Notes under the pieces: generated by a model | The model's database searches: none | What the model was told of the DNA's origin: nothing | The model's input: only the letters and a program-made list of their open reading frames with translations | Source of the DNA: Herpomyces periplanetae | Lineage: Eukaryota; Ascomycota; Laboulbeniomycetes; Herpomycetales; Herpomycetaceae | Length of the DNA stretch: 64,000 nt | NCBI GenBank assembly: GCA_009733715.1 | Contig: WMKJ01000039.1 | Coordinates: 41,866-105,865 of the forward strand | Reading direction: 5' to 3' | Translations under genes and position numbers: made by a program | Shown here: in pieces, positions 1-64,000 of the stretch | Layout of the letters: every line of letters begins with the position of its first letter | Numbering within the stretch: the stretch's first letter is position 1

Positions 1-3000
1 TTATGCTACACTGTCGAATCTGATGCATTAGACTTCAATTTTACTTGGGTATTGACCTGACACAAGCGTTTACGTGTAGATTTACAGTACATAACAAATT
101 TAAGCCATATATTCCATTCGACCCACGATTTCATGTACGTATTATGATTATGATTTCGGAAGTTTTCCAACTGTTGGCCTACCGTTAACCAGTTATCTGT
201 ACTCAATCCAAATGAAATCGTTATGTGTATTAGTTGCAGATAAAACAATCGAATATTGTGAATTTTGCGCTAAAATGACGTATCAACATAAAGAAAACTG
301 TGTTTGGGGATATTGGTACTTGAGACGGACATTAAAAAATACATAATTATCAATAAGAAACCCAACTATTAGAAGCTTAATCACAAATCATCCATGAGGG
401 ATAGAATATCTAGCCTGGTTAATTTATGCGATTGTATTATGCAAAGTTACATTTTAGTTTTTACAGAATATCAACCAAAATCGAGTATGCTTATATAGTA
501 AAAGTTCAAATAATGCTTGAGTTGTAGTTTGAGTCGATTGAAATATCAACTGGAAGTCAATTTGCGCTCTCCAAGTAACTTATAATTTGGCGTTACAAAG
601 GTTGCAATTGGCACATCTATTGTGAATTCATGTCGGGTATTGGAAAATTTATAAAATATTCCTGTTGTTTTCTAATCCGTATATTTTATCTTTATGATAT
701 ACTGCCTTGAGCACACCAAACAGCTCAAGGAAATTGTAAATTTATATCTTCAATTTACATCTTTTGAACCACCTGCATATTTCATTGCCAATAGATACAT
801 CCTGAAAAGGTGATAGTTTTAGGCCTCATGCTTTGCCTATTACGAGATAACCTGTACATGCTCCCTTGAAAAATTCCATGTGTAACTCGTTCGCCGCAAA
901 TTTATCTTTTCTTTGCCATCTATTTTAAAATGCTCCTCAGTTTTGGTTCATCCTAACATGTAAATGGCAACTGTTTTCATATCATCCAAAAGGGACCTTT
1001 GTGTGCAACCATTATTTTCCAAACTTCATCGTATGCTACTTTTCTATCGTACCATAAAGTATGTCTATTCGAGGACATATCAAAATATAACTGATCAATA
1101 CCTGGTAAATATTTGCCATAAAAAGGCAGTCTTAGAAGATGGATTTTACACAAATTCAATAGTAGAAGTTCATCAATAATAATGCATTTTAAAAATCAAG
1201 GTTCTCGATCTTCATTCTACTTAACTAGTAATTTTCTGGCAAAGATTCATTTATCGCGAATGTTGGTTATATTTTCTTTCGAATATTGTGCCAACTTAAG
1301 TCCACAATAATAACTTTATATAGTATTAGATTTTACATGTCCAAATATTATTGTATATTTCATGCACCTTAAGCATCTCCATTTACGTACAAGATGCTTG
1401 TGAGTTTGTACCAAATTATACCAATGTCAAGACATGAATTCTCCTACACAATAACAAATATTGGTTGCTTCAATTCTGTGTGTTTGGGGGTTTGGGCTGA
1501 ACTTGACCATTTACTAACTGTACTGGCGACCGATGATTGAAAATTCCATTATCTTTCATTTTAAACACCATATTTCAAGGATCAACATGGGTAGAAGATA
1601 TTCGATTTTGATTTTTGCAACATTTTCAAAAATGAATATACATACTTCACTACATGAATAAATATTTTCTATTTAAATTCCTACAATCTGGTTCTTATGA
1701 GGATTACCTGATTGGCTTGCCGTAAATCATCAAAATAGGAGGAATATTTGTTAGGATAACAATGTTAATTTTGCTGATGGGATATACATTAGAGTTTTCA
1801 AATCTGCTTATCTGTCAGACCTTCATCTAGTTAATGAAGTTTTTTTTCTCAATACTGAACGATAAATAGTACTTAATTCATCCATCTCATGACACACACA
1901 ACGATAGCTGGATTTAAGATCGTTCCGGTGTTGAAGTTTCTACACAATCTCTATTTCTTTACGTTAAATTGATCAATTTTTATACACCTGAAAGATTATT
2001 ATCAATTACCCCGAACCTGCAAAACGTCTCCGAAAATTCCCGGACAATCAATGTCGTTAATTTAGACTCCTAGTGGAAGGTCGTCTTCTGCAGGTAGAGT
2101 AAAATATACAAAGTAAACTGAAAACTATTCGTTCTCGAAGGTATGTACTAAGATGAATTAAGTGAACTGGAAAAACTAAGAATGGTGTGGTAACCGTAAA
2201 ATTCCACTATATGAGAAATATTTATCCACAAAAGTCCATATGTGAAAGGAACTTAAGAAACTTGACCCGAATCCATAATTGAGTGAAAGTCTAGTGATAT
2301 AAAAAAGTTGAGAAATAGATGTTCTGAAGGAGTGAAATTAAGATTTTACAATAAGAGTCATCACAGTCACCAAATACTAACATTTATAGTAAAAATCAAG
2401 TATGAGCTAAAGCATTTTTCCAAAATAAACTGAAAGCATTGTTAAGGGTATAGCCACTAGTTAAGATGGAAAGCAAAAGAACATCTAAATTTATCTAAAA
2501 TTTAACCTTGTTTACACACTGAACGCTAAGGTAACACCATCTATAAGATGTTAAAGTGAGTGATATCTATTATTTTCAACTAGTATTAGCAAGAAATAAT
2601 AGTTTTAAAATCATACATTTCTTCCTGAAAACCGCCTTCTACAGCGTTTTGCGCCGTAGAAGAAGCTTAGATTACAAAAAATGTGATTTCAAAAAAGTTT
2701 ATTGCTTAACCTAGCAGATTTTGGTCAGCCAGTATTAATGTTCTTTGAAAAAATAAGTTTTTTCCGTTTTAATAGATATAAAACCACGGAATCAATTGCC
2801 ATAAAAATGCCGAATGGTTTATAGGTCGGAGTTTTGTAGATACCGATGGTATCTGGTTTAATTTGAACGAATTAATTTGCTGATATAAATGGAATAAATA
2901 TTTTTATGATCTTAATTTACAAGGGTCATATAATAGTCCATTTGGATGTCTTTTTGATTTTAGAAGTTCTCACGTCAAGTTGTGGAACATAAAATATACT

Positions 3001-6000
3001 TTGGGTCATTGTGCCACAAAAATAACATTCATATTCACGAACATTGATACAATGTTTTATTACCACAATTCGACTCATTTAAATACACATCAAGATGACC
3101 GTTGCGACTCGAAAACTTTGATGTGCGCAGTCCAGTGTTTTCTTATATATATAAAGATTTTTTTAGGTGTTAAGCTATTTGGAAGCATGTAGACTGGCAT
3201 GAAGTACTTCGTTTACTTTGAAGCCTAAAAATTTCACTATGTAGCTAGATAAATAGTAGGTAGTAATCAAAACTTAACGAGGAATCAAAGCGTTAACTTG
3301 TAGATGCATCACAATAGAACAATTCAAAGAGAGCGCAATACAATAATAATAACCGTTTCTAGACAATAAGATTTATGGAGGGAAAAATTTCGCGCATTAT
3401 TAACCAGTTTAAGTACTGAGTTTTATAAACTCGACAGTTACAAAATCAAGCAAAAAGCATTCAGTTACGAGAAAAAATTTTGGTAATTCTATACCTTAAA
3501 ACATCAAGAATTACAAAGGCATATTGTGACATTTCAAAAGATAACTCTCTGCGTTGATTTAGAAAAACTATTTCCTCCACCCAAAGTTGAACATGATGAG
3601 ATTTTCTGGCAGATATTGTAATACCACAAATTTAAGCCTCACATAAACAACTGGGAATATAAAAAGTTATTTATTAACATATACTCAAAAGAATTAACGT
3701 CTGGTTCATTGAAACATACAAAATAAACCAATTTGCATTCGTAAGTATGCATCCCGGGATAAAACGATAATTTTCTCGAGTAAGAAATTTTGTGAGATGA
3801 GAAAAAATATTGTTTAATCGACGTTGTGCAAGAACTCAATGTGTAATTAGTATTTATAAATATTCAGGCACAACTTGCTTTGCCGCTATTAACTTCAGTT
3901 ATCGTTCAGTCAACCAGACAATTCACATGGCACGAAAGCTGTTTTTTGGTTGAATATTAGTAACTGAACTATTTTCATACTATTGGTGAAGCGCTACGAT
4001 GGGGTTGGTTCAAAGTATTCGATTGAGATAACGTCAATTCGAAATAAGGTTTCCCGCTGATTTTATCACTTCAGCCCTGTAATATGAATTTTTCAAGTTA
4101 CATGTCAATCTCAGTGATTTGTTAGTAAAGTAGCAGGTTACACTTGACGTACATCGCCCTAGGAATTGAAATTTCCATATACGATCTTGGAAAAGATACA
4201 ATTATATTTTCTAAGAATTGAATCACATGTATGATTGTTATGTGAATGTGTTCACCTGTACCGCTTTATGTTTAAAATGTGTGTTCGCAGACTTGAACGT
4301 TTGGAGAATATTACTACATTTTTCGCAGTAACTTCCCACATACTTTTTCCAGTGCACCTTTTAAGCTTTTTAATATTGTTAAGCTCATATTTTTCTAGTA
4401 GAATACAAAATAACAATTGAAGTCTTTAAGATTTGATTAAACTTTAAGCGACTAACTTAATTTTTGCGAATTCAGTTGTACTGGCTTTGTTGCCACCTAC
4501 TGGTCGAGTAATGTGGTTGACTTGAGAGTTATTTTTGTGACCCAACAACGCCAAATTGCAGGATAGAGATAAATTGTAGACTCTTGATAAAAAGTTAAAC
4601 TTTAAAACTCCCATTATTATACGAAAGGAACTATGAGAAGGTTTCTAGATATTTCACAGGCGTTTATCAAATACATTTATCCCAAATTAACATTTACCAA
4701 CGAAACTGCGGAATATTCTTGGTTAATCAAATGCACCTGAGAATGTGGTAACCACAAAATGCTAATGACCAAATTTATTGCGCCCAATACCCAGAATGTT
4801 GACCATAATATGTGTCTGAATGGGCGGAAAACTTCAGATTCATTTTATCTTGATATAGGTTGACAATATACTTGACAGCCTCCAAAATCATCTTCCGCTG
4901 CTCATTTAAAAAATTATGTTATGGTGATTGTTGTATCTGACTAGACAATAGTATCACTACATACTTGTATATTGCTTAAATTGGAAAATATCATCCATAT
5001 CAAGAATTCGATACTTTCGATGTATGTTCTGTCGATGAACGATAAAAATGACAGACAATGTGTTTATCAAGATGAGTGGGGCATAGGTAAAACAGCGCAA
5101 AAGCACTTTAATGTTAAATTTAGGTAGACTTTAAACCTTAATCACAGCCATATAATATTCTTCAAATCTTAAAATAGTTCTTTTAAAATTTGTTTTAAAA
5201 ATATAGTCGACCGTAACCTAAACCAACTTAGATTCTATAAATAATGCTTACTTTCAGTGTCCACTTTCTCTAGAATCTCATGCGTACAATTTCAAATTCT
5301 CATTAACATCATTAGTATTTTACACTGCAACACTCATTTCACAAAACATCAACTTCATTTGTGGTATTTTATTCACCTGATATCTTCAAGTTGTATTGCA
5401 TAATAAACTATCAGACAGCAGTGGCTGTAAGAACCTGAGAATTTAAGAGATGAAAGCCGCTCTTCCTTCAATTATCAATGCACGTATGTCCTACGATGTA
5501 TCAATTTTGTGTTGATAGAATTAGGTGTTTCAGTGAAATCTTCTCTACTGGTGATAAAGAATAAAATTATGTGAACTGTTACATGTTGGAAAAATGGACT
5601 AGTAAAACTTAGCAACTGACCAAGTTTATCTAAAGATAGTTAGGGCAGGGCAGGGCGAGTTCAATGTGACAGTAGAAGTATTCGGACTAGTGGAAACTTA
5701 CGTTTTACCGGACAATTGTATATCGTATACGACGAAATCCGTTCGCGCGTGTAGCACATTACAGTTCGAATAGAATGATAGTTAATTACGTAGTTATAGA
5801 TTGATTGTTGAGTTGTAATCTATTGCTAAAATGTAGTATTGAACTCATTTGCAAATATTTAAATTGGAACGATATTTCGTAATAATCTCTTTTACCATTA
5901 ATGTCAAAATCTATCGCATGCACACATCACCTTGTCCAAATCATGTATGTAGAAATTTCAATTGGTAAAAGTCATCGATGCCAGTCTCTTTTGCGACATT

Positions 6001-7157
6001 GATTCTAGAAACGTCATCGACCCACTATCAAAGAAAAAATGTCAAGATATTATTTGCGCAATTTACCTCAACACGTAGAATTATAGTTAACAATTACCTT
6101 ATGAGGTAACATGAAAAATTTCCATAGCCATAACTAACGGTCAATCGAATAATCAAGGCGATTGTATCCACCAATAACACTTCGTACATCAACCGCGTAC
6201 CTACTTATAAAATCCCAATTGTGACTTAATATCTTCTAATATGTTATCATAGGTTATACCGCATTGATTACCCAGTCCTCAGTTGGCAGTTCTACCTCAA
6301 ATCTAAAATACCAAATCTACGGCAAAGATTAAAAAAATACACCCGTCTTTATGGCTATTTGGTTCGATAAGTTAAACACCCAGATACTAACTTTTCCACA
6401 ACTTTTTCAAGTTGGCATAAAATACCATATTTGGGGTAGCATTATCCAGAACTACGTATCATCATGGTTACTCCGTTCAGTGTATCAAAATTTTGAAAAT
6501 TTTACGCTATTTGTACTTCTTTTAGTTTGTCAATGTAACCTTATGATCATATTCCAATACCTTCAAAAGTTCACATGAGAAATTGTTTCCTTTAATATTC
6601 TCACAAATTCACTCATCCAGTATATACGAATGATTTCTAAACTTTGAATTTAATTTACTCTCAAATTCCTACTCATATTTTTGTGCCTGTCTAATCAATT
6701 TGTGGATAATGCATTCTGACTGTTACTTCAATTTACTTGTGCGGTAATCATGGATAGGTAAGTTTAACTAGCTTCCAAGTTCGCATATGATGTCTTATCT
6801 ATCTTCATACATTCCACAATTTGTAATGCTCTTATTCCAGTTCTAACAGTGCCCAACGTAATTGTATTTTTACTTAGCCGTCAAATATTCTCCGAAACTT
6901 CTATTATAATTATTTTCAGCATAATGCCAACTGTTTATACCCAAGCAATAAAAAATCATGCCGTTAAATATATACAGGGGCTGTTATCAATTGTACATCG
7001 GTTGAAGAATTCAACAATTTCCACAAGTCATACAGCATAATTACTCAACTTGCCATCATTATGCATACAATTCGTACTTTGCGTCATTCGAGATGTTAGT
7101 TTATTCTTCGAAAAGTACCAAAGTGGGAAAAATGAATCGTTAAATATAATTTTCACC
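1..7157. other. AT-rich stretch without a recognisable gene
   Basis: Only short open frames of under 85 codons are present, none with a recognisable motif, signal peptide or repeat. Base composition is visibly more AT-rich than the block after 28.7 kb. I see no transposon open frames, terminal repeats or tRNA-like boxes. It is best read as gene-poor AT-rich DNA of the kind that carries lineage-specific genes in many plant- and animal-associated ascomycetes. Confidence 0.6.
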
Positions 7158-7166
7158 TATAAATAT
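7158..7166 (+). promoter_or_regulatory. TATA box of the 7272 secreted-protein gene
   Basis: TATAAATAT lies 114 nt upstream of the ATG at 7272 and is followed by a C/T-rich leader at about 7180-7235, the usual layout of a fungal core promoter. The paralogous gene at 21069 has TATAAA at almost the same distance. Confidence 0.5.
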
Positions 7167-7271
7167 GAGGTTTCCACTACGTTCTCATTTGTACATTTCA
7201 TCCTCTTCACCCTCAATTTCCCTTTTGAATTCTTATATATTTTTAATAATATCAAATATAATTGATTCAAC

Positions 7272-9339
7272 ATGCGCTCCTCCACAAAATATTATACGAG
7301 CACTGCGCTTGCTATTGCGTTGTATGCAGGCCGGTATGGTGTCAACGCTCACAATACCTTTTATCTAGCAGCCCGGACAGATGCTCCAAATTTTAACAAC
7401 GTGACCTTGGTTTATTCCTTGTCTCCTGATACCTTCTGCATATTTCCTTCTAACCGTGTAAGTAATAATAACGCTTGTTGATTTGTTCCAATTGGTTTTA
7501 GGCTCCATCTTACTTACAATTCTTTTCATAATTTAGAAACCTCCGTTAAATATCCAACCAAAGAGATTTGCATATGACTCCAAGCATGAGAATGTGGTGA
7601 CTCTTGGTACTCGTCAAGTAAATTTTACTTTACCCGACGTTGAGAATTACAACTTTTCTGATGAAGTGGCGGACGATGGTGTTCATTACCTCTTGAATAA
7701 TAACAAGTCATTCCTTGCTTGTAGCTCCCTAAATATGTTGGGCTTTTATCAACTTATGGATGATAACCCAAAGAACTTCCAGTATGGCCATTGTGTTCAC
7801 ACTAAACTTGCTATGCTCGATTATAGATCCAAAAACGGTTCGACCACAGCTCACACTCTTAACCCAACTGATATTGAGATTCCACTTAAAGACTATACAG
7901 TAATAGTCCCCCAGACCATTGCTAATTCAAAACTTACATTATCCGAAATAAAACCAACTGTCGATAATGACCAGACTAATTCATCTTCCCCTAAGTCACC
8001 TCACCTCACCAGTCCTAAAACTGGAGTTAAAATGGCTGTTCCAGAAATTAGTGTTTCACAAAATAATACAAAAAAATCAACTGATAAAAAGGCACATCAA
8101 ACGTATACAGTGGATGGAGAGGTCCCTATTGATGACGATTTACCTGAAATTGACTCCGAAGATAGTCCGGAGGAAAAGACGGAAGAGGAAAATTATCCCA
8201 GGTCATTGGACTCAGTTGAGAAAATTGAAGACAGTCAACCATCCGTTTTCAAAACAGAGGCAAAACCCACGAAGTTTGACCAAGAATTTTTGACAAGCCA
8301 TCCAGAAATAAATGAATCCATAATCGAATTCTTCGAACGTCTGCCAGGAGCTATTGAAGCCGGGATTAAAGCAGGGACATTAGAGGTAGTTCCTCCTGGA
8401 CAAAACTTTAAGGTAACCCTTCCAGTTAAAGAATATTTGGAAAGCCTACCTGATATAATAGAATCTGGTATTAAGGATAAAGTAATTAAGGCCGCCAACT
8501 CGGAAAATACTGCTACGAGTGACAATTCTGAGAGTGCTAAGCAAGATCGGTCATCTCAAGATTCAATACAAAATAATACACAATCAAGTGATGCACGGAC
8601 CTCCAGTCCAGTCGCACCTGTTGTTGATGAAAATGGAGTAAAGCATTTTTCGATTAATAAACCTTCAAAAGGGCGGAATACAGAAGTGGTAGCTCCAGTA
8701 CCTGACAAAACAGCTGCTAAATTAGAACCAATCACCAAAAAAATTGAGGATGCTGAATCTTCAAAACAGGAAAAAACATACTTAACAAGCCCAGAACCCA
8801 ATTATGAAGGTTCTGCGGAACTTGATATTAGCAAAGGCATCCAGGAAGGTAAACCTTCAAGAACGAGAACAATTAAAGCAAAGACTCCAGGGCCTAATTA
8901 TTCAACTGTAGATAAATCATTGATTGGCCAGGGAATTGAGGAAGGGAAACCCGAGCCAGATCATGAACGGGCTCGTCGTCGAGCAAAGAGACAGACAGCC
9001 TCGTTAAAATTAGGTACTTCTGGAAGAATAGCCGAAAGGAAACTAGAGTTGAGCGATTCTGAGAATGATTCAAAGAAAAAAGGATCAGAAGAATCACTTG
9101 GCACCACCTATCCCAAGGGCTCCGGGGATTCAGTTTCTTCTCGTGGACGTCAAAGAATAAGTCCTCAGGTGTTGACTTCCATAGGCCAATTTAGAAAAGG
9201 CAATGGGGAAGTGAAGTCGGGGCGAAGCGACTCTCAAACTCATACTAAGATAAAGAGCCCTAGATATTCCATTACTTCCTATTCAAAAACGGATGCCAGG
9301 GAAGCGAACCAGCATCCATATTTATCCAAAACCTCTTAA
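7272..9339 (+). CDS. Secreted modular protein of unknown function (effector-like), 662 aa, one intron
   Basis: I do not recognise this family. Model: exon 1 7272-7457, intron 7458-7536 (GTAAGT...TTTAG, phase 0, 79 bp), exon 2 7537-9339. Residues 1-26 form a signal peptide ending near NA|HNTF, so the product should be secreted. Residues 27-190 form a domain shared with the gene at 21069: FxLAA just after the signal peptide, an LAC motif near 124, CVHTKLAML near 147-155. The two matching cysteines could form a disulfide. A long acidic, low-complexity stretch follows, then two copies of an LPxxIExGIKxG module (about 316-385), degenerate PNY...GIxEGKP repeats (about 481-540) and a basic RARRRAKR stretch (8968-8991) resembling a Kex2-type processing site. 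The tail is Ser/Lys-rich. The domain reads as secreted and modular; an effector or surface role is inference from architecture and the AT-rich setting. Confidence 0.8.
8299..8500 (+). repeat. Two LPxxIExGIK modules inside the secreted protein
   Basis: Two successive units, centred on LPGAIEAGIKAG and LPDIIESGIKDK, each preceded by an aromatic/acidic helix-like segment (IIEFFER, VKEYLES). The same module makes up almost all of the protein encoded at 14464-15198, linking the two genes. Confidence 0.75.
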
Positions 9340-12300
9340 GTCCATTGCCGATGCCATCAAAATCTCTGCAATCTATGTAGTCCAGTCATCAGGAAAACAA
9401 GTTAGTGGAGATGGTGAATCAAGACAAAATATCAGAATTATCTGATAGACGTGAATGTTAATTCTGAAGTATTTTTTATGAACATTATTGAAAAACATAT
9501 CGATGTAACTGTTTCATTTGTATCTTTCACACATTGGGCAATTGACGTTTTTTAAGATTTTGATGACGATTAGTTATTTTTAGCAAAGAAAACATATTAA
9601 CCGGTATTTATTCAAAATTTTCCGTCTTGAGATATAATCTTATAATGAATGGTATATTCAACATGTAGTTGATTGTTTAAAAACCAATACTGCTACTAGA
9701 TATTGTAAAAATATTCCAAGTTTGATCATAATTTAACTTGTAAATAATGATGAGGATATTTACCTCACATTAAATTTAAAATTTTACACTTGAAACCTGC
9801 TAACAATGTATTACCATTTAGCAGAGGTGCAGACTACATGGAATTCACGAAAATTTTCCTTGTAAAATCGTTCAGGTATTTTGTCATGAAGATACCTGAA
9901 GAGAATTAGCATAATTTAGAAAACATTACTCTGAGCAAATTGGTCAATGTAGTTACAGCTAACAAGAACAGTAACAAGTCTTGACAAAAAATATAAAAAT
10001 AATAATTTAGTATGCTTAAAAATATGTTTGTGAGTACAATTGTGTAAATTCATGGTATAGTAAAAATCACATATTTTCAAATTTTGAATTCACGGGAAAT
10101 TTATTATATCAAGCCAGAATATTTAAGAATGATACCATAGCTTTTTCAAATTAGAATCATCCCGCAGCATGAAATTCGAATAGTTTTGCATACAAGTATC
10201 TTTAAATATTTCTACAAAGATTTGATTTGTTTATCGCTTTATGAAAGTAAAATTTAATGTCAAGAGTAATGTGATAATCAAATAATATTATTGGGCTGAA
10301 GTATCCTAGGGGCTGTATATCATATAAGCCTAAGCGGAGAAAACAATCTGAGGTGATTTAAATATGCACCAATTTTTTCGAATCTTAAAATCTATTGAGC
10401 TCGAAAAATATTTCACAAAACTAAATTTAGTTATTTCATTATAGTAGAAGCATTCGAGGCACATTTATTGGAACGCATTTTGAAAACGATTAGCGCTTCC
10501 AACCTTGAATGCTATCAAGGTTGTTAGTGAAGCAATTTAGAACATAAAAATAGCGTTTTCCCAGTAGTAGAATACATTCTAATCTCAATATTTAAGCTAC
10601 CAGACTCTAATTATAATTTTGTCTGTTATGTTGACGAGAACCTATCTGTTGCATTAACACATGAAATGGATTTCTTGGATTCTGAAAACGTTAAAATCAT
10701 ATTAAATAAACTGAAATGATCATTGTGGATATACCAATGAATTGAGGTGCTATATATGGGAATTTTTACAGTTATCTTTGTACGACATGTAAGAATCGAA
10801 AAAATATAAAACACCACAATACAAACTCAAAATATTGTCCATAGAAATAAACACAAATGTTGGTATAGCATATTAATATTTATGACCTGGATTCAAGAAT
10901 TCGACTTAATCCTGCCGGTTCGTTGAAGTAAACAGGGCCAAAAACTATTCTAGAGCCACGTATAATTTTATTGAAATAATATTGACGATAATTCCCTAAA
11001 ATTATTAAAATTCGAATTAAAAATTATCAAAAGCGCAATTAGGGTTGAAGTAACTAGTATGCACAAAATAATTGGATGCAAAACTGGGTATAAAATAGCG
11101 TACTCTTAGAAAATTAAAGCATATGTTCTGTTGTTGCTCACTCATTTGCCAAACATTATCATGAAAATTGTGGAAAAGTTTATATATAACATGTATAAGA
11201 CCAAATATAAGAAAAAGATGACTTTGAAAACGATACTTGTCAATATTAAGTTTGGAGAGCATATCCGGCTTGAATTGAAGATTAGGTGAAGTCAGGATAA
11301 AGTATTGAATGATTTATATACAAGAATAATTTTAAGAAAGCATCAGATACTAATTAGATGAAGGAGCGCAAAATAATTTGAAGAAATGTCTCGGACAAAT
11401 CATGCAACGAATTCCAACGAAACAGAATTTTCTGTCAAAAAATTTTGAAAATATTTCCTAAATAGGAAATTCGCGCTGAGACGGGACAAATGAATTGTGC
11501 TGTTGGCTCATCTAGTTGAGCGACACTAGGGAAATCGATGAGGAATTCGTCTGAAAAAATTCGAATTAACAAGTTTGATTGGAAGTTGGTTGAAAAGCAA
11601 ATATCAGTGTGGGCAATTGGGAATCAAGCATAGGCAAATCGGCCAGTGTAATAAGATATAACTACGGAACAAACCTCGTTATTGGATTTGAAGAATATCT
11701 AGAGTAATGAATGTTCATATATTTTATTGCTAATGAACTCTCGAACCCAATTCTTAACTCTACAACTCGAATTGGCCTTTTTGGGACATATAAACGTGTT
11801 GAACATGTCATATTTTGAAGTGCGCTCTCTGGGAGTTAATTTATTTTTGAGGTAACTGTGACCTATTCTCACTGCTTTTCATTTGAAAAGCAGAGCAAAA
11901 GAAGTAAAAGCACGTGCTCACTTCAACTCTAATACCTCGCATGAAAACTAAACTAACTTCGAAAAATGAGGTTAAGAATCAATACTCATTAATCCCGGGT
12001 CTACATTTTGTTTATTGCATTTGTTTTAATTCGGGTTAATTGTAATTGCAAACGCTTGTAGTTTGAACAGATAAATTCCGTTCTCCTTGGTTTCTGAAAT
12101 AAGTTTTCACATTCCTCGACCAAGAAACATGATATTGTGTTTATCTCATTTTCAAAATCTCTATATTTCGATAAGTAATTAATGGTTAATTTTTACTGCA
12201 ATAATTGTACTATATTTTCTTTATTTTAAATTATTGCTCTATACTTTAGTAACCGTATTAATTCGACTGAAACTCTTGGAAATCATTTTCTACGTGTTTA

Positions 12301-14463
12301 TGCGTCTGGATAATGGTTGATTTTGTAACGATCATTCGAATGGCAAATCTATGTATAGAAGGCTAGATTCCCTTAAACTCTCTCTCATTTCCAACATTTC
12401 TATCAAACTAGATTTTATTTTAATAAACTGAACTTCTCTTGTTGAAGGAAAGGATATAAGAGTATATTCTACATGAAAAATAATTACACAATTCTAACTG
12501 TTTGAAATACATAAAATGAGATCATTAATGTAATGATGGCAGGACTGCGATAAATTTAAGGTCAAATGTCAATAAAAAGGTATTATAAACATTGTAAACC
12601 AGATTAGATTAAGCTAATTTTACTATTTTAACATGTCTTAACTTTTATACATCTTAAATGATATTTATCAAGTTAAATATTATATCAAAAAGAGAGTAAA
12701 CTGCAAGTCATATGGTTAGATGACATGATTATATATATACGAGATCGCAAAGGATGTTCATTATCACAATCCTATGGATTTTGAAAATTTACGTTTACCT
12801 TTGAATAACCTATGTAATAATATATCTCTTCTGGAATGATTATGTAGCCTGAGCTTGTTAAATCTACAGACTTCGAGATTTTTTTCCATCCAAAATTTAA
12901 TGATGTTATAATATGATTGGCCCTATCGCCAGATATGGCTCGCACCATAACTATTTTCTCCGATTGAATATCAGCACATTGCTCTTTCGATCTTAATATT
13001 CAGGAAATTTATACTTGGTAATAATATCAGTTATCTGGTGCTTGATAACTCATATGAGTATTTTAGTGAAAAGCTAATTGTATAGTTTGGAGCTCATTAA
13101 AACTAATATGTTGAAACAGTAAAAAAGACGTTCGTCCAAGTTGAACAATTATATTAGATTCTAACCAATGTAGAGACTTGAAAATAAATGAAAAGTTAAG
13201 TGAATTTTCGATAATTCAAGCTGAATTCTCAGTTATCAAAATATTTTCTTGTGTAATCTCAAGATCCTAACTCTACAGAAACATTATAGAACACATCCCT
13301 GACATTTGTTCCACAGGCAAGTAGTTATTCAGGGCTTCCAAGTAATCAACTGGTACCCTGATGTGTTGAAAAAATTTATTTTGGTTTGGTAGAAGTCCTT
13401 TAACACGTCGATATCTTCTGTAAACTCATTGGTCATGTTGTTCATTGAAACGAAAAGAATGTTATTAAGATAATTATCTTGTGTTTCGATTCAGTATATC
13501 CAATTTGGTCATTCTAAGTCGTTGTAAATCTCTTACTTGAAATCTTTTAACTTAACCAAATACGCCTAATGTATCTCCAAGTTAAACGAAGATATATCAT
13601 ATTTCCTATTATTTTAATGTACAAGTAAACCTTGTTTGTAATAATGTAATCCCTCACTAGGTTTGTATCTCATTTACTTATTATGGAAAATTTTGATATT
13701 CTTGATATTCCTCCAAACATACTTTTAAAATTGGACACGCTTTGCCAAATGTGTGATCAATAACTCATGTTATAATTATCATCAGACTTTCACTACCAAT
13801 GTACCGCTTAATTCATGTGTTTATGGAACATATATTACCATCATTAAACAACTATTCGGGAAAATCTGTATATGTTTTTAAACAAGTTTTTGGAGACGAC
13901 GTCTGTTTTGATTCTCTTTTTTAGCCAAAATTTTTTTTTACAAATTTAATTTTCAAATTACATACCAAAATTTACCTCTTTTAAACTGTTAATGTTGATT
14001 TTACCCAAATACTTATTTCAATGGAAATTATATTCATGTGTCAAAGATGTATTGTTGAATAGAAAAATTGACCTTAACCAATGTCTACCGTCTGGAGAAT
14101 CATCATACAGATATATGTATTCATAAATGTCAGAATTATACCAATTTCATATCAACCCATACATAACATATGAAAATATGAACAGAAACATGTTTCGGTA
14201 TTGAAGTTTAATTGATAAGTGAGCGAATTGAGAATTTATGAAGAATAAGATCAGCAAAAACCTTAGACAGAATTTTGATGCAAATGATGTCACGGCCGAT
14301 GACAAATCTGGTAAAATTCTGATTGAAATCTTAATTACTCTTTGAAAACCACTGTTGTATTTAATGTGCATACAACCGAATTTCTAAACCTACCAAAAAT
14401 ATCATAATTCACAAACAGTACAACCAGCATATAATATTGGAAAACGAAAAGAAATACAACGAG
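9340..14463. other. AT-rich intergenic stretch
   Basis: No convincing gene. Directly after the stop at 9339 another frame stays open for about 30 codons and begins with an LKSIADAIK motif reminiscent of the LPxAIEAGIK module (see findings). A short frame at about 14236-14343 reads with coding-like composition, but nothing identifies it. The reading frame of the next gene is open from 14365 but has no ATG before 14464. Confidence 0.5.
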
Positions 14464-15198
14464 ATGGATTCAGTACAAAAGTCAAATGACAGTCTCCCAC
14501 CGGCTATCGAAGCTGGTATAAAAGACGGCAAGTTAGATAAAGCCACTTGGGAAAATCATGCGGAACTTGCAAAATCAATGCAAAAATTTGTTGAAAGCTT
14601 ACCGGAGGCTATTGAAGCAGGCATCAAAGCTGGCAAGCTAAAAGTGGCTACCTGGGGAAGCAAACTCGAAGATACGGACTCGATGAAGAAGTTTATTGAT
14701 AGCCTACCAGAAGTCATCGAGGCTGGAATCAAAGGGGGAATTTTGAAAGTGACCGGTATGGGAGGAAAATCGGGAGAGATGAGTTGCACCAAGGATCCTG
14801 AGGCCACTGCGAAAGATGCGATAAATGCAGGCATCAAAACAGGAGAGCTACCAAAAGATATTTTACAAACCAACCCGAACCTACTAGAGTCGATGAAAAC
14901 TTTTATTTCAGGACTTCCTAATGCTGTAGAAGCTGCTTTAAAAGCCGGAACGTTCAAAGTTTCGCCTGGTGAAAGTGATAAAGAACCGTGCAATTCAAAT
15001 AATCATCTTGATGATACTGTCAGTAAAGTGATCAATGCGGGCATTGCATCTGGAAAGTTGCCTGAAGACACCTGGAAAAATAACACTAACCTAGTTGAAA
15101 CGCTTAAGAAATTTATTGAAGGTCTTCCCAAAGCTGTTGAAGCTGGTTTAAAGGCTGGAACGTTTAAACCAGTAACTAATGAGGGTAAATCAAATTAA
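14464..15198 (+). CDS. Repeat protein built of LPxAIEAGIKxG modules, about 244 aa; 5' end uncertain
   Basis: The family is unknown to me. The frame encodes about seven degenerate units of 30-40 residues, each with a core such as LPEAIEAGIKAGKLK and, in most, a (S)MKKFIE-like segment leading into the next core. Several units alternate with an INAGIKxGxLP variant, suggesting a two-part repeat. The units are amphipathic and probably helical. The first in-frame ATG is 14464. The frame is open upstream to 14365 without an ATG, so this could also be the 3' exon of a longer gene; an acceptor-like CAG ends at 14427. With the 14464 start there is no signal peptide, unlike the related module-bearing gene at 7272, and no TATA box is evident at about -110. 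The 253-codon open frame and periodic protein repeat in AT-rich DNA make it clearly coding. Confidence 0.7.
   Translation: MDSVQKSNDSLPPAIEAGIKDGKLDKATWENHAELAKSMQKFVESLPEAIEAGIKAGKLKVATWGSKLEDTDSMKKFIDSLPEVIEAGIKGGILKVTGMGGKSGEMSCTKDPEATAKDAINAGIKTGELPKDILQTNPNLLESMKTFISGLPNAVEAALKAGTFKVSPGESDKEPCNSNNHLDDTVSKVINAGIASGKLPEDTWKNNTNLVETLKKFIEGLPKAVEAGLKAGTFKPVTNEGKSN
14491..15168 (+). repeat. Tandem degenerate protein repeats (about 7 units)
   Basis: Units begin at LPPAIEAGIKDG, LPEAIEAGIKAG, LPEVIEAGIKGG, INAGIKTGELP, LPNAVEAALKAG, INAGIASGKLP and LPKAVEAGLKAG. Nucleotide identity between units is modest, while the Leu-Pro, Ala/Val-Glu-Ala and Gly-Ile-Lys positions are kept, suggesting old duplications under protein-level constraint. 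Confidence 0.75.
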
Positions 15199-18100
15199 AG
15201 AGTTGGTCCAACCGAAGCTTGAGAATAGTTGTCAACCTTTAAGTAATGCAGAACATGCATCAGCTAGTATTAAACTTCATAATTCTAGCTATCGCCTAAC
15301 ATATAGAGGGCTCGGTTTAATGACTACAATACATTTACATGAATACAGTGCAACTAAATCTGTCGTATAATAATGTTTAGTACTTTTGTATTTAGTTAAA
15401 TATCGAAGACTTTGATAAATCAAAGAGTATAAATTTATAGTATATTAAATCGTGATCTACCGGATAAGTTGAATATATTTCGCATTTCACCAACACGAAT
15501 ATTGCGGTAGATTTAAGAAACTTGAAAGGGTATTGAGATTCAAGTGGTCAAGTATTTACACACTGTATAAAGCTAGGCTATGATCTGCTTTCTGGTAGAG
15601 CGCCAGGAAATATCGGACTGAAATTAATACATCCTAGAGAATACTGTACTAACACTGTAATAAAAATCGCTTGTCAAATTTTGTAAATTATTATACACAA
15701 GATAACTGGTTAAGCTAAAAATTACACTCTTGTACAAGTATACTTAATATCAAGAGACTAAAGAAACTGAGGGAGTTGACAAAGACAATCCAAACGATAA
15801 TTATGCCATTAAAACATAATCTGGTTAATTAGTTGAGGAAAAACGAAATACAAATTCTATAGCTATGCCAGTTTCATACAAATGCATTCGAATAATAACT
15901 TTGCACGTTAAATTGGATGTTGGTAGAAGATAAAAAGAATGAAACAAAGATATTTGTTTGCCTTTTCAGTCTCTATGTGTTCTCTAAACAGGCTAGACAA
16001 ATAAGAAAATTGAATGACCTTAAAATAAAAATAGTAGTGCCAAATTGTAAGTTTGGGTATGTTCCGAGTAATGTGTACACAGGAGTAGATAACTGATTAT
16101 GATGCTTGAGTCTCATTGCATTCCAAAAATCGAATATTCCACTGTAATATATAGAGAATGTTGAATAAGTTTACCAAAATTATTCATTTACTCCGTCAAG
16201 TATGGCTACACGTTTTATTATTGCAATTTCGAGTTGTTCTAACTACTTTTTTTTAAATAATAGTATACCCTTCATAACTTTCGTAGCGAATATTAACCAT
16301 TAGAGTATATACCTTATCCAACCATTAAACATAGGAAAAAGTTGCGCTAACAGCTAGGTAACTTTTTCGGGCTTCTAAGTCAATGTAATTCAAGAAATTT
16401 ATCGAGACAATAGCTGTTAAGAGCAATCAGACGAATTTACGTTTAGACCGAAAGAAGTATCCTTTTCGAACGAACTTTAAGTTCAATGTGTTGAAATGTA
16501 GAATATGTAAATCATGAAAATTTTACAATACCAGAAATTCTTTAACAGAAAAATATTTAGTTTATAATGTTTCATACCTAAATGTAATGAAATCCGGTAT
16601 AAAACTCATAGGAATAATAATCAAACAAGTAAACGATTGAGTGATATATTCAAATATAGGTATACTGTAATTTGTACTATCAGACATCGTGAAGTTAATT
16701 TAAGGTCCATGCTGCACTTAACATTAGTTGTGGAAATTTGACCGTCACTATAAGAGTATAAGAGGCATACAATCAAAAAACAACTGAAAAATAAAGCTAA
16801 AATATCTCTAAACATTAATTAGAGCTCCAGCGAGAAATTCTGTTGCAGTGTATTATGTTGCTTTGTATAAATGTTTACAATTACCAATTTTTCACACAAG
16901 AAATAGCAAGAATTGAAATTACATGGTTAACAAATATTTCTATTGAGAAGTTTTAAAAATATTCCAAATTTGCGCGGGTTGGAAGCACTCATATCCTAAA
17001 TTCCATAAAAAATAGTCATTTTTAAGCTCTAATTTAGGAGTTAATATACAACAGTAGTCTGTTGATTCAAGGTAAAACTATCAAAAGCTCAATAAGTATA
17101 CAATGATATATATAAGATTAAATATCGTGTTTCTATGAGCAAGAAATGAATTTTGGGTGACCAAATAATGTAGACAGTGAGTTAAGGGGACGGGGCATGG
17201 TTTCAATCATATAGGATATTAGAGTTTGTGATTGCAGCGGAAAAGTTAACTGACATTTTGTGCCCAAATGCTAAATTTTTGCAGAAGAAATAGGATGATA
17301 CCGCAAAACTATTGATACAATGAGGTTACCTGATGAGTTGTACCCAATTACAAATATGGCAGATTAAACCTATGAATTAGTGGATTCAGAGTGAAGCTCT
17401 GTGAAGATTTCAGCGAACAGCTATACGTGAAGAATGTTAGCATGGACGGAAAGGTTAGTGAGGCGCGAATGTCAAAACTTATGGTATATTGGAATAACCT
17501 AGTTCCATGATAAGTTACGCAAAACTAAAGTATAATGATAAACTTAATATGAAAGAACTATCAACCCGGAATCAGTTTTCAAACACTATTTAATTATGAA
17601 GTAAAATTAACAAATGACGAAAGACGAGAAACATTTCCCTAACAAGAATTCTGATAATAACGATGCGAACATTTAATAGGCACGAAGAAACTCCAAAAAG
17701 GATTTAGTAGGCATTCTGTAATAAACCCATAAGAATGAAATACTACATTTGAAATTGATGTAGATAATTAATTTAGTATTGAATGATATACTTTTACAAC
17801 TACCAACTTAGTGTGCATACACAGTCTCAAAAGTTTAAGCCAAACACGGACAAGTGAGTTTACTGACAAACTGTGAAAATGATTGTAGTTGAAAAGTAAG
17901 ATATTAAATATGTAAGTCTTAATTTGTGTCATGGAACATGAAACCAAGCAGCCTAAAGAGAAAATAAGTTCGAAATGCAAAATCGTTTTTTTAGTATCTT
18001 AAAACCAAAGTAGGCATATTAAAAAAAGCATAAAATCGAATTTAAATTTACTGGCAAGGAAAGTCCAGAACCGCACCCCACGATATTTTAATTGGAATTA

Positions 18101-20964
18101 TACGAATTATACTGAATTTAATATCGGTAACGTAGCCAAAACTAGCTGGTTGGTCTTGAAAATTTTCAGTGTTTCATCCACCATATTCTTTGTAGGATAG
18201 TTAAACAAAATTCTTTAAGTAACTTTTCCAATTTCAAGTAATCTACTATTCATATAAAAATTCTCCCAGAATACGGTAGCCCAGTCTGCTCAAATTTAAC
18301 TTGTTTCACTTGTAAATTTATTCGGGTGAGCATTTTCCTGTAATCTTCACTGTACAAACTAAATTTTGGAAATTTATCTTATCTAAATCAACTTTACATC
18401 AACATGGCGATTTTTTATGAGTAGTTCCCCCATTTAATAAAGTTAAAACGATTATTGGTACACAATTGGTGCTGAATACAAAATTTCCATATATACACAA
18501 AGAAATTCATGGGCTCAATCATTTAGAGAAGTTATACTGATAGAAGTACAAAAGTCATTAATGTCCAAAAACCTCAAACACGGTATATCACATTATAACT
18601 TGCAAGTAATAACTATAATTAACATTTGCATCGACCAGAATTTTAGTATAATCAAGTCCCCTTGGGAGAGTCGACTATTTGAGCAGATGGCATTAAAGTG
18701 TACTCGAAAAAAGATATTTAACTAACCACGTTTACAAAAATTTCGCGCTTGGTCAAGGAGTGGCATAGCCATAAGATATTCGAATAGTTAACCTTGAATT
18801 ATTTTGGGTCTCAAATACACCTATGTTTTCCCATCAATTGTCATAAATTTTGGGTATGGCTTTTATAAACGTATTGTATTCCTCAATTGGAACACATTGC
18901 ATGTTAAGTGCATTTCAAGATTAGTACCATTTCAGTTAACTGTAAGATCACACCACAGTTTATTATCTCTTATTTGTCTTTGTATTCCCTCTATTTTACT
19001 TAAGTCTCATTTAGAACAAGTTGCCAATACTAAAAGTACATCTAACGTCAAAGCCATGTATGTGCTAAATCCATTTTCTTTCGGACTTTAAAAAATCAGA
19101 TTTCTGACATCCATTTATGTCATTATGATTCGTAGTTTGCTCATTTTTTGCCTTAAACTCAAGTATACAATGCTAACTTTCTTTTCCCTTGGTCGAAATG
19201 TAGTTAAAGTTGTTGAGTCTTTGCAGCGTATGCTATCATGCTGCATAATATCGCTTTTAGCTAGACACGAATCTAAACTTAACCCTGTGACTTCTTACAA
19301 GTTTTTGTATATTGAGATGTTAAATCCTTTGACATAATATGCTACTGTACAGAGAAACAATCATTATGTTAGAAATTTTTCAGCGAATAGTTTGATATCG
19401 TTGCCGAATTTATGTTAAAATCGACTAGTCTGGTCCAAATGTGATCTTAGCAGAAGGAATTTGTATGCTTAATTAACGGATATTTCCAATGAGTCCAATA
19501 TATCTCTAGAATAGCTGACATTTATATTGTAACCTAACATGAGATAAGTTGAACTTTTCTGATTCATGGAAAAATCTCTCAACTATCAATCTTCAGTGCT
19601 TGAGACTATTGTGTCAACAATTAACAAATGCTATAGGGATCTTTTTCGTATGTTGGCATGAGTATACCACAAATATAGAGATGAACTCGAATCAGTCAAG
19701 TTGTTCCAATTCGCTTAACAATAAAACAGTTAAATGAATCCAAATTAACATCACTCTAGAAAAATCCGTCCAAAACGCATTTATACTCAAAAAAAATTCA
19801 TGTTTTTATTTCTACCAAGACTTAATGCTACGAAATAGACAATTACAATCTTATGATGTATCGGGAATCCTCCAAAATTTATGAAATTGTTCAGCCATAA
19901 AGGCCGGTGATACATTCCATAATTGATTAATGGTATAATTGAGTTAGTTTACTGATATACACAGATATTTTTTCCCGAACTGCTTAAAATTTTAATGTTC
20001 TTTCATCCCAACATATTGGCACCACTGTAACTTAACATGTGGAAATTCGTTTCATGGCCAAAGTTGATGCAATTCACCACTAACTTTGTTCTCTTGCTCT
20101 ATGCAATCGGGAGTTTAAACTCAATTCGGAATTTGATTCAAAAATCAGAATGAAGAATACGCATATTCTAGATTCTCGGTGTTCAATTACCGTGATATTC
20201 AATCCAATATAATAAAAAGTCTGATTTTTCTAACTTGTCATCTTGATACATAAATCTCCTACGTTTTTTCTCTAAGGGACGTTAGCTATATCTTCCCTTT
20301 TTGTAAAGTAGTAATCATTCATTGTGCCAACTTCAAACCCCGAATCTGTTGTCATCTTCGTGATACTCTTTGCTCTTTTCTCTTTGCGAAACTATAACTT
20401 AAATATTCTATAGTGCATCAATTGATTTAAATTTACTCTAATCTTATAAATTCTTTCCTTAAGTTTAGCTGCATTTATCTATATGGCCAACAGCACTCAC
20501 ATGAGAAATCTAGTACATATTGATTTTGTATTTACATTTAGTTATCTTACCTTTATTATCAATTTTCAAATGCGTCGAGGTTCCATCGCAATAGTATTTA
20601 TTGTGCAAAATCCAGCTCATAGCTATCATCATTATGATCGTGTTACCAAATAACACTCTCAAAAGTGCCTAATACTTAAACATAGAGACTGGTTGGCAGA
20701 AAAAATATAATCAATCTTTTGCTTTTATTTTTCGTCAATGCGTCTAGTTAACTCCATTCTTTTTTCATGCTTAAGTTCTAGAATCTTTATTTTTCCATGG
20801 ACGAAAGCCTATGATTAACTCTTGTTAAGTTATGCTGTAGCATTACCAAAATTGAACATCCCCAAAGTATATCATGTATACTTCAGAATGTTAAAGTAAA
20901 CCTGTCTCCGGCATAAAGTCGATTCTGATTGAAAGGCGATAATTTTCAGACTTACCGATTCTTG
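15199..20964. other. AT-rich intergenic stretch
   Basis: No recognisable gene. Overlapping the end of the repeat-protein gene, another frame (15179-15370, ATG at 15179) is open for 63 codons with reasonably balanced amino-acid use. It could be a shifted 3' continuation or chance. The remainder contains only short, stop-dense frames. Confidence 0.5.
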
Positions 20965-20970
20965 TATAAA
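20965..20970 (+). promoter_or_regulatory. TATA box of the 21069 secreted-protein gene
   Basis: TATAAA lies 104 nt upstream of the ATG at 21069. Its spacing matches the TATA box of the paralogue at 7272 (114 nt), supporting both start codons. Confidence 0.5.
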
Positions 20971-21068
20971 GGGTGGATCTTCATTATTTTGTCTGCGTTT
21001 TAATTTTCTAAATCTATCCCCATAATTCGTAACGTATTTTGGTTACTAAAAAGAATATCTAATATAAT

Positions 21069-21716
21069 ATGTATACCTCTTCAGTAAATGTCTTGAAATC
21101 TGTGTTAGCTATAGCGCTTTTAATTGGCCAGCGTTGTGTTTATGCCAATAATAAGTTTGTACTAGCAGCTGTAGTGGATGATGTTATGTTCGGTGAAATC
21201 GAATTTGTTCATCGGAACTATGTAACCGAATTTGGAGTTTCTCCTAGTGTTTTTGTACGTTACTTTGGAGCACTTTTCTATAAAGTTTTATTCGTAGATG
21301 CTTACATGGAATGATTGTTCTAGGTAATGGATTATCATGTGAATCCAGCAATATTTGTGATGGGTGACGACCCAAACGTTATTGTTACTGACGAGGAGAT
21401 TCCGAGGAAATTTCACCTTGAATCTGGTGGAAAAAGCAACTTTAGCGTATTTACTTCTGAAGATGGTGTAAAATACCTCAGAAATTACAATGAGCCATAT
21501 ATTGCCTGTGCTAGTCCTCAAAATATGAGCTTCTATGAGTTTTGGAAATGGGAAGATGATTTGGAAAGTGCTGATAGATGCCACACTACTGAGTTGGCTA
21601 TGCTTGATGTTTATGAAAATGATAAACCAGTGCCCAAAGAAATTTCAGATTCGGGTACTGAAATCAAATTTGACTCATATTCAGTTGTGTGCCCCAAGGC
21701 TCTATGCTACCTCTAG
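21069..21716 (+). CDS. Secreted protein paralogous to the N-terminal domain of the 7272 gene, 192 aa, one intron
   Basis: Model: exon 1 21069-21254, intron 21255-21323 (GTACGT...TTCTAG, 69 bp, phase 0), exon 2 21324-21716. Residues 1-26 are a signal peptide ending near YA|NNKF. The intron falls after codon 62, exactly as in the gene at 7272, and the proteins align through FxLAA after the signal peptide, GVxYL, a (Y/F)(I/L)AC motif, (S/G)FY and CHTTELAMLD. It lacks the acidic tail and LPxAIEAGIK modules and stops shortly after the conserved domain. Four cysteines are visible in the mature part, two matching the paralogue. It is probably a small secreted protein; function unknown. Exon 1 read without splicing hits a stop soon after the donor, consistent with a genuine intron. 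Confidence 0.8.
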
Positions 21717-24686
21717 CTTGATATATAATGCCCAATATTTAAAACTTGCAAAAACTCTTGTTTGACTCCTTCAGTTAAGTTGAGCTAAATGTTAATCTGC
21801 TATTGGTGCTCTTAGTTTTTATTGATGAATATATAGAGAGTAGAAATGTGAATATCAGTATAAAATAAGCGTCAAAGCTTTTACTGTAGCTTCAAAGAGT
21901 ATTCACCACAGAAATAACTGATTTAATAACTTGGCCTCACTTTCACATAACATGAAAAAATGTGAAGTTTACTTTGATGCGAGGCCATCAAAACTTTGGG
22001 TTGTTATTCATATAAAGTTGTAGCCGAAATTCACGCATATGACTAGAAATATAATTTAGTGCAAAATATGGTTCTCAAGTTTATATACCGTTCATTTGTG
22101 ATTGTAATTCTCGATTAAGCTACTTTGATGGTTCATGTTGTGCATTATTTGGCAAACCAATGATTGTTGTTGGAAAAGAACTGTGATACAAACCAATTAC
22201 AATCAACGAAATTCGAACTAGGATTTACAAATTTCTTTTAGTTAATGGTCGGGGATTAGACTAACAAACATGAATCGTATCATTCACTTATAGGAAATGT
22301 TATTTCAAGTAGTAATAAATATAGTCTAGTAAAAATACAACATAATGTATATTATTTAAGTTGGACGCAACATTCAACAAATTTTTGGGTTTGTTAAAAA
22401 TTCGAGTTTCGTGGAGATTTTTGAGAATTGATCAAGTGGGAATTATGAGTTGGAGGCAATTAATTAAACTCACACTAGACTCTGCAGAAATGATATAGGA
22501 TTTATGATCAAGAAAAGTTTCTTAATAAACCCTGTGGAAGTTATCTGGAGTAACTTCAAGTTTCTGCATACCAAGTTTGAAATTTGGAGAAAATCAAAAT
22601 ATTACGATATCTCTGTTACAAGTATTTAATAAATCCCCAATCTAGTATGTTGTGAGGATGAGATATTAACATGTTTCCATGGTTATTCATTTATATTCAT
22701 ATTTTCAGTGAAGCTATATTTTGGGCAATTCAAGGTGGTTATGCTAAAATCGTGTAATTAAGCTAGATAATAAAACTGTTCACTCAGAATACATATTGCA
22801 AAAGCTTTTAAATTTCTTACTAGCATTTTAGAGCCAAAGCATTGTAGAAAAATGCTGATGGAAAACTTGATTAACGACTCAATAGTGCTAGCAACAAAAC
22901 ATCGGCTAATTGAACATCATGTATGGTCAAGCAATTATTATTATCAATCCAATGATAGTAATGGAGAAGACAATGTACACGCTACTGAGCCGGCAAATAA
23001 TTTTTAGTCGTATAGCTTGCTGATTTTTATTCGAATTTGTGCTTCGATCCATTATTCTGTTCCTAAATGTATTTAACAATACTGCAGTAATATGAAATCA
23101 ACAAATTTCCAACGAGTTTATGAAACAAATGTTGTATTACCGGTAGACATAGTATCATAAATAAGTCTTTAAAAATTTCGTGATTTCTGTGGTGCAGAGT
23201 TGATCAATCTGAAGTTATTGTGTCGGCGAAAAATCATAAAACATACTCAGACTACTACCCTGGAATATATTTTCTTCAATGGCAGCTCTGAAAACCTTAA
23301 TACATCAGAAACAAGCAAACATTAATTAACAGTGAAGACTTTTCAAGAAAATATTTACGCACATCATTCAAAAGCATATTATCGTTTTATTACTCTACAC
23401 CAAAACTCAGGATCTGTAAGTCAAATCAAGGTGAGTTTAGTAGCATAGAAAGATGATAAAAATTCAAGCATTTATGAAGTGCGGTCAGTCTAATGATTGG
23501 CTTATTGATTTTCAGCTAGGTTCTTAGTTAGGAATGCTTCGGTGGATAATTAAAAATAAAGATGCAAATTTGTGCACGAAAGCAAGAAATAAGGGCTTTC
23601 AAATGTAAGATCCAAAATTACATTATTTTTGATATTAAAAAAAGTAAAATTTTCCGTCTCAATAAGCAGAGAAGAGATCATTCTATGAAATTAATTCCAC
23701 TTTTCGAGTAGTGATGTATGTTGATGTCATATATTTTCACTTGGAATCAATTACTATTCATTCAACCGTTCAAAACAGCTATTTGCGGCGAAAAACTGTA
23801 CAAAATTGTGATCTAGTTTAGTAGTAACCTCTTCACGGCCGGCTTAAGATTTGAAACTGTTCAATGGCCCCAAAAATATTCGGTAAATTTGTATTAACGA
23901 TTAAGAAGAAATAGAGCAGGAAACAGAGCTTACAGATAAAGATAAATTCATTAACTTGCAAGGCATTTACAAAACATGTCACCATATTCTTTCGTCATAA
24001 AACTAACGAATCTTGCATCGAAAATATCAAAATCCGTGCTGAGATGGTCTCTAGTTTACGGATATTAGTATATTTTCAACGAAAAACAAACCTGTCTGGT
24101 CAAGTGGGCCAGTGTATGATTGATTTAGCACTGAACCGGATCCCAAAAATTTAACTGATCTAGGATGCGTAAATTCCAGATAGAAGTATACCCAGAAATT
24201 GAAAAAAATTTAGCGACAAAAGTATAACCGAGCATTGAAAGTTGTTTTCTTTTAAAGTCATGATTGTAAAAGATATAGATTTAATCGAGCAACGGGTAAA
24301 TTGACTAGGCAAAGTAGAAAAAAAATGATATTAGAGCCTTTTTCCTAAATAGGAAATTAAAACAGCATTTTGAGATTCAAGATTTGACGAAGCTACGTGA
24401 GAAATAAAGATAAGCGCAGGGTTTAAGACAAAAAATTTAGATTAGTAGGGATAAAACGTAGACGATTTTGCGGCAAAATAGTAACAAGATGGACAGTACT
24501 GTGGAATGATTTTTTGTCAAGTCATTCAATTTTATAGTTCTAATACGGTCATGGAGATGGAATATCAAATTGAACTGAGTTAAGCACAGATTATTTATAA
24601 GGATTCTTATATTAAGCACGCTTATTATGGCCAGTACGAAGTTGAGAAATGGAATTTGATTTTGGATTTCTTAAATAGCAGTGTGA

Positions 24687-24884
24687 ATGGAGCCTAAACC
24701 AGCAAAATTTAAAGATGGGCTAGAAGTGAGAGTACAGTACAGACAACGGTTGATTGAAGCCAAATTGGCATTGACAAAATACCAAAATCAGCGCAGATGT
24801 GCTTCTATACAAGCATATTTAAACACATTACATACCTTGGAGATTGCATCCTTTTTGTTCGTACTATATCCTACCAATATCTAG
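24687..24884 (+). pseudogene. Possible retrotransposon gag-like remnant (65 codons)
   Basis: Starts at an ATG and reads with mixed, charged composition unlike the surrounding AT-rich DNA. A SIQAYLNTLHTL segment recalls the SVQxYxxxFxxL pattern of LTR-retrotransposon gag capsid regions. The resemblance is by eye and short. No reverse transcriptase, zinc knuckle or LTR was found nearby, so a decayed fragment or an unrelated small gene are both possible. Confidence 0.25.
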
Positions 24885-26333
24885 ATATGTACCTTATCAA
24901 TTAGTCAAGGTTCATAGTTGGATGGATTTTAAAAAAATCATGATTGACTAAATTAAAAATTTCATTTATGCTTTTAATGTCTAACAAAAAAAACATCCAA
25001 CTTTGTTTCAAAGAACTACACATTTGTACAATAAGTCTTTAAAATGCTTGAGCCTCTCTTTTCTTTTATTATTCTCTTACAATTATAGCATTTATTACTT
25101 TTAAAAAGATTTGAACAAGTGAGACTAGCCTACCGATACCTGGAGTTGACAATTTTCCACTACCGATATTTACCTGCCAAAGACTCGCTCGGAACCTTTG
25201 GTATGAATGTTCTCGTATTCTCAATATACTATATATGCATGTCAATTTTGACACCTATATCAAACTACATATACTCAATTTACAATATTTTCAATTGCAT
25301 TGGACAAATTTCTTGATTCTTATCCTCGTTACACTCAGTCTTGCCTCGTGTTCACCTTTAAACAGTGAATTGTTCGCCTATTCGCTACATTATAAACTCA
25401 TAAAAACTGCTCCATGAGCGATAAATCAAAGACCACTGAGCTTTTAATTACACCTTGTCTAGTAAAATACTAAAATTTAGAATTTTTGCGAATATACTCA
25501 CATCCAATAGATTTAACGGTAGGAATCGTCTATTAACATTTAGACTCCAACTCTAGTTATTATTATTCCTTTGACTACTTAAGTTTAAGTATAAATTAGT
25601 AGAAATCACAATAATAAAATATATTTACTTCTTACCTTCAATCTTAACTAACATTATCTCTCCTAATTTACACTTATACGTTTAAACTAGCCAAAATACA
25701 CTTCCACATTCCATGTTTCTGACTTTGCACTTACTTTAGCACTGCCCAGAAACTGGTGCCGTGTCAACCGTTATACTACGTTTTATCTTCCGGCTCAAAT
25801 AAATTTAAACTTTTTATAACATTACTTTTGCTCATCTGTATCGGCGAACCATTCTCCAGATATTTCTTAAAGACTACCTACGTTATACCATATTGGTAAA
25901 TGGACTATGTTTCACTCACAACCTATCGGCCCCTAGATATGCCATGATATTTAGCCTCATTATTGATATAAATATGGTCAAATTTAAGATGGATATAAAT
26001 TATCGAGATATTTCGACAGATTAAACAAGCCCCAGGATATTCAATTATCCATTTGGGAGAGGTCAAGACTATTTTTTCTATATAATAATTTTACGCAGAC
26101 ATTATCCTCAACTTAGCGGTATATACTTCCTTGCTCGTTCAACCACAAATAATTTGGGTGGTTATAAAAATTTTGCAGAGGAAAATGCTATTCCAAACCA
26201 TGGAGCGTGTTTAAATACTGAAATGGAAATAATTGAAAATTACTAAAATATTGAAAACCCATCCGAGCCAATCACAAAAATGATATTGAGGTTCCATCTG
26301 AATACGATATGGAAATTTCCACATGTTTGTTTC

Positions 26334-26597
26334 TCACCACTTACTTTTGAGACACTGACTAGCATGGTTTAGAGAACTAGAAAAACCACTCGAAGGCAAG
26401 ATGAGAACAAGATTTTGCGAAATTTGTAATGCTGTAGCCATTTTTAAAAAAAAACCTCCGACTTGTTTGTATCCACACTGATCTCGAACCCAAGCAGGAT
26501 TAGTTATTGACGTCCTTGGAAAGACTGTTTGAGTATTTAGTTTTAATTCCAGGGCGCTTTCGCAAAGAAACCTTGAGCCGTGAACGTCTGTATTCAA
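26334..26597 (-). pseudogene. Unidentified coding-like fragment (87 codons)
   Basis: The minus-strand frame has balanced composition (for example TNPAWVRDQCGYKQVGGFF) and higher local GC than its surroundings. No family is recognised. It may be a remnant of a gene or transposon; it could equally be a chance frame. Confidence 0.25.
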
Positions 26598-28671
26598 AAA
26601 CTAATAATTTGATGTAATCGTTATAGAACCATATTAGTATAAAAGCATCCAACTTTAGTTCTTGAATGGTCACTACCAATATATATATTATAATTTTGCC
26701 GGCACAAATGCCTAATACAGTTGCAAAATTGTTTTATACAAATGAGTTCAAGTTAGACGTAACTTGACTGAATTTCAGGCAAAGTTAACCATTTTACTTC
26801 CAGATACCTCTAACCATAAAAAATTGAGGAAATTTAAATGTTTACAGTTGTTCTAATTTAAAATCTGTTTGTTCCTTGCCAAAATTATTCATTAAATGGT
26901 GCTTTTGGTTAAGTTGGTAAAACAAATGATGGCACTGAAGAAACGACAAACAGACTGAATTATTTCAGGCAAAAGAGTGACTCCCTATCTGATCCATCAT
27001 TATGATAGTTTCTGAATATGTATACAATTTGGAGACAAGAATAGGAACCAAATGAAAAAAGAACATCCGTTGGCACAGACATCTTAACGAAAAAGTAGTA
27101 AACAACAGAGTTTTATCAACTTTCTTTATTGAGTGCCCTCTAGTCCATTGCAAATCTTTAATATGTATTTCAAGTGGAACGAAAGTGGTTGCTCTACACA
27201 TTGTTGTTAACAACATTTCGAGTTGCTGCAGTAAAATGTTGTTCCTTACCTTTTAATAACCCTGATCATAGGATGTGCATTCATCCAATGGTGAGCTGGT
27301 CAACATACATTTTCTTCGGTAGATTGGGGCCTCAGAAACCGTGAGATGGATAGATTAATGTTAAATGTATTATCGTACATCTAATAGCGGAATTATGGAT
27401 ATCTTGAGGGAAAGCACCATTTACACCTTTGTGAAAATTTAGAGAATCTTTATACCGTCAGAATTAAATATTTAGAATTAGGCAAACAGTGACTAAACAA
27501 TAAAATACCATTTTTCATATTTTGCGCATAGGTTAAATATCCACTAGTTAATTTAACATAACTTGAGTAACCTTATACGAAAAAGTGTATCTCAGAATTG
27601 CTGATTTATTTTAGCCTAACAATTGATTATCCCAGGTATGATTAATATTTCTTTAGAGTAAACTAAAGCTGGAATTCTTTGATGATAGTCAACTTGCGAG
27701 TCTGTATTTGAAAAAAGCATGAAAGACATGCTGTTTGCCAATTATACCAATAAGAGTACATTTTCCTGCATGTATAAAAAGATAAATTTACAGTGCTGAC
27801 TGGCCGATAGATTATGGATCTGTCTATATAGAAAAGATATACACATATTAAACCAAAGGATGAAGTTATGTCGTGTACTCACTCTGTTAACTAATTACCA
27901 TTTGGAAGTAACAGTATAAACAGTTCAGTGAAGCCAAAGCTGGAAAATTGTTTACCAAAAGAGATTTTTGGGCCTCTTAAAGTATGAAGATTCAAAAAAT
28001 TCTTTAGTAGTATGAAATTTGGACGCACTAAGATGTCCAATCAATGCTTTTATACTCGACAAGAAGATATAACTTTACGTATTCGTAGTTATATGTTGGG
28101 ATAAAGCTTAAATATTAACCAAGGTAAAGAATAACTGGGTGTATGCAAGTAGTAGATGAAGAATATTATAAAACTTGAGGTAAGGAAAAAACGGGATTTC
28201 CAATTTGTATCAAATAGTTGAATAATTAAAGGGAAATATGATGATCTAAATACAATAACAAATCAATTTATCGGGTCAGGAAGAAGGGCAAATTAAAATC
28301 AAGTACTAATATAATAATAAGCTTATGGTGAAGTAAAGAATAATTTATAGCAATCATGAAAAAGGAATAAAGCACAAAATAACGAAATGGAAAAGTATAA
28401 GATTAATGATGCGCAACTTGATTAAGATTAATTATGGGCTTGAAGAGAGAAGAACCGAAGAATATGAGGAAAGACAAAAGGTGGGGTTTATGAGAGGATT
28501 TAAAGAAGAATGAAAAATATGGAAAACAGAAGAAAAGAAAAATGGTTAAAATGGAAAAAGTTAATGGAAAGGAAAAATTGACAATTTTGGAGCTTTAAAA
28601 CAAAAAGAAAAAGCAGGAAAAATTCCATCAAAAGTAAACAAAACGGAAAGATTTCCCGATTAGGAAACCAA

Positions 28672-28686
28672 GACGAGACGAGACGA
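28672..28686 (+). repeat. (GACGA)3 microsatellite
   Basis: Three perfect GACGA pentamers immediately upstream of a TCACGTGA box in the promoter of the phosphodiesterase gene. Related GACGA copies occur near 35.23-35.27 kb. Confidence 0.8.
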
Positions 28687-28690
28687 TAGA

Positions 28691-28698
28691 TCACGTGA
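28691..28698. promoter_or_regulatory. TCACGTGA E-box-like palindrome
   Basis: An 8-bp palindrome with the CACGTG core bound by bHLH factors such as Cbf1, about 175 nt upstream of the ATG at 28870. The same octamer occurs upstream of the dynein and copper-ATPase genes. Binding is inference from the motif. Confidence 0.4.
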
Positions 28699-28869
28699 TA
28701 TTATGGGAGCCCGAAAAAGGAAAATTGGAGAAGAAAATTTGTCTGAGCAAAATGATAAGGATAAGAGGGAGGTTTTTATAAGTTTGTCGTGAAGTGGTGA
28801 TTAAGTTGGAAATATTGTGTATGATTTCACATCTTCAGCCCAGCGAGCTTAAAAAGCCGCTGTATTGTC

Positions 28870-30830
28870 ATGGAGACAGTAGATTACACGGGTAGCATGA
28901 GATCTTGTCACGAAAATAGCGATCATGTTGGTGGTTTATCAAATTCCGATATTTCTCTTGAAGAATGTGAAGCTTCGATCGGCGAGTACGATAAATATGT
29001 CGATGATTTTGGGCAAGGATCACCCAAAGAGTCGTGTCAATCATGCGATTCTTTACTTTCATTTTCCACAGGTGTGGATTCGGGTTTATCGTGTGAGCGA
29101 CGTCTTCATGAAAAGCGAAATAATCTTAACAATGTCTCGAGATGCGAAACGAGCGTATCGGAAAATCAAAATAAAATAATAACTGTTCCATTTTACCGGA
29201 ATTGCACAGTGTTTAAAGCGGCACACTACACAAGCTTATTCGGTATTGCACGCTATTTCTCATGTTCAACCATAACTACACAACCGCCCATGTTTAAGCT
29301 AGTATCGATATTCTTACTAGCAATACTTTTCACTTATTCTTTTCACGATACTTTTGCCTTGTTTCTCCGTAATTGCAACTCAAATGCTCTTCATTTCTAC
29401 TCTTCGGCTAATCATTGCTTCAAATTCTAGGATATACCCTCCTTCTCAAGCTTTACATTATGCTATTTGCAGCACTATTTCTATTTGTATTTCTCTCGGG
29501 AACCGGGCTATACAATATTTCGGGTACACCAGCACAAGTGAAAGGGCCAAACAATCTTATGTACTTCAATGGTAGCGATTACTTTGCAAAAACGACAATT
29601 TTAATCTCATTAGACGGATTCCGCGCAGATTTTGTTCACGAAGATACTACGCCTAACCTGTATTATCTGTGGAAAAACAGTATCAGCCCTGAGTACATGC
29701 AGCCAAGTTTTCCAAGTGTTACTTTTGCCAATCACTATACGCTGGTAACTGGTTTATATCCTGAATCGCATGGAATCGTGAGCAATAATTTCTGGGATCC
29801 TGACCATGCGGAACTTTTTTACTATCGAAATAAATCTTCGTCCATGCAGGCCAAATGGTGGGGCGGTGATCCTCTCTGGGTACTTGCGGAGCGGCACAAA
29901 GTTAAAACAGCCATAAACATGTGGCCCGGATCAGAAGCCAGAATTCAGGGTATTGACCCATCATTTTTGCAAGCATACTCATCACGAGAAGAATTATCGA
30001 CAAAAGTGCGCAACATTCTCACCTACTTGGACATGCCAGGGCTATCAAAAAAGGGTGAATATCTCCGACCCCAGTTGATCGCTTCCTACGTTCCAAACGT
30101 TGATCATGATGGTCATTTGTACGGTCCGGAAAGTGTACAAACTCAAGCTACCGTACAAAAGGTTGATAGAATGATTGGAAACCTCTATGATGGTCTTGTA
30201 CGACGAAATTTAACGAATCACGTTAACATGATTATCGTATCAGATCATGGAATGGCATCTTCATCGAATAATAGATTAGTTCAATTAGAGGATCTTGTCG
30301 ATCCCAAGCGAATAGCTTACTTTGACGGATGGCCCTTATTTGGATTATGGCCACGACAAACGGAAAGTATTACTAGATTAGAACGAGATGTTCGCAAAAC
30401 AACTCGGAAATTCCCCAATGTTAAAGTTTATAATCGTGATAAGGATATGCCACGACGCTTTCACTTTCGCCATAATCGTCGCATCGCCCCCCTATGGCTT
30501 ATCCCACGGACCGGGTGGGCTATCGTTGATAAGGCTACGTTTAACGTCAAAAAGCATGCTCACGTTAAATACTTTGCTCCGCGTGGACTTCATGGCTATG
30601 ATTTCGAGCATCCGTTAATGCGGGCCATATTTATTGCTCACGGTCCTGCATTTACTTCCCCACATGGATTTCGATTCCGACCGTTTCGTAATGTTAACGC
30701 TTACAATTTAATTTGTGATTCCTTATCCCTTCCTCCTTCACCCAATAACGGCACCATGCGCCTCGATCTTCATACCGGACGCCGTCATACCCTTCTTCGT
30801 TCCAGTAAACTTTTACACTCTAATCAATGA
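28870..30830 (+). CDS. Ectonucleotide pyrophosphatase/phosphodiesterase (type II membrane protein, about 590 aa)
   Basis: Family: NPP/alkaline-phosphatase superfamily enzymes hydrolyse phosphodiester or pyrophosphate bonds of extracellular or lumenal nucleotides. The catalytic domain is clear: metal-site LISLDGFRADF, nucleophile threonine in FPSVTFANHYTLVTGLYPES, then VDHDGHLYGP, IIVSDHGMAS and a late HGYDFEHP histidine. Preferred model: exon 1 28870-29242 (hydrophilic N-terminus), intron 29243-29430 (GTATTG...CTAAT...TTCTAG, phase 1), exon 2 29431-30830. This gives one transmembrane segment (YTLLLKLYIMLFAALFLFVF) and then the catalytic domain, the normal type II layout. A second donor (GTAATT at 29369) is in the same phase and would add 42 codons with another hydrophobic stretch. 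The gene converges on the DUF7918 gene, with 314 nt between stops. Catalytic assignment is firm; exon 1 is less so. Confidence 0.85.
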
Positions 30831-31144
30831 ATTTGTGCCACGTTACTCAGTCTCTAGTTCCCTCCTGCATGCTTATTTATGACGTAGAAACATTTACCAA
30901 AGTAATAATTGCGATATTCCATCGTCAAATCACACTTGGATACATTCATACAAGTGCTCATTTAACCAGTGTACCCAAGTTAATCATAACTGATCCGTTA
31001 AGATTTTCTTCACAATTCCTATATTCATGTATATAACAAGAGTATGAGCACATTTTTGTCCTGCCCTCAAATCTTTCAAATCTTCCTTTACTTGCTTCTT
31101 CCCCCTCCTCATGAACCACATGTACCAGCTTTACGCTAGAGTAG

Positions 31145-34100
31145 TCACATGCACGTATCTATTTCGCAAAATGATCGACAGACATAACACTCGCGCCATG
31201 CGGAAGAATCGCATGATTGTGAAGAGTCTAAACAAGGAGAATCCAATGCAACGGTGCCAGTACCCGAAGTAACCATGGTATCGACATTATGAGGAAAACG
31301 ATAATCTTCGGGTTTCAAATCAATAGTATGACATTCACGACACATTGAATCGTGACATGTTGAATCGGTATAATCGATTAAACTGTTCAAATCATCAAGT
31401 GAATCTCGCGCAGTGTTCAACGAGGTATATTCGCTGGTTAAGCAAAGACAAGGGGGTCCTAATATCGGGTTAACCCCAGATGGCCAAGGTTCGCATTCGT
31501 GAGACAGTCGTACCGAGTCGAGTCGGTGTGCCAATTCGTGATCATGATGACGGTCGTCATGGTCGTGATACCTTTGACTCTTGCATTTACTCGGCGCGGT
31601 ATTCAAGTAAATTTCATCGTGGCAACGTTGACACGTTGTCTTGTTGAAGTCCGCAGGTGGAATTGTTAACGCTTTAGTTAACCCAGTCACCGACGAAGAG
31701 CCAGCCAATATTCCACGTCGTGTGAAAATTTTTCGCAGGGTTTCTACAGATAATGCAAGTGGTTGAGTTAGACATCGTTTTCTCCCCCTAAAGGTTAATT
31801 CATCGCCTAAAGAAAACTGTAAAAATCGATGTTGTGTACAGAGATTTTGAGCAATGCCTGTGTTCATCTGAATCGCCCTGTACTTATTCCGCCATTGTAT
31901 TAGGACTTTCTTAATGTCTATACGTACCATTCCGTCGATATTTGAAGCGAAAAACCGTAAATGGCTCATCGAATAAATCCAATAGTTTCGGCTTAAATGT
32001 TCTAATCACACGATCATCTTGCCAGATCATTTCGTATCCCTCGCCCCACATCCCCCACCCGTTAAGCGTATTCGTTAACAATCAATAATTCGATTACCCG
32101 TTTTAATGTTGGTAGTATGCCGTTCGGATTTATCTCATTCACCTTCTACGTTAACTTACGCATGATAAACTAGATACCCTTTGCCCGGCCAAACACAAGA
32201 ATCAACCATGTATCGTTTCATTGTATTAAAAGATATGGCCGGAACTGGAATCTCGTCAAATGGTTCGATAGTTTGCCATGCTTCGGTGTTGGCAAATTCG
32301 TCTTCCATTTTTAAGTTTGTCAGTTTGCACAGGTCTGCGCTATCTTGAATTGATTGTTGTATCCATGAAGCCCATTGTCTTGTAGCTTCGCGCGAAATTT
32401 TCGGTGTCGGAAATGGATCTTCGTACGATGAATTTCCATTTTCACCTTCGCTGCCGTTTCGATCATCTTCGTTTAAACTAATGTTGCACTTTCCTACGTC
32501 GGTTTCGACATTTCCACTGCATTCACGTTCCCTTGACCGCTTTTGTCCTGACTTAACTTCACTACTTACTTCGTTGGGTAAACTATCATCGTGAATCCAC
32601 CTGTCAAAAGTTTGTCGTCCATTGCATCCGAAATCACCGTCCGTTCGACTATTCTATGGTTAGCCACTGTTAGCCTTTTGTCATCAATTCAATCGTTACC
32701 ACTGTTTACACAATTGTTCCAACATATAGCATACCCAAACTTCTCGCCGCAAAGCTGGATTCATGCAGCAATCAACCGTGTAGCCACACTTTCGCCTTTC
32801 TCCATCACCGTGTACTCGTCCCAAGCATCGTTTATGCTGCCAACACGCTTGTCCATCTTTTCCCTCCAAATCCTGCGCTTGCGCTGAATGATCTGAGTTT
32901 CCGTTAATGTGTACTGGATGTGAATTACATCCTAAACATTGTACCTGATCCGATGAGCAGCATGATACGGTATATGTCTTATCTCGTGAACACTTTGCGC
33001 TATTCCATGAACTATTAGTGCTATTTTCAACATCAGGTATATAAATTAAGTCTTCTCCTCCCGTTAACATGCCAAGCGGGTAATTCGATCTGCATTTAAC
33101 AGAGTGAAACCGATCTTCACCCTCAAATTCATCATCCGTAAAAGTCGAAGAAGCTCCATTAGCGTGATAATATCCTCCATCACACGTTCGCAGAGGTGAT
33201 TGTGTAAACTGTGTCGTAGGCGCGTTATCAGAGCCCAGTTTTTGGTGTGTCGAACAGCATGAGCCTAAATTCGGGTGTCGGTGAAATGGTAGAGGAAATT
33301 CTGAACAATATTCAAATCCAAAGTCTATATTTTCATTTTCATCATTTCCAACGTCACTTTCACCTGAATCGTGTTCATGCTGTACGCTACAATTTGCACA
33401 ACATGGGTCTAAACACTGAAAGCTTAGTTGATACTCTGTTAAACGATACGGCACGTCTTTAAAAGTTTCATTGTACTTCCACATTCTTTGTTTTCGACGG
33501 CCTGGTCACCATATACACTTACTGCCAATTACATCCTCCATACAGCTCACAGTATGAGTGCTATTAGTGCGACGTTTGGTATTAATGCATCCTACAGTTG
33601 ACTCGGGATAGTGATTCGATGGGGCACACTGTGTAGCCCATGGAGAAAATGGTGCGTGATGATCTGCTGTTGAGAGTACGAATGCAGCTTCACACTCACA
33701 GTACGATCCCCCCATGGTACCACCATCGAAACTACATTGACAACGGTTTCGTTTGTTTTGACATAATTGATAGCGACCATGATGATAATGACCATGTCGA
33801 TTTCCATGACCATGCCAACGTCGATGTGAGGGCTGACTCGGGCAGGAATGACAATTATGCTCGTGTAACGCATTAACATGCCTCAAACATTCTTCATGTC
33901 CTAAACCATAAGCTTCGGCCTTTTCTGAATCGCCTTTGACGGACCCCTGTCGGAATCTACGACAATCTCGAGATAATAAGTCATGGCTCATCCTATTGTG
34001 AGATTGTTCGTCCTTTGACAGGCTAGCTTCAGGTGCATTAACATTAATATTTCGGTACGACCAATCTTCAGTGTTAACGAAAACCGGCGCTTTCATACGC

Positions 34101-34723
34101 TTGTCGAGAGAGAGAGAGGTGGCGTCATGTTCACAGTCGGGTAAGGTACACTGTAGAGATTTAACGTGTTTATGCCACTCTAATGCATCCTCAAAGTCTT
34201 GTGAACGTAGGACGATGATCTCAATAACCCCCAAATTAATGCTGCTAACATCACTAATCGCACTATCATTATCACCGTTTTCATCACTATTATTTATATC
34301 GTCAGTAGGATTTTCGCCAATAACGTTGGTTTCATGCAGCACAGGCTTATCGAATCGCCATTCTCGTCCAACGTAAAAGCCGTGACCCAAGTTAGTCTCA
34401 CGTTGGCGAACGCGAAAATCTGCCGTATACACAGTAGTATCATCGCCAGCAGATGTGTCGGGCGTTCCATCCAACGGTATAGGTAGTAATGCACGCACGA
34501 ATCGATTGCACTGGTACACGCCATCGATGAACACAAAAAATTGTAGACCGGGGCTAACGTAGCCTAAGCATTTTACATGTATAGCAAATGGGCATGGTAA
34601 CGCACCCGGGATCTCAAGCCAAGTTTCAACGCACCCGTTTCCATAGCGTGTACCATGTTCACGCATAGCTTCATTACTACGTGCATCTTCTACAGAACAC
34701 TGAATATTTTGAAAACACGGCAT
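31145..34723 (-). CDS. DUF7918-like protein with a very long His/Cys/Asp-rich insert, five exons, about 1022 aa
   Basis: Exon model (transcribed order): 33523-34723, 32735-33435, 32160-32653, 31928-32001, 31145-31743. The introns are 33436-33522 (GTAAGT/ACAG), 32654-32734 (GTATGC, two CTAAC, ATAG), 32002-32159 (GTAAGT/TTAG) and 31744-31927 (GTACGT, CTAAC, TGTAG); all phases agree and sum to 1023 codons. The start ATG at 34723 opens MPCFQNIQCSVED. The N-terminal 140 residues show a beta-rich core with FVFIDGVYQCNRF and LGVIEIIVLR, as I recall for fungal DUF7918 proteins. The family's C-terminal FKYR hallmark appears as FTVFRFKYRRNETLRKIF only after splicing the last two introns. Between them lie some 700 residues rich in His, Cys, Asp and Ser. 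Function of the family is unknown. The N-terminal exon and the exon at 32160-32653 are well supported; the 158- and 184-bp introns are less certain. Confidence 0.65.
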
Positions 34724-35661
34724 CACACGTACACTCTCACTCAACTAAAAATGATAATTTTTCGTTAATCCTCTTCTCACTGATCATGCGAAGTGATAAT
34801 CCCAAGATCAATGTGTCATCATTTACTACATCTGCCGGTTTGCATCCGTCCGGGCACATGTGCTGTCTGTGTGCTAAATTTAACGATACAAGGTCAGTTT
34901 TGCTAATGTTACCGCCACCATGACATACCAATTGTGCTCTCCTTCACCTTGAATCAGACATTTCAATTAACCTTCACATGAATCTTGGCCCAATCGCCTT
35001 TGCGGTTCATTCAGAGACATCCATATACCTTGTAGATACACACAAACGCACTCGCCCACGAACACACATACACCATCAGTTTTGACTAACAAGACAAACA
35101 TTTAAGCAGAAACAACGGGATGAACACGCCAACAATCATCATTAAAAAACCCGAGAATCTCCGATTAAACAAAGACACGTAATCAGGCCAAACACCAATC
35201 GTGCTTTCCTGTTAGAACAAAGAGCAAACACGAGACGAATCCACCAGGGGGGATTCTGAGACGAGACGAAATCCTTCTCGAAAGAAACTGCAAACGGTTG
35301 TGCATTCAACTAGGCCCACTTATCAGCTCGCACCTTCGGAATTTAGCAGAGCGTTCCTGCCGAAAATGGTGGGACAGCTCAACGTCTGGCAATACGCCGC
35401 CAGAACATTGTTCCGATAGGAGGCTGAATTACGTAGTTCCGAATAAGGAAATTAATTTGCTCGAACCTTTTGAGTTGAATTGAAGATTGTACTCATGATA
35501 ATTGTAAGTGATCAGTTGGACACAATAGGAGTCGATTATTGCGGCAAACATGCACTTATTAAACAGAATACAGACTTGGCAAGTTAAAGTTAATGTACAC
35601 GCCATGTTGGCGCAGTAAACAGCATGCAAAATACAGGTTAACTTGAGCCAGATTCTGTTAA
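34724..35661. other. Intergenic region between DUF7918 gene and OS-9 gene
   Basis: Contains the upstream region of the leftward DUF7918 gene. A more GC-balanced segment at 35216-35483 may be coding on the plus strand (listed separately). An imperfect hairpin GAATCC...GGATTC and several GACGA pentamers lie at about 35.23-35.27 kb. Confidence 0.5.
35216..35483 (+). other. Candidate small coding segment, frame unresolved
   Basis: Two plus-strand frames stay open after a good acceptor-like TTTCCTGTTAG ending at 35215. One ends at 35417-35419 and reads TYQLAPSEFSRAFLPKMVGQ followed by LNVWQYAARTLFR. The other runs to 35483 and could be joined to an ATG at 35120 through a very short 37-bp intron (35179-35215). 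The first reads more like a conserved small protein, but it has no start codon in view. I recognise neither; a non-coding RNA or chance are alternatives. Confidence 0.25.
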
Positions 35662-37257
35662 CTACAATTCCTGTGCATGAGGTGACACTTTTGTATCGGG
35701 TTCCGGGGTATCGCCTTCTACATTATTCGTCTTGAGGTTTTCATCAGTAGGTGCATCGTGATTCCCATTTCCATTGTTCGAAGATAACTGACGTTCATCG
35801 GACTTCTTTGTTGTATCCGACATGGCTACTGTTGCGTCATTTTCCGGGTCAAGTATTCCACGAAATTCACGACCTCGTGGAGTATCCACCACATTCAATC
35901 TCCAATGCCGTCCACGTGCCACCTTTTCCAAACTTTTCTTTAGCAATTCAATTCCATTGGAATCGTGAATATTCAATTTTTTCATTTCCGCCTCACTCAT
36001 CGACGGTCCTTTACTCGATGCTATCGTCCCCAAATAGATTTCCTTACCTCCTCCCACTATAGCGGACTTTTCTATAGCTTTACTCGATTTGCCCGTGATA
36101 CTTTTAGCTCCAACTCGAATTTCCCCCACGAGGGGAAGTTTACTGTCAGTATCACTTTGATGATTCTCCAAAACAGAGCCGTCATTTTCTAACATAATAT
36201 TCTCACTTTTTTCAAGTCTGTCATTATCCCCAACAGTTGCATGACCAGATAAATTGTTTAAATCAGTTTCTGAATACTGAATTGGTCGGCAGTCAATAAC
36301 CTGAGGTTCGTTCTGTTTGGGTGGTAAAAATGCAGCATCACTACACAAGCGCGGAGTATGTATAACCATTAGGTAAAAACAAGTAGATATTTCTTTGATA
36401 AAACGGATACGGTCTACGGATTGAGGGTGGCAGTGAAATTGGATTTCAATGCGTCGATCGAGCCCCGTTAAATCACACTTCGTCCCACCGCCTAGATGTT
36501 GAACCAAGTAGCGTGTCTCACCCTCAGTTTCCACACGCGCAAGACCATTTTCGGGAGTGGGCACCGAACTTTCTGACGTTGACTGAGATCCTACTGAATT
36601 ACCTTTACCCAAGTCCTCAGTCTCACACGTACCCAATACGAAACTTTGTACGGAAGAGTCTTCAATGGGCGGATACTGCGGCATACCAAGGCTAGAAGGA
36701 AGCTGGTGAAATTGGCGGACTCCTTGATTAAAACAAAAAGAATACGACCACCAACCGTTAATGTAGTAAATGCAATGATCCTTCATACTTTTTAATAGAT
36801 CCCAGCCCCGCTGGGTAACTCGCCAAAGTTCTTTTTCCGCTTCTTCAGCACTAAGTGGTTCACTTTGCTGCGATGTGGATACGTTTGGGGTATGTGCGGG
36901 GGGCAGTTCACAAACGTAATGTGAATTATCTAGAATCATAAGTTCCCGTGTACGATTAACCCTAAAAGTAGCTGCCGCGGAGGTGGTAGCTGACGTTGAG
37001 GATGATGAATTGTAAGATGCATTGTGTGTGAGAAGATACTTCGCTCGTTCTGGTGATATGGGTTCCCCGGATAGGCTAACATCAAACTGAGGATAGGCTA
37101 ATAAATCTTCCAGAACGCTAAACGTGCCCATCCCAACTGATGTCATGGACGATGACGAAGATGATGATAAAGTTAAAACGTCACGGCTTAAACATCCTAA
37201 CCAGATGACAGCAGCGTAACGTAAACGGCAAGATGGACGATGTTTAGTAGAGTTCAT
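35662..37257 (-). CDS. YOS9: OS-9/Yos9-like ER lectin (MRH domain), 531 aa
   Basis: Family: Yos9/OS-9 is an ER-lumenal lectin that recognises trimmed mannose glycans on misfolded proteins and passes them to the Hrd1 ubiquitin ligase for ER-associated degradation. The protein has an N-terminal hydrophobic segment usable as a signal peptide (after MNSTKHRPSCRLRY), a PQFDVSLSGEPIS segment typical of the family N-terminus, and an MRH domain at about residues 155-305. Visible MRH features are CIYYINGWWSYSFCFNQGVR with the glycan-binding WW and Q, TKCDLTGLDRRIEIQFHC, and IKEISTCFYLMVIHTPRLC. The C-terminal half is hydrophilic, with a RHWRLNVVDTPRGREFRGIL segment. It ends in PHAQEL rather than a canonical HDEL. 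Intronless. The start at 37257 is the ATG preceding the signal peptide. Confidence 0.85.
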   Translation of the reverse strand: MNSTKHRPSCRLRYAAVIWLGCLSRDVLTLSSSSSSSMTSVGMGTFSVLEDLLAYPQFDVSLSGEPISPERAKYLLTHNASYNSSSSTSATTSAAATFRVNRTRELMILDNSHYVCELPPAHTPNVSTSQQSEPLSAEEAEKELWRVTQRGWDLLKSMKDHCIYYINGWWSYSFCFNQGVRQFHQLPSSLGMPQYPPIEDSSVQSFVLGTCETEDLGKGNSVGSQSTSESSVPTPENGLARVETEGETRYLVQHLGGGTKCDLTGLDRRIEIQFHCHPQSVDRIRFIKEISTCFYLMVIHTPRLCSDAAFLPPKQNEPQVIDCRPIQYSETDLNNLSGHATVGDNDRLEKSENIMLENDGSVLENHQSDTDSKLPLVGEIRVGAKSITGKSSKAIEKSAIVGGGKEIYLGTIASSKGPSMSEAEMKKLNIHDSNGIELLKKSLEKVARGRHWRLNVVDTPRGREFRGILDPENDATVAMSDTTKKSDERQLSSNNGNGNHDAPTDENLKTNNVEGDTPEPDTKVSPHAQEL

Positions 37258-38122
37258 GAGGTGTATATGCTTAACGAAAACGCGTGGTTATTCAACAAAA
37301 CTTGAGTATTGTATGTTAATCCACTAGTACAGAATCCTATAAAGGTAAACGTTACGCACAATTAAATATTAAAAGAAACCGTTTGTAAGCTAAAGAGTAC
37401 ACGCGCAGGCGTTATGATGAAGTGTATATATCGAAGTAACGTATATATTGTATCGAGAAAGGAGTAAAGCAGTGTCAAGATGATGTTATGACCAATGAGT
37501 ATAACCAAAGGATAATTGGATAGCAAAGTAAGTACGAAATGCCACGTAGTATTACACGCAGAGCATCCGACATCTACGCATAGAAAACGATGATATTTGC
37601 AGTTAAGATGATTCAGTAAAAAGTGCCAAAAGAGCTAAACGAAGTAGACAGTACAGGGGTAAGTATCTCGTGCGCGTGTGCACGACATGGAAGTTACGTT
37701 AAAAGGATGTTAACAACAGAACAAGTATAATATAAGGTAAAGTTAATTAGAAAAACCCACAAGGCCAATAATGAAAGCGACCATGAAGGCGATGATAATG
37801 TTAACGACAAGTGTCGTTAACATGACAAACTTATCTCCTCCGGTTTAAAGGCGTAACGTTGCCCCACGCCCTCGTATATCACGTGTTAGTTTATCGGCTT
37901 GCCGAACGTCTAAAAGGCCTATTATGCGAGCGGCTCAGTTAACATGTCTTGGTCGGCATGCCGAGTATAGGATTAATTAGTCAACATTAGTCGGAGGGGA
38001 AAATTGATAATCCTTGTGGGAGATGAAGGTTTAGGTTAAATTGGTTACTCGGGATGAACGGATGGTAAGGGCTTAATGAGTATGAGTAAATGCGTAAGGC
38101 CGATAGATGAAAGGGCATTCTA
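37258..38122. other. Intergenic region between OS-9 gene and REX1 gene
   Basis: Serves as upstream region of the leftward OS-9 gene and 3' region of REX1. No gene seen. It holds a perfect 12-bp-arm palindrome (37798-37823) and a TCACGTGT box (37879-37886). Confidence 0.6.
37798..37823. repeat. Perfect inverted repeat, 12-bp arms, 2-bp spacer
   Basis: ATGTTAACGACA and its exact reverse complement TGTCGTTAACAT are separated by AG. It lies 541 nt upstream of the OS-9 ATG and about 300 nt beyond the REX1 stop. It could be a dimeric transcription-factor site or a hairpin affecting 3'-end formation; the sequence alone does not decide. Confidence 0.85.
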
Positions 38123-40534
38123 TTATTTAACAGCGATAAAAGCGATACCATGTCGAGCCGCTCGACATGCATCACGTAAAGCTTGATCATAATCAATTGT
38201 TGGGTCTTCTGAGTGAGAGGGAACAGAAGTATTAGAGTCGTGACCTTGTCGGGGTTTGGTAGATAATGATGTATTCTGATAGCGTTTCTTGCATTTTTGA
38301 AAGGCTTGTAAACGTGCAAAGGACCGGGGATTTCCTGTACCACTGTAAATGATAAAAACTGTTTGATTAGGAAGAGCGGAATAAATCTCACGAATCCGGT
38401 CCATAGTGGATGAAAAAGCCTGATATATTGCCTTGTCAATAATAGGGCCAGGATACATAGTTGGTTCACATATTTGATTATCAGTTAAGCCAAAAGCACT
38501 AGTAGCACGTTGACGGAGAATATCAAGTGAGTGAGATCGACTTTGGGTCCACCAACCTTTTACAGCTTCAAGTTCACGAAAGCGTGCCCATGTAAAGTCT
38601 ACGTTATTCTGTTCCAACACATGTTTTATACCGCTAACAACATCAAGATCACTTTCACACCCTATACACACGTTAGCGGCAAATCCATGCCCTTTAGAAG
38701 GTTCCCCCCAATCTACAATGGCAGTTTGTATTACGTCGTGAGATTCACTACGCTGTCCTGATTTTACGGAAGCATCCCGAGGATACCTAGCTAATCGGGT
38801 TAACAATGACTCTTTAGTAGTCTCTGGACATCCCCATAAAGGTCCTTTTGCACACTTTTGTCGAATTAGCTCTAAGCACGCACGAGCATCTTCCACACTA
38901 TCATGACCAATTTTATCGGTGTTATCTTGGGTCTGAATCTCTCGTCCAAGGTAATTCTGGGCTAACCATTTTAATGAGGTTTTTAAATGTGTTCCACGCG
39001 GATGGGGGTACACGAGTGCTGTATCAATGATATACGGATGCGTTAACTTTAGAGCTTTTAAATCGGAATTTAAGGAATGTCCGATTATTGGAGTATTTGG
39101 CGTAATTATCTCAAGTAATCTACGCTGTACATCGGCTAATCGAAGCGTCACATTTTCCAACTTCTCCGCTGTGATTCCCGAGTAATCTGTTAAATAGTCC
39201 AAGATGGATCGCTCCGGTTTAACTAACTCGTCCATTATCACATTTCCATTCCAATCTACAACGCTTATCCGTGTTAACTCCGATGTATCGTTATCCGTTA
39301 TACACATTTCACAATCAATTGCGATCGGTGTACAATCCTGCGTTACGTCCGCATAACTTAAAATGGGAGCACACTGCATATTTTCTCCTTTAATCGCGTC
39401 TACAGCTGTATGTGATGATACATTTGTCCACTTGAAAAGTGTTAACGGTTGATCAATTAGAGTATTAAACCAACCATGATCTTCATCCAATCCGAATTCT
39501 TTACGCCACGTGGCGTAAGCTTTTTGCCGCTGTGGCTCGTCGAATAGGGATGGATGTACGATATACTCATTAGCCACAAGTTGATCGTGGCTGGCCATGT
39601 AAGCACAAACATGAGTAAGTCGGTCCGGGGTAGTGACGTAAAAATCGGCCGGCCGACCCAATTGGTTACCTCGGGATCGGGTTCCGGAACGTCGGTCAGT
39701 CGAGGTGATAGGTGAAGAGTCGGTAACATTAAGTTCAAGTATAGCCGAAATAGGAGAGCCTAATCGGGCATATCTTTCGTCACCTGGGGAGTGTATAGGC
39801 CAGCAATGTGTGAAAATGGAAGCAAGGGGCTGTAACACCTTTGCTAATCTTTGCTTGTCAAGTGTACGTGGATAATAGCGATCGGGATCGTTAGAATCGA
39901 GTATTGATCGGGCAATATCATTATGAATCAATATGGAAGGTTGATGGGCTGATCCGTTAAGACTTATGTCCGTGTCAATATTGGTAGTGTTAGGATCTTG
40001 TTCACTGAGTGAAGCTTCATAGAGTTTAAGATGGCGAAACATTTGAGCTTCTAAACCAGGAATCATTAACATTACAACCTTCTTCATTGCACAACGGTTT
40101 CTTATGGATAACCATTGCGGAGCTACGCCATCAGCTAATAAGTAAAGAATTAATCCTTGTATTTGACTTAAATTAATATATCGGTGTAAAGAAGCTTGTG
40201 AAGCAATTTTAATTGATGGATAATCAGATCCGCCACCGGATGCCGTATTCGTATTCATTCCATTCCAATGATTATCTTTGTTACCGTTTAGTCGAGAAAT
40301 TGTTTCACCTAAACCGAAATGTGTTGATTGAGTCGAATTGTGCGAAGGGTTTATTACATCGTCGTCAACCTCCGTATACTTTCGCTTGCGCGCGCGCGCG
40401 CGTTTACGAGCTCGACGTTTCTTTCGCGAATCACTCAACACAATTTTTTCGTTAGAATTATTACAATTCCCGTTGTTTTCCCCCTTGGCCACTATAATGC
40501 TATCACTATCATTGCCACTGACTTTATTAACCAT
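38123..40534 (-). CDS. REX1: REX1-type RNA exonuclease (DEDDh), 803 aa
   Basis: Family: REX1/Rnh70 3'-5' exonucleases trim the 3' ends of 5S rRNA, tRNA and other structured RNAs in the nucleus. The DEDDh exonuclease domain spans about residues 400-560: motif I PIAIDCEM, motif II IIGHSLNSDLKALKL, motif III GHDSVEDARACLEL. The domain is preceded by the filamentous-fungal REX1 N-terminal region (GLILYLLADGVAPQWLSIRN, KKVVMLMIPGLE). A strongly basic KKRRARKRARARKRK stretch near residue 38 is a likely nuclear localisation signal; its RARAR part is encoded by a pure alternating GC run at 40388-40402. The C-terminal 200 residues carry a further conserved-looking region without an identified domain. 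Intronless, transcribed leftward, with about 400 nt to the dynein gene stop upstream. Confidence 0.85.
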   Translation of the reverse strand: MVNKVSGNDSDSIIVAKGENNGNCNNSNEKIVLSDSRKKRRARKRARARKRKYTEVDDDVINPSHNSTQSTHFGLGETISRLNGNKDNHWNGMNTNTASGGGSDYPSIKIASQASLHRYINLSQIQGLILYLLADGVAPQWLSIRNRCAMKKVVMLMIPGLEAQMFRHLKLYEASLSEQDPNTTNIDTDISLNGSAHQPSILIHNDIARSILDSNDPDRYYPRTLDKQRLAKVLQPLASIFTHCWPIHSPGDERYARLGSPISAILELNVTDSSPITSTDRRSGTRSRGNQLGRPADFYVTTPDRLTHVCAYMASHDQLVANEYIVHPSLFDEPQRQKAYATWRKEFGLDEDHGWFNTLIDQPLTLFKWTNVSSHTAVDAIKGENMQCAPILSYADVTQDCTPIAIDCEMCITDNDTSELTRISVVDWNGNVIMDELVKPERSILDYLTDYSGITAEKLENVTLRLADVQRRLLEIITPNTPIIGHSLNSDLKALKLTHPYIIDTALVYPHPRGTHLKTSLKWLAQNYLGREIQTQDNTDKIGHDSVEDARACLELIRQKCAKGPLWGCPETTKESLLTRLARYPRDASVKSGQRSESHDVIQTAIVDWGEPSKGHGFAANVCIGCESDLDVVSGIKHVLEQNNVDFTWARFRELEAVKGWWTQSRSHSLDILRQRATSAFGLTDNQICEPTMYPGPIIDKAIYQAFSSTMDRIREIYSALPNQTVFIIYSGTGNPRSFARLQAFQKCKKRYQNTSLSTKPRQGHDSNTSVPSHSEDPTIDYDQALRDACRAARHGIAFIAVK

Positions 40535-40941
40535 GATGTTCGGGTAGAATCATGAACATGAGCTCCATATGGCAATTTTTCCTTGATAAAGCACCAGAGA
40601 GTTCCCTGGAGCCAATAAATATCAAAAATTCCAAGTTCACGGCTCAACAAAGATTCAGCATGTGAAGCATATCGTGGGTCAAGCTAAGTACATATAAATA
40701 TTTATAAAAATACAGCGGCCAACACTACCTTAAGAATGGATAGGTAAATGTTGACGTGTATATGAACGAGTTAGGATCAAAGGTTATATGAAATGATAAA
40801 TTTGGGAAATATTGATGGGGTGTCCAAAGCAGATAAAGTGTATGCGAAAAAAATTGACACCAAAACCGACATCTCGCCATCATCTGATCAGTGGGGTGAG
40901 TCAGCAGGGCGACACCAGGACTAGCGTTAGGGTTAGGGCAG
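40535..40941. other. Intergenic region between REX1 and dynein intermediate-chain gene
   Basis: Short spacer acting as upstream region of REX1 and 3' region of the dynein gene. A two-unit telomere-like TTAGGGTTAGGG lies at 40927-40938, three bases beyond the dynein stop codon. Nothing else recognised. Confidence 0.6.
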
Positions 40942-43569
40942 TTATAATGATCGTTCCGCTTCGTGGCGGGCAATAATCCGTTTAACACACGCCCATTCGT
41001 CTGGTACACTTTCAGCTGCAGCGAGTTCGGGGCATACTTCGAATACACTAAGTATACCATCAAGACCTCCAGTAGCTAGCCTTGCAGCTTGATTTGGCTC
41101 CCACGTCACCCGATTCAAGCTGCACATGGAGGGATGAATGTTGGGTACGGAAGTGTTTGATGATTTAGTCGAAAGGTTAGCGGGATTTGAAGAGTTACTC
41201 ATAGGAATATTGATTGAAGCCACAATATTTGAATTAGCGGGTGGACCGGTAGAATTGGTAGTAGTAGTGGCAGCACGAAGCCTACGGGCATTGGCGTGAA
41301 CTTGTGCTACATTAATTTTAACGCTTGGAAGTTCAACGCTTTCAATTATATCCCAAATTTCAAGGTTTCCTGCACCGTCTACCATAGCGAAAATTGCGGG
41401 TCGAATAGGTGACCATTTTGCATCGTAAACAAGATCATCATGGGGAAACTCTAAAACAGGCGAATATTCTAGAAGAGGAGGGTCAGTGGAAGATGTAGCA
41501 GAGGAAGGTAGTGATGTTGTAATGGAAGAATTAGTAGTAGAATGAGCAGAAGAATTAACATTTGCCAAAGAGTGTAATGAAGTAGGTGTAGATTTCTGGG
41601 AAATTGAACCAGATGATGATAAAGATGAGGCAGATAATGTAGCTGGAGGGCGAATTCGCCAAAGACACACCGACCAATCGAGGGACGATGAAAGTAACAA
41701 GTCACTTAAATCAAGAGGTCCATGAGAAGGATGGAAATTAAGGGACATAACGGGGGCAGTATGCCGTGTATAGTATGGGGGAGGAAACATTCCGGCTTTA
41801 GCGCCAGCACGATCATAGCGATGACAAGGGACGATTATTCCTTCTTCTGAGCCAGCCAGGAAATAATTAGGATCGGAAGAAAATGCTAAACAAGTTGTGG
41901 CTAATTCCTCAGGTTTATGGGTAAAGGATTTAACAAGTTCGATATACTCCTGAGGTTGGGTAAACATATCATGGGACCATGCGCAAACGACACCATCGGT
42001 TGAGGCAGTGATGATATTATTTGCATTTTGGGATCCAACAATTTCGAGTGAATAAACCGGATGAGTATGTCGTGGACCGGTAAGGGATGTTTTTTGAACG
42101 GGAGATATCTGATGGGATCGGGTATCCCACAGCATGATTTGACCGGAGTAGGATCCGGCTACGATAAGATTAGGATGAAAGGGGGAAAATTTAGCAGTAA
42201 GTATATCAGAAGATGCGTGGAATGTATATTCAGGGCGGTCGTGCATGTGAAGATTCCAAACGTGAAGCAAGCCCTGGGGATCGGAAGATGAAACGAGACT
42301 TTTGGAGTATGAGGCAAGGAGAAGCTCTGGAAATTTAGATGAAAAGTTAACGTCCGTGATTGAACGTTTTTGATAATGAGAATCGGTGAAGAAATGAGCT
42401 AAGGGCTTCATTCGACGACGTTTACGATGAGATGAGAGTCCAATGTGATTGGCAGGATCTTGATCATCACCATCATCATCATCGTCGTCGGAAACTGAGG
42501 AAGGATTGAAATTGGCATCATGGGAATAATCAATTAGAATGTTGAAATCTTGATCTAGAGCACGTTCGACGACTTTACTAGATTGATCAATGAATGAGCG
42601 AAAGTCGTTATTTTGAACAATTACGGACAATTCTTCATTGGTAACGGGTTTAAACTCCGAAGGAAGTGATAATGAACAGGAATTAGAGGTGTGATTTGGT
42701 TTGAGAGGATAGTGCTGATCGGTTAGGTTAAATGATTTGTCTAGGGAAGTTTCACTAGTAAGATGTAACTTTTGCATGAATTCCTGTTCTAGCTCAGCGC
42801 GGATAGCATCGCGCATTTCCTGACGTTCACGTTCAAGTTTATTCCGACGACGAAGGGGCGAATAGGTTGTATAGGAGTCCACGCTTGAGTTGGTAGGGGA
42901 ATTAGGATTAGTATCATCGGGAATGTCTAGCGGAGCAGATTTGGAATTGGGGGTTTTGACTTTGGGTGATTTGTGAGGGTAGGGAGAAAATTTAGTGGAT
43001 TGAGGATAGTGAGAAGAGGTAGCGAAAAGTTCAGAATCGAAAGAAATAGATGGTAGTGAAGGAGAAGGAGTTGAATAAGACGGTTGGGGCAGAGTATTAG
43101 ATTGGAGGGGAGAGGAAGGTGATGGAGGTAAGGTCGATGAGTTCAAGGGTAGTGTCGGTTCATCGAGGGATGAAGAAGGTTTAAGTGCAGCATCAGTAGA
43201 TATAGAAGCAGAACATGGGATGGTGGTGGACGTTGAAGTAGTTTCAGAAGTTGTAGTAGTCGAAGAAGAAGAGTAAACAGTAGTAGTAGCAGTAGTGGAA
43301 GTGGGTGTGGTTGTAATAGTAGCCGGAGTAGATGAACGTCTATCACCGACTAAACTTGATATCAATGAGTCAAGTTCTCTTCGTGTATCATAGCGTGAAG
43401 TAAGAGAAGAATAATCCGACGATGTTTTTGAATTGGTTGATTCACTGTTAGCCTGACTATTAATTAATTCTTGTTGACGCAGTTCACGTTGACGTTTTAA
43501 AGCAGCAAGTTTAGCCTTTTTAGCGAGAATTTCATCCTTGCGTTGACGTGAAACAGAGTTTTCGCTCAT
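40942..43569 (-). CDS. Cytoplasmic dynein intermediate chain (WD40), 875 aa
   Basis: Family: the dynein intermediate chain links the motor heavy chain to light chains and dynactin p150, supporting nuclear migration and minus-end-directed transport. The N-terminus (KDEILAKKAKLAALKRQREL) matches the charged dynactin-binding helix of fungal chains, followed by RRELDSLISSLVGD. A long Ser/Thr/Pro-rich linker fills about residues 60-230. A second helix (LERERQEMRDAIRAELEQEF) and an acidic DDDDDDGDD run precede the propeller. WD-type repeats are visible at GSYSGQIMLWDTRS, ASTDGVVCAWS, SSLDWSVCLWRI, VDGAGNLEIWDI and TGGLDGILSVFEV, with Ser/Thr-rich insertions between blades. The first in-frame ATG is 43569; an upstream in-frame GTG is not used in fungi. 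Length exceeds what I recall for the family, mainly through low-complexity tracts. Intronless. Confidence 0.9.
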   Translation of the reverse strand: MSENSVSRQRKDEILAKKAKLAALKRQRELRQQELINSQANSESTNSKTSSDYSSLTSRYDTRRELDSLISSLVGDRRSSTPATITTTPTSTTATTTVYSSSSTTTTSETTSTSTTIPCSASISTDAALKPSSSLDEPTLPLNSSTLPPSPSSPLQSNTLPQPSYSTPSPSLPSISFDSELFATSSHYPQSTKFSPYPHKSPKVKTPNSKSAPLDIPDDTNPNSPTNSSVDSYTTYSPLRRRNKLERERQEMRDAIRAELEQEFMQKLHLTSETSLDKSFNLTDQHYPLKPNHTSNSCSLSLPSEFKPVTNEELSVIVQNNDFRSFIDQSSKVVERALDQDFNILIDYSHDANFNPSSVSDDDDDDGDDQDPANHIGLSSHRKRRRMKPLAHFFTDSHYQKRSITDVNFSSKFPELLLASYSKSLVSSSDPQGLLHVWNLHMHDRPEYTFHASSDILTAKFSPFHPNLIVAGSYSGQIMLWDTRSHQISPVQKTSLTGPRHTHPVYSLEIVGSQNANNIITASTDGVVCAWSHDMFTQPQEYIELVKSFTHKPEELATTCLAFSSDPNYFLAGSEEGIIVPCHRYDRAGAKAGMFPPPYYTRHTAPVMSLNFHPSHGPLDLSDLLLSSSLDWSVCLWRIRPPATLSASSLSSSGSISQKSTPTSLHSLANVNSSAHSTTNSSITTSLPSSATSSTDPPLLEYSPVLEFPHDDLVYDAKWSPIRPAIFAMVDGAGNLEIWDIIESVELPSVKINVAQVHANARRLRAATTTTNSTGPPANSNIVASINIPMSNSSNPANLSTKSSNTSVPNIHPSMCSLNRVTWEPNQAARLATGGLDGILSVFEVCPELAAAESVPDEWACVKRIIARHEAERSL

Positions 43570-43685
43570 TTTCACGAGAAATTTGAACTAATTAACTCAG
43601 TAAATGTATTGACCGCACAAAATATCTCGAACAAATTTACCTCATCGACGCGATCGCCAGCGGCGGCTCAAAATGTATTTTCTGG

Positions 43686-43693
43686 TCACGTGA
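43686..43693. promoter_or_regulatory. TCACGTGA E-box-like palindrome upstream of dynein gene
   Basis: Palindromic octamer 117-124 nt upstream of the dynein ATG, inside the 296-nt spacer to the vezatin-like gene. Same motif as at 28691 and 56997. Confidence 0.4.
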
Positions 43694-43865
43694 ACAGCCC
43701 AGGTTGGGACGATCTTGACGAGGCGAAGGGAACAAAGGATAAAAGAAAGGTAGAGACGGGAAGTCTATGGCAAATGTAAAGCAGGGGAATTTAATGTATT
43801 TTTGATAATCATACATGATCAAGATGAAGGGTAATATGAAAGAATGAAGGATTATAGAACATTAA

Positions 43866-46800
43866 CTAATGAATGGTGGTATCACGGTTTGAAGCAGGAG
43901 AATGCTTTTGAATAGCAGAGTGTAATTCTTGAAGGATTAGAAGATTTTTTTGACGGGTTGCAGCACTTGGATGATCATAAGGACTAACGGGATCATCGAA
44001 CAATCGAGAAGTAGGAGATGACGATGATGTATGAGATATGGATATGGGGGTATTCAGAGATGAATAGGATGAATTGAAGCTGTTGATGTATTGATTGGAG
44101 TCGATGGAAAGATTTCGATACTTTTTCGATGGAGTAGAACACTTTTGGGAGTGGGAATTGTATTTTAGAGAAAATTGTTTTTCCAGTGTTTGTCTAAAGC
44201 TGTAGAGCGACGGTTTGGTGTAGGGAAATGGCTGAAACAATTTGTCCGAAGTATCATCACTTTTGGCACAATAAGCCAATTCATGTTTAAAGTCCACATT
44301 AAGTTCATCATCTATTGAATCTTGAAAAGATTCAGTTGGATTAGTCTCATCAGAATTCATTGGGTGCTCATAAATACACGGCCCATCTACCAGGGTCGAT
44401 TCGCCTAGTCCAACCGGTGATACTTGTAAATCGCCTGATTGCGATCTGTAAATATTTCCCGATTGGGTAATTATCGTAGGAGAAGATTCGGAAAATTCAA
44501 AGGGATTTGGGGCCGAAGCTGAAGCTGACGGAGAAGCAGCATTACTTTCCATGGACGTAGATGTTGCAGATGTAGATTGTGAGTAACTCCTGGGAGCATT
44601 CCGTTCTCTCCAATAAATCACTTTATTCAATTTAATACCGGCCAAATACGCTTTGCTCAAACTTCCATCATCTTGACCCAGTGATGGTTCGTTGGGAATG
44701 TTCACCTCAGTAGCCCGATTTAATTTTTCACGACACTCTCGCTGTAAATAGAGTAAACCGATTAATTCGTCTCCGAGGCCGTCAATGGCATCCATTAGTC
44801 TGCGCTCCATGTCTTTAGCTTCATCCCATTGAACATTTTCCCGGGACAATTCAATGACTCTTTCAGTTTCTTCTTTAATTAAGTGTAAACGTGCCAAACT
44901 TCTTCTTAACCCTTTTGCTAAATAGGTAATTAAGTTTAAAGAAGTTTCCATTTCCCCAGATCTCCAAAATCTTTTTGGAGATGCTCCATAATTATCGCAT
45001 TTTCCAGCTCCAGTTTTCCCCTGGGGAGATTCTTTACGCTTTTTTATGCAAACGGATTTTATCGTCAATCTTTCGCTTAACATTGCTTCCTTACCGCGTC
45101 TTCTTGCGAATAACTTTCCGCCTTCGAACTTCGATCCTGTAACACCTTTGTGGATAAATCCCTCCTTTTGATCAACCTTGATATAAGCATCGGGGCTGTC
45201 CTCACATTGACTGCTTTGTTCTTCCGTTGATTGAACTCGATCTCCAACATCACAATCCTTTACTCCCACTCTTGATAGACTGGGTTTCCCATTGGGAAAT
45301 TTGTTGAACTGATGACTTTGACACTTAAAATGTTCACCACAATCATCATCATCGCCACCGCCAACAGTAATGTCTTCCGAATTCATTCTCCATAGTCGTT
45401 GGTGAACTTCACGATCCTGAGATTGAACTGTATCCGTTAATCTTGAAACACTCGAACGGATAAATCGAGTTGTTGACGCTAACCGTTCACCTATTCTTCG
45501 CCATTGCTCAATTTCCCTACAGTAACCTCCTCGGCCTTCTTTAACGCCCGGGATGGCCAATAGTGTACACAAAAGTAGCCTTCGGGCAGTCACCGTACAA
45601 ATGTAAACTCTTCTTAAATTGGCCAATGTAAGACGTCTCTTTTCATGCCATCTGACTTCTTCTCGTTCCACTTCATCCACACTGTCCCTGTCCGGTATAT
45701 CTCTTTCATCAAAAGGTGGATAGTCATATTCATTGTCAAGCCTTTCAGGCATATCATATGACACCTTTCTCCGCATACAGATCAGCTCACGACCTCTAAT
45801 TCTTGCGGTTTCGCTTGCTAAGAGTGCTTCCTGAATTTCTTGGTCATGTACGTCGTAAACATCAAGGTATTTATCAAGGGCTTCTTCACTCTCAATCCAC
45901 CTTTTTAAACCTCCATTTTGCCGCATTAAAAATGATAGTACACTTTCAACTTCATTAAGCATTCGAGTTCGAAGCTTTTCCAAGCATATTTTTCCACTTT
46001 CGTCTCTATTGATTTCTTCTACATCACCAATAACACCGAGAACTTCCCGACTTAAAGAATCCCATGATCCTAAAGCTTCAACTAATTCCCTCGCACCATC
46101 TAAACTTTCATCACGTACTCTATTCAAATCTCGTCGACAAAAGGCTTCTAGTGCGATGAAAGCCAGAGCGGGTAAAAAACATAGAACCACAGCGCTGTTA
46201 ACACGACACTTAACCCAGTTAAGCACCATGTTAACACTCTGAATAACCGGAAATCCGGTTATGAAAGGTCCTAGTAGCAGTATTGAATATAAAGTTTCTC
46301 TTTTCCACTTTCGATTCCACGCACCATCAGTCCATTCATCATCATTTAATCGCCAAACAAAGCGAATTAACCTTCTTCCACGTTCTTGAGTGGCTCTGAT
46401 GTACTCATTCACATAATCATCGGTTAAACATTTCCATACATCGGTTCCCCTAGTTTCCCGCTTTCTCGCACTGTTATTCTGAAGTTCTGCACTGGCATCG
46501 GGACTATTGGCGGATGTTGAAGTACAAGTCACTCCCGCCATCCATGTCCTCGCATCTTGCTTGGATCTTGAAGTTGTACGATTCGTTAAAGACGATGTAT
46601 GAAAGGTTTCTAGAGCATTCAGGAGCTGTGAACCCACGAGAATATAACGGAATAATTCCAAAAATCGTCGGCTGTCAGCTGCCCGAACATAGGAAGAAAG
46701 AAGAGTCAAAGATTGCATCAGGGTCTTTGCAATTCGTAAAGCGTGAAGTCCTAACCGTCCCACTTGATAAATATGTGATCGCGACCCACGAAAAAATTTA

Positions 46801-47651
46801 TCCTTCTTTTGACTTGCCGTTCCTTTTGACCCGGTATCCTGTCGTCCGATCAGCGACCCCCCGTATATTAAATGGTTAAAGCGTTTGCCGGTAAAAATGC
46901 GCGGAATGCGTCCCACTCGCGGATAGTGTAGACCACCAGGGCTTGAAGGTCGGCATCCAACCCATATATCGCTGGAATATTCCCTAATCGAATCGTTCTC
47001 GCAATCTGAAGGACTGGTATCAAGTCCATATGAATATTCCTTGAGTCCGTCTAGTCCATCTTTTGCCCATTCCTCCCAGTCAATCAAGCTTACTTCTCCG
47101 TCATATAAGCAGCCATTATCAGCAAGGGACGAAACTTCTAAAAGAAAATCATAGAATGTTAAATAAAATGTGAGCCTGTGCCCTTTCTTACGGAGAGAAG
47201 AAAAAGAAAAAGACAAGTGAAGTAGCGTTAATATATCGATAGCACCATTACAACCATTAACGTTATCTGTTTTTGTATCATTGGGTTCCCTTTCCGCATC
47301 CGCTTCACATCCACTTATTGCATCATGATCGATACCCCCTCCCCTTCAACTTGTTTCCAAAACACATTTTCAAACACATAGTTATGCTGGCTGGTCGGCT
47401 GGCCGTCCGTCAGTCCGGCTGGCGGGTTGGCTAATTAGCGGCTACGCCAAACACACTGTATGCATCCTGACAGTATCACTCCTATTCCTTCATTCCTCAC
47501 ATTACATTACACTCGTACATTGTAATCGCTAGCCCGAAAGATTTGGAACATGAATTGATAATTAGTTAGACTTACCCATATTGTCGCTTCTCGGTGCTTC
47601 ATCCTTTCCCGGATTACACACCAATTCAGAATCCCGTAACCCATAATCCAT
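43866..47651 (-). CDS. Vezatin-like membrane protein, about 1164 aa, likely three exons
   Basis: The body (43866-47137) is one long exon. I read it as a fungal vezatin/Inp2-like protein, a family proposed to bind myosin at junctions or peroxisomes. Support: a LGLHALRIAKTLMQSLTLL segment followed by FRYILVGSQLLNAL, a hydrophobic pair (LYSILLLGPFITGFPVI, SAVVLCFLPALAFIALEAF) in the first third, then charged helical segments and a Ser-rich tail. The exon opens at an acceptor (intron 47138-47191, GTAAGA...TTTTAG, 54 bp). Upstream the frame continues as exon 47192-47338. A first exon 47576-47651 starts MDYGLRDSELVC and ends at a GTAAGT donor (47570-47575), phases agreeing. The 237-bp first intron and its GAG acceptor are the weakest part; the first exon could instead join directly to 47137, also in phase. 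Family assignment is moderate. Confidence 0.55.
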
Positions 47652-48581
47652 CTTATCCACCTACTTTCAATCCCTTTTTGCACAATCTGACTATGCGTTT
47701 GGTCCTATCCCTACCTACTTCATCCAATCTTAATCACTGATATTCACACTATCAGTAACCAAAATATTCCCCAATTCGACGTTAATATCAGCTGCTTATC
47801 AGAATCATTGATAATGGTGCCAGGTGGTCATACCTTTAATAATTTAGCAGGGTTTTTATTTTTTTTACTCTTTTGATCCGGATATCATTTGGTAGTATGA
47901 TGTGGCACGACACTGTATCGAGTAGTGAAGTATCGTATTGCAGGATACAGTTATCACCAAATATTCAAATATCCATACACTTGAGTGATGATTTGAATTG
48001 GTAGTTAGCTAGCCGAATACCCAGAAGTACATCCAACAGTCGATCAGAAAAGGAGTTACAATTGTCTGTAGTCTAACTCCGCATAGCTTTACAGTTCCAC
48101 TCTTTTGCCCATTAGCTTCCTTGTCACGGAAGTGATCCCTAGAAAAAACAAATACACATTGATACTCAGATACTTTATTCTGAGCGGAGCGTGACGTGTA
48201 ATAAAGTTGATGAACAAACAAAATTTCTTTGATCAATCCTTGCTTTAAACCGTCAGCAACACACGTGTACTAAAACGCCGGTATGCGAGTATGCATGCAG
48301 GCGAGCATACATGAACTAACTTATTCAAATAACACTTTTACATTCTTTAAAACTGCATTTCGTCGTGTAAGCGTATCCAGTCCAGGCTACGGGCTAACGA
48401 CGTTGCTGCAATAAATGCAGGGGCTATTTTCTCTTGTAAAAGTTGCTTTATACTTTAATTTCCGAAATCAAACGTAAACGTACCTTGAAGCTGACACGAT
48501 AAACTTTCCGCTATAACTTTCCCACTTAATGTTTGTGTGCACTTGAGCTCCACAGCAATAGTGCACCCAAGCACCTTAACG

Positions 48582-48674
48582 CTAGGATCTTTTTAGCTGA
48601 GAAGCCTTATGAAGTACGGGAGGTTGACTGCGATAATCCGGTGGTAAACGATACAATACCCTTTTGATCTGCTC
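48582..48674 (-). other. Candidate terminal exon of an unidentified small protein
   Basis: After an acceptor-like GTATTTCAG the minus strand encodes 30 residues (EQIKRVLYRLPPDYRSQPPV, then LHKASQLKRS) and a stop. The composition is protein-like and the preceding low-complexity CA/CG tract would sit in the intron. No upstream exon or family was identified. Confidence 0.25.
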
Positions 48675-48710
48675 CTGAAATACGTACACGCATACGCACA
48701 CACTTCTACA

Positions 48711-48740
48711 CATACACACACACACGCGCGCACGCGCGCA
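48711..48740. repeat. Alternating purine-pyrimidine CA/CG tract
   Basis: A (CA)n run passes directly into CGCG-rich alternation; further alternating and GCGAGCG elements follow to about 48755. Such sequence can adopt Z-DNA. Confidence 0.7.
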
Positions 48741-49258
48741 AGCGCGAGCGCAAGAGCGTGATGATTTGGACAAATTTTAGAGTGATTGCCAAGTTATTTG
48801 CTTGTTTGGTATAGTAAAAAGCAAGAAAAAAGTACTTGTTCCCTATGCCAATAAACAAACTGATAACGATGTATAAATTGAGTGACGTGACGTTTAACCG
48901 GGTTAACGGAACGGCTATTAAACTATATGGCAAAGTGTGGAATAAAGTATAGCCGAGGGAAAATCAGTGCATACTCAAAGGATTAGAGTCTAATGCTAGT
49001 AGAACAACAGATGTTGCACGAGAAATTAGAATAGAAGAGAGAATTCGTGAGTGGATGTTTGCATTCAACCTAGTAAATTGCGTGGAGTGGCCGAGGACTA
49101 TCAGTTCACCGCGTTTAACAAAATAATTACGTGATCTTAGTGCCGTTGGACCAAATAGTGAGCGAAGATGGGACGATGGTGACGGTGAAGGCGATGATGC
49201 GAGTGCAGGTGAAGGCGAGGGGGGAGACAAGGACGATCATCGCGAGCCGTGCTATGCT

Positions 49259-49278
49259 GTGTTGTGTTGTGTTGTGTT
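49259..49278 (+). repeat. (GTGTT)4 microsatellite
   Basis: Four perfect GTGTT pentamers in intergenic DNA. Confidence 0.85.
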
Positions 49279-49673
49279 GGCTATTCTACGACACTATCAA
49301 GGAACATGATAGTAAGCCCTCAATCTCCTTTCTTAGTAGACCAACGGGAAAAGCTAGCATGAATAGTCAAGTTTAGCAGAGATTAGTTTATAAGGCGAGC
49401 GCATAATCCAGACTAGCTAGCCGATCAACACGTCTGAAACCCCTAGCTGGGACGAAGGATGTGAGACCTGTCACGATGTTATCATATACAACAGGTTAAG
49501 GTAAAAATAAAAAAGCTTCAAGGAATCAACTCATGACAGCCTTGTGTATAAATGTTTTGGACGGACGGGATATACGAGTATACATTAATGGCGGGATGAT
49601 GTTGCTGGAATGTATGCGCAGAATGAACGCGATAACGTTTAACTTTATCTTGACGTCCATGTTGAATCTCACG

Positions 49674-49738
49674 CACACGAACACGAACACGAACACGAAT
49701 CCGTATACGTACATGTACACGTACACGTACACGTACAT
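49674..49738 (+). repeat. (ACACGA)n and (TACACG)n hexamer tracts
   Basis: About four ACACGA-like units, a short interruption, then a GTACAC/ACGTAC hexamer array. Strand-symmetric GTAC content makes the second part partly self-complementary. Confidence 0.75.
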
Positions 49739-49965
49739 GAATGCTTGACTACTCTGTTTCACGAGTAAAAATCTCCGGTCTGGTGTATCCGTGATCGTGC
49801 GTGCATGCATGCGTGTGCGTCGTGGGGAAGTTTGGCAAACCTGTTCACAATATACGACGGGACGGGGAAAGTTTGATAACACGATAATCCCTAGGTAAAC
49901 TGTCTACTGAATTGTATACCCTTTCCTAGGACAATTAAGCCATTCTGGGCAAGATTCGTTTGACA

Positions 49966-50010
49966 CAACGCAACGCAACGCAATGCAATGCAATGCGATG
50001 TAATGCAACG
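49966..50010 (+). repeat. Pentamer array (CAACG)3(CAATG)3 plus variants
   Basis: Nine consecutive pentamers: three CAACG, three CAATG, then CGATG, TAATG and CAACG. Grouping of variants suggests stepwise expansion after point mutation. Confidence 0.85.
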
Positions 50011-51195
50011 AGTAATAAATAATGGTAACAATGTCAACAAGGTTATCGTGCTTCATTTTACGCAATTTTGCAATTGTAAACTAGTCGCCGTAAAGACGAG
50101 ACTAACAGATACGTGCACGCTGTGAACCATCGTCAAGTTTTGTCTCTGATGTGAAAATATCCACGCTAAGTTGGTAGATTGGACAGGCGGTGGGATTAAT
50201 TGCCAGGTAAAACCCTCTCATCCCCTTCCAGTTCCCAAACCTCTTCAACTGAGCAACCCTTCAACCTAACAATACGGCTTTTCCTTTACAAGTGAACCAT
50301 CGTCGTACTACACAAAGGTAAACCACGGCTGGAGCGATAAATGATCCATGTAAAGTTACTTACCCGTGTACTTCGCTATCCCCTACACTTTCTCGTAGTT
50401 GGTACACGCCAGTATATACCACTGTGCTTAAATTTTTATTCTAAACTAAATATCGTCAGCCCCTAGACCTTCTAACGTATATTTAACCCATACGTTAATA
50501 CCTTGGACAAAGGCAGCCATAACGAGTTCATCGAGAGTGTGTACGCTCGCAACATTTTTACCTTAAAAGTTTACCATTTTTGTCTCACGATACAAGCATA
50601 CAATACAGTACACCAAACATATACGACGCGCAATGCAGGTAAGCGGACTAGCAAAATCACATTTTCATGGCCTAAACAACGCCATTCGTCTATCCACTTA
50701 CGCCCATTTATTGAATTCACACCCGCCGCCTGTACTCATGTACACGAGCTAATTAGCCATGTCTCCAGTTGTTAATTCCATCTAGTTAGTTAGAATTGTT
50801 CACTCCATGTTGGATTAGCGGACCTAACGGTAGCTCTCACGTACGATCCATAATACATATACAAATACAAATACATTATATCAAACTAACGATCAAAACT
50901 AAAGATACTTTTGCATGTATTAGCATATGTACCATCGCAGATACGGATTTTATAATATTTAACGACACCATATTCATCTACTCAGTCATGCTTCACGAAC
51001 AAAATACCTCGATACTAAACGCTTTATCCACCATTTCCAAAATAAAGTTGCACCATCGCCGCCACCACTTCATAAACTCTCATCTATTAATTCTCGCCTG
51101 TCCCACGTACCAGCTAGTTGACAAGTGTATACCGAAAGGTCGAAAACTTGGTGTAACTTGAGCTAACTGCAATCTGCAAAGAGGATTGAGGTTAG

Positions 51196-51400
51196 CTTGT
51201 CCGCGAGAAAATGGGAAGATTTAGATCCGCAAAAGAAAGTAGACCAGCGTACAAAGCTCAGTATATCATTCAGAACTCCATTGGTTGTGTCGCTCGGAAT
51301 CGGGCTGGCACTAATTGGAATCTTCCCATCATCAATTCAGGCCGGTCCAGCCCAATCAAATCAAATCCACTTCCACGACAAGCAAACCCATACAATGTAA
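51196..51400 (+). other. Candidate internal exon of a small membrane protein
   Basis: A CTAAC branch-like sequence (51161-51166 region) and a TTAG acceptor are followed by a frame reading WEDLDPQKKVDQRTKLSISF and a hydrophobic stretch (PLVVSLGIGLALIGIF), a charged-then-membrane pattern. The frame ends at 51400, where a GTAATG donor-like sequence overlaps the stop. No upstream start or downstream exon was identified and the family is not recognised. Confidence 0.3.
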
Positions 51401-51985
51401 TGCCACTACCCGTTCAAACCAATTTTCCAGCTTCAAATCCTTACACCTTCACCTATACATCTCGAAATTTTACCATCCCGCCTTGCCCCTTTACCCTACA
51501 GAAGCAGCTCCAACTTTTCGCATTCATCATTTCCCTGAATGTCCCTACGTACACTCAAGTTAAGGACAAAATGATTCCACGGCCCGACCCGAGAAATAAA
51601 GTTTAAAGCGTGTATCCATTTAACAGAGGTCATCACTTACATTTCCACCCGCACTCACTTGTTCAGTGTAAAGCTTCTCTTGATTTTATTCATTACTATT
51701 CCATCATTTACTCTGGATGAAATGATTTAGAATACACCAGTAAACTTCAGTGCCCTTGCTCCCTTAATCCAGTATTCAAACAAGCATCTATGGCTTGTAT
51801 ACTTTCTAATCCCATGGAGACATATGTTGGATAGACCCCTTTCACAATCCTTCTATTTCATTTGGTTGGGCTGCATCATTTTTCGTAGTTTTCCAATCCA
51901 TACTTCTCATTAACTTTTTACATTCTTAATCCCTTTCATCATATATTCTCCCTACCTCATCCCGTATTCCCCAACTTGCAACTTT

Positions 51986-54900
51986 TCACGCTTTGACACA
52001 TCGTTCACGAAATCCAATTCCCGGAATATTGCTGCGCAACAGTAAACTGCTGGCTATAACGCTAACGCTAGATAATGCCATTATCAACGCTGCCCAAGCT
52101 GGTTCCAATCTTATATGCTTGCTGTTTGCTCGAAATGGATACAATACTCCTGCTGCTATTGGCATGGCCAAAATATTGTAAACTGCAGCCCAAATAAAAT
52201 TAAACCAAACTCTGCGAAACACTAGTCGCGCTAAGTCAATCAGTAACAATACTGCCTTCAAGTCTGACTGAATAAGTATAAAATCTGCACTTGACATGGC
52301 AATATCGCTACCTGACCCAATTGCTATTCCAACATCTGCTGCACTAAGTGCTGGTGAATCGTTAATTCCATCTCCAACCATCGATACATGTGCATTTTTT
52401 TTGGAATTTTGTAACCAACGTATTTTCTGCGCCTTTTCTTCTGGCAAAACACCCGCTAAAACATTTCCTCTGGGAATGCCGATTTGTTGTGCTACTGCCA
52501 GCGCCGTTGTCGCATTATCCCCACTTAACATCCAAACGTCAATGTTTCTCTCCTGAAGCGCCTTTATCACACCTCTTGCTTCCTTTCTTATTGCATCTGA
52601 TATTCCTAGAATTCCATAAACTTTAAAGCCCTCCCCCTCCTCCTTCACTGCTTCATCATTGTCTTTTTCTTCATTCAAACTCATAAGTTTCACCGTTTTG
52701 CTCCCCGATGAATCACTTCCTTCTTCACTATACTGCTTCACTGGTGTCTTTTTCCCACTCTTCACTACTTTCACTGCTATAATTATCACACTTCGCCCAA
52801 GTGATTCCCACGTTGCTAATATCATTTGGACGTTCCTATCAATCGACACTAAATGCTTCATTAATAACCGGTTATTCCCCATTAATATTCGAACCTCTTG
52901 CCCTCTTTCACTCCCCCACCTCCCCGTGTTTCCCTTAATCATAAATATTCCCTCCATTCCCATCCCAGGGACTTCCACCAATTCCACCATTTCAATCTGT
53001 AAGTCATCCTTCACTATACACTTGTCTACGTTTGTATCATGTATTCCTGGCGTTTGTTCTATCAAATCATTTTGCCTCCTTGACGTAGCCGTTCCATTTC
53101 TCTTTTCTTTCAACTTTTTCAATTCCGCATCACAGTATGTTAAAACTGCCCTTGCGATAACATGGCCACTATTACTCTCAACTTTCTTTGCCATTATCAT
53201 AATTTCTTGCTCATACCCTTCTACCAATATTAAACTTTCCGTTACCCTTGGATTTCCTCCTTCTGTTAATGTTCCTGTCTTATCAAATACAACAATGTTC
53301 AATGAACTGGCCTCCTGAAATGCTTCACCTCCACTCTTAACAAGTATACCATGTTGTGCTGCTAATCCGCCACCAACAAAAAGTGCCGTCGGGGCTGCTA
53401 ATCCAATCCCACAAGGACATGCTATAACAAATACAGCAATCGCAAATCGTAAACTCCATAATGCGTACCCCTCATCCGTGCTGTCCACATAATCGTCCTG
53501 TAGAAATCCACATTTCCCCAATGAGAACCAAACTGCCCACGTTACCATTGCGATCAATATCACAACTGGAACAAATTGTGACGTTATTATATCAGCCGCC
53601 CTCTCAACGGGCGCTCGACGAGTTTGTCCTTCTCGTACAACTCGGATTATTTGATCCAACATACTACTCCCTTCTGTCGACGTTACTCTCATATCAATTG
53701 GCCCCCCAATATTTACCGTACCGCTGTAAACCATATCTCCAATACTTTTATCTGCCGGTCGACTTTCTCCCGTTAAACTACTTTCATTAAACTTGGATCG
53801 TCCTTCCACTACTATCCCATCCATAGGTGGGGTTCCTCCTACGTGTACTCGCACAATATCACCAACATCAATCCAATCAATTGAAACTTTAACACCCGAA
53901 TAATCATTCCCTTCAATTAACGTAGCCTCTTTAGGCCGCAGTCTACCCAGTTTTGTAACTGCATCACCCGTTTTAGCCTTGCTATATGCCTCTAAAAACC
54001 TTCCAATTAGCAAAAAAAGCATTAGGAAAATTACTGAATCAAAGTAATATGTTCTTCCTGTCGCCATACTGTCAACTGGTTCAGGTGTCATTGTCATTGC
54101 ACCAGTCGGAAAATTAGACGGTGCAAAGTTTTTGGCCAGTGTGGTGTGGCGACATGATCTTGTTTCGTAAGCTTGAATTACTCTATTTGACCTTGAAAGT
54201 AAGTTTGAAACGTCAAAATCACAACCCTCAAATTCAGTATTTTGTGGTTGATTATTTAAAGCTAAAGCGTTACTAGGTTCGAAATGTTGGAATAGCTGAA
54301 CATTTCTATCCATCGAAGGAAGGGCTACCGATACCTGAGAATGTGATAAATGAACCCATCGTGGTACAACTTTTGATGCTAACATTGGATGTTGGTCATG
54401 AGAATTACCAAAGCTTGGGTATTTCAACATTCCGTGATGTTTTCGGACCTCAGCGTCTCGTATAGCACTCAAAATTAGCTCTAAAATGCTACTGAAGTAA
54501 GCTATTGTAGTACCAAGACTCATCAATAAATTCATGCTTCCGAAGCGAATAAATCGATTTAAAATGGGCACCTTACTACCCCGTCTCCACATTGATCGGA
54601 TTTCTCCCCATGCTTTGCGATGATACATATCAGCGGCAAAAAAGTATACTGGAGTAGATAGGAAGAATAAAGCCCATGTAGATCGACTAACTGTGCTAAT
54701 CCATAAGGGTTTCGACATAAACTTTCGCGCTGGATTATTTTCATCAAGCAGCATATCACAAACAATACCAATGATAAATGCAGGTATAGCGATAATGGAG
54801 CACAATGTAATTCGTATTAAAATTTGTAACCTGTCCTTACGTTGAAGATCTCTGCTTCGATCCTCGATTGTGGGGGGATGGAATATACTAGGTCGAAATA

Positions 54901-56497
54901 TTGGGTCAATGGAAGTAATAAACTCCAGTATAGTTCGAATGGTAAACTCTCCGGGCCTTGGTGAGTACTTTATCTTAAAAACAGGATCATTTAGAGTGGC
55001 GATTTTTTGGAAAGAAACTTCATTTTTAAACATTTTCTCGAATGCATCCACAATTTTGGTTGAACAATGACGACAATACATCCCGTCGATTCGGATAAAG
55101 ACGGTTCTTTGAACATTCATTTCTTCTGCGATTAAAGCATTGACCACATTTTGAAAAACGGGTTCGAAACCCGCATCTTTGATTGTGTCGGTAATTTTGA
55201 CCAAATTTGTTTTATCCTTGAATACAATTATACCGCTTGATTCGATGAGGTTAATGTTAACTTGTTCGATAAAGGTTAATTGAGTTAATACGTTTGTTAA
55301 ACTTGCGACGCATGCCGCACACGTCATTCCACAGATAATATAAGTAGCTTTCCAGATATCGCCTCCACCTTCGGCAATTTTAGTCCTGCGTTTATCCGTA
55401 GACTCGACTTCATCGAGTGAGAGTACAGAACAGTCGAAACCGGTTTGTTTAACAGTTGAAAGTATTTCTTCCAAGCGGTGTTTCCCATCGAATACGGTGA
55501 CAGCACTATGCGTGAGTAACGATACATCAATTGAGCGTATGTAAGCGAGTTCTTCAACGGCTCGAGTGATACAACCAACGCACGCTGAGCATGTCATACC
55601 GGAAATACTTAAGACCAACCTGTAGGACGATGTGGTGGAAGGTGTGTCCATGAGGATAAAATTGACATCTTTACTCAAACTGGAGTCACTCAAATTTGCG
55701 GTGCCGTGAGATAAGTTCTCATCTTTTGGTATAGCAGACATTTTAGGGGATTTGGCATCGGAGGAACTCACATCACTAGAGTCGGACTTATACATTTCAC
55801 TATTAATTGGAAGTTTAAGGCCAGCGTCAACTTGGCATTCGACACAATTTTGAGAATGTTTATCCATTTTAGCGACGGTGCTATCGTCATCGGACGAAGA
55901 CATATTCGCAAGTAATGGACGAGATTCACTGGAGACAGCCATATCTTTGGAGGGGGGTGAAATCATTTTCTTAACTTTCCATGACTTGCATCTAGCAACG
56001 GCTCTTTCTAAGCTGGATTCCCATCCAGCTTCATCGATAGCACGAGGGGGAACGACAAGTATTTCACGAGTTTGGCCAGGTCTCTTTTCGAATATACTAT
56101 GAATTTCAAAGCCTTCGGCTTCTAGAGCGTTGGATATAATTTGTCGTGTAAGTTCCGAAGGGTGATTCACGACTAATGAATGAGAAACAATGGAAGTTGA
56201 AAGGGTAGTTGGGGGAGGATCAAGCATCATCAAGGTTCTGGTAATGGTTCCTACGCAAGATGGGCAATGAAGATTAGATAAAAAGAATGTAGTTATCAAA
56301 TCATCTGATTGATTGCTGTTACGAAATTGATCCACGTTTGAATTTAGGTGATGATGGGAGGCGCGATGGGCTTTTGCGATTAATGAAGAGTCGACATTAT
56401 GAGCGACGGAGCGTGACTTTGGGTTCGGGGGCGTTTCGAGGGTAGATCCGGCGCTTTCATATTCAGAACATTGAGAAGAATCGGTAGGAAAGGTCAT
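51986..56497 (-). CDS. Copper-transporting P1B-type ATPase, CrpA/CRP1-like, 1503 aa
   Basis: Family: P1B-1 ATPases pump Cu(I) across membranes. Four N-terminal metal-binding domains carry CxxC: CPSC (about residue 80), CSAC (305), CAAC (394) and CRHC (477). The core then shows several transmembrane helices, SLTGES (about 910), the membrane ion-site CPC in ACPCGIGLAAPTALFVGGG (about 1025), the phosphorylation site DKTGTLT (about 1070) and VGDGINDSPAL (about 1377), with two C-terminal helices. CPCGIGL rather than CPCALGL is, as I recall, typical of the copper-exporting Crp1/CrpA clade of fungi, so plasma-membrane copper detoxification is more likely than Golgi loading (Ccc2); this is inference. 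The usual SxHP nucleotide-site motif reads SGHVIA, keeping His but not Pro. Acidic, Ser-rich linkers between metal-binding domains lengthen the protein. Intronless; ATG at 56497. Confidence 0.88.
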   Translation of the reverse strand: MTFPTDSSQCSEYESAGSTLETPPNPKSRSVAHNVDSSLIAKAHRASHHHLNSNVDQFRNSNQSDDLITTFFLSNLHCPSCVGTITRTLMMLDPPPTTLSTSIVSHSLVVNHPSELTRQIISNALEAEGFEIHSIFEKRPGQTREILVVPPRAIDEAGWESSLERAVARCKSWKVKKMISPPSKDMAVSSESRPLLANMSSSDDDSTVAKMDKHSQNCVECQVDAGLKLPINSEMYKSDSSDVSSSDAKSPKMSAIPKDENLSHGTANLSDSSLSKDVNFILMDTPSTTSSYRLVLSISGMTCSACVGCITRAVEELAYIRSIDVSLLTHSAVTVFDGKHRLEEILSTVKQTGFDCSVLSLDEVESTDKRRTKIAEGGGDIWKATYIICGMTCAACVASLTNVLTQLTFIEQVNINLIESSGIIVFKDKTNLVKITDTIKDAGFEPVFQNVVNALIAEEMNVQRTVFIRIDGMYCRHCSTKIVDAFEKMFKNEVSFQKIATLNDPVFKIKYSPRPGEFTIRTILEFITSIDPIFRPSIFHPPTIEDRSRDLQRKDRLQILIRITLCSIIAIPAFIIGIVCDMLLDENNPARKFMSKPLWISTVSRSTWALFFLSTPVYFFAADMYHRKAWGEIRSMWRRGSKVPILNRFIRFGSMNLLMSLGTTIAYFSSILELILSAIRDAEVRKHHGMLKYPSFGNSHDQHPMLASKVVPRWVHLSHSQVSVALPSMDRNVQLFQHFEPSNALALNNQPQNTEFEGCDFDVSNLLSRSNRVIQAYETRSCRHTTLAKNFAPSNFPTGAMTMTPEPVDSMATGRTYYFDSVIFLMLFLLIGRFLEAYSKAKTGDAVTKLGRLRPKEATLIEGNDYSGVKVSIDWIDVGDIVRVHVGGTPPMDGIVVEGRSKFNESSLTGESRPADKSIGDMVYSGTVNIGGPIDMRVTSTEGSSMLDQIIRVVREGQTRRAPVERAADIITSQFVPVVILIAMVTWAVWFSLGKCGFLQDDYVDSTDEGYALWSLRFAIAVFVIACPCGIGLAAPTALFVGGGLAAQHGILVKSGGEAFQEASSLNIVVFDKTGTLTEGGNPRVTESLILVEGYEQEIMIMAKKVESNSGHVIARAVLTYCDAELKKLKEKRNGTATSRRQNDLIEQTPGIHDTNVDKCIVKDDLQIEMVELVEVPGMGMEGIFMIKGNTGRWGSERGQEVRILMGNNRLLMKHLVSIDRNVQMILATWESLGRSVIIIAVKVVKSGKKTPVKQYSEEGSDSSGSKTVKLMSLNEEKDNDEAVKEEGEGFKVYGILGISDAIRKEARGVIKALQERNIDVWMLSGDNATTALAVAQQIGIPRGNVLAGVLPEEKAQKIRWLQNSKKNAHVSMVGDGINDSPALSAADVGIAIGSGSDIAMSSADFILIQSDLKAVLLLIDLARLVFRRVWFNFIWAAVYNILAMPIAAGVLYPFRANSKHIRLEPAWAALIMALSSVSVIASSLLLRSNIPGIGFRERCVKA

Positions 56498-59400
56498 GAT
56501 GAAGCTAAACGATGGAGAAAAAGTGAGTGATATATTGGGCGAAGTAAATAATGAAGGTTAAGAGAAGCTAGATGGAAGTTGTTCCGAAAGGGTAAAATTG
56601 GTTAAGGAAAGAGAAACAAGAAAGCGATTGACTTTTATTCAATCATTTGGAAGATTTTGTATTATGATAAATAAACAAATTCTATCGGGTAAATTTTCAA
56701 AATACGTAGAAATGATGAGTATAGGTATACAATTCAACTTTCAAAAGAGCGGAACTTTGCGATAGCAGTTGTGAAGTGGGTGTGTGCGTGGGAACGGGGG
56801 GGTACGATAGCATCGAAATTTTATTTTTATAAAATATTTCAACCTGATAAAAATTTAACAAAGAGAAATTTAAATTTAAACCAATTTTTTATAACATAAA
56901 AATAACTTTGGTAGAAGGTTTGTAGATAATCTGTAAGCTTTTGCTAGTCGCACTACACCGAAAGAAAATTGGAAGATGACAACGATCGTCATCAACTCAC
57001 GTGATTACAAAACCTGAGGATTGTGATGGGATGGGAGTATGGGAACTTGGAGAAGATCAAATGGAGGGTTGGCAGTGATGAGGGACAGTTACAAGATGTT
57101 TGAAGAAAGTTTATCAAGAGCTGAAATTGGGATGGGAGTGTACTCTACAACTAATGTGCGGTGTACGATATGGGGTAAAGAGAGTAGCTAGAGAATTGAT
57201 GACAGGAGAGGTAATATTCAATACATCAGTGCACATGAGGGGAGACGTAGATGTGGTAGTTGTTAAAGAACGGGAGGATGTGATAAACTAATGAACGGTT
57301 CAAGTTTTTGAGAGTAGTTGTCAAGCGGTAAAAGTAAGCTAGACTGGCTATAGCTGGCAAAGTTGACTTAACCAGATAACATGTGGCAATATTTAATTGG
57401 ATTTTCCAAGTCAGTTGTCGATGAGCATGAACAATTTATCCAAGTACGACCCTTTAGACCAGATTTATTCCATTTCACCCTGGACATTTTGATAATTTAT
57501 CAAGAAAAAACACAGTATATACACGAAACTGAGCGAATTGTGTAGCCTTTGAAAAGTAAGTCGGGTAAACGTATCACAATGATGGGTGGATTGTGAAACA
57601 TGATGTATTATTTTTTGGAATTATTTGAGTAAACAAAATCGAGGCACACAGGTAAAAATGATTCACCTGAGTAGATGTCAGGTTATATAAAGGTAGGTGT
57701 ATGTGGAAAGGTGAATTAGTAGGAAATTCTTGCATATTTTACCTGCATGAATTTGAGCGAGAGATCATCGAGGAGATTATGCAACGGTGGGAGGGTAAGT
57801 TGGACATGAGATTGGGAGAGTAGTAGATAAGTGGAATTATAGACCGAAGCTTTAACGAAAAGTTATTTTACAGAACAGTTGTGTAGAGTAGAGGTGAAGA
57901 AGAGAAGGTAGGATTATTTTGGGAGTATATACCGCACCACATGGTCAAATAAGCGTGGGGATAATATGGAGCTTACGGGCAAATTTGCCTGAGTGCAAAG
58001 TGATCATTCTTGGGGCATATGGAGAGAGAAGTAGCAGCGGTGGTGGGATAAGGTGTGTATGAATATGACGAAGTAGAGGGATTGGTAGGATAAAAGACTT
58101 GAAAATTTTGGAAGATTGGGAATTACGTTGTTAAGGAGGGGGAAGAGGTTGATCTTGGTGGTTGAGTAGATGGTATTTTAGGCAATATTTATTCTGGGTG
58201 TACACGTTCTCGGATAAGATTGCGTATGAGGGTAAATGAATACGTTGAGGTAGGCAAAATGGTTGATGGGGGGGAGGTTTACAGGTTGATTGAATGACGA
58301 TTGGGGAGTTCTAGGATTGAAAGTTGAATGAGTTGTTGCGAAAGGAAATAATTCAATGAAAAGAAGGCGGGAAACAAGAGTCTTTTGGAAACTCTGGAAC
58401 AAAAGTTGACTTGGCGAACGATAGGTAGTTAGAACGAGGGGTTAATGCTTGTTAACTTAATTTACATACGGAGCAATAAACGTAGATAAACGATGGTTTA
58501 CAGGTATGGGGTGATTAGACGAATTTTGTAATTGGTTGCAAGATCAACTTTGACGATGATGTGGATGGATAGTGGTAAGTTAACAGGCGGCAGTGGTCCA
58601 AAGGTGGACGGACGAATGGTTGGTATGCTCTAAGCCCCATGGGAAGGGAATATGTTCATTTTGAAGGTTAATACGTGCGACGGCGGCGGCAAAAGAAGTG
58701 TAAGCGCCGAATAGAACATGTTTGTAGGGTATAAAGAGTAGGTGATTGGATTAAAGGGGTTGGTTTGACGTTTTGAGATGATGATTAGTTAGTTTAGCCG
58801 TAAAAGACATGATTGATTTACGAAAGGGAGTATGGTAAGGGTGTGGCCTACTATTTCAATAAATTAGTTGGTACGAAGGTGTATGGAGTACCTAACATAA
58901 TGAAGTTAAAAGAACGGGTATTTTAAAAGGATTGGGATGTAGAAAGAGTTATGAACAAGGTGTAAGGGGGGGCCATTTCGGTCTAGTTAGTTGGAGAAGA
59001 ATGTATTTTGAGTTGGGGAAGGATGGGCAGGATAGAATAGAGAGAAGGTAGAGGGGATTGGATGAGGTGTAAGTGGAAAGATTCCGGGTAAATTTGTGGT
59101 ATGGTATGGTATGGTATGATTAGATCTGGAGGAGGTGGAGGTGGGAAGAATGATTGATTGATAGTAAAAGAAATTGATAAAAATTAACGAGTAGGTTGTT
59201 ACATTGGGGCGATAATTAACGGATTGTAAAGGATGGCAGAAACATGGTGAAGATAAATAGAATGTATGTGGTAAAGCAAATTTCGGGTATTATGCATGGG
59301 TTAAAATTGGAGAGTATGATTTGAAGTTTGGATGTATATGATGGTAGAGTGAGGAGGCCATGAGTGAAGTGTGAAGGATTGGAAGAGGAAGAGAAATAGG

Positions 59401-60525
59401 GAGGGAAGGGGATGGGGATGGCGATTGGAAGAATGGGTACGTAACGAGGAAATAAAGATTTTAAGGAAGTGGGTGAAAGGTGATTATAGACGAGGTTGTG
59501 GAGGAATAAATGAAATTTAAGGGAAGGGAGGTATGAAAAGGCGAGTAAGTTTGTTTAATGGATAGGAAGAGAATAGTTTATGACGGGAGGATGCATTAGA
59601 GTAGAATGAGATGAGAATTCAGGCAAGTTTAAAAAGATTGATATACAAAGCAAGCATGGAATGCGGTAGGAAATGATAATATAAGAGAACCCGTTAAGGA
59701 AGAGTAGGGGAAATATGAGGAAAAGTTTAGAGTGGACGGATGACGTGGGCTGACAAGAAAGAAGATATGAAACAAGGCTGGCTGCAAAAGAGAAGGTGGA
59801 GTGAGTGCAAAATAGAGTAGGTAGATAAGAGGAATGGGGAGGGGGAGGAGGAGGAGGAAGGGGAGGATGTGGAGGAAAAGGGTTGGGGAGAAAGGAATGA
59901 ATATGAAGTTGAGTAGAAGGGTATGTAAATGAGAATAGATTTGAAGTGGGATGTGTGGTAGGAGGAAGAATGGAAGAATGATAGAGTGAAAGAGTATATG
60001 CATTGATGCATGTATGGGTTGGTGAGAGAGGATAAACTCAAGGAAGGTTTGGGGAAGATAGGAAGAGAGGGGTTAGCTAGTTCCGGATGTAAATAAAAAA
60101 AGTAACCTAATGGATAGATAGGGACAAGATGATGAAGTAAATTAGCCGAGGTAGCGGTTAGGATGATTATCCAGTTTAACTACAGCCCGACAAGAAATCC
60201 GTTCATCCGTGTGTAGATTAAGTTATGTTGCAGAAGAGATAATAATAAAGCCTGATATTGCGTGGCTTAGGAGAGATGATAATGGAATAGTAGGATTGAT
60301 TAGAGGAGGTTCATAAATGTCTCGGTACGGATAGCCTGACTTGGAAGGGATTGGGGAGTGTTGGAGTGGAGTATGTTAAGGCGAGATGGGTTATAGATAG
60401 CAAGGGAGGAGGGAAAGTAAGAGGGAGTATAGGATAGGGAGAGGGGAGGGCAAGAAAGATACGAGCCGGAGGATACCGGCTCAAGTGGATAGGATGTATA
60501 GTGTGTATGACGTAAATGACACACA
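56498..60525. other. Long purine-rich intergenic region upstream of the copper ATPase gene
   Basis: No gene recognised. From about 57.6 kb the plus strand is strongly G/A-rich (for example 59341-59400 has 26 G and 2 C), so the ATPase sense strand is C/T-rich here. All open frames are short or low complexity. A (ATGGT)n pentamer run lies at 59098-59118. Confidence 0.5.
56997..57004. promoter_or_regulatory. TCACGTGA E-box-like palindrome upstream of the copper ATPase
   Basis: Palindromic octamer about 500 nt upstream of the ATPase ATG. Third perfect copy in the window. Confidence 0.35.
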
Positions 60526-60814
60526 GAACAGTACCCACTAGATTCCACCTCACCCCACCCCACCATACAACACCCGCATTGTACCCATGCCCCCAGAGAA
60601 TACCGTGCTCAAGCTCGATTCTATCCAAAACATCTTTTCCCAACACATTCTCTTCGCACTAATTATCTTATCCTTAAACTAAATTAACGGGCCACATGAA
60701 CTCGGATGTCGAGCTGATTGGGACGAATTGGTCACGGGAATTCGGTCGGGTAGGGATCAGTATCGGCAAGATGAACGGAAAAATGTACCGAGATGCGCCG
60801 GGCTGCGGTGCACC

Positions 60815-60964
60815 ATGTCAGCTTCAGCCGCCGCACAAGTTCCAGTTCCAGTTGCGGCTCCGGCTCCGGCTCCGGCTCCAGCACCAGCACCAGACAAGCT
60901 AAACCTAATCCAATCTACTATGATATTTTTCCGGTGTTTCGCTATAAAATACACCTTCTCTCAA
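60815..60964 (+). CDS. Candidate first exon of an unidentified Ala/Pro-rich protein (50 codons)
   Basis: The ATG at 60815 sits in CACCATGTC, a strong fungal start context. The frame reads MSASAAAQVPVPVAAPAPAP, further Pro-Ala repeats, then DKLNLIQSTMIFFRCF, and reaches a GTATGC donor at 60965 in phase 0, the same donor sequence used in the DUF7918 gene. The Pro-Ala part is encoded by a CCGGCT/CCAGCA repeat. It lies just right of the point where strand skew reverses, as expected for a rightward transcript. No second exon or family was identified. Confidence 0.35.
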
Positions 60965-61303
60965 GTATGCGGTTCTCCCCCCACACCCTCCTGCAAGCAT
61001 CTTCTTAAATAGACTTCTATACACACAGATTTCATGTATCCCTAGGTAAACTAACCGCCTCAATCATCCCTTATCTCCACATTTATCCTACTTCCTCTTC
61101 TTTCTACCCCAATGGAATTCTTTAGATTTTGCCACCAAGCTTTGTTCATTCCTACTCACTTTACCCTATACCACAGACTATGTCCTCACCTGCTTGTCTT
61201 GGAATTATTCTTTAGCCTATAAATTCCAAATCTCATGATACATTTTCGTAAATTCCCACACCTTCAGTCGCCACAGCATATCCCATTTTGTTCATGCCAT
61301 AGT

Positions 61304-61333
61304 CTTGCCTTGCCTTGCCTCGCCTCGCCTCCC
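61304..61333 (+). repeat. (CTTGC)3(CTCGC)2 pentamer array
   Basis: Six consecutive pentamers: CTTGC three times, CTCGC twice, then CTCCC. Same pattern of grouped variants as the 49966 array. Confidence 0.8.
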
Positions 61334-63775
61334 CACATCTACCCTTGAACTTATCTTTCGTATAAGCTTGTGTTCATGCTTTGATATACACCTTCTCTTC
61401 CCTTCTAATCGGTTATCTTACTCCTCTTTCTCCCATACTCCTCGCAACAGTTATAACTTTCTTATTTTCCGCCAATTAATTCTCCCGTTTTTTTATCACG
61501 TCCTTTATCATCCATCCCATCCTATACCATTTCTTTTCATATACACCTAATCGTTTCTTACCACCAAATTTCTAATATGTTTCATTTGGTGGCCTCAATC
61601 ATTCTTGTGATTGATAAATATCTCTTCCAACTATAACCCACCCCTCCCTCTCTAACATTATTACTCATTCCTATATCTGTTCGTTTTCCCTTCCGTTCAT
61701 TTCCAATCCGCGTCGTCCTACGCTTCACCATTATTACTCATTCTCTCCATTCAAACTCTCTTACCCTTTTTCCCAACTCATCCTCTCTTCTTTAACTCTA
61801 TCCGGTTCCCCGGTTTCTCTGGTTTTTCCCTTGGCCCTATCCCCTTCTCACCCTCATCCTTTACGCGCGCGTATTTGTACACCCGCGCACATTTTCCTCA
61901 CACCGGCTTTCCCTTTACTCGTACTCCAACTTACGCACGCACGCACGCACACACGCGTTACCTTACACTCACTCTGCAAGGATGCCATTCGTGCTACCTG
62001 TCATGTGCATTTCTTGGTACTTGTGCCTACAAAAGTCCACCAATCGTCTGTAATTTATACATACCACAAGGCTATTCGTCTTACTTTGTAAATATGAACC
62101 CTTTTCAATCGTTCTGATAAATTCAATTTAATGTGTTAAGTTGTTTGTTTTCTCTCTCCATCTCTCTGAAAATCAAACCCTTCACCTTACATTCTGCTTC
62201 CATTTCCAAATTCCCCTGATTTATCTTCCGAGCTCACACCTTCGTAAACTATTGCTGTGGCGATCAACTATTATCACAAAATTCATATTTATCATGGTCA
62301 ACATTATCTTAAATGTTACTATTAAATCATGTATACACGTCAAAATCCATCTTACGATTGGCTGAAGGATATGCCCCGTTCTCGTATATAACCATCCAAT
62401 CATTGTGGCTCAAGCGTCACATTGTTAAGCCATGTATATCATTTTAGTGGTTAATGCGCGCAAGCTAACAAACTAATCAAATCATTCGTTGGCGCAGGTT
62501 TACTTGATAACTCGATCACGTAAGTTGTGATAGCCAATGAAGAGTTGAGAGTGAAGTACTCAAATAAAATTTCCCAAAATGGACCAGGCATAATTAGCGC
62601 GTGTCTACGCACGCATACATATTTACTCACGTATGCATGCTCTTTCGTGGATGCGCTTGCTTGCGTACTCTGGTATACGCGTAAAATTGATTTTTCCCTT
62701 TAGGATACCTGCGGGAAGCTTACCTGATGGAAATAACAGAACTTGCCATGCTATTCCATGTCAGGGTGTAAACGGCATGGCTTTGCATATATACTAAGTT
62801 TGTAGACAAGTAGTGTTTTGCGACTAAAAGTTTCCAAGTTTGTACAGCTTTAACGTAAAATTGTCGGGTGGGTTAGCAAAATAAAAGTTTGACACTAAAC
62901 ATTCAAGTGGAGAAGTTTATTTTTAGTCACTACCGCTGCCTTAGGTTAACTATCTACATCATTCTACACCATTGGATGCATGCGGAAGCTATAATTACGG
63001 CTCAGCGTGTATGTGCAACTCGGATGATAAATCTTTATCATGTGAGTTTTTGGACGGTGTGAACAGCGCGGCGCGACGCAATGCGATGCGAAGCTATACG
63101 ATAAAGGAATGGTAACAGTACTAGCCTAACTTCCTTCATAACTGCATATGTCACCAATCGCCAGTTGCCTGTTTTCACAAGTATCACATTAATCGAATCA
63201 ATCCCTGATACAATGATTGCTGCTTATGGTAAAGATCAAGGTTGTTTCATACACCTGACACTGTATTTGATCTCAATTGCAAAGTCAAACCGGGGGTTTA
63301 ACGTCATTAATGCCAAAACACAACGGACAGCCTTTTACCGTGTAAACATAACGTCATATACATATGAGTATGTATATAATACATTTAACTTCTCCAACCT
63401 CAGACGGAATAACGCGAATGCGATAACTTTTCCAAGAATTGTCTTACGACGCGTAAATTTACCTTGCCTTTTCCCGGAAATTTTCGAGCACACGTACGTG
63501 CACGTTAAAATACCACTTGACATTAATTCTCACACGTACACCCACAGTACTTGAAAGAACCTAGAATAAATACACAACCTGATGCTTCTCGTGACGTGCT
63601 ACACATTCCATCCGAGTACAATACCCCGACCAAATCGTCGCGCACTAGTTGCGGTCTGGGTTACTGGCTGCTTGGTTATTGGAGCCTACGAACTTGCTTG
63701 CCTACCTGCCTACATACGCCTGAATTTCTCGTGCGCGTTTATCATAAACTGGTGTCTTTGCGCTTTATTATACTC

Positions 63776-63842
63776 TTGCGTACGTGCGTACGTGCGTGTG
63801 TGCGTGTGTGCGTGTATGCATGTATGTATACATGCATGCATT
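63776..63842 (+). repeat. Alternating GCGTAC/GTGTGC/ATGCATGT tract
   Basis: A nearly continuous alternating purine-pyrimidine stretch of CGTACGTG, GTGTGCGT and ATGTATGC units, about 65 nt long. It is a candidate Z-DNA or cruciform-prone sequence; the open frames reading Val/Cys/Ala-rich peptides through it are artefacts of the repeat. Confidence 0.7.
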
Positions 63843-64000
63843 TACCGTTCGCACCGGCACCGGCACTAGTACACCTAGTGATAACTTTTCTTTTACCATT
63901 ATCCTCTTACTTCCCTTCTCCCTCCCCTTCCCCCCGCCCTCCCCCTCCCTCCCCACTCCCCAATTTCTCCCATCTTCCCACCTCTTAACCCCCTTCACTA

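Follow-up and report, generated by a model that had tools for sequence, protein, structure and literature searches.

Two predicted genes on the + strand, A (7272-9339, ATG at 7272; 662 aa) and B (21069-21716, ATG at 21069; 192 aa), were distinguished within the analyzed window, i.e., the whole 64,000-nucleotide stretch, which forms the 64-kb end part of a contig of Herpomyces periplanetae that is 105,865 b long. Both are located in a 44.5-kb AT-rich gene desert (positions ~26001-70500 of contig C152), at both borders of which the base composition shifts sharply. The sequence-only reading had placed A and B alone in AT-rich DNA, and the AT-richness stands, but the genes are not alone, as gene G3 (14464-15198) lies between them and a relic of a further copy, C (~25694-26243), lies after B; both of these had been missed. 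The coordinates of all features were presented in Table 1.

Table 1. Features of genes A, B, and G3, and of relic C (window positions)
Feature	Position	Strand	Remarks
AT-rich gene desert (44.5 kb), section inside the window	1..28635	.	32% GC; flanks 42-43%
TATAAA of gene A	7158..7163	+	114 nt upstream of ATG
Gene A, exon 1 (62 codons)	7272..7457	+	signal peptide and FYLAA start of the mature head
Gene A, predicted intron	7458..7536	+	phase 0, 79 nt; GTAAGT...CTTAC...TAG
Gene A, exon 2	7537..9339	+	remaining head to ~7920, then ~470-residue tail; stop 9337-9339
Part of the A tail matching G3	8206..8547	+	36% identity, E 9e-17; two 35-residue repeat cores
RRRAKR in the A tail (residues 542-547)	8974..8991	+	Kex2-like dibasic stretch, putative site
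Gene G3, intact, 244 aa	14464..15198	+	seven EAGIKAG-type repeat cores, exact 35-residue spacing
TATAAA of gene B	20965..20970	+	104 nt upstream of ATG
Gene B, exon 1 (62 codons)	21069..21254	+	signal peptide and FVLAA start of the mature part
Gene B, predicted intron	21255..21323	+	phase 0, 69 nt; GTACGT...CTTAC...TAG
Gene B, exon 2, including stop	21324..21716	+	conserved IAC and C-x-x-T-x-L-A-M-L-D motifs
TATAAA before relic C	25590..25595	+	~104 nt before the position matching ATG
Relic C, exon-1-like piece	25694..25813	+	without ATG at the matching place; stop follows
Relic C, open stretch	26025..26243	+	part 26124-26234 matches exon 2

Gene models, the AT-rich island and the third copy

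In both gene models the phase-0 intron falls exactly after codon 62, in agreement with what had been claimed initially, and in the protein alignment the two introns occupy the same site, within an ungapped stretch. Both contain a CTTAC branch-like motif, located 28 nt (A) and 23 nt (B) from the intron end, and it is presumed that A and B are spliced as modelled. The TATA boxes, which had been noted 104-114 nt before the start codons, were recovered as TATAAA at -114 (A) and -104 (B), and gene A possesses an additional TATATA at -38. As TATAWA occurs 0.56 times per 250 nt on the + strand of the island, a single TATA box constitutes weak evidence. Alignments of the DNA upstream of A, B, and C did not exceed those of random island DNA, which aligned as well in 165 (A-B), 333 (A-C), and 291 (B-C) of 2000 cases. 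A promoter sequence common to the three was therefore rejected, and it is the TATA spacing alone that they share. For the DNA of exon 1, random island stretches scored as well in 16 (A-C), 107 (A-B), and 592 (B-C) of 2000 cases, and the likeness of C to A is the only one to stand out.

In 20 sampled contigs, the GC content of the initial 10 kb is 40.07% on average. Read as RIP indices, the values calculated for the island (TA/AT of 0.86 and (CA+TG)/(AC+GT) of 1.21) carry no RIP signature, and its origin as a RIP-made AT isochore was rejected. Three of the 20 sampled stretches were below 36% GC (L023, L027, and L028), and two of these carry ordinary genes (ThiF/ubiquitin-activating, WD40, PP2C, and Pkr1), so AT-richness by itself is no mark of effectors here; in the third, the one frame that was tested gave no Pfam match.

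The island was then screened with a coding scan applying amino-acid log-odds trained on 58 long frames from outside of it (frames of at least 40 codons). Only three independent frames exceeded the maximum of 20 simulated islands (11.4), namely A exon 2 with a score of 121.9, G3 with 58.6, and B exon 2 with 18.1. All further frames above this threshold are antisense and overlie A and G3. Exon 1 of A scored 6.1, i.e., below the threshold, which indicates that short exons are missed by the scan.

Scanning the contig with the A/B profile revealed two further, weak matches, of 8.2 bits at 25697-25804 and of 10.1 bits at 26124-26234, whose order and strand are those of the exons, and the separate exon profiles scored these pieces with 12.1 and 11.2 bits. 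Such an ordered pair was found in 0 of 20 simulated islands, where the best single score was 8.1; the simulations represent the 44.5-kb island only, and the pair rule (both matches of at least 7 bits, on the same strand, in order, at most 800 nt apart) was fixed only once the relic was already known. Because the ATG is missing, stops are present and the DNA alignment shows small gaps, this sequence is read as a decayed third copy of the family. With A or B as a single query sequence, searches of the assembly missed it, and its own exon-1 piece misses A and B, so the relic rests on profile, order and layout. Profile scans of the contig revealed nothing of 9 bits or more beyond A, B, and C, and the A/B profile gave one match only (E 1.1) on the 20 sampled 10-kb stretches. 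A match of the relic exon-1 piece at C108:9984-10094 (E 0.063) was not counted as an extra copy, as it contains an internal stop and the 701 bases around it show, by eye, no gene recognisable as one of the family.

The predicted secreted head and the repeat tail

Residues 1-190 of A can be aligned over the full length of B. Of the 189 aligned columns 55 are identical (29%), there is one internal one-residue gap, and B has a three-residue overhang at its end. The score of the mature heads against each other (148) lies far beyond the maximum reached in 2000 shuffles (57), and the exon-2 proteins find each other in the 13.8-Mb assembly at E 8e-9 and 1e-8, with no other match at E ≤ 1. Identity by codon position (0.42/0.54/0.39 over 189 aligned codons) is as expected from selection or constraint on the protein level. 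Judged from these comparisons, A and B are a paralogous family and not a chance likeness.

Single-exon searches of the organism's own assembly with the exons of A and B returned A and B only. With 13.79 Mb in 220 contigs, the searched assembly falls short of the one published for H. periplanetae D. Haelew. 1187d (PMC7005119), which comprises 15.0 Mb in 632 contigs over 1 kb and has 40.23% GC; short contigs are perhaps missing from the searched one. At the sensitivity of single-sequence searches there are two intact copies of the family in the assembly, hence there is no large effector family.

The F-x-L-A-A start and the (L/I)-A-C motif, both described at first reading, are present in A and B. 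The third motif, which had been given as C-H-T-x-L-A-M-L, is indeed conserved but its wording was off, since A has C-V-H-T-K-L-A-M-L and B has C-H-T-T-E-L-A-M-L, of which the common form is C-x-x-T-x-L-A-M-L-D. The signal peptides ascribed to both proteins were supported by a simple test (hydrophobicity plus V-x-A before residue 27), which found hydrophobic cores at residues 11-20, i.e., TALAIALYAG in A (Kyte-Doolittle 1.69, moderate only) and SVLAIALLIG in B (2.70). The likely cut, assigned by eye with the V-x-A rule, follows VNA26 in A and VYA26 in B. Neither protein shows a later membrane helix (no 19-residue stretch past residue 26 exceeds Kyte-Doolittle 1.35), and a GPI-type or transmembrane C-terminus is absent in both. 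The prediction that A and B are secreted is well supported by their sequences. Within the head there are five (A) and two (B) N-glycosylation sequons. Cysteines are few, three in the whole of A and five in B, and only C124 and C148 are conserved between them.

Searches for relatives of the head revealed none above the cut-off in Pfam (with B giving no match at all), none in NCBIfam at E ≤ 1 and none among PDB sequences at E ≤ 10, which agrees with the initial statement that no named domain matches. Amongst 5.8 billion proteins there were 767 candidates, none of them at E ≤ 10, and short-peptide-pattern scans of viral contigs (61 pattern matches) and of prokaryote contigs and genomes (84 pattern matches) yielded no confirmed relative. 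Three sub-threshold Pfam matches of A, i.e., Baculo_E56 (E 0.022 with the head, 0.1 with the whole protein), CBM27 (E 0.18), and DUF4124 on the tail (E 0.0047), were taken as chance. The 5.8-billion-protein set returned neither A nor B themselves and so seems to be without this organism, and how far relatives are absent outside the class depends on the quality of the set. Orphan status may simply reflect the absence of an annotated Laboulbeniomycete proteome from what was searched. Structure models were obtained for exon 2 of A and B (AlphaFold, two sequences, exon 2 alone; pLDDT 40.2) and for G3 with the A tail (pLDDT 37.2; low-confidence helix prediction only). As both are uninformative, no effector fold (RALPH, MAX, ToxA, LARS or similar) can be claimed.

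Beyond its head, A carries a probably disordered tail of ~470 residues, in which S, K, E, T, and P abound and whose repeats are shared with G3; this head-plus-tail architecture had been overlooked previously. The repeat cores of G3 start at residues 15, 50, 85, 120, 155, 190, and 225, and the two cores of A keep the same 35-residue spacing; by eye, the units of G3 seem to be paired, giving a 70-residue pattern. No signal peptide was found in G3 (best 10-residue hydrophobicity of 0.85 in windows starting at residues 1-40), nor any TATAWA within 250 nt upstream, and contig profile scans showed no relic of a head upstream of it, so this possibility was rejected. At E ≤ 0.1, G3 and the A tail have no relatives in the assembly beyond each other. 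None of the Pfam families matched G3 above the cut-off (11 were below it, the best being linker histone with E 0.00094, and were taken as chance), PDB sequences gave a single match of E 1.7, and viral contigs contained no relative. Within these three collections G3 is, by its sequence, an orphan.

Two known types of repeat protein were considered. The unit of pentatricopeptide repeat (PPR) proteins is 35 residues long, and G3 likewise has seven units at exactly this spacing, but no PPR family appears among the Pfam matches of G3 or A up to E 1 and the helix prediction is of low confidence. In Kex2-processed repeat proteins (KEPs), a KR/RR site stands behind each repeat unit, whereas A has KR/RR only at residue 71 and at residues 542-547, and B has none. 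The latter stretch of A, RRRAKR, resembles the sites preferred by Kex2.

A candidate role at the host interface

On the American cockroach, Herpomyces periplanetae lives as an obligate biotroph (PMC7005119). It is a haustorial ectoparasite confined to cockroaches. According to PMC8805332, haustoria are formed by all Herpomyces and reach the haemocoel through the integument. The published assembly was obtained from multiple-displacement-amplified DNA of one thallus with three perithecia, taken from a cockroach (PMC7005119).

The genes described here may form a lineage-specific secreted family with effector-like evolution, which acts at the host interface, and we regard the chances of this as evenly balanced. 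We infer a host role because an orphan family that is predicted to be secreted, and one copy of which has decayed, lies in a gene desert of an obligate haustorial parasite. Most simply, this would be a role at the host interface, possibly that of an effector. The original description of the family as lineage-specific and secreted holds as far as the collections reach, and its effector-like label would fit a haustorial biotroph and the gain and decay of copies.

The following course of events can be proposed. A and B would have been duplicated in the gene-poor, AT-rich region, in which the third copy then decayed. The signal peptide would direct the protein to the ER and be cleaved off after about residue 26, and the mature head (~165 residues), presumably held by a putative C124-C148 disulphide, would be exported in soluble form, without membrane helix or GPI-type tail. 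The head may then act where the thallus or haustorium meets the host (presumably cuticle, epidermis or haemolymph), and there it would bind a host factor, any target being a matter of speculation. The tail of A, with its two G3-type 35-residue repeats, may bind a partner or be cut at the Kex2-like site.

The family was also compared with CSEPs of biotrophic fungi (powdery mildews and rusts). Like these, A and B begin with a signal peptide and lack both a transmembrane and a GPI anchor (by the simple hydrophobicity test), are predicted to be soluble, have no homologue outside the lineage within Pfam, NCBIfam, PDB and the 5.8-billion-protein collection, and belong to a duplicated family with gain and loss, although a small one (A, B, and relic C, the decayed copy). 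They share with CSEPs also the gene-poor location and the obligate biotroph with haustoria. Unlike CSEPs, which are small and cysteine-rich, the family has two conserved cysteines and proteins of 662 aa (A) and 192 aa (B); smallness and cysteine-richness are not demanded by every definition of an effector. Further differences are the arthropod host, the two intact copies found, the long repeat tail of one member and the candidate status, which here comes from sequence alone; there is no sequence in common. A is long for an effector, and the family is not of the classic cysteine-rich type.

The host-interface reading (about one half) is ranked above a second one (about a quarter), in which A and B would be diverged structural or adhesive proteins of the fungal wall or thallus surface, without direct action on the host. 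For the latter, PhiA, a wall protein of Aspergillus, provides the model. The likeness of the head to PhiA includes head length, the F-x-(L/I)-x-A form of the start, and the (I/L)AC motif with the next cysteine after 23 residues in A and B and after 24 (111/118) or 23 (6/118) residues in PhiA-type proteins, which together gives 117/118. This set was built with a PhiA query, which gave 367 proteins at E ≤ 0.001; the best 120 of the 367 were taken, and 118 were kept after the length filter dropped 2. Locally, hhalign placed its best match of A/B with PhiA on the IAC motif, but P was 0.14, and an equal score was attained by 10 or more of 100 column shuffles; globally P was 0.63, and HMMER with the PhiA profile gave -1.6 bits for A (146 of 362 reported shuffles as good) and -1.7 bits for B (103 of 317). 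As shuffles do equally well in the local and global comparisons and in the profile scoring, membership in the PhiA cell-wall family is not supported, despite the cysteine spacing.

The PhiA query gave nothing at E ≤ 10 in the organism's own assembly, which shows little as the search had no control. Neither Pfam (E ≤ 1) nor PDB (E ≤ 10) returned a match for PhiA itself, so the missing Pfam match of the head says little on membership in a fungal wall family. The wall reading is consistent with the predicted secretion of the family, with the long S/T/P-rich tail of A and with the left border of the island, which carries a Ser/Thr/Pro-rich repeat protein that by eye seems to be wall-anchored. It is weakened by the absence of a GPI-type or transmembrane C-terminus from A and B, and gain and decay in a gene desert would be unusual for wall proteins.

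Considerably less probable is a function in how the fungus itself reproduces or develops (e.g., in perithecium, trichogyne or spore surface), the orphan status of the family then resulting from fast evolution in an isolated class. Fast-evolving orphan secreted proteins are common among reproductive genes too, and the thallus used for the published assembly bore three perithecia, but nothing in the sequence points specifically to reproduction.

It is very unlikely that the island is host, microbial or mobile DNA joined by multiple-displacement amplification, or an acquired element. The amplified source DNA, from a single thallus on a cockroach (PMC7005119), and the sharp change of composition at both borders would agree with such an origin. 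However, the same contig carries RAD24-like and TLC-domain genes (eukaryotic) in the left flank and, in the right flank, a nucleotide pyrophosphatase with relatives at 50-58% identity, those named among the best 120 listed being filamentous ascomycetes. Moreover, other AT-rich stretches of the assembly contain ordinary genes, the introns are short, and viral contigs yielded no relative of A/B or G3, nor did prokaryote contigs yield one of A/B. Just as improbable are non-functional leftovers or chance frames, since, although one copy is clearly a relic and A, B, and G3 are genes predicted from sequence, the coding scan (A exon 2 122, G3 59, and B exon 2 18, with only 6.1 for A exon 1, against a simulated maximum of 11.4) and the dependence of A-B differences on codon position argue against this.

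Within the literature searched, which covers few of the subscription journals, no effector candidate for Herpomyces or Laboulbeniomycetes was found. New here are the eroded third copy, the G3 repeats common with the A tail, and the finding that A, G3, and B provide the only independent frames of the desert that rise above chance in the coding scan. Tentatively, and with more doubt than for the host-interface reading itself, this may be the first candidate at the molecular level for a locus of host interaction in Laboulbeniomycetes, in which effector-like gain and decay would have taken place in a non-RIP AT-rich desert, a family of secreted heads and one of 35-residue repeats would have been joined in A, and the products would contribute to the one-host-one-parasite specificity that has been proposed for species with haustoria. 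The two intact orphan secreted genes and their decayed sibling provide concrete sequences for comparing Herpomyces species living on different cockroaches.

Borders of the AT-rich island

The 44.5-kb gene desert has a Ser/Thr/Pro-rich frame of 1057 residues at its left border and a type I phosphodiesterase/nucleotide pyrophosphatase gene at its right border, the product of which has ectonucleotidases among its relatives. The left-border frame contains tandem repeats (PLPSTQGPPSIQ) and ends in a hydrophobic C-terminus; its comparison with Pfam gave no match at E ≤ 0.01, and judged by eye from its sequence it resembles a GPI-anchored wall mucin.

Features of the island and its borders
Feature	Position	Strand	Pfam match
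Ser/Thr/Pro-rich frame (left border)	contig 22205-25375 (L008:2205-5375)	+	
G3, 244-aa orphan gene	window 14464-15198	+	
Phosphodiesterase/nucleotide pyrophosphatase gene (right border)	window 29412-30830	+	PF01663, E 6e-93

G-skewed DNA and arrays; possible absence of the mitochondrial genome

The DNA at window 58001-60000 is strongly G-skewed (GC skew of 0.69 in one 2-kb step) and includes an array of GGAGGGGGA at 59838, and arrays of GTGCGTGT and C-rich arrays occupy 63784-63961, close to the contig end. Since cytochrome oxidase subunit 1 found no match in the whole assembly at E ≤ 0.001, the mitochondrial genome may be absent from it.

Repeat architecture of G3

The units along G3 alternate in type, so that its 35-residue repeats seem also to form a 70-residue pattern. 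The similarity to the tail of A, the gene with the predicted secreted head, starts at the start methionine of G3.
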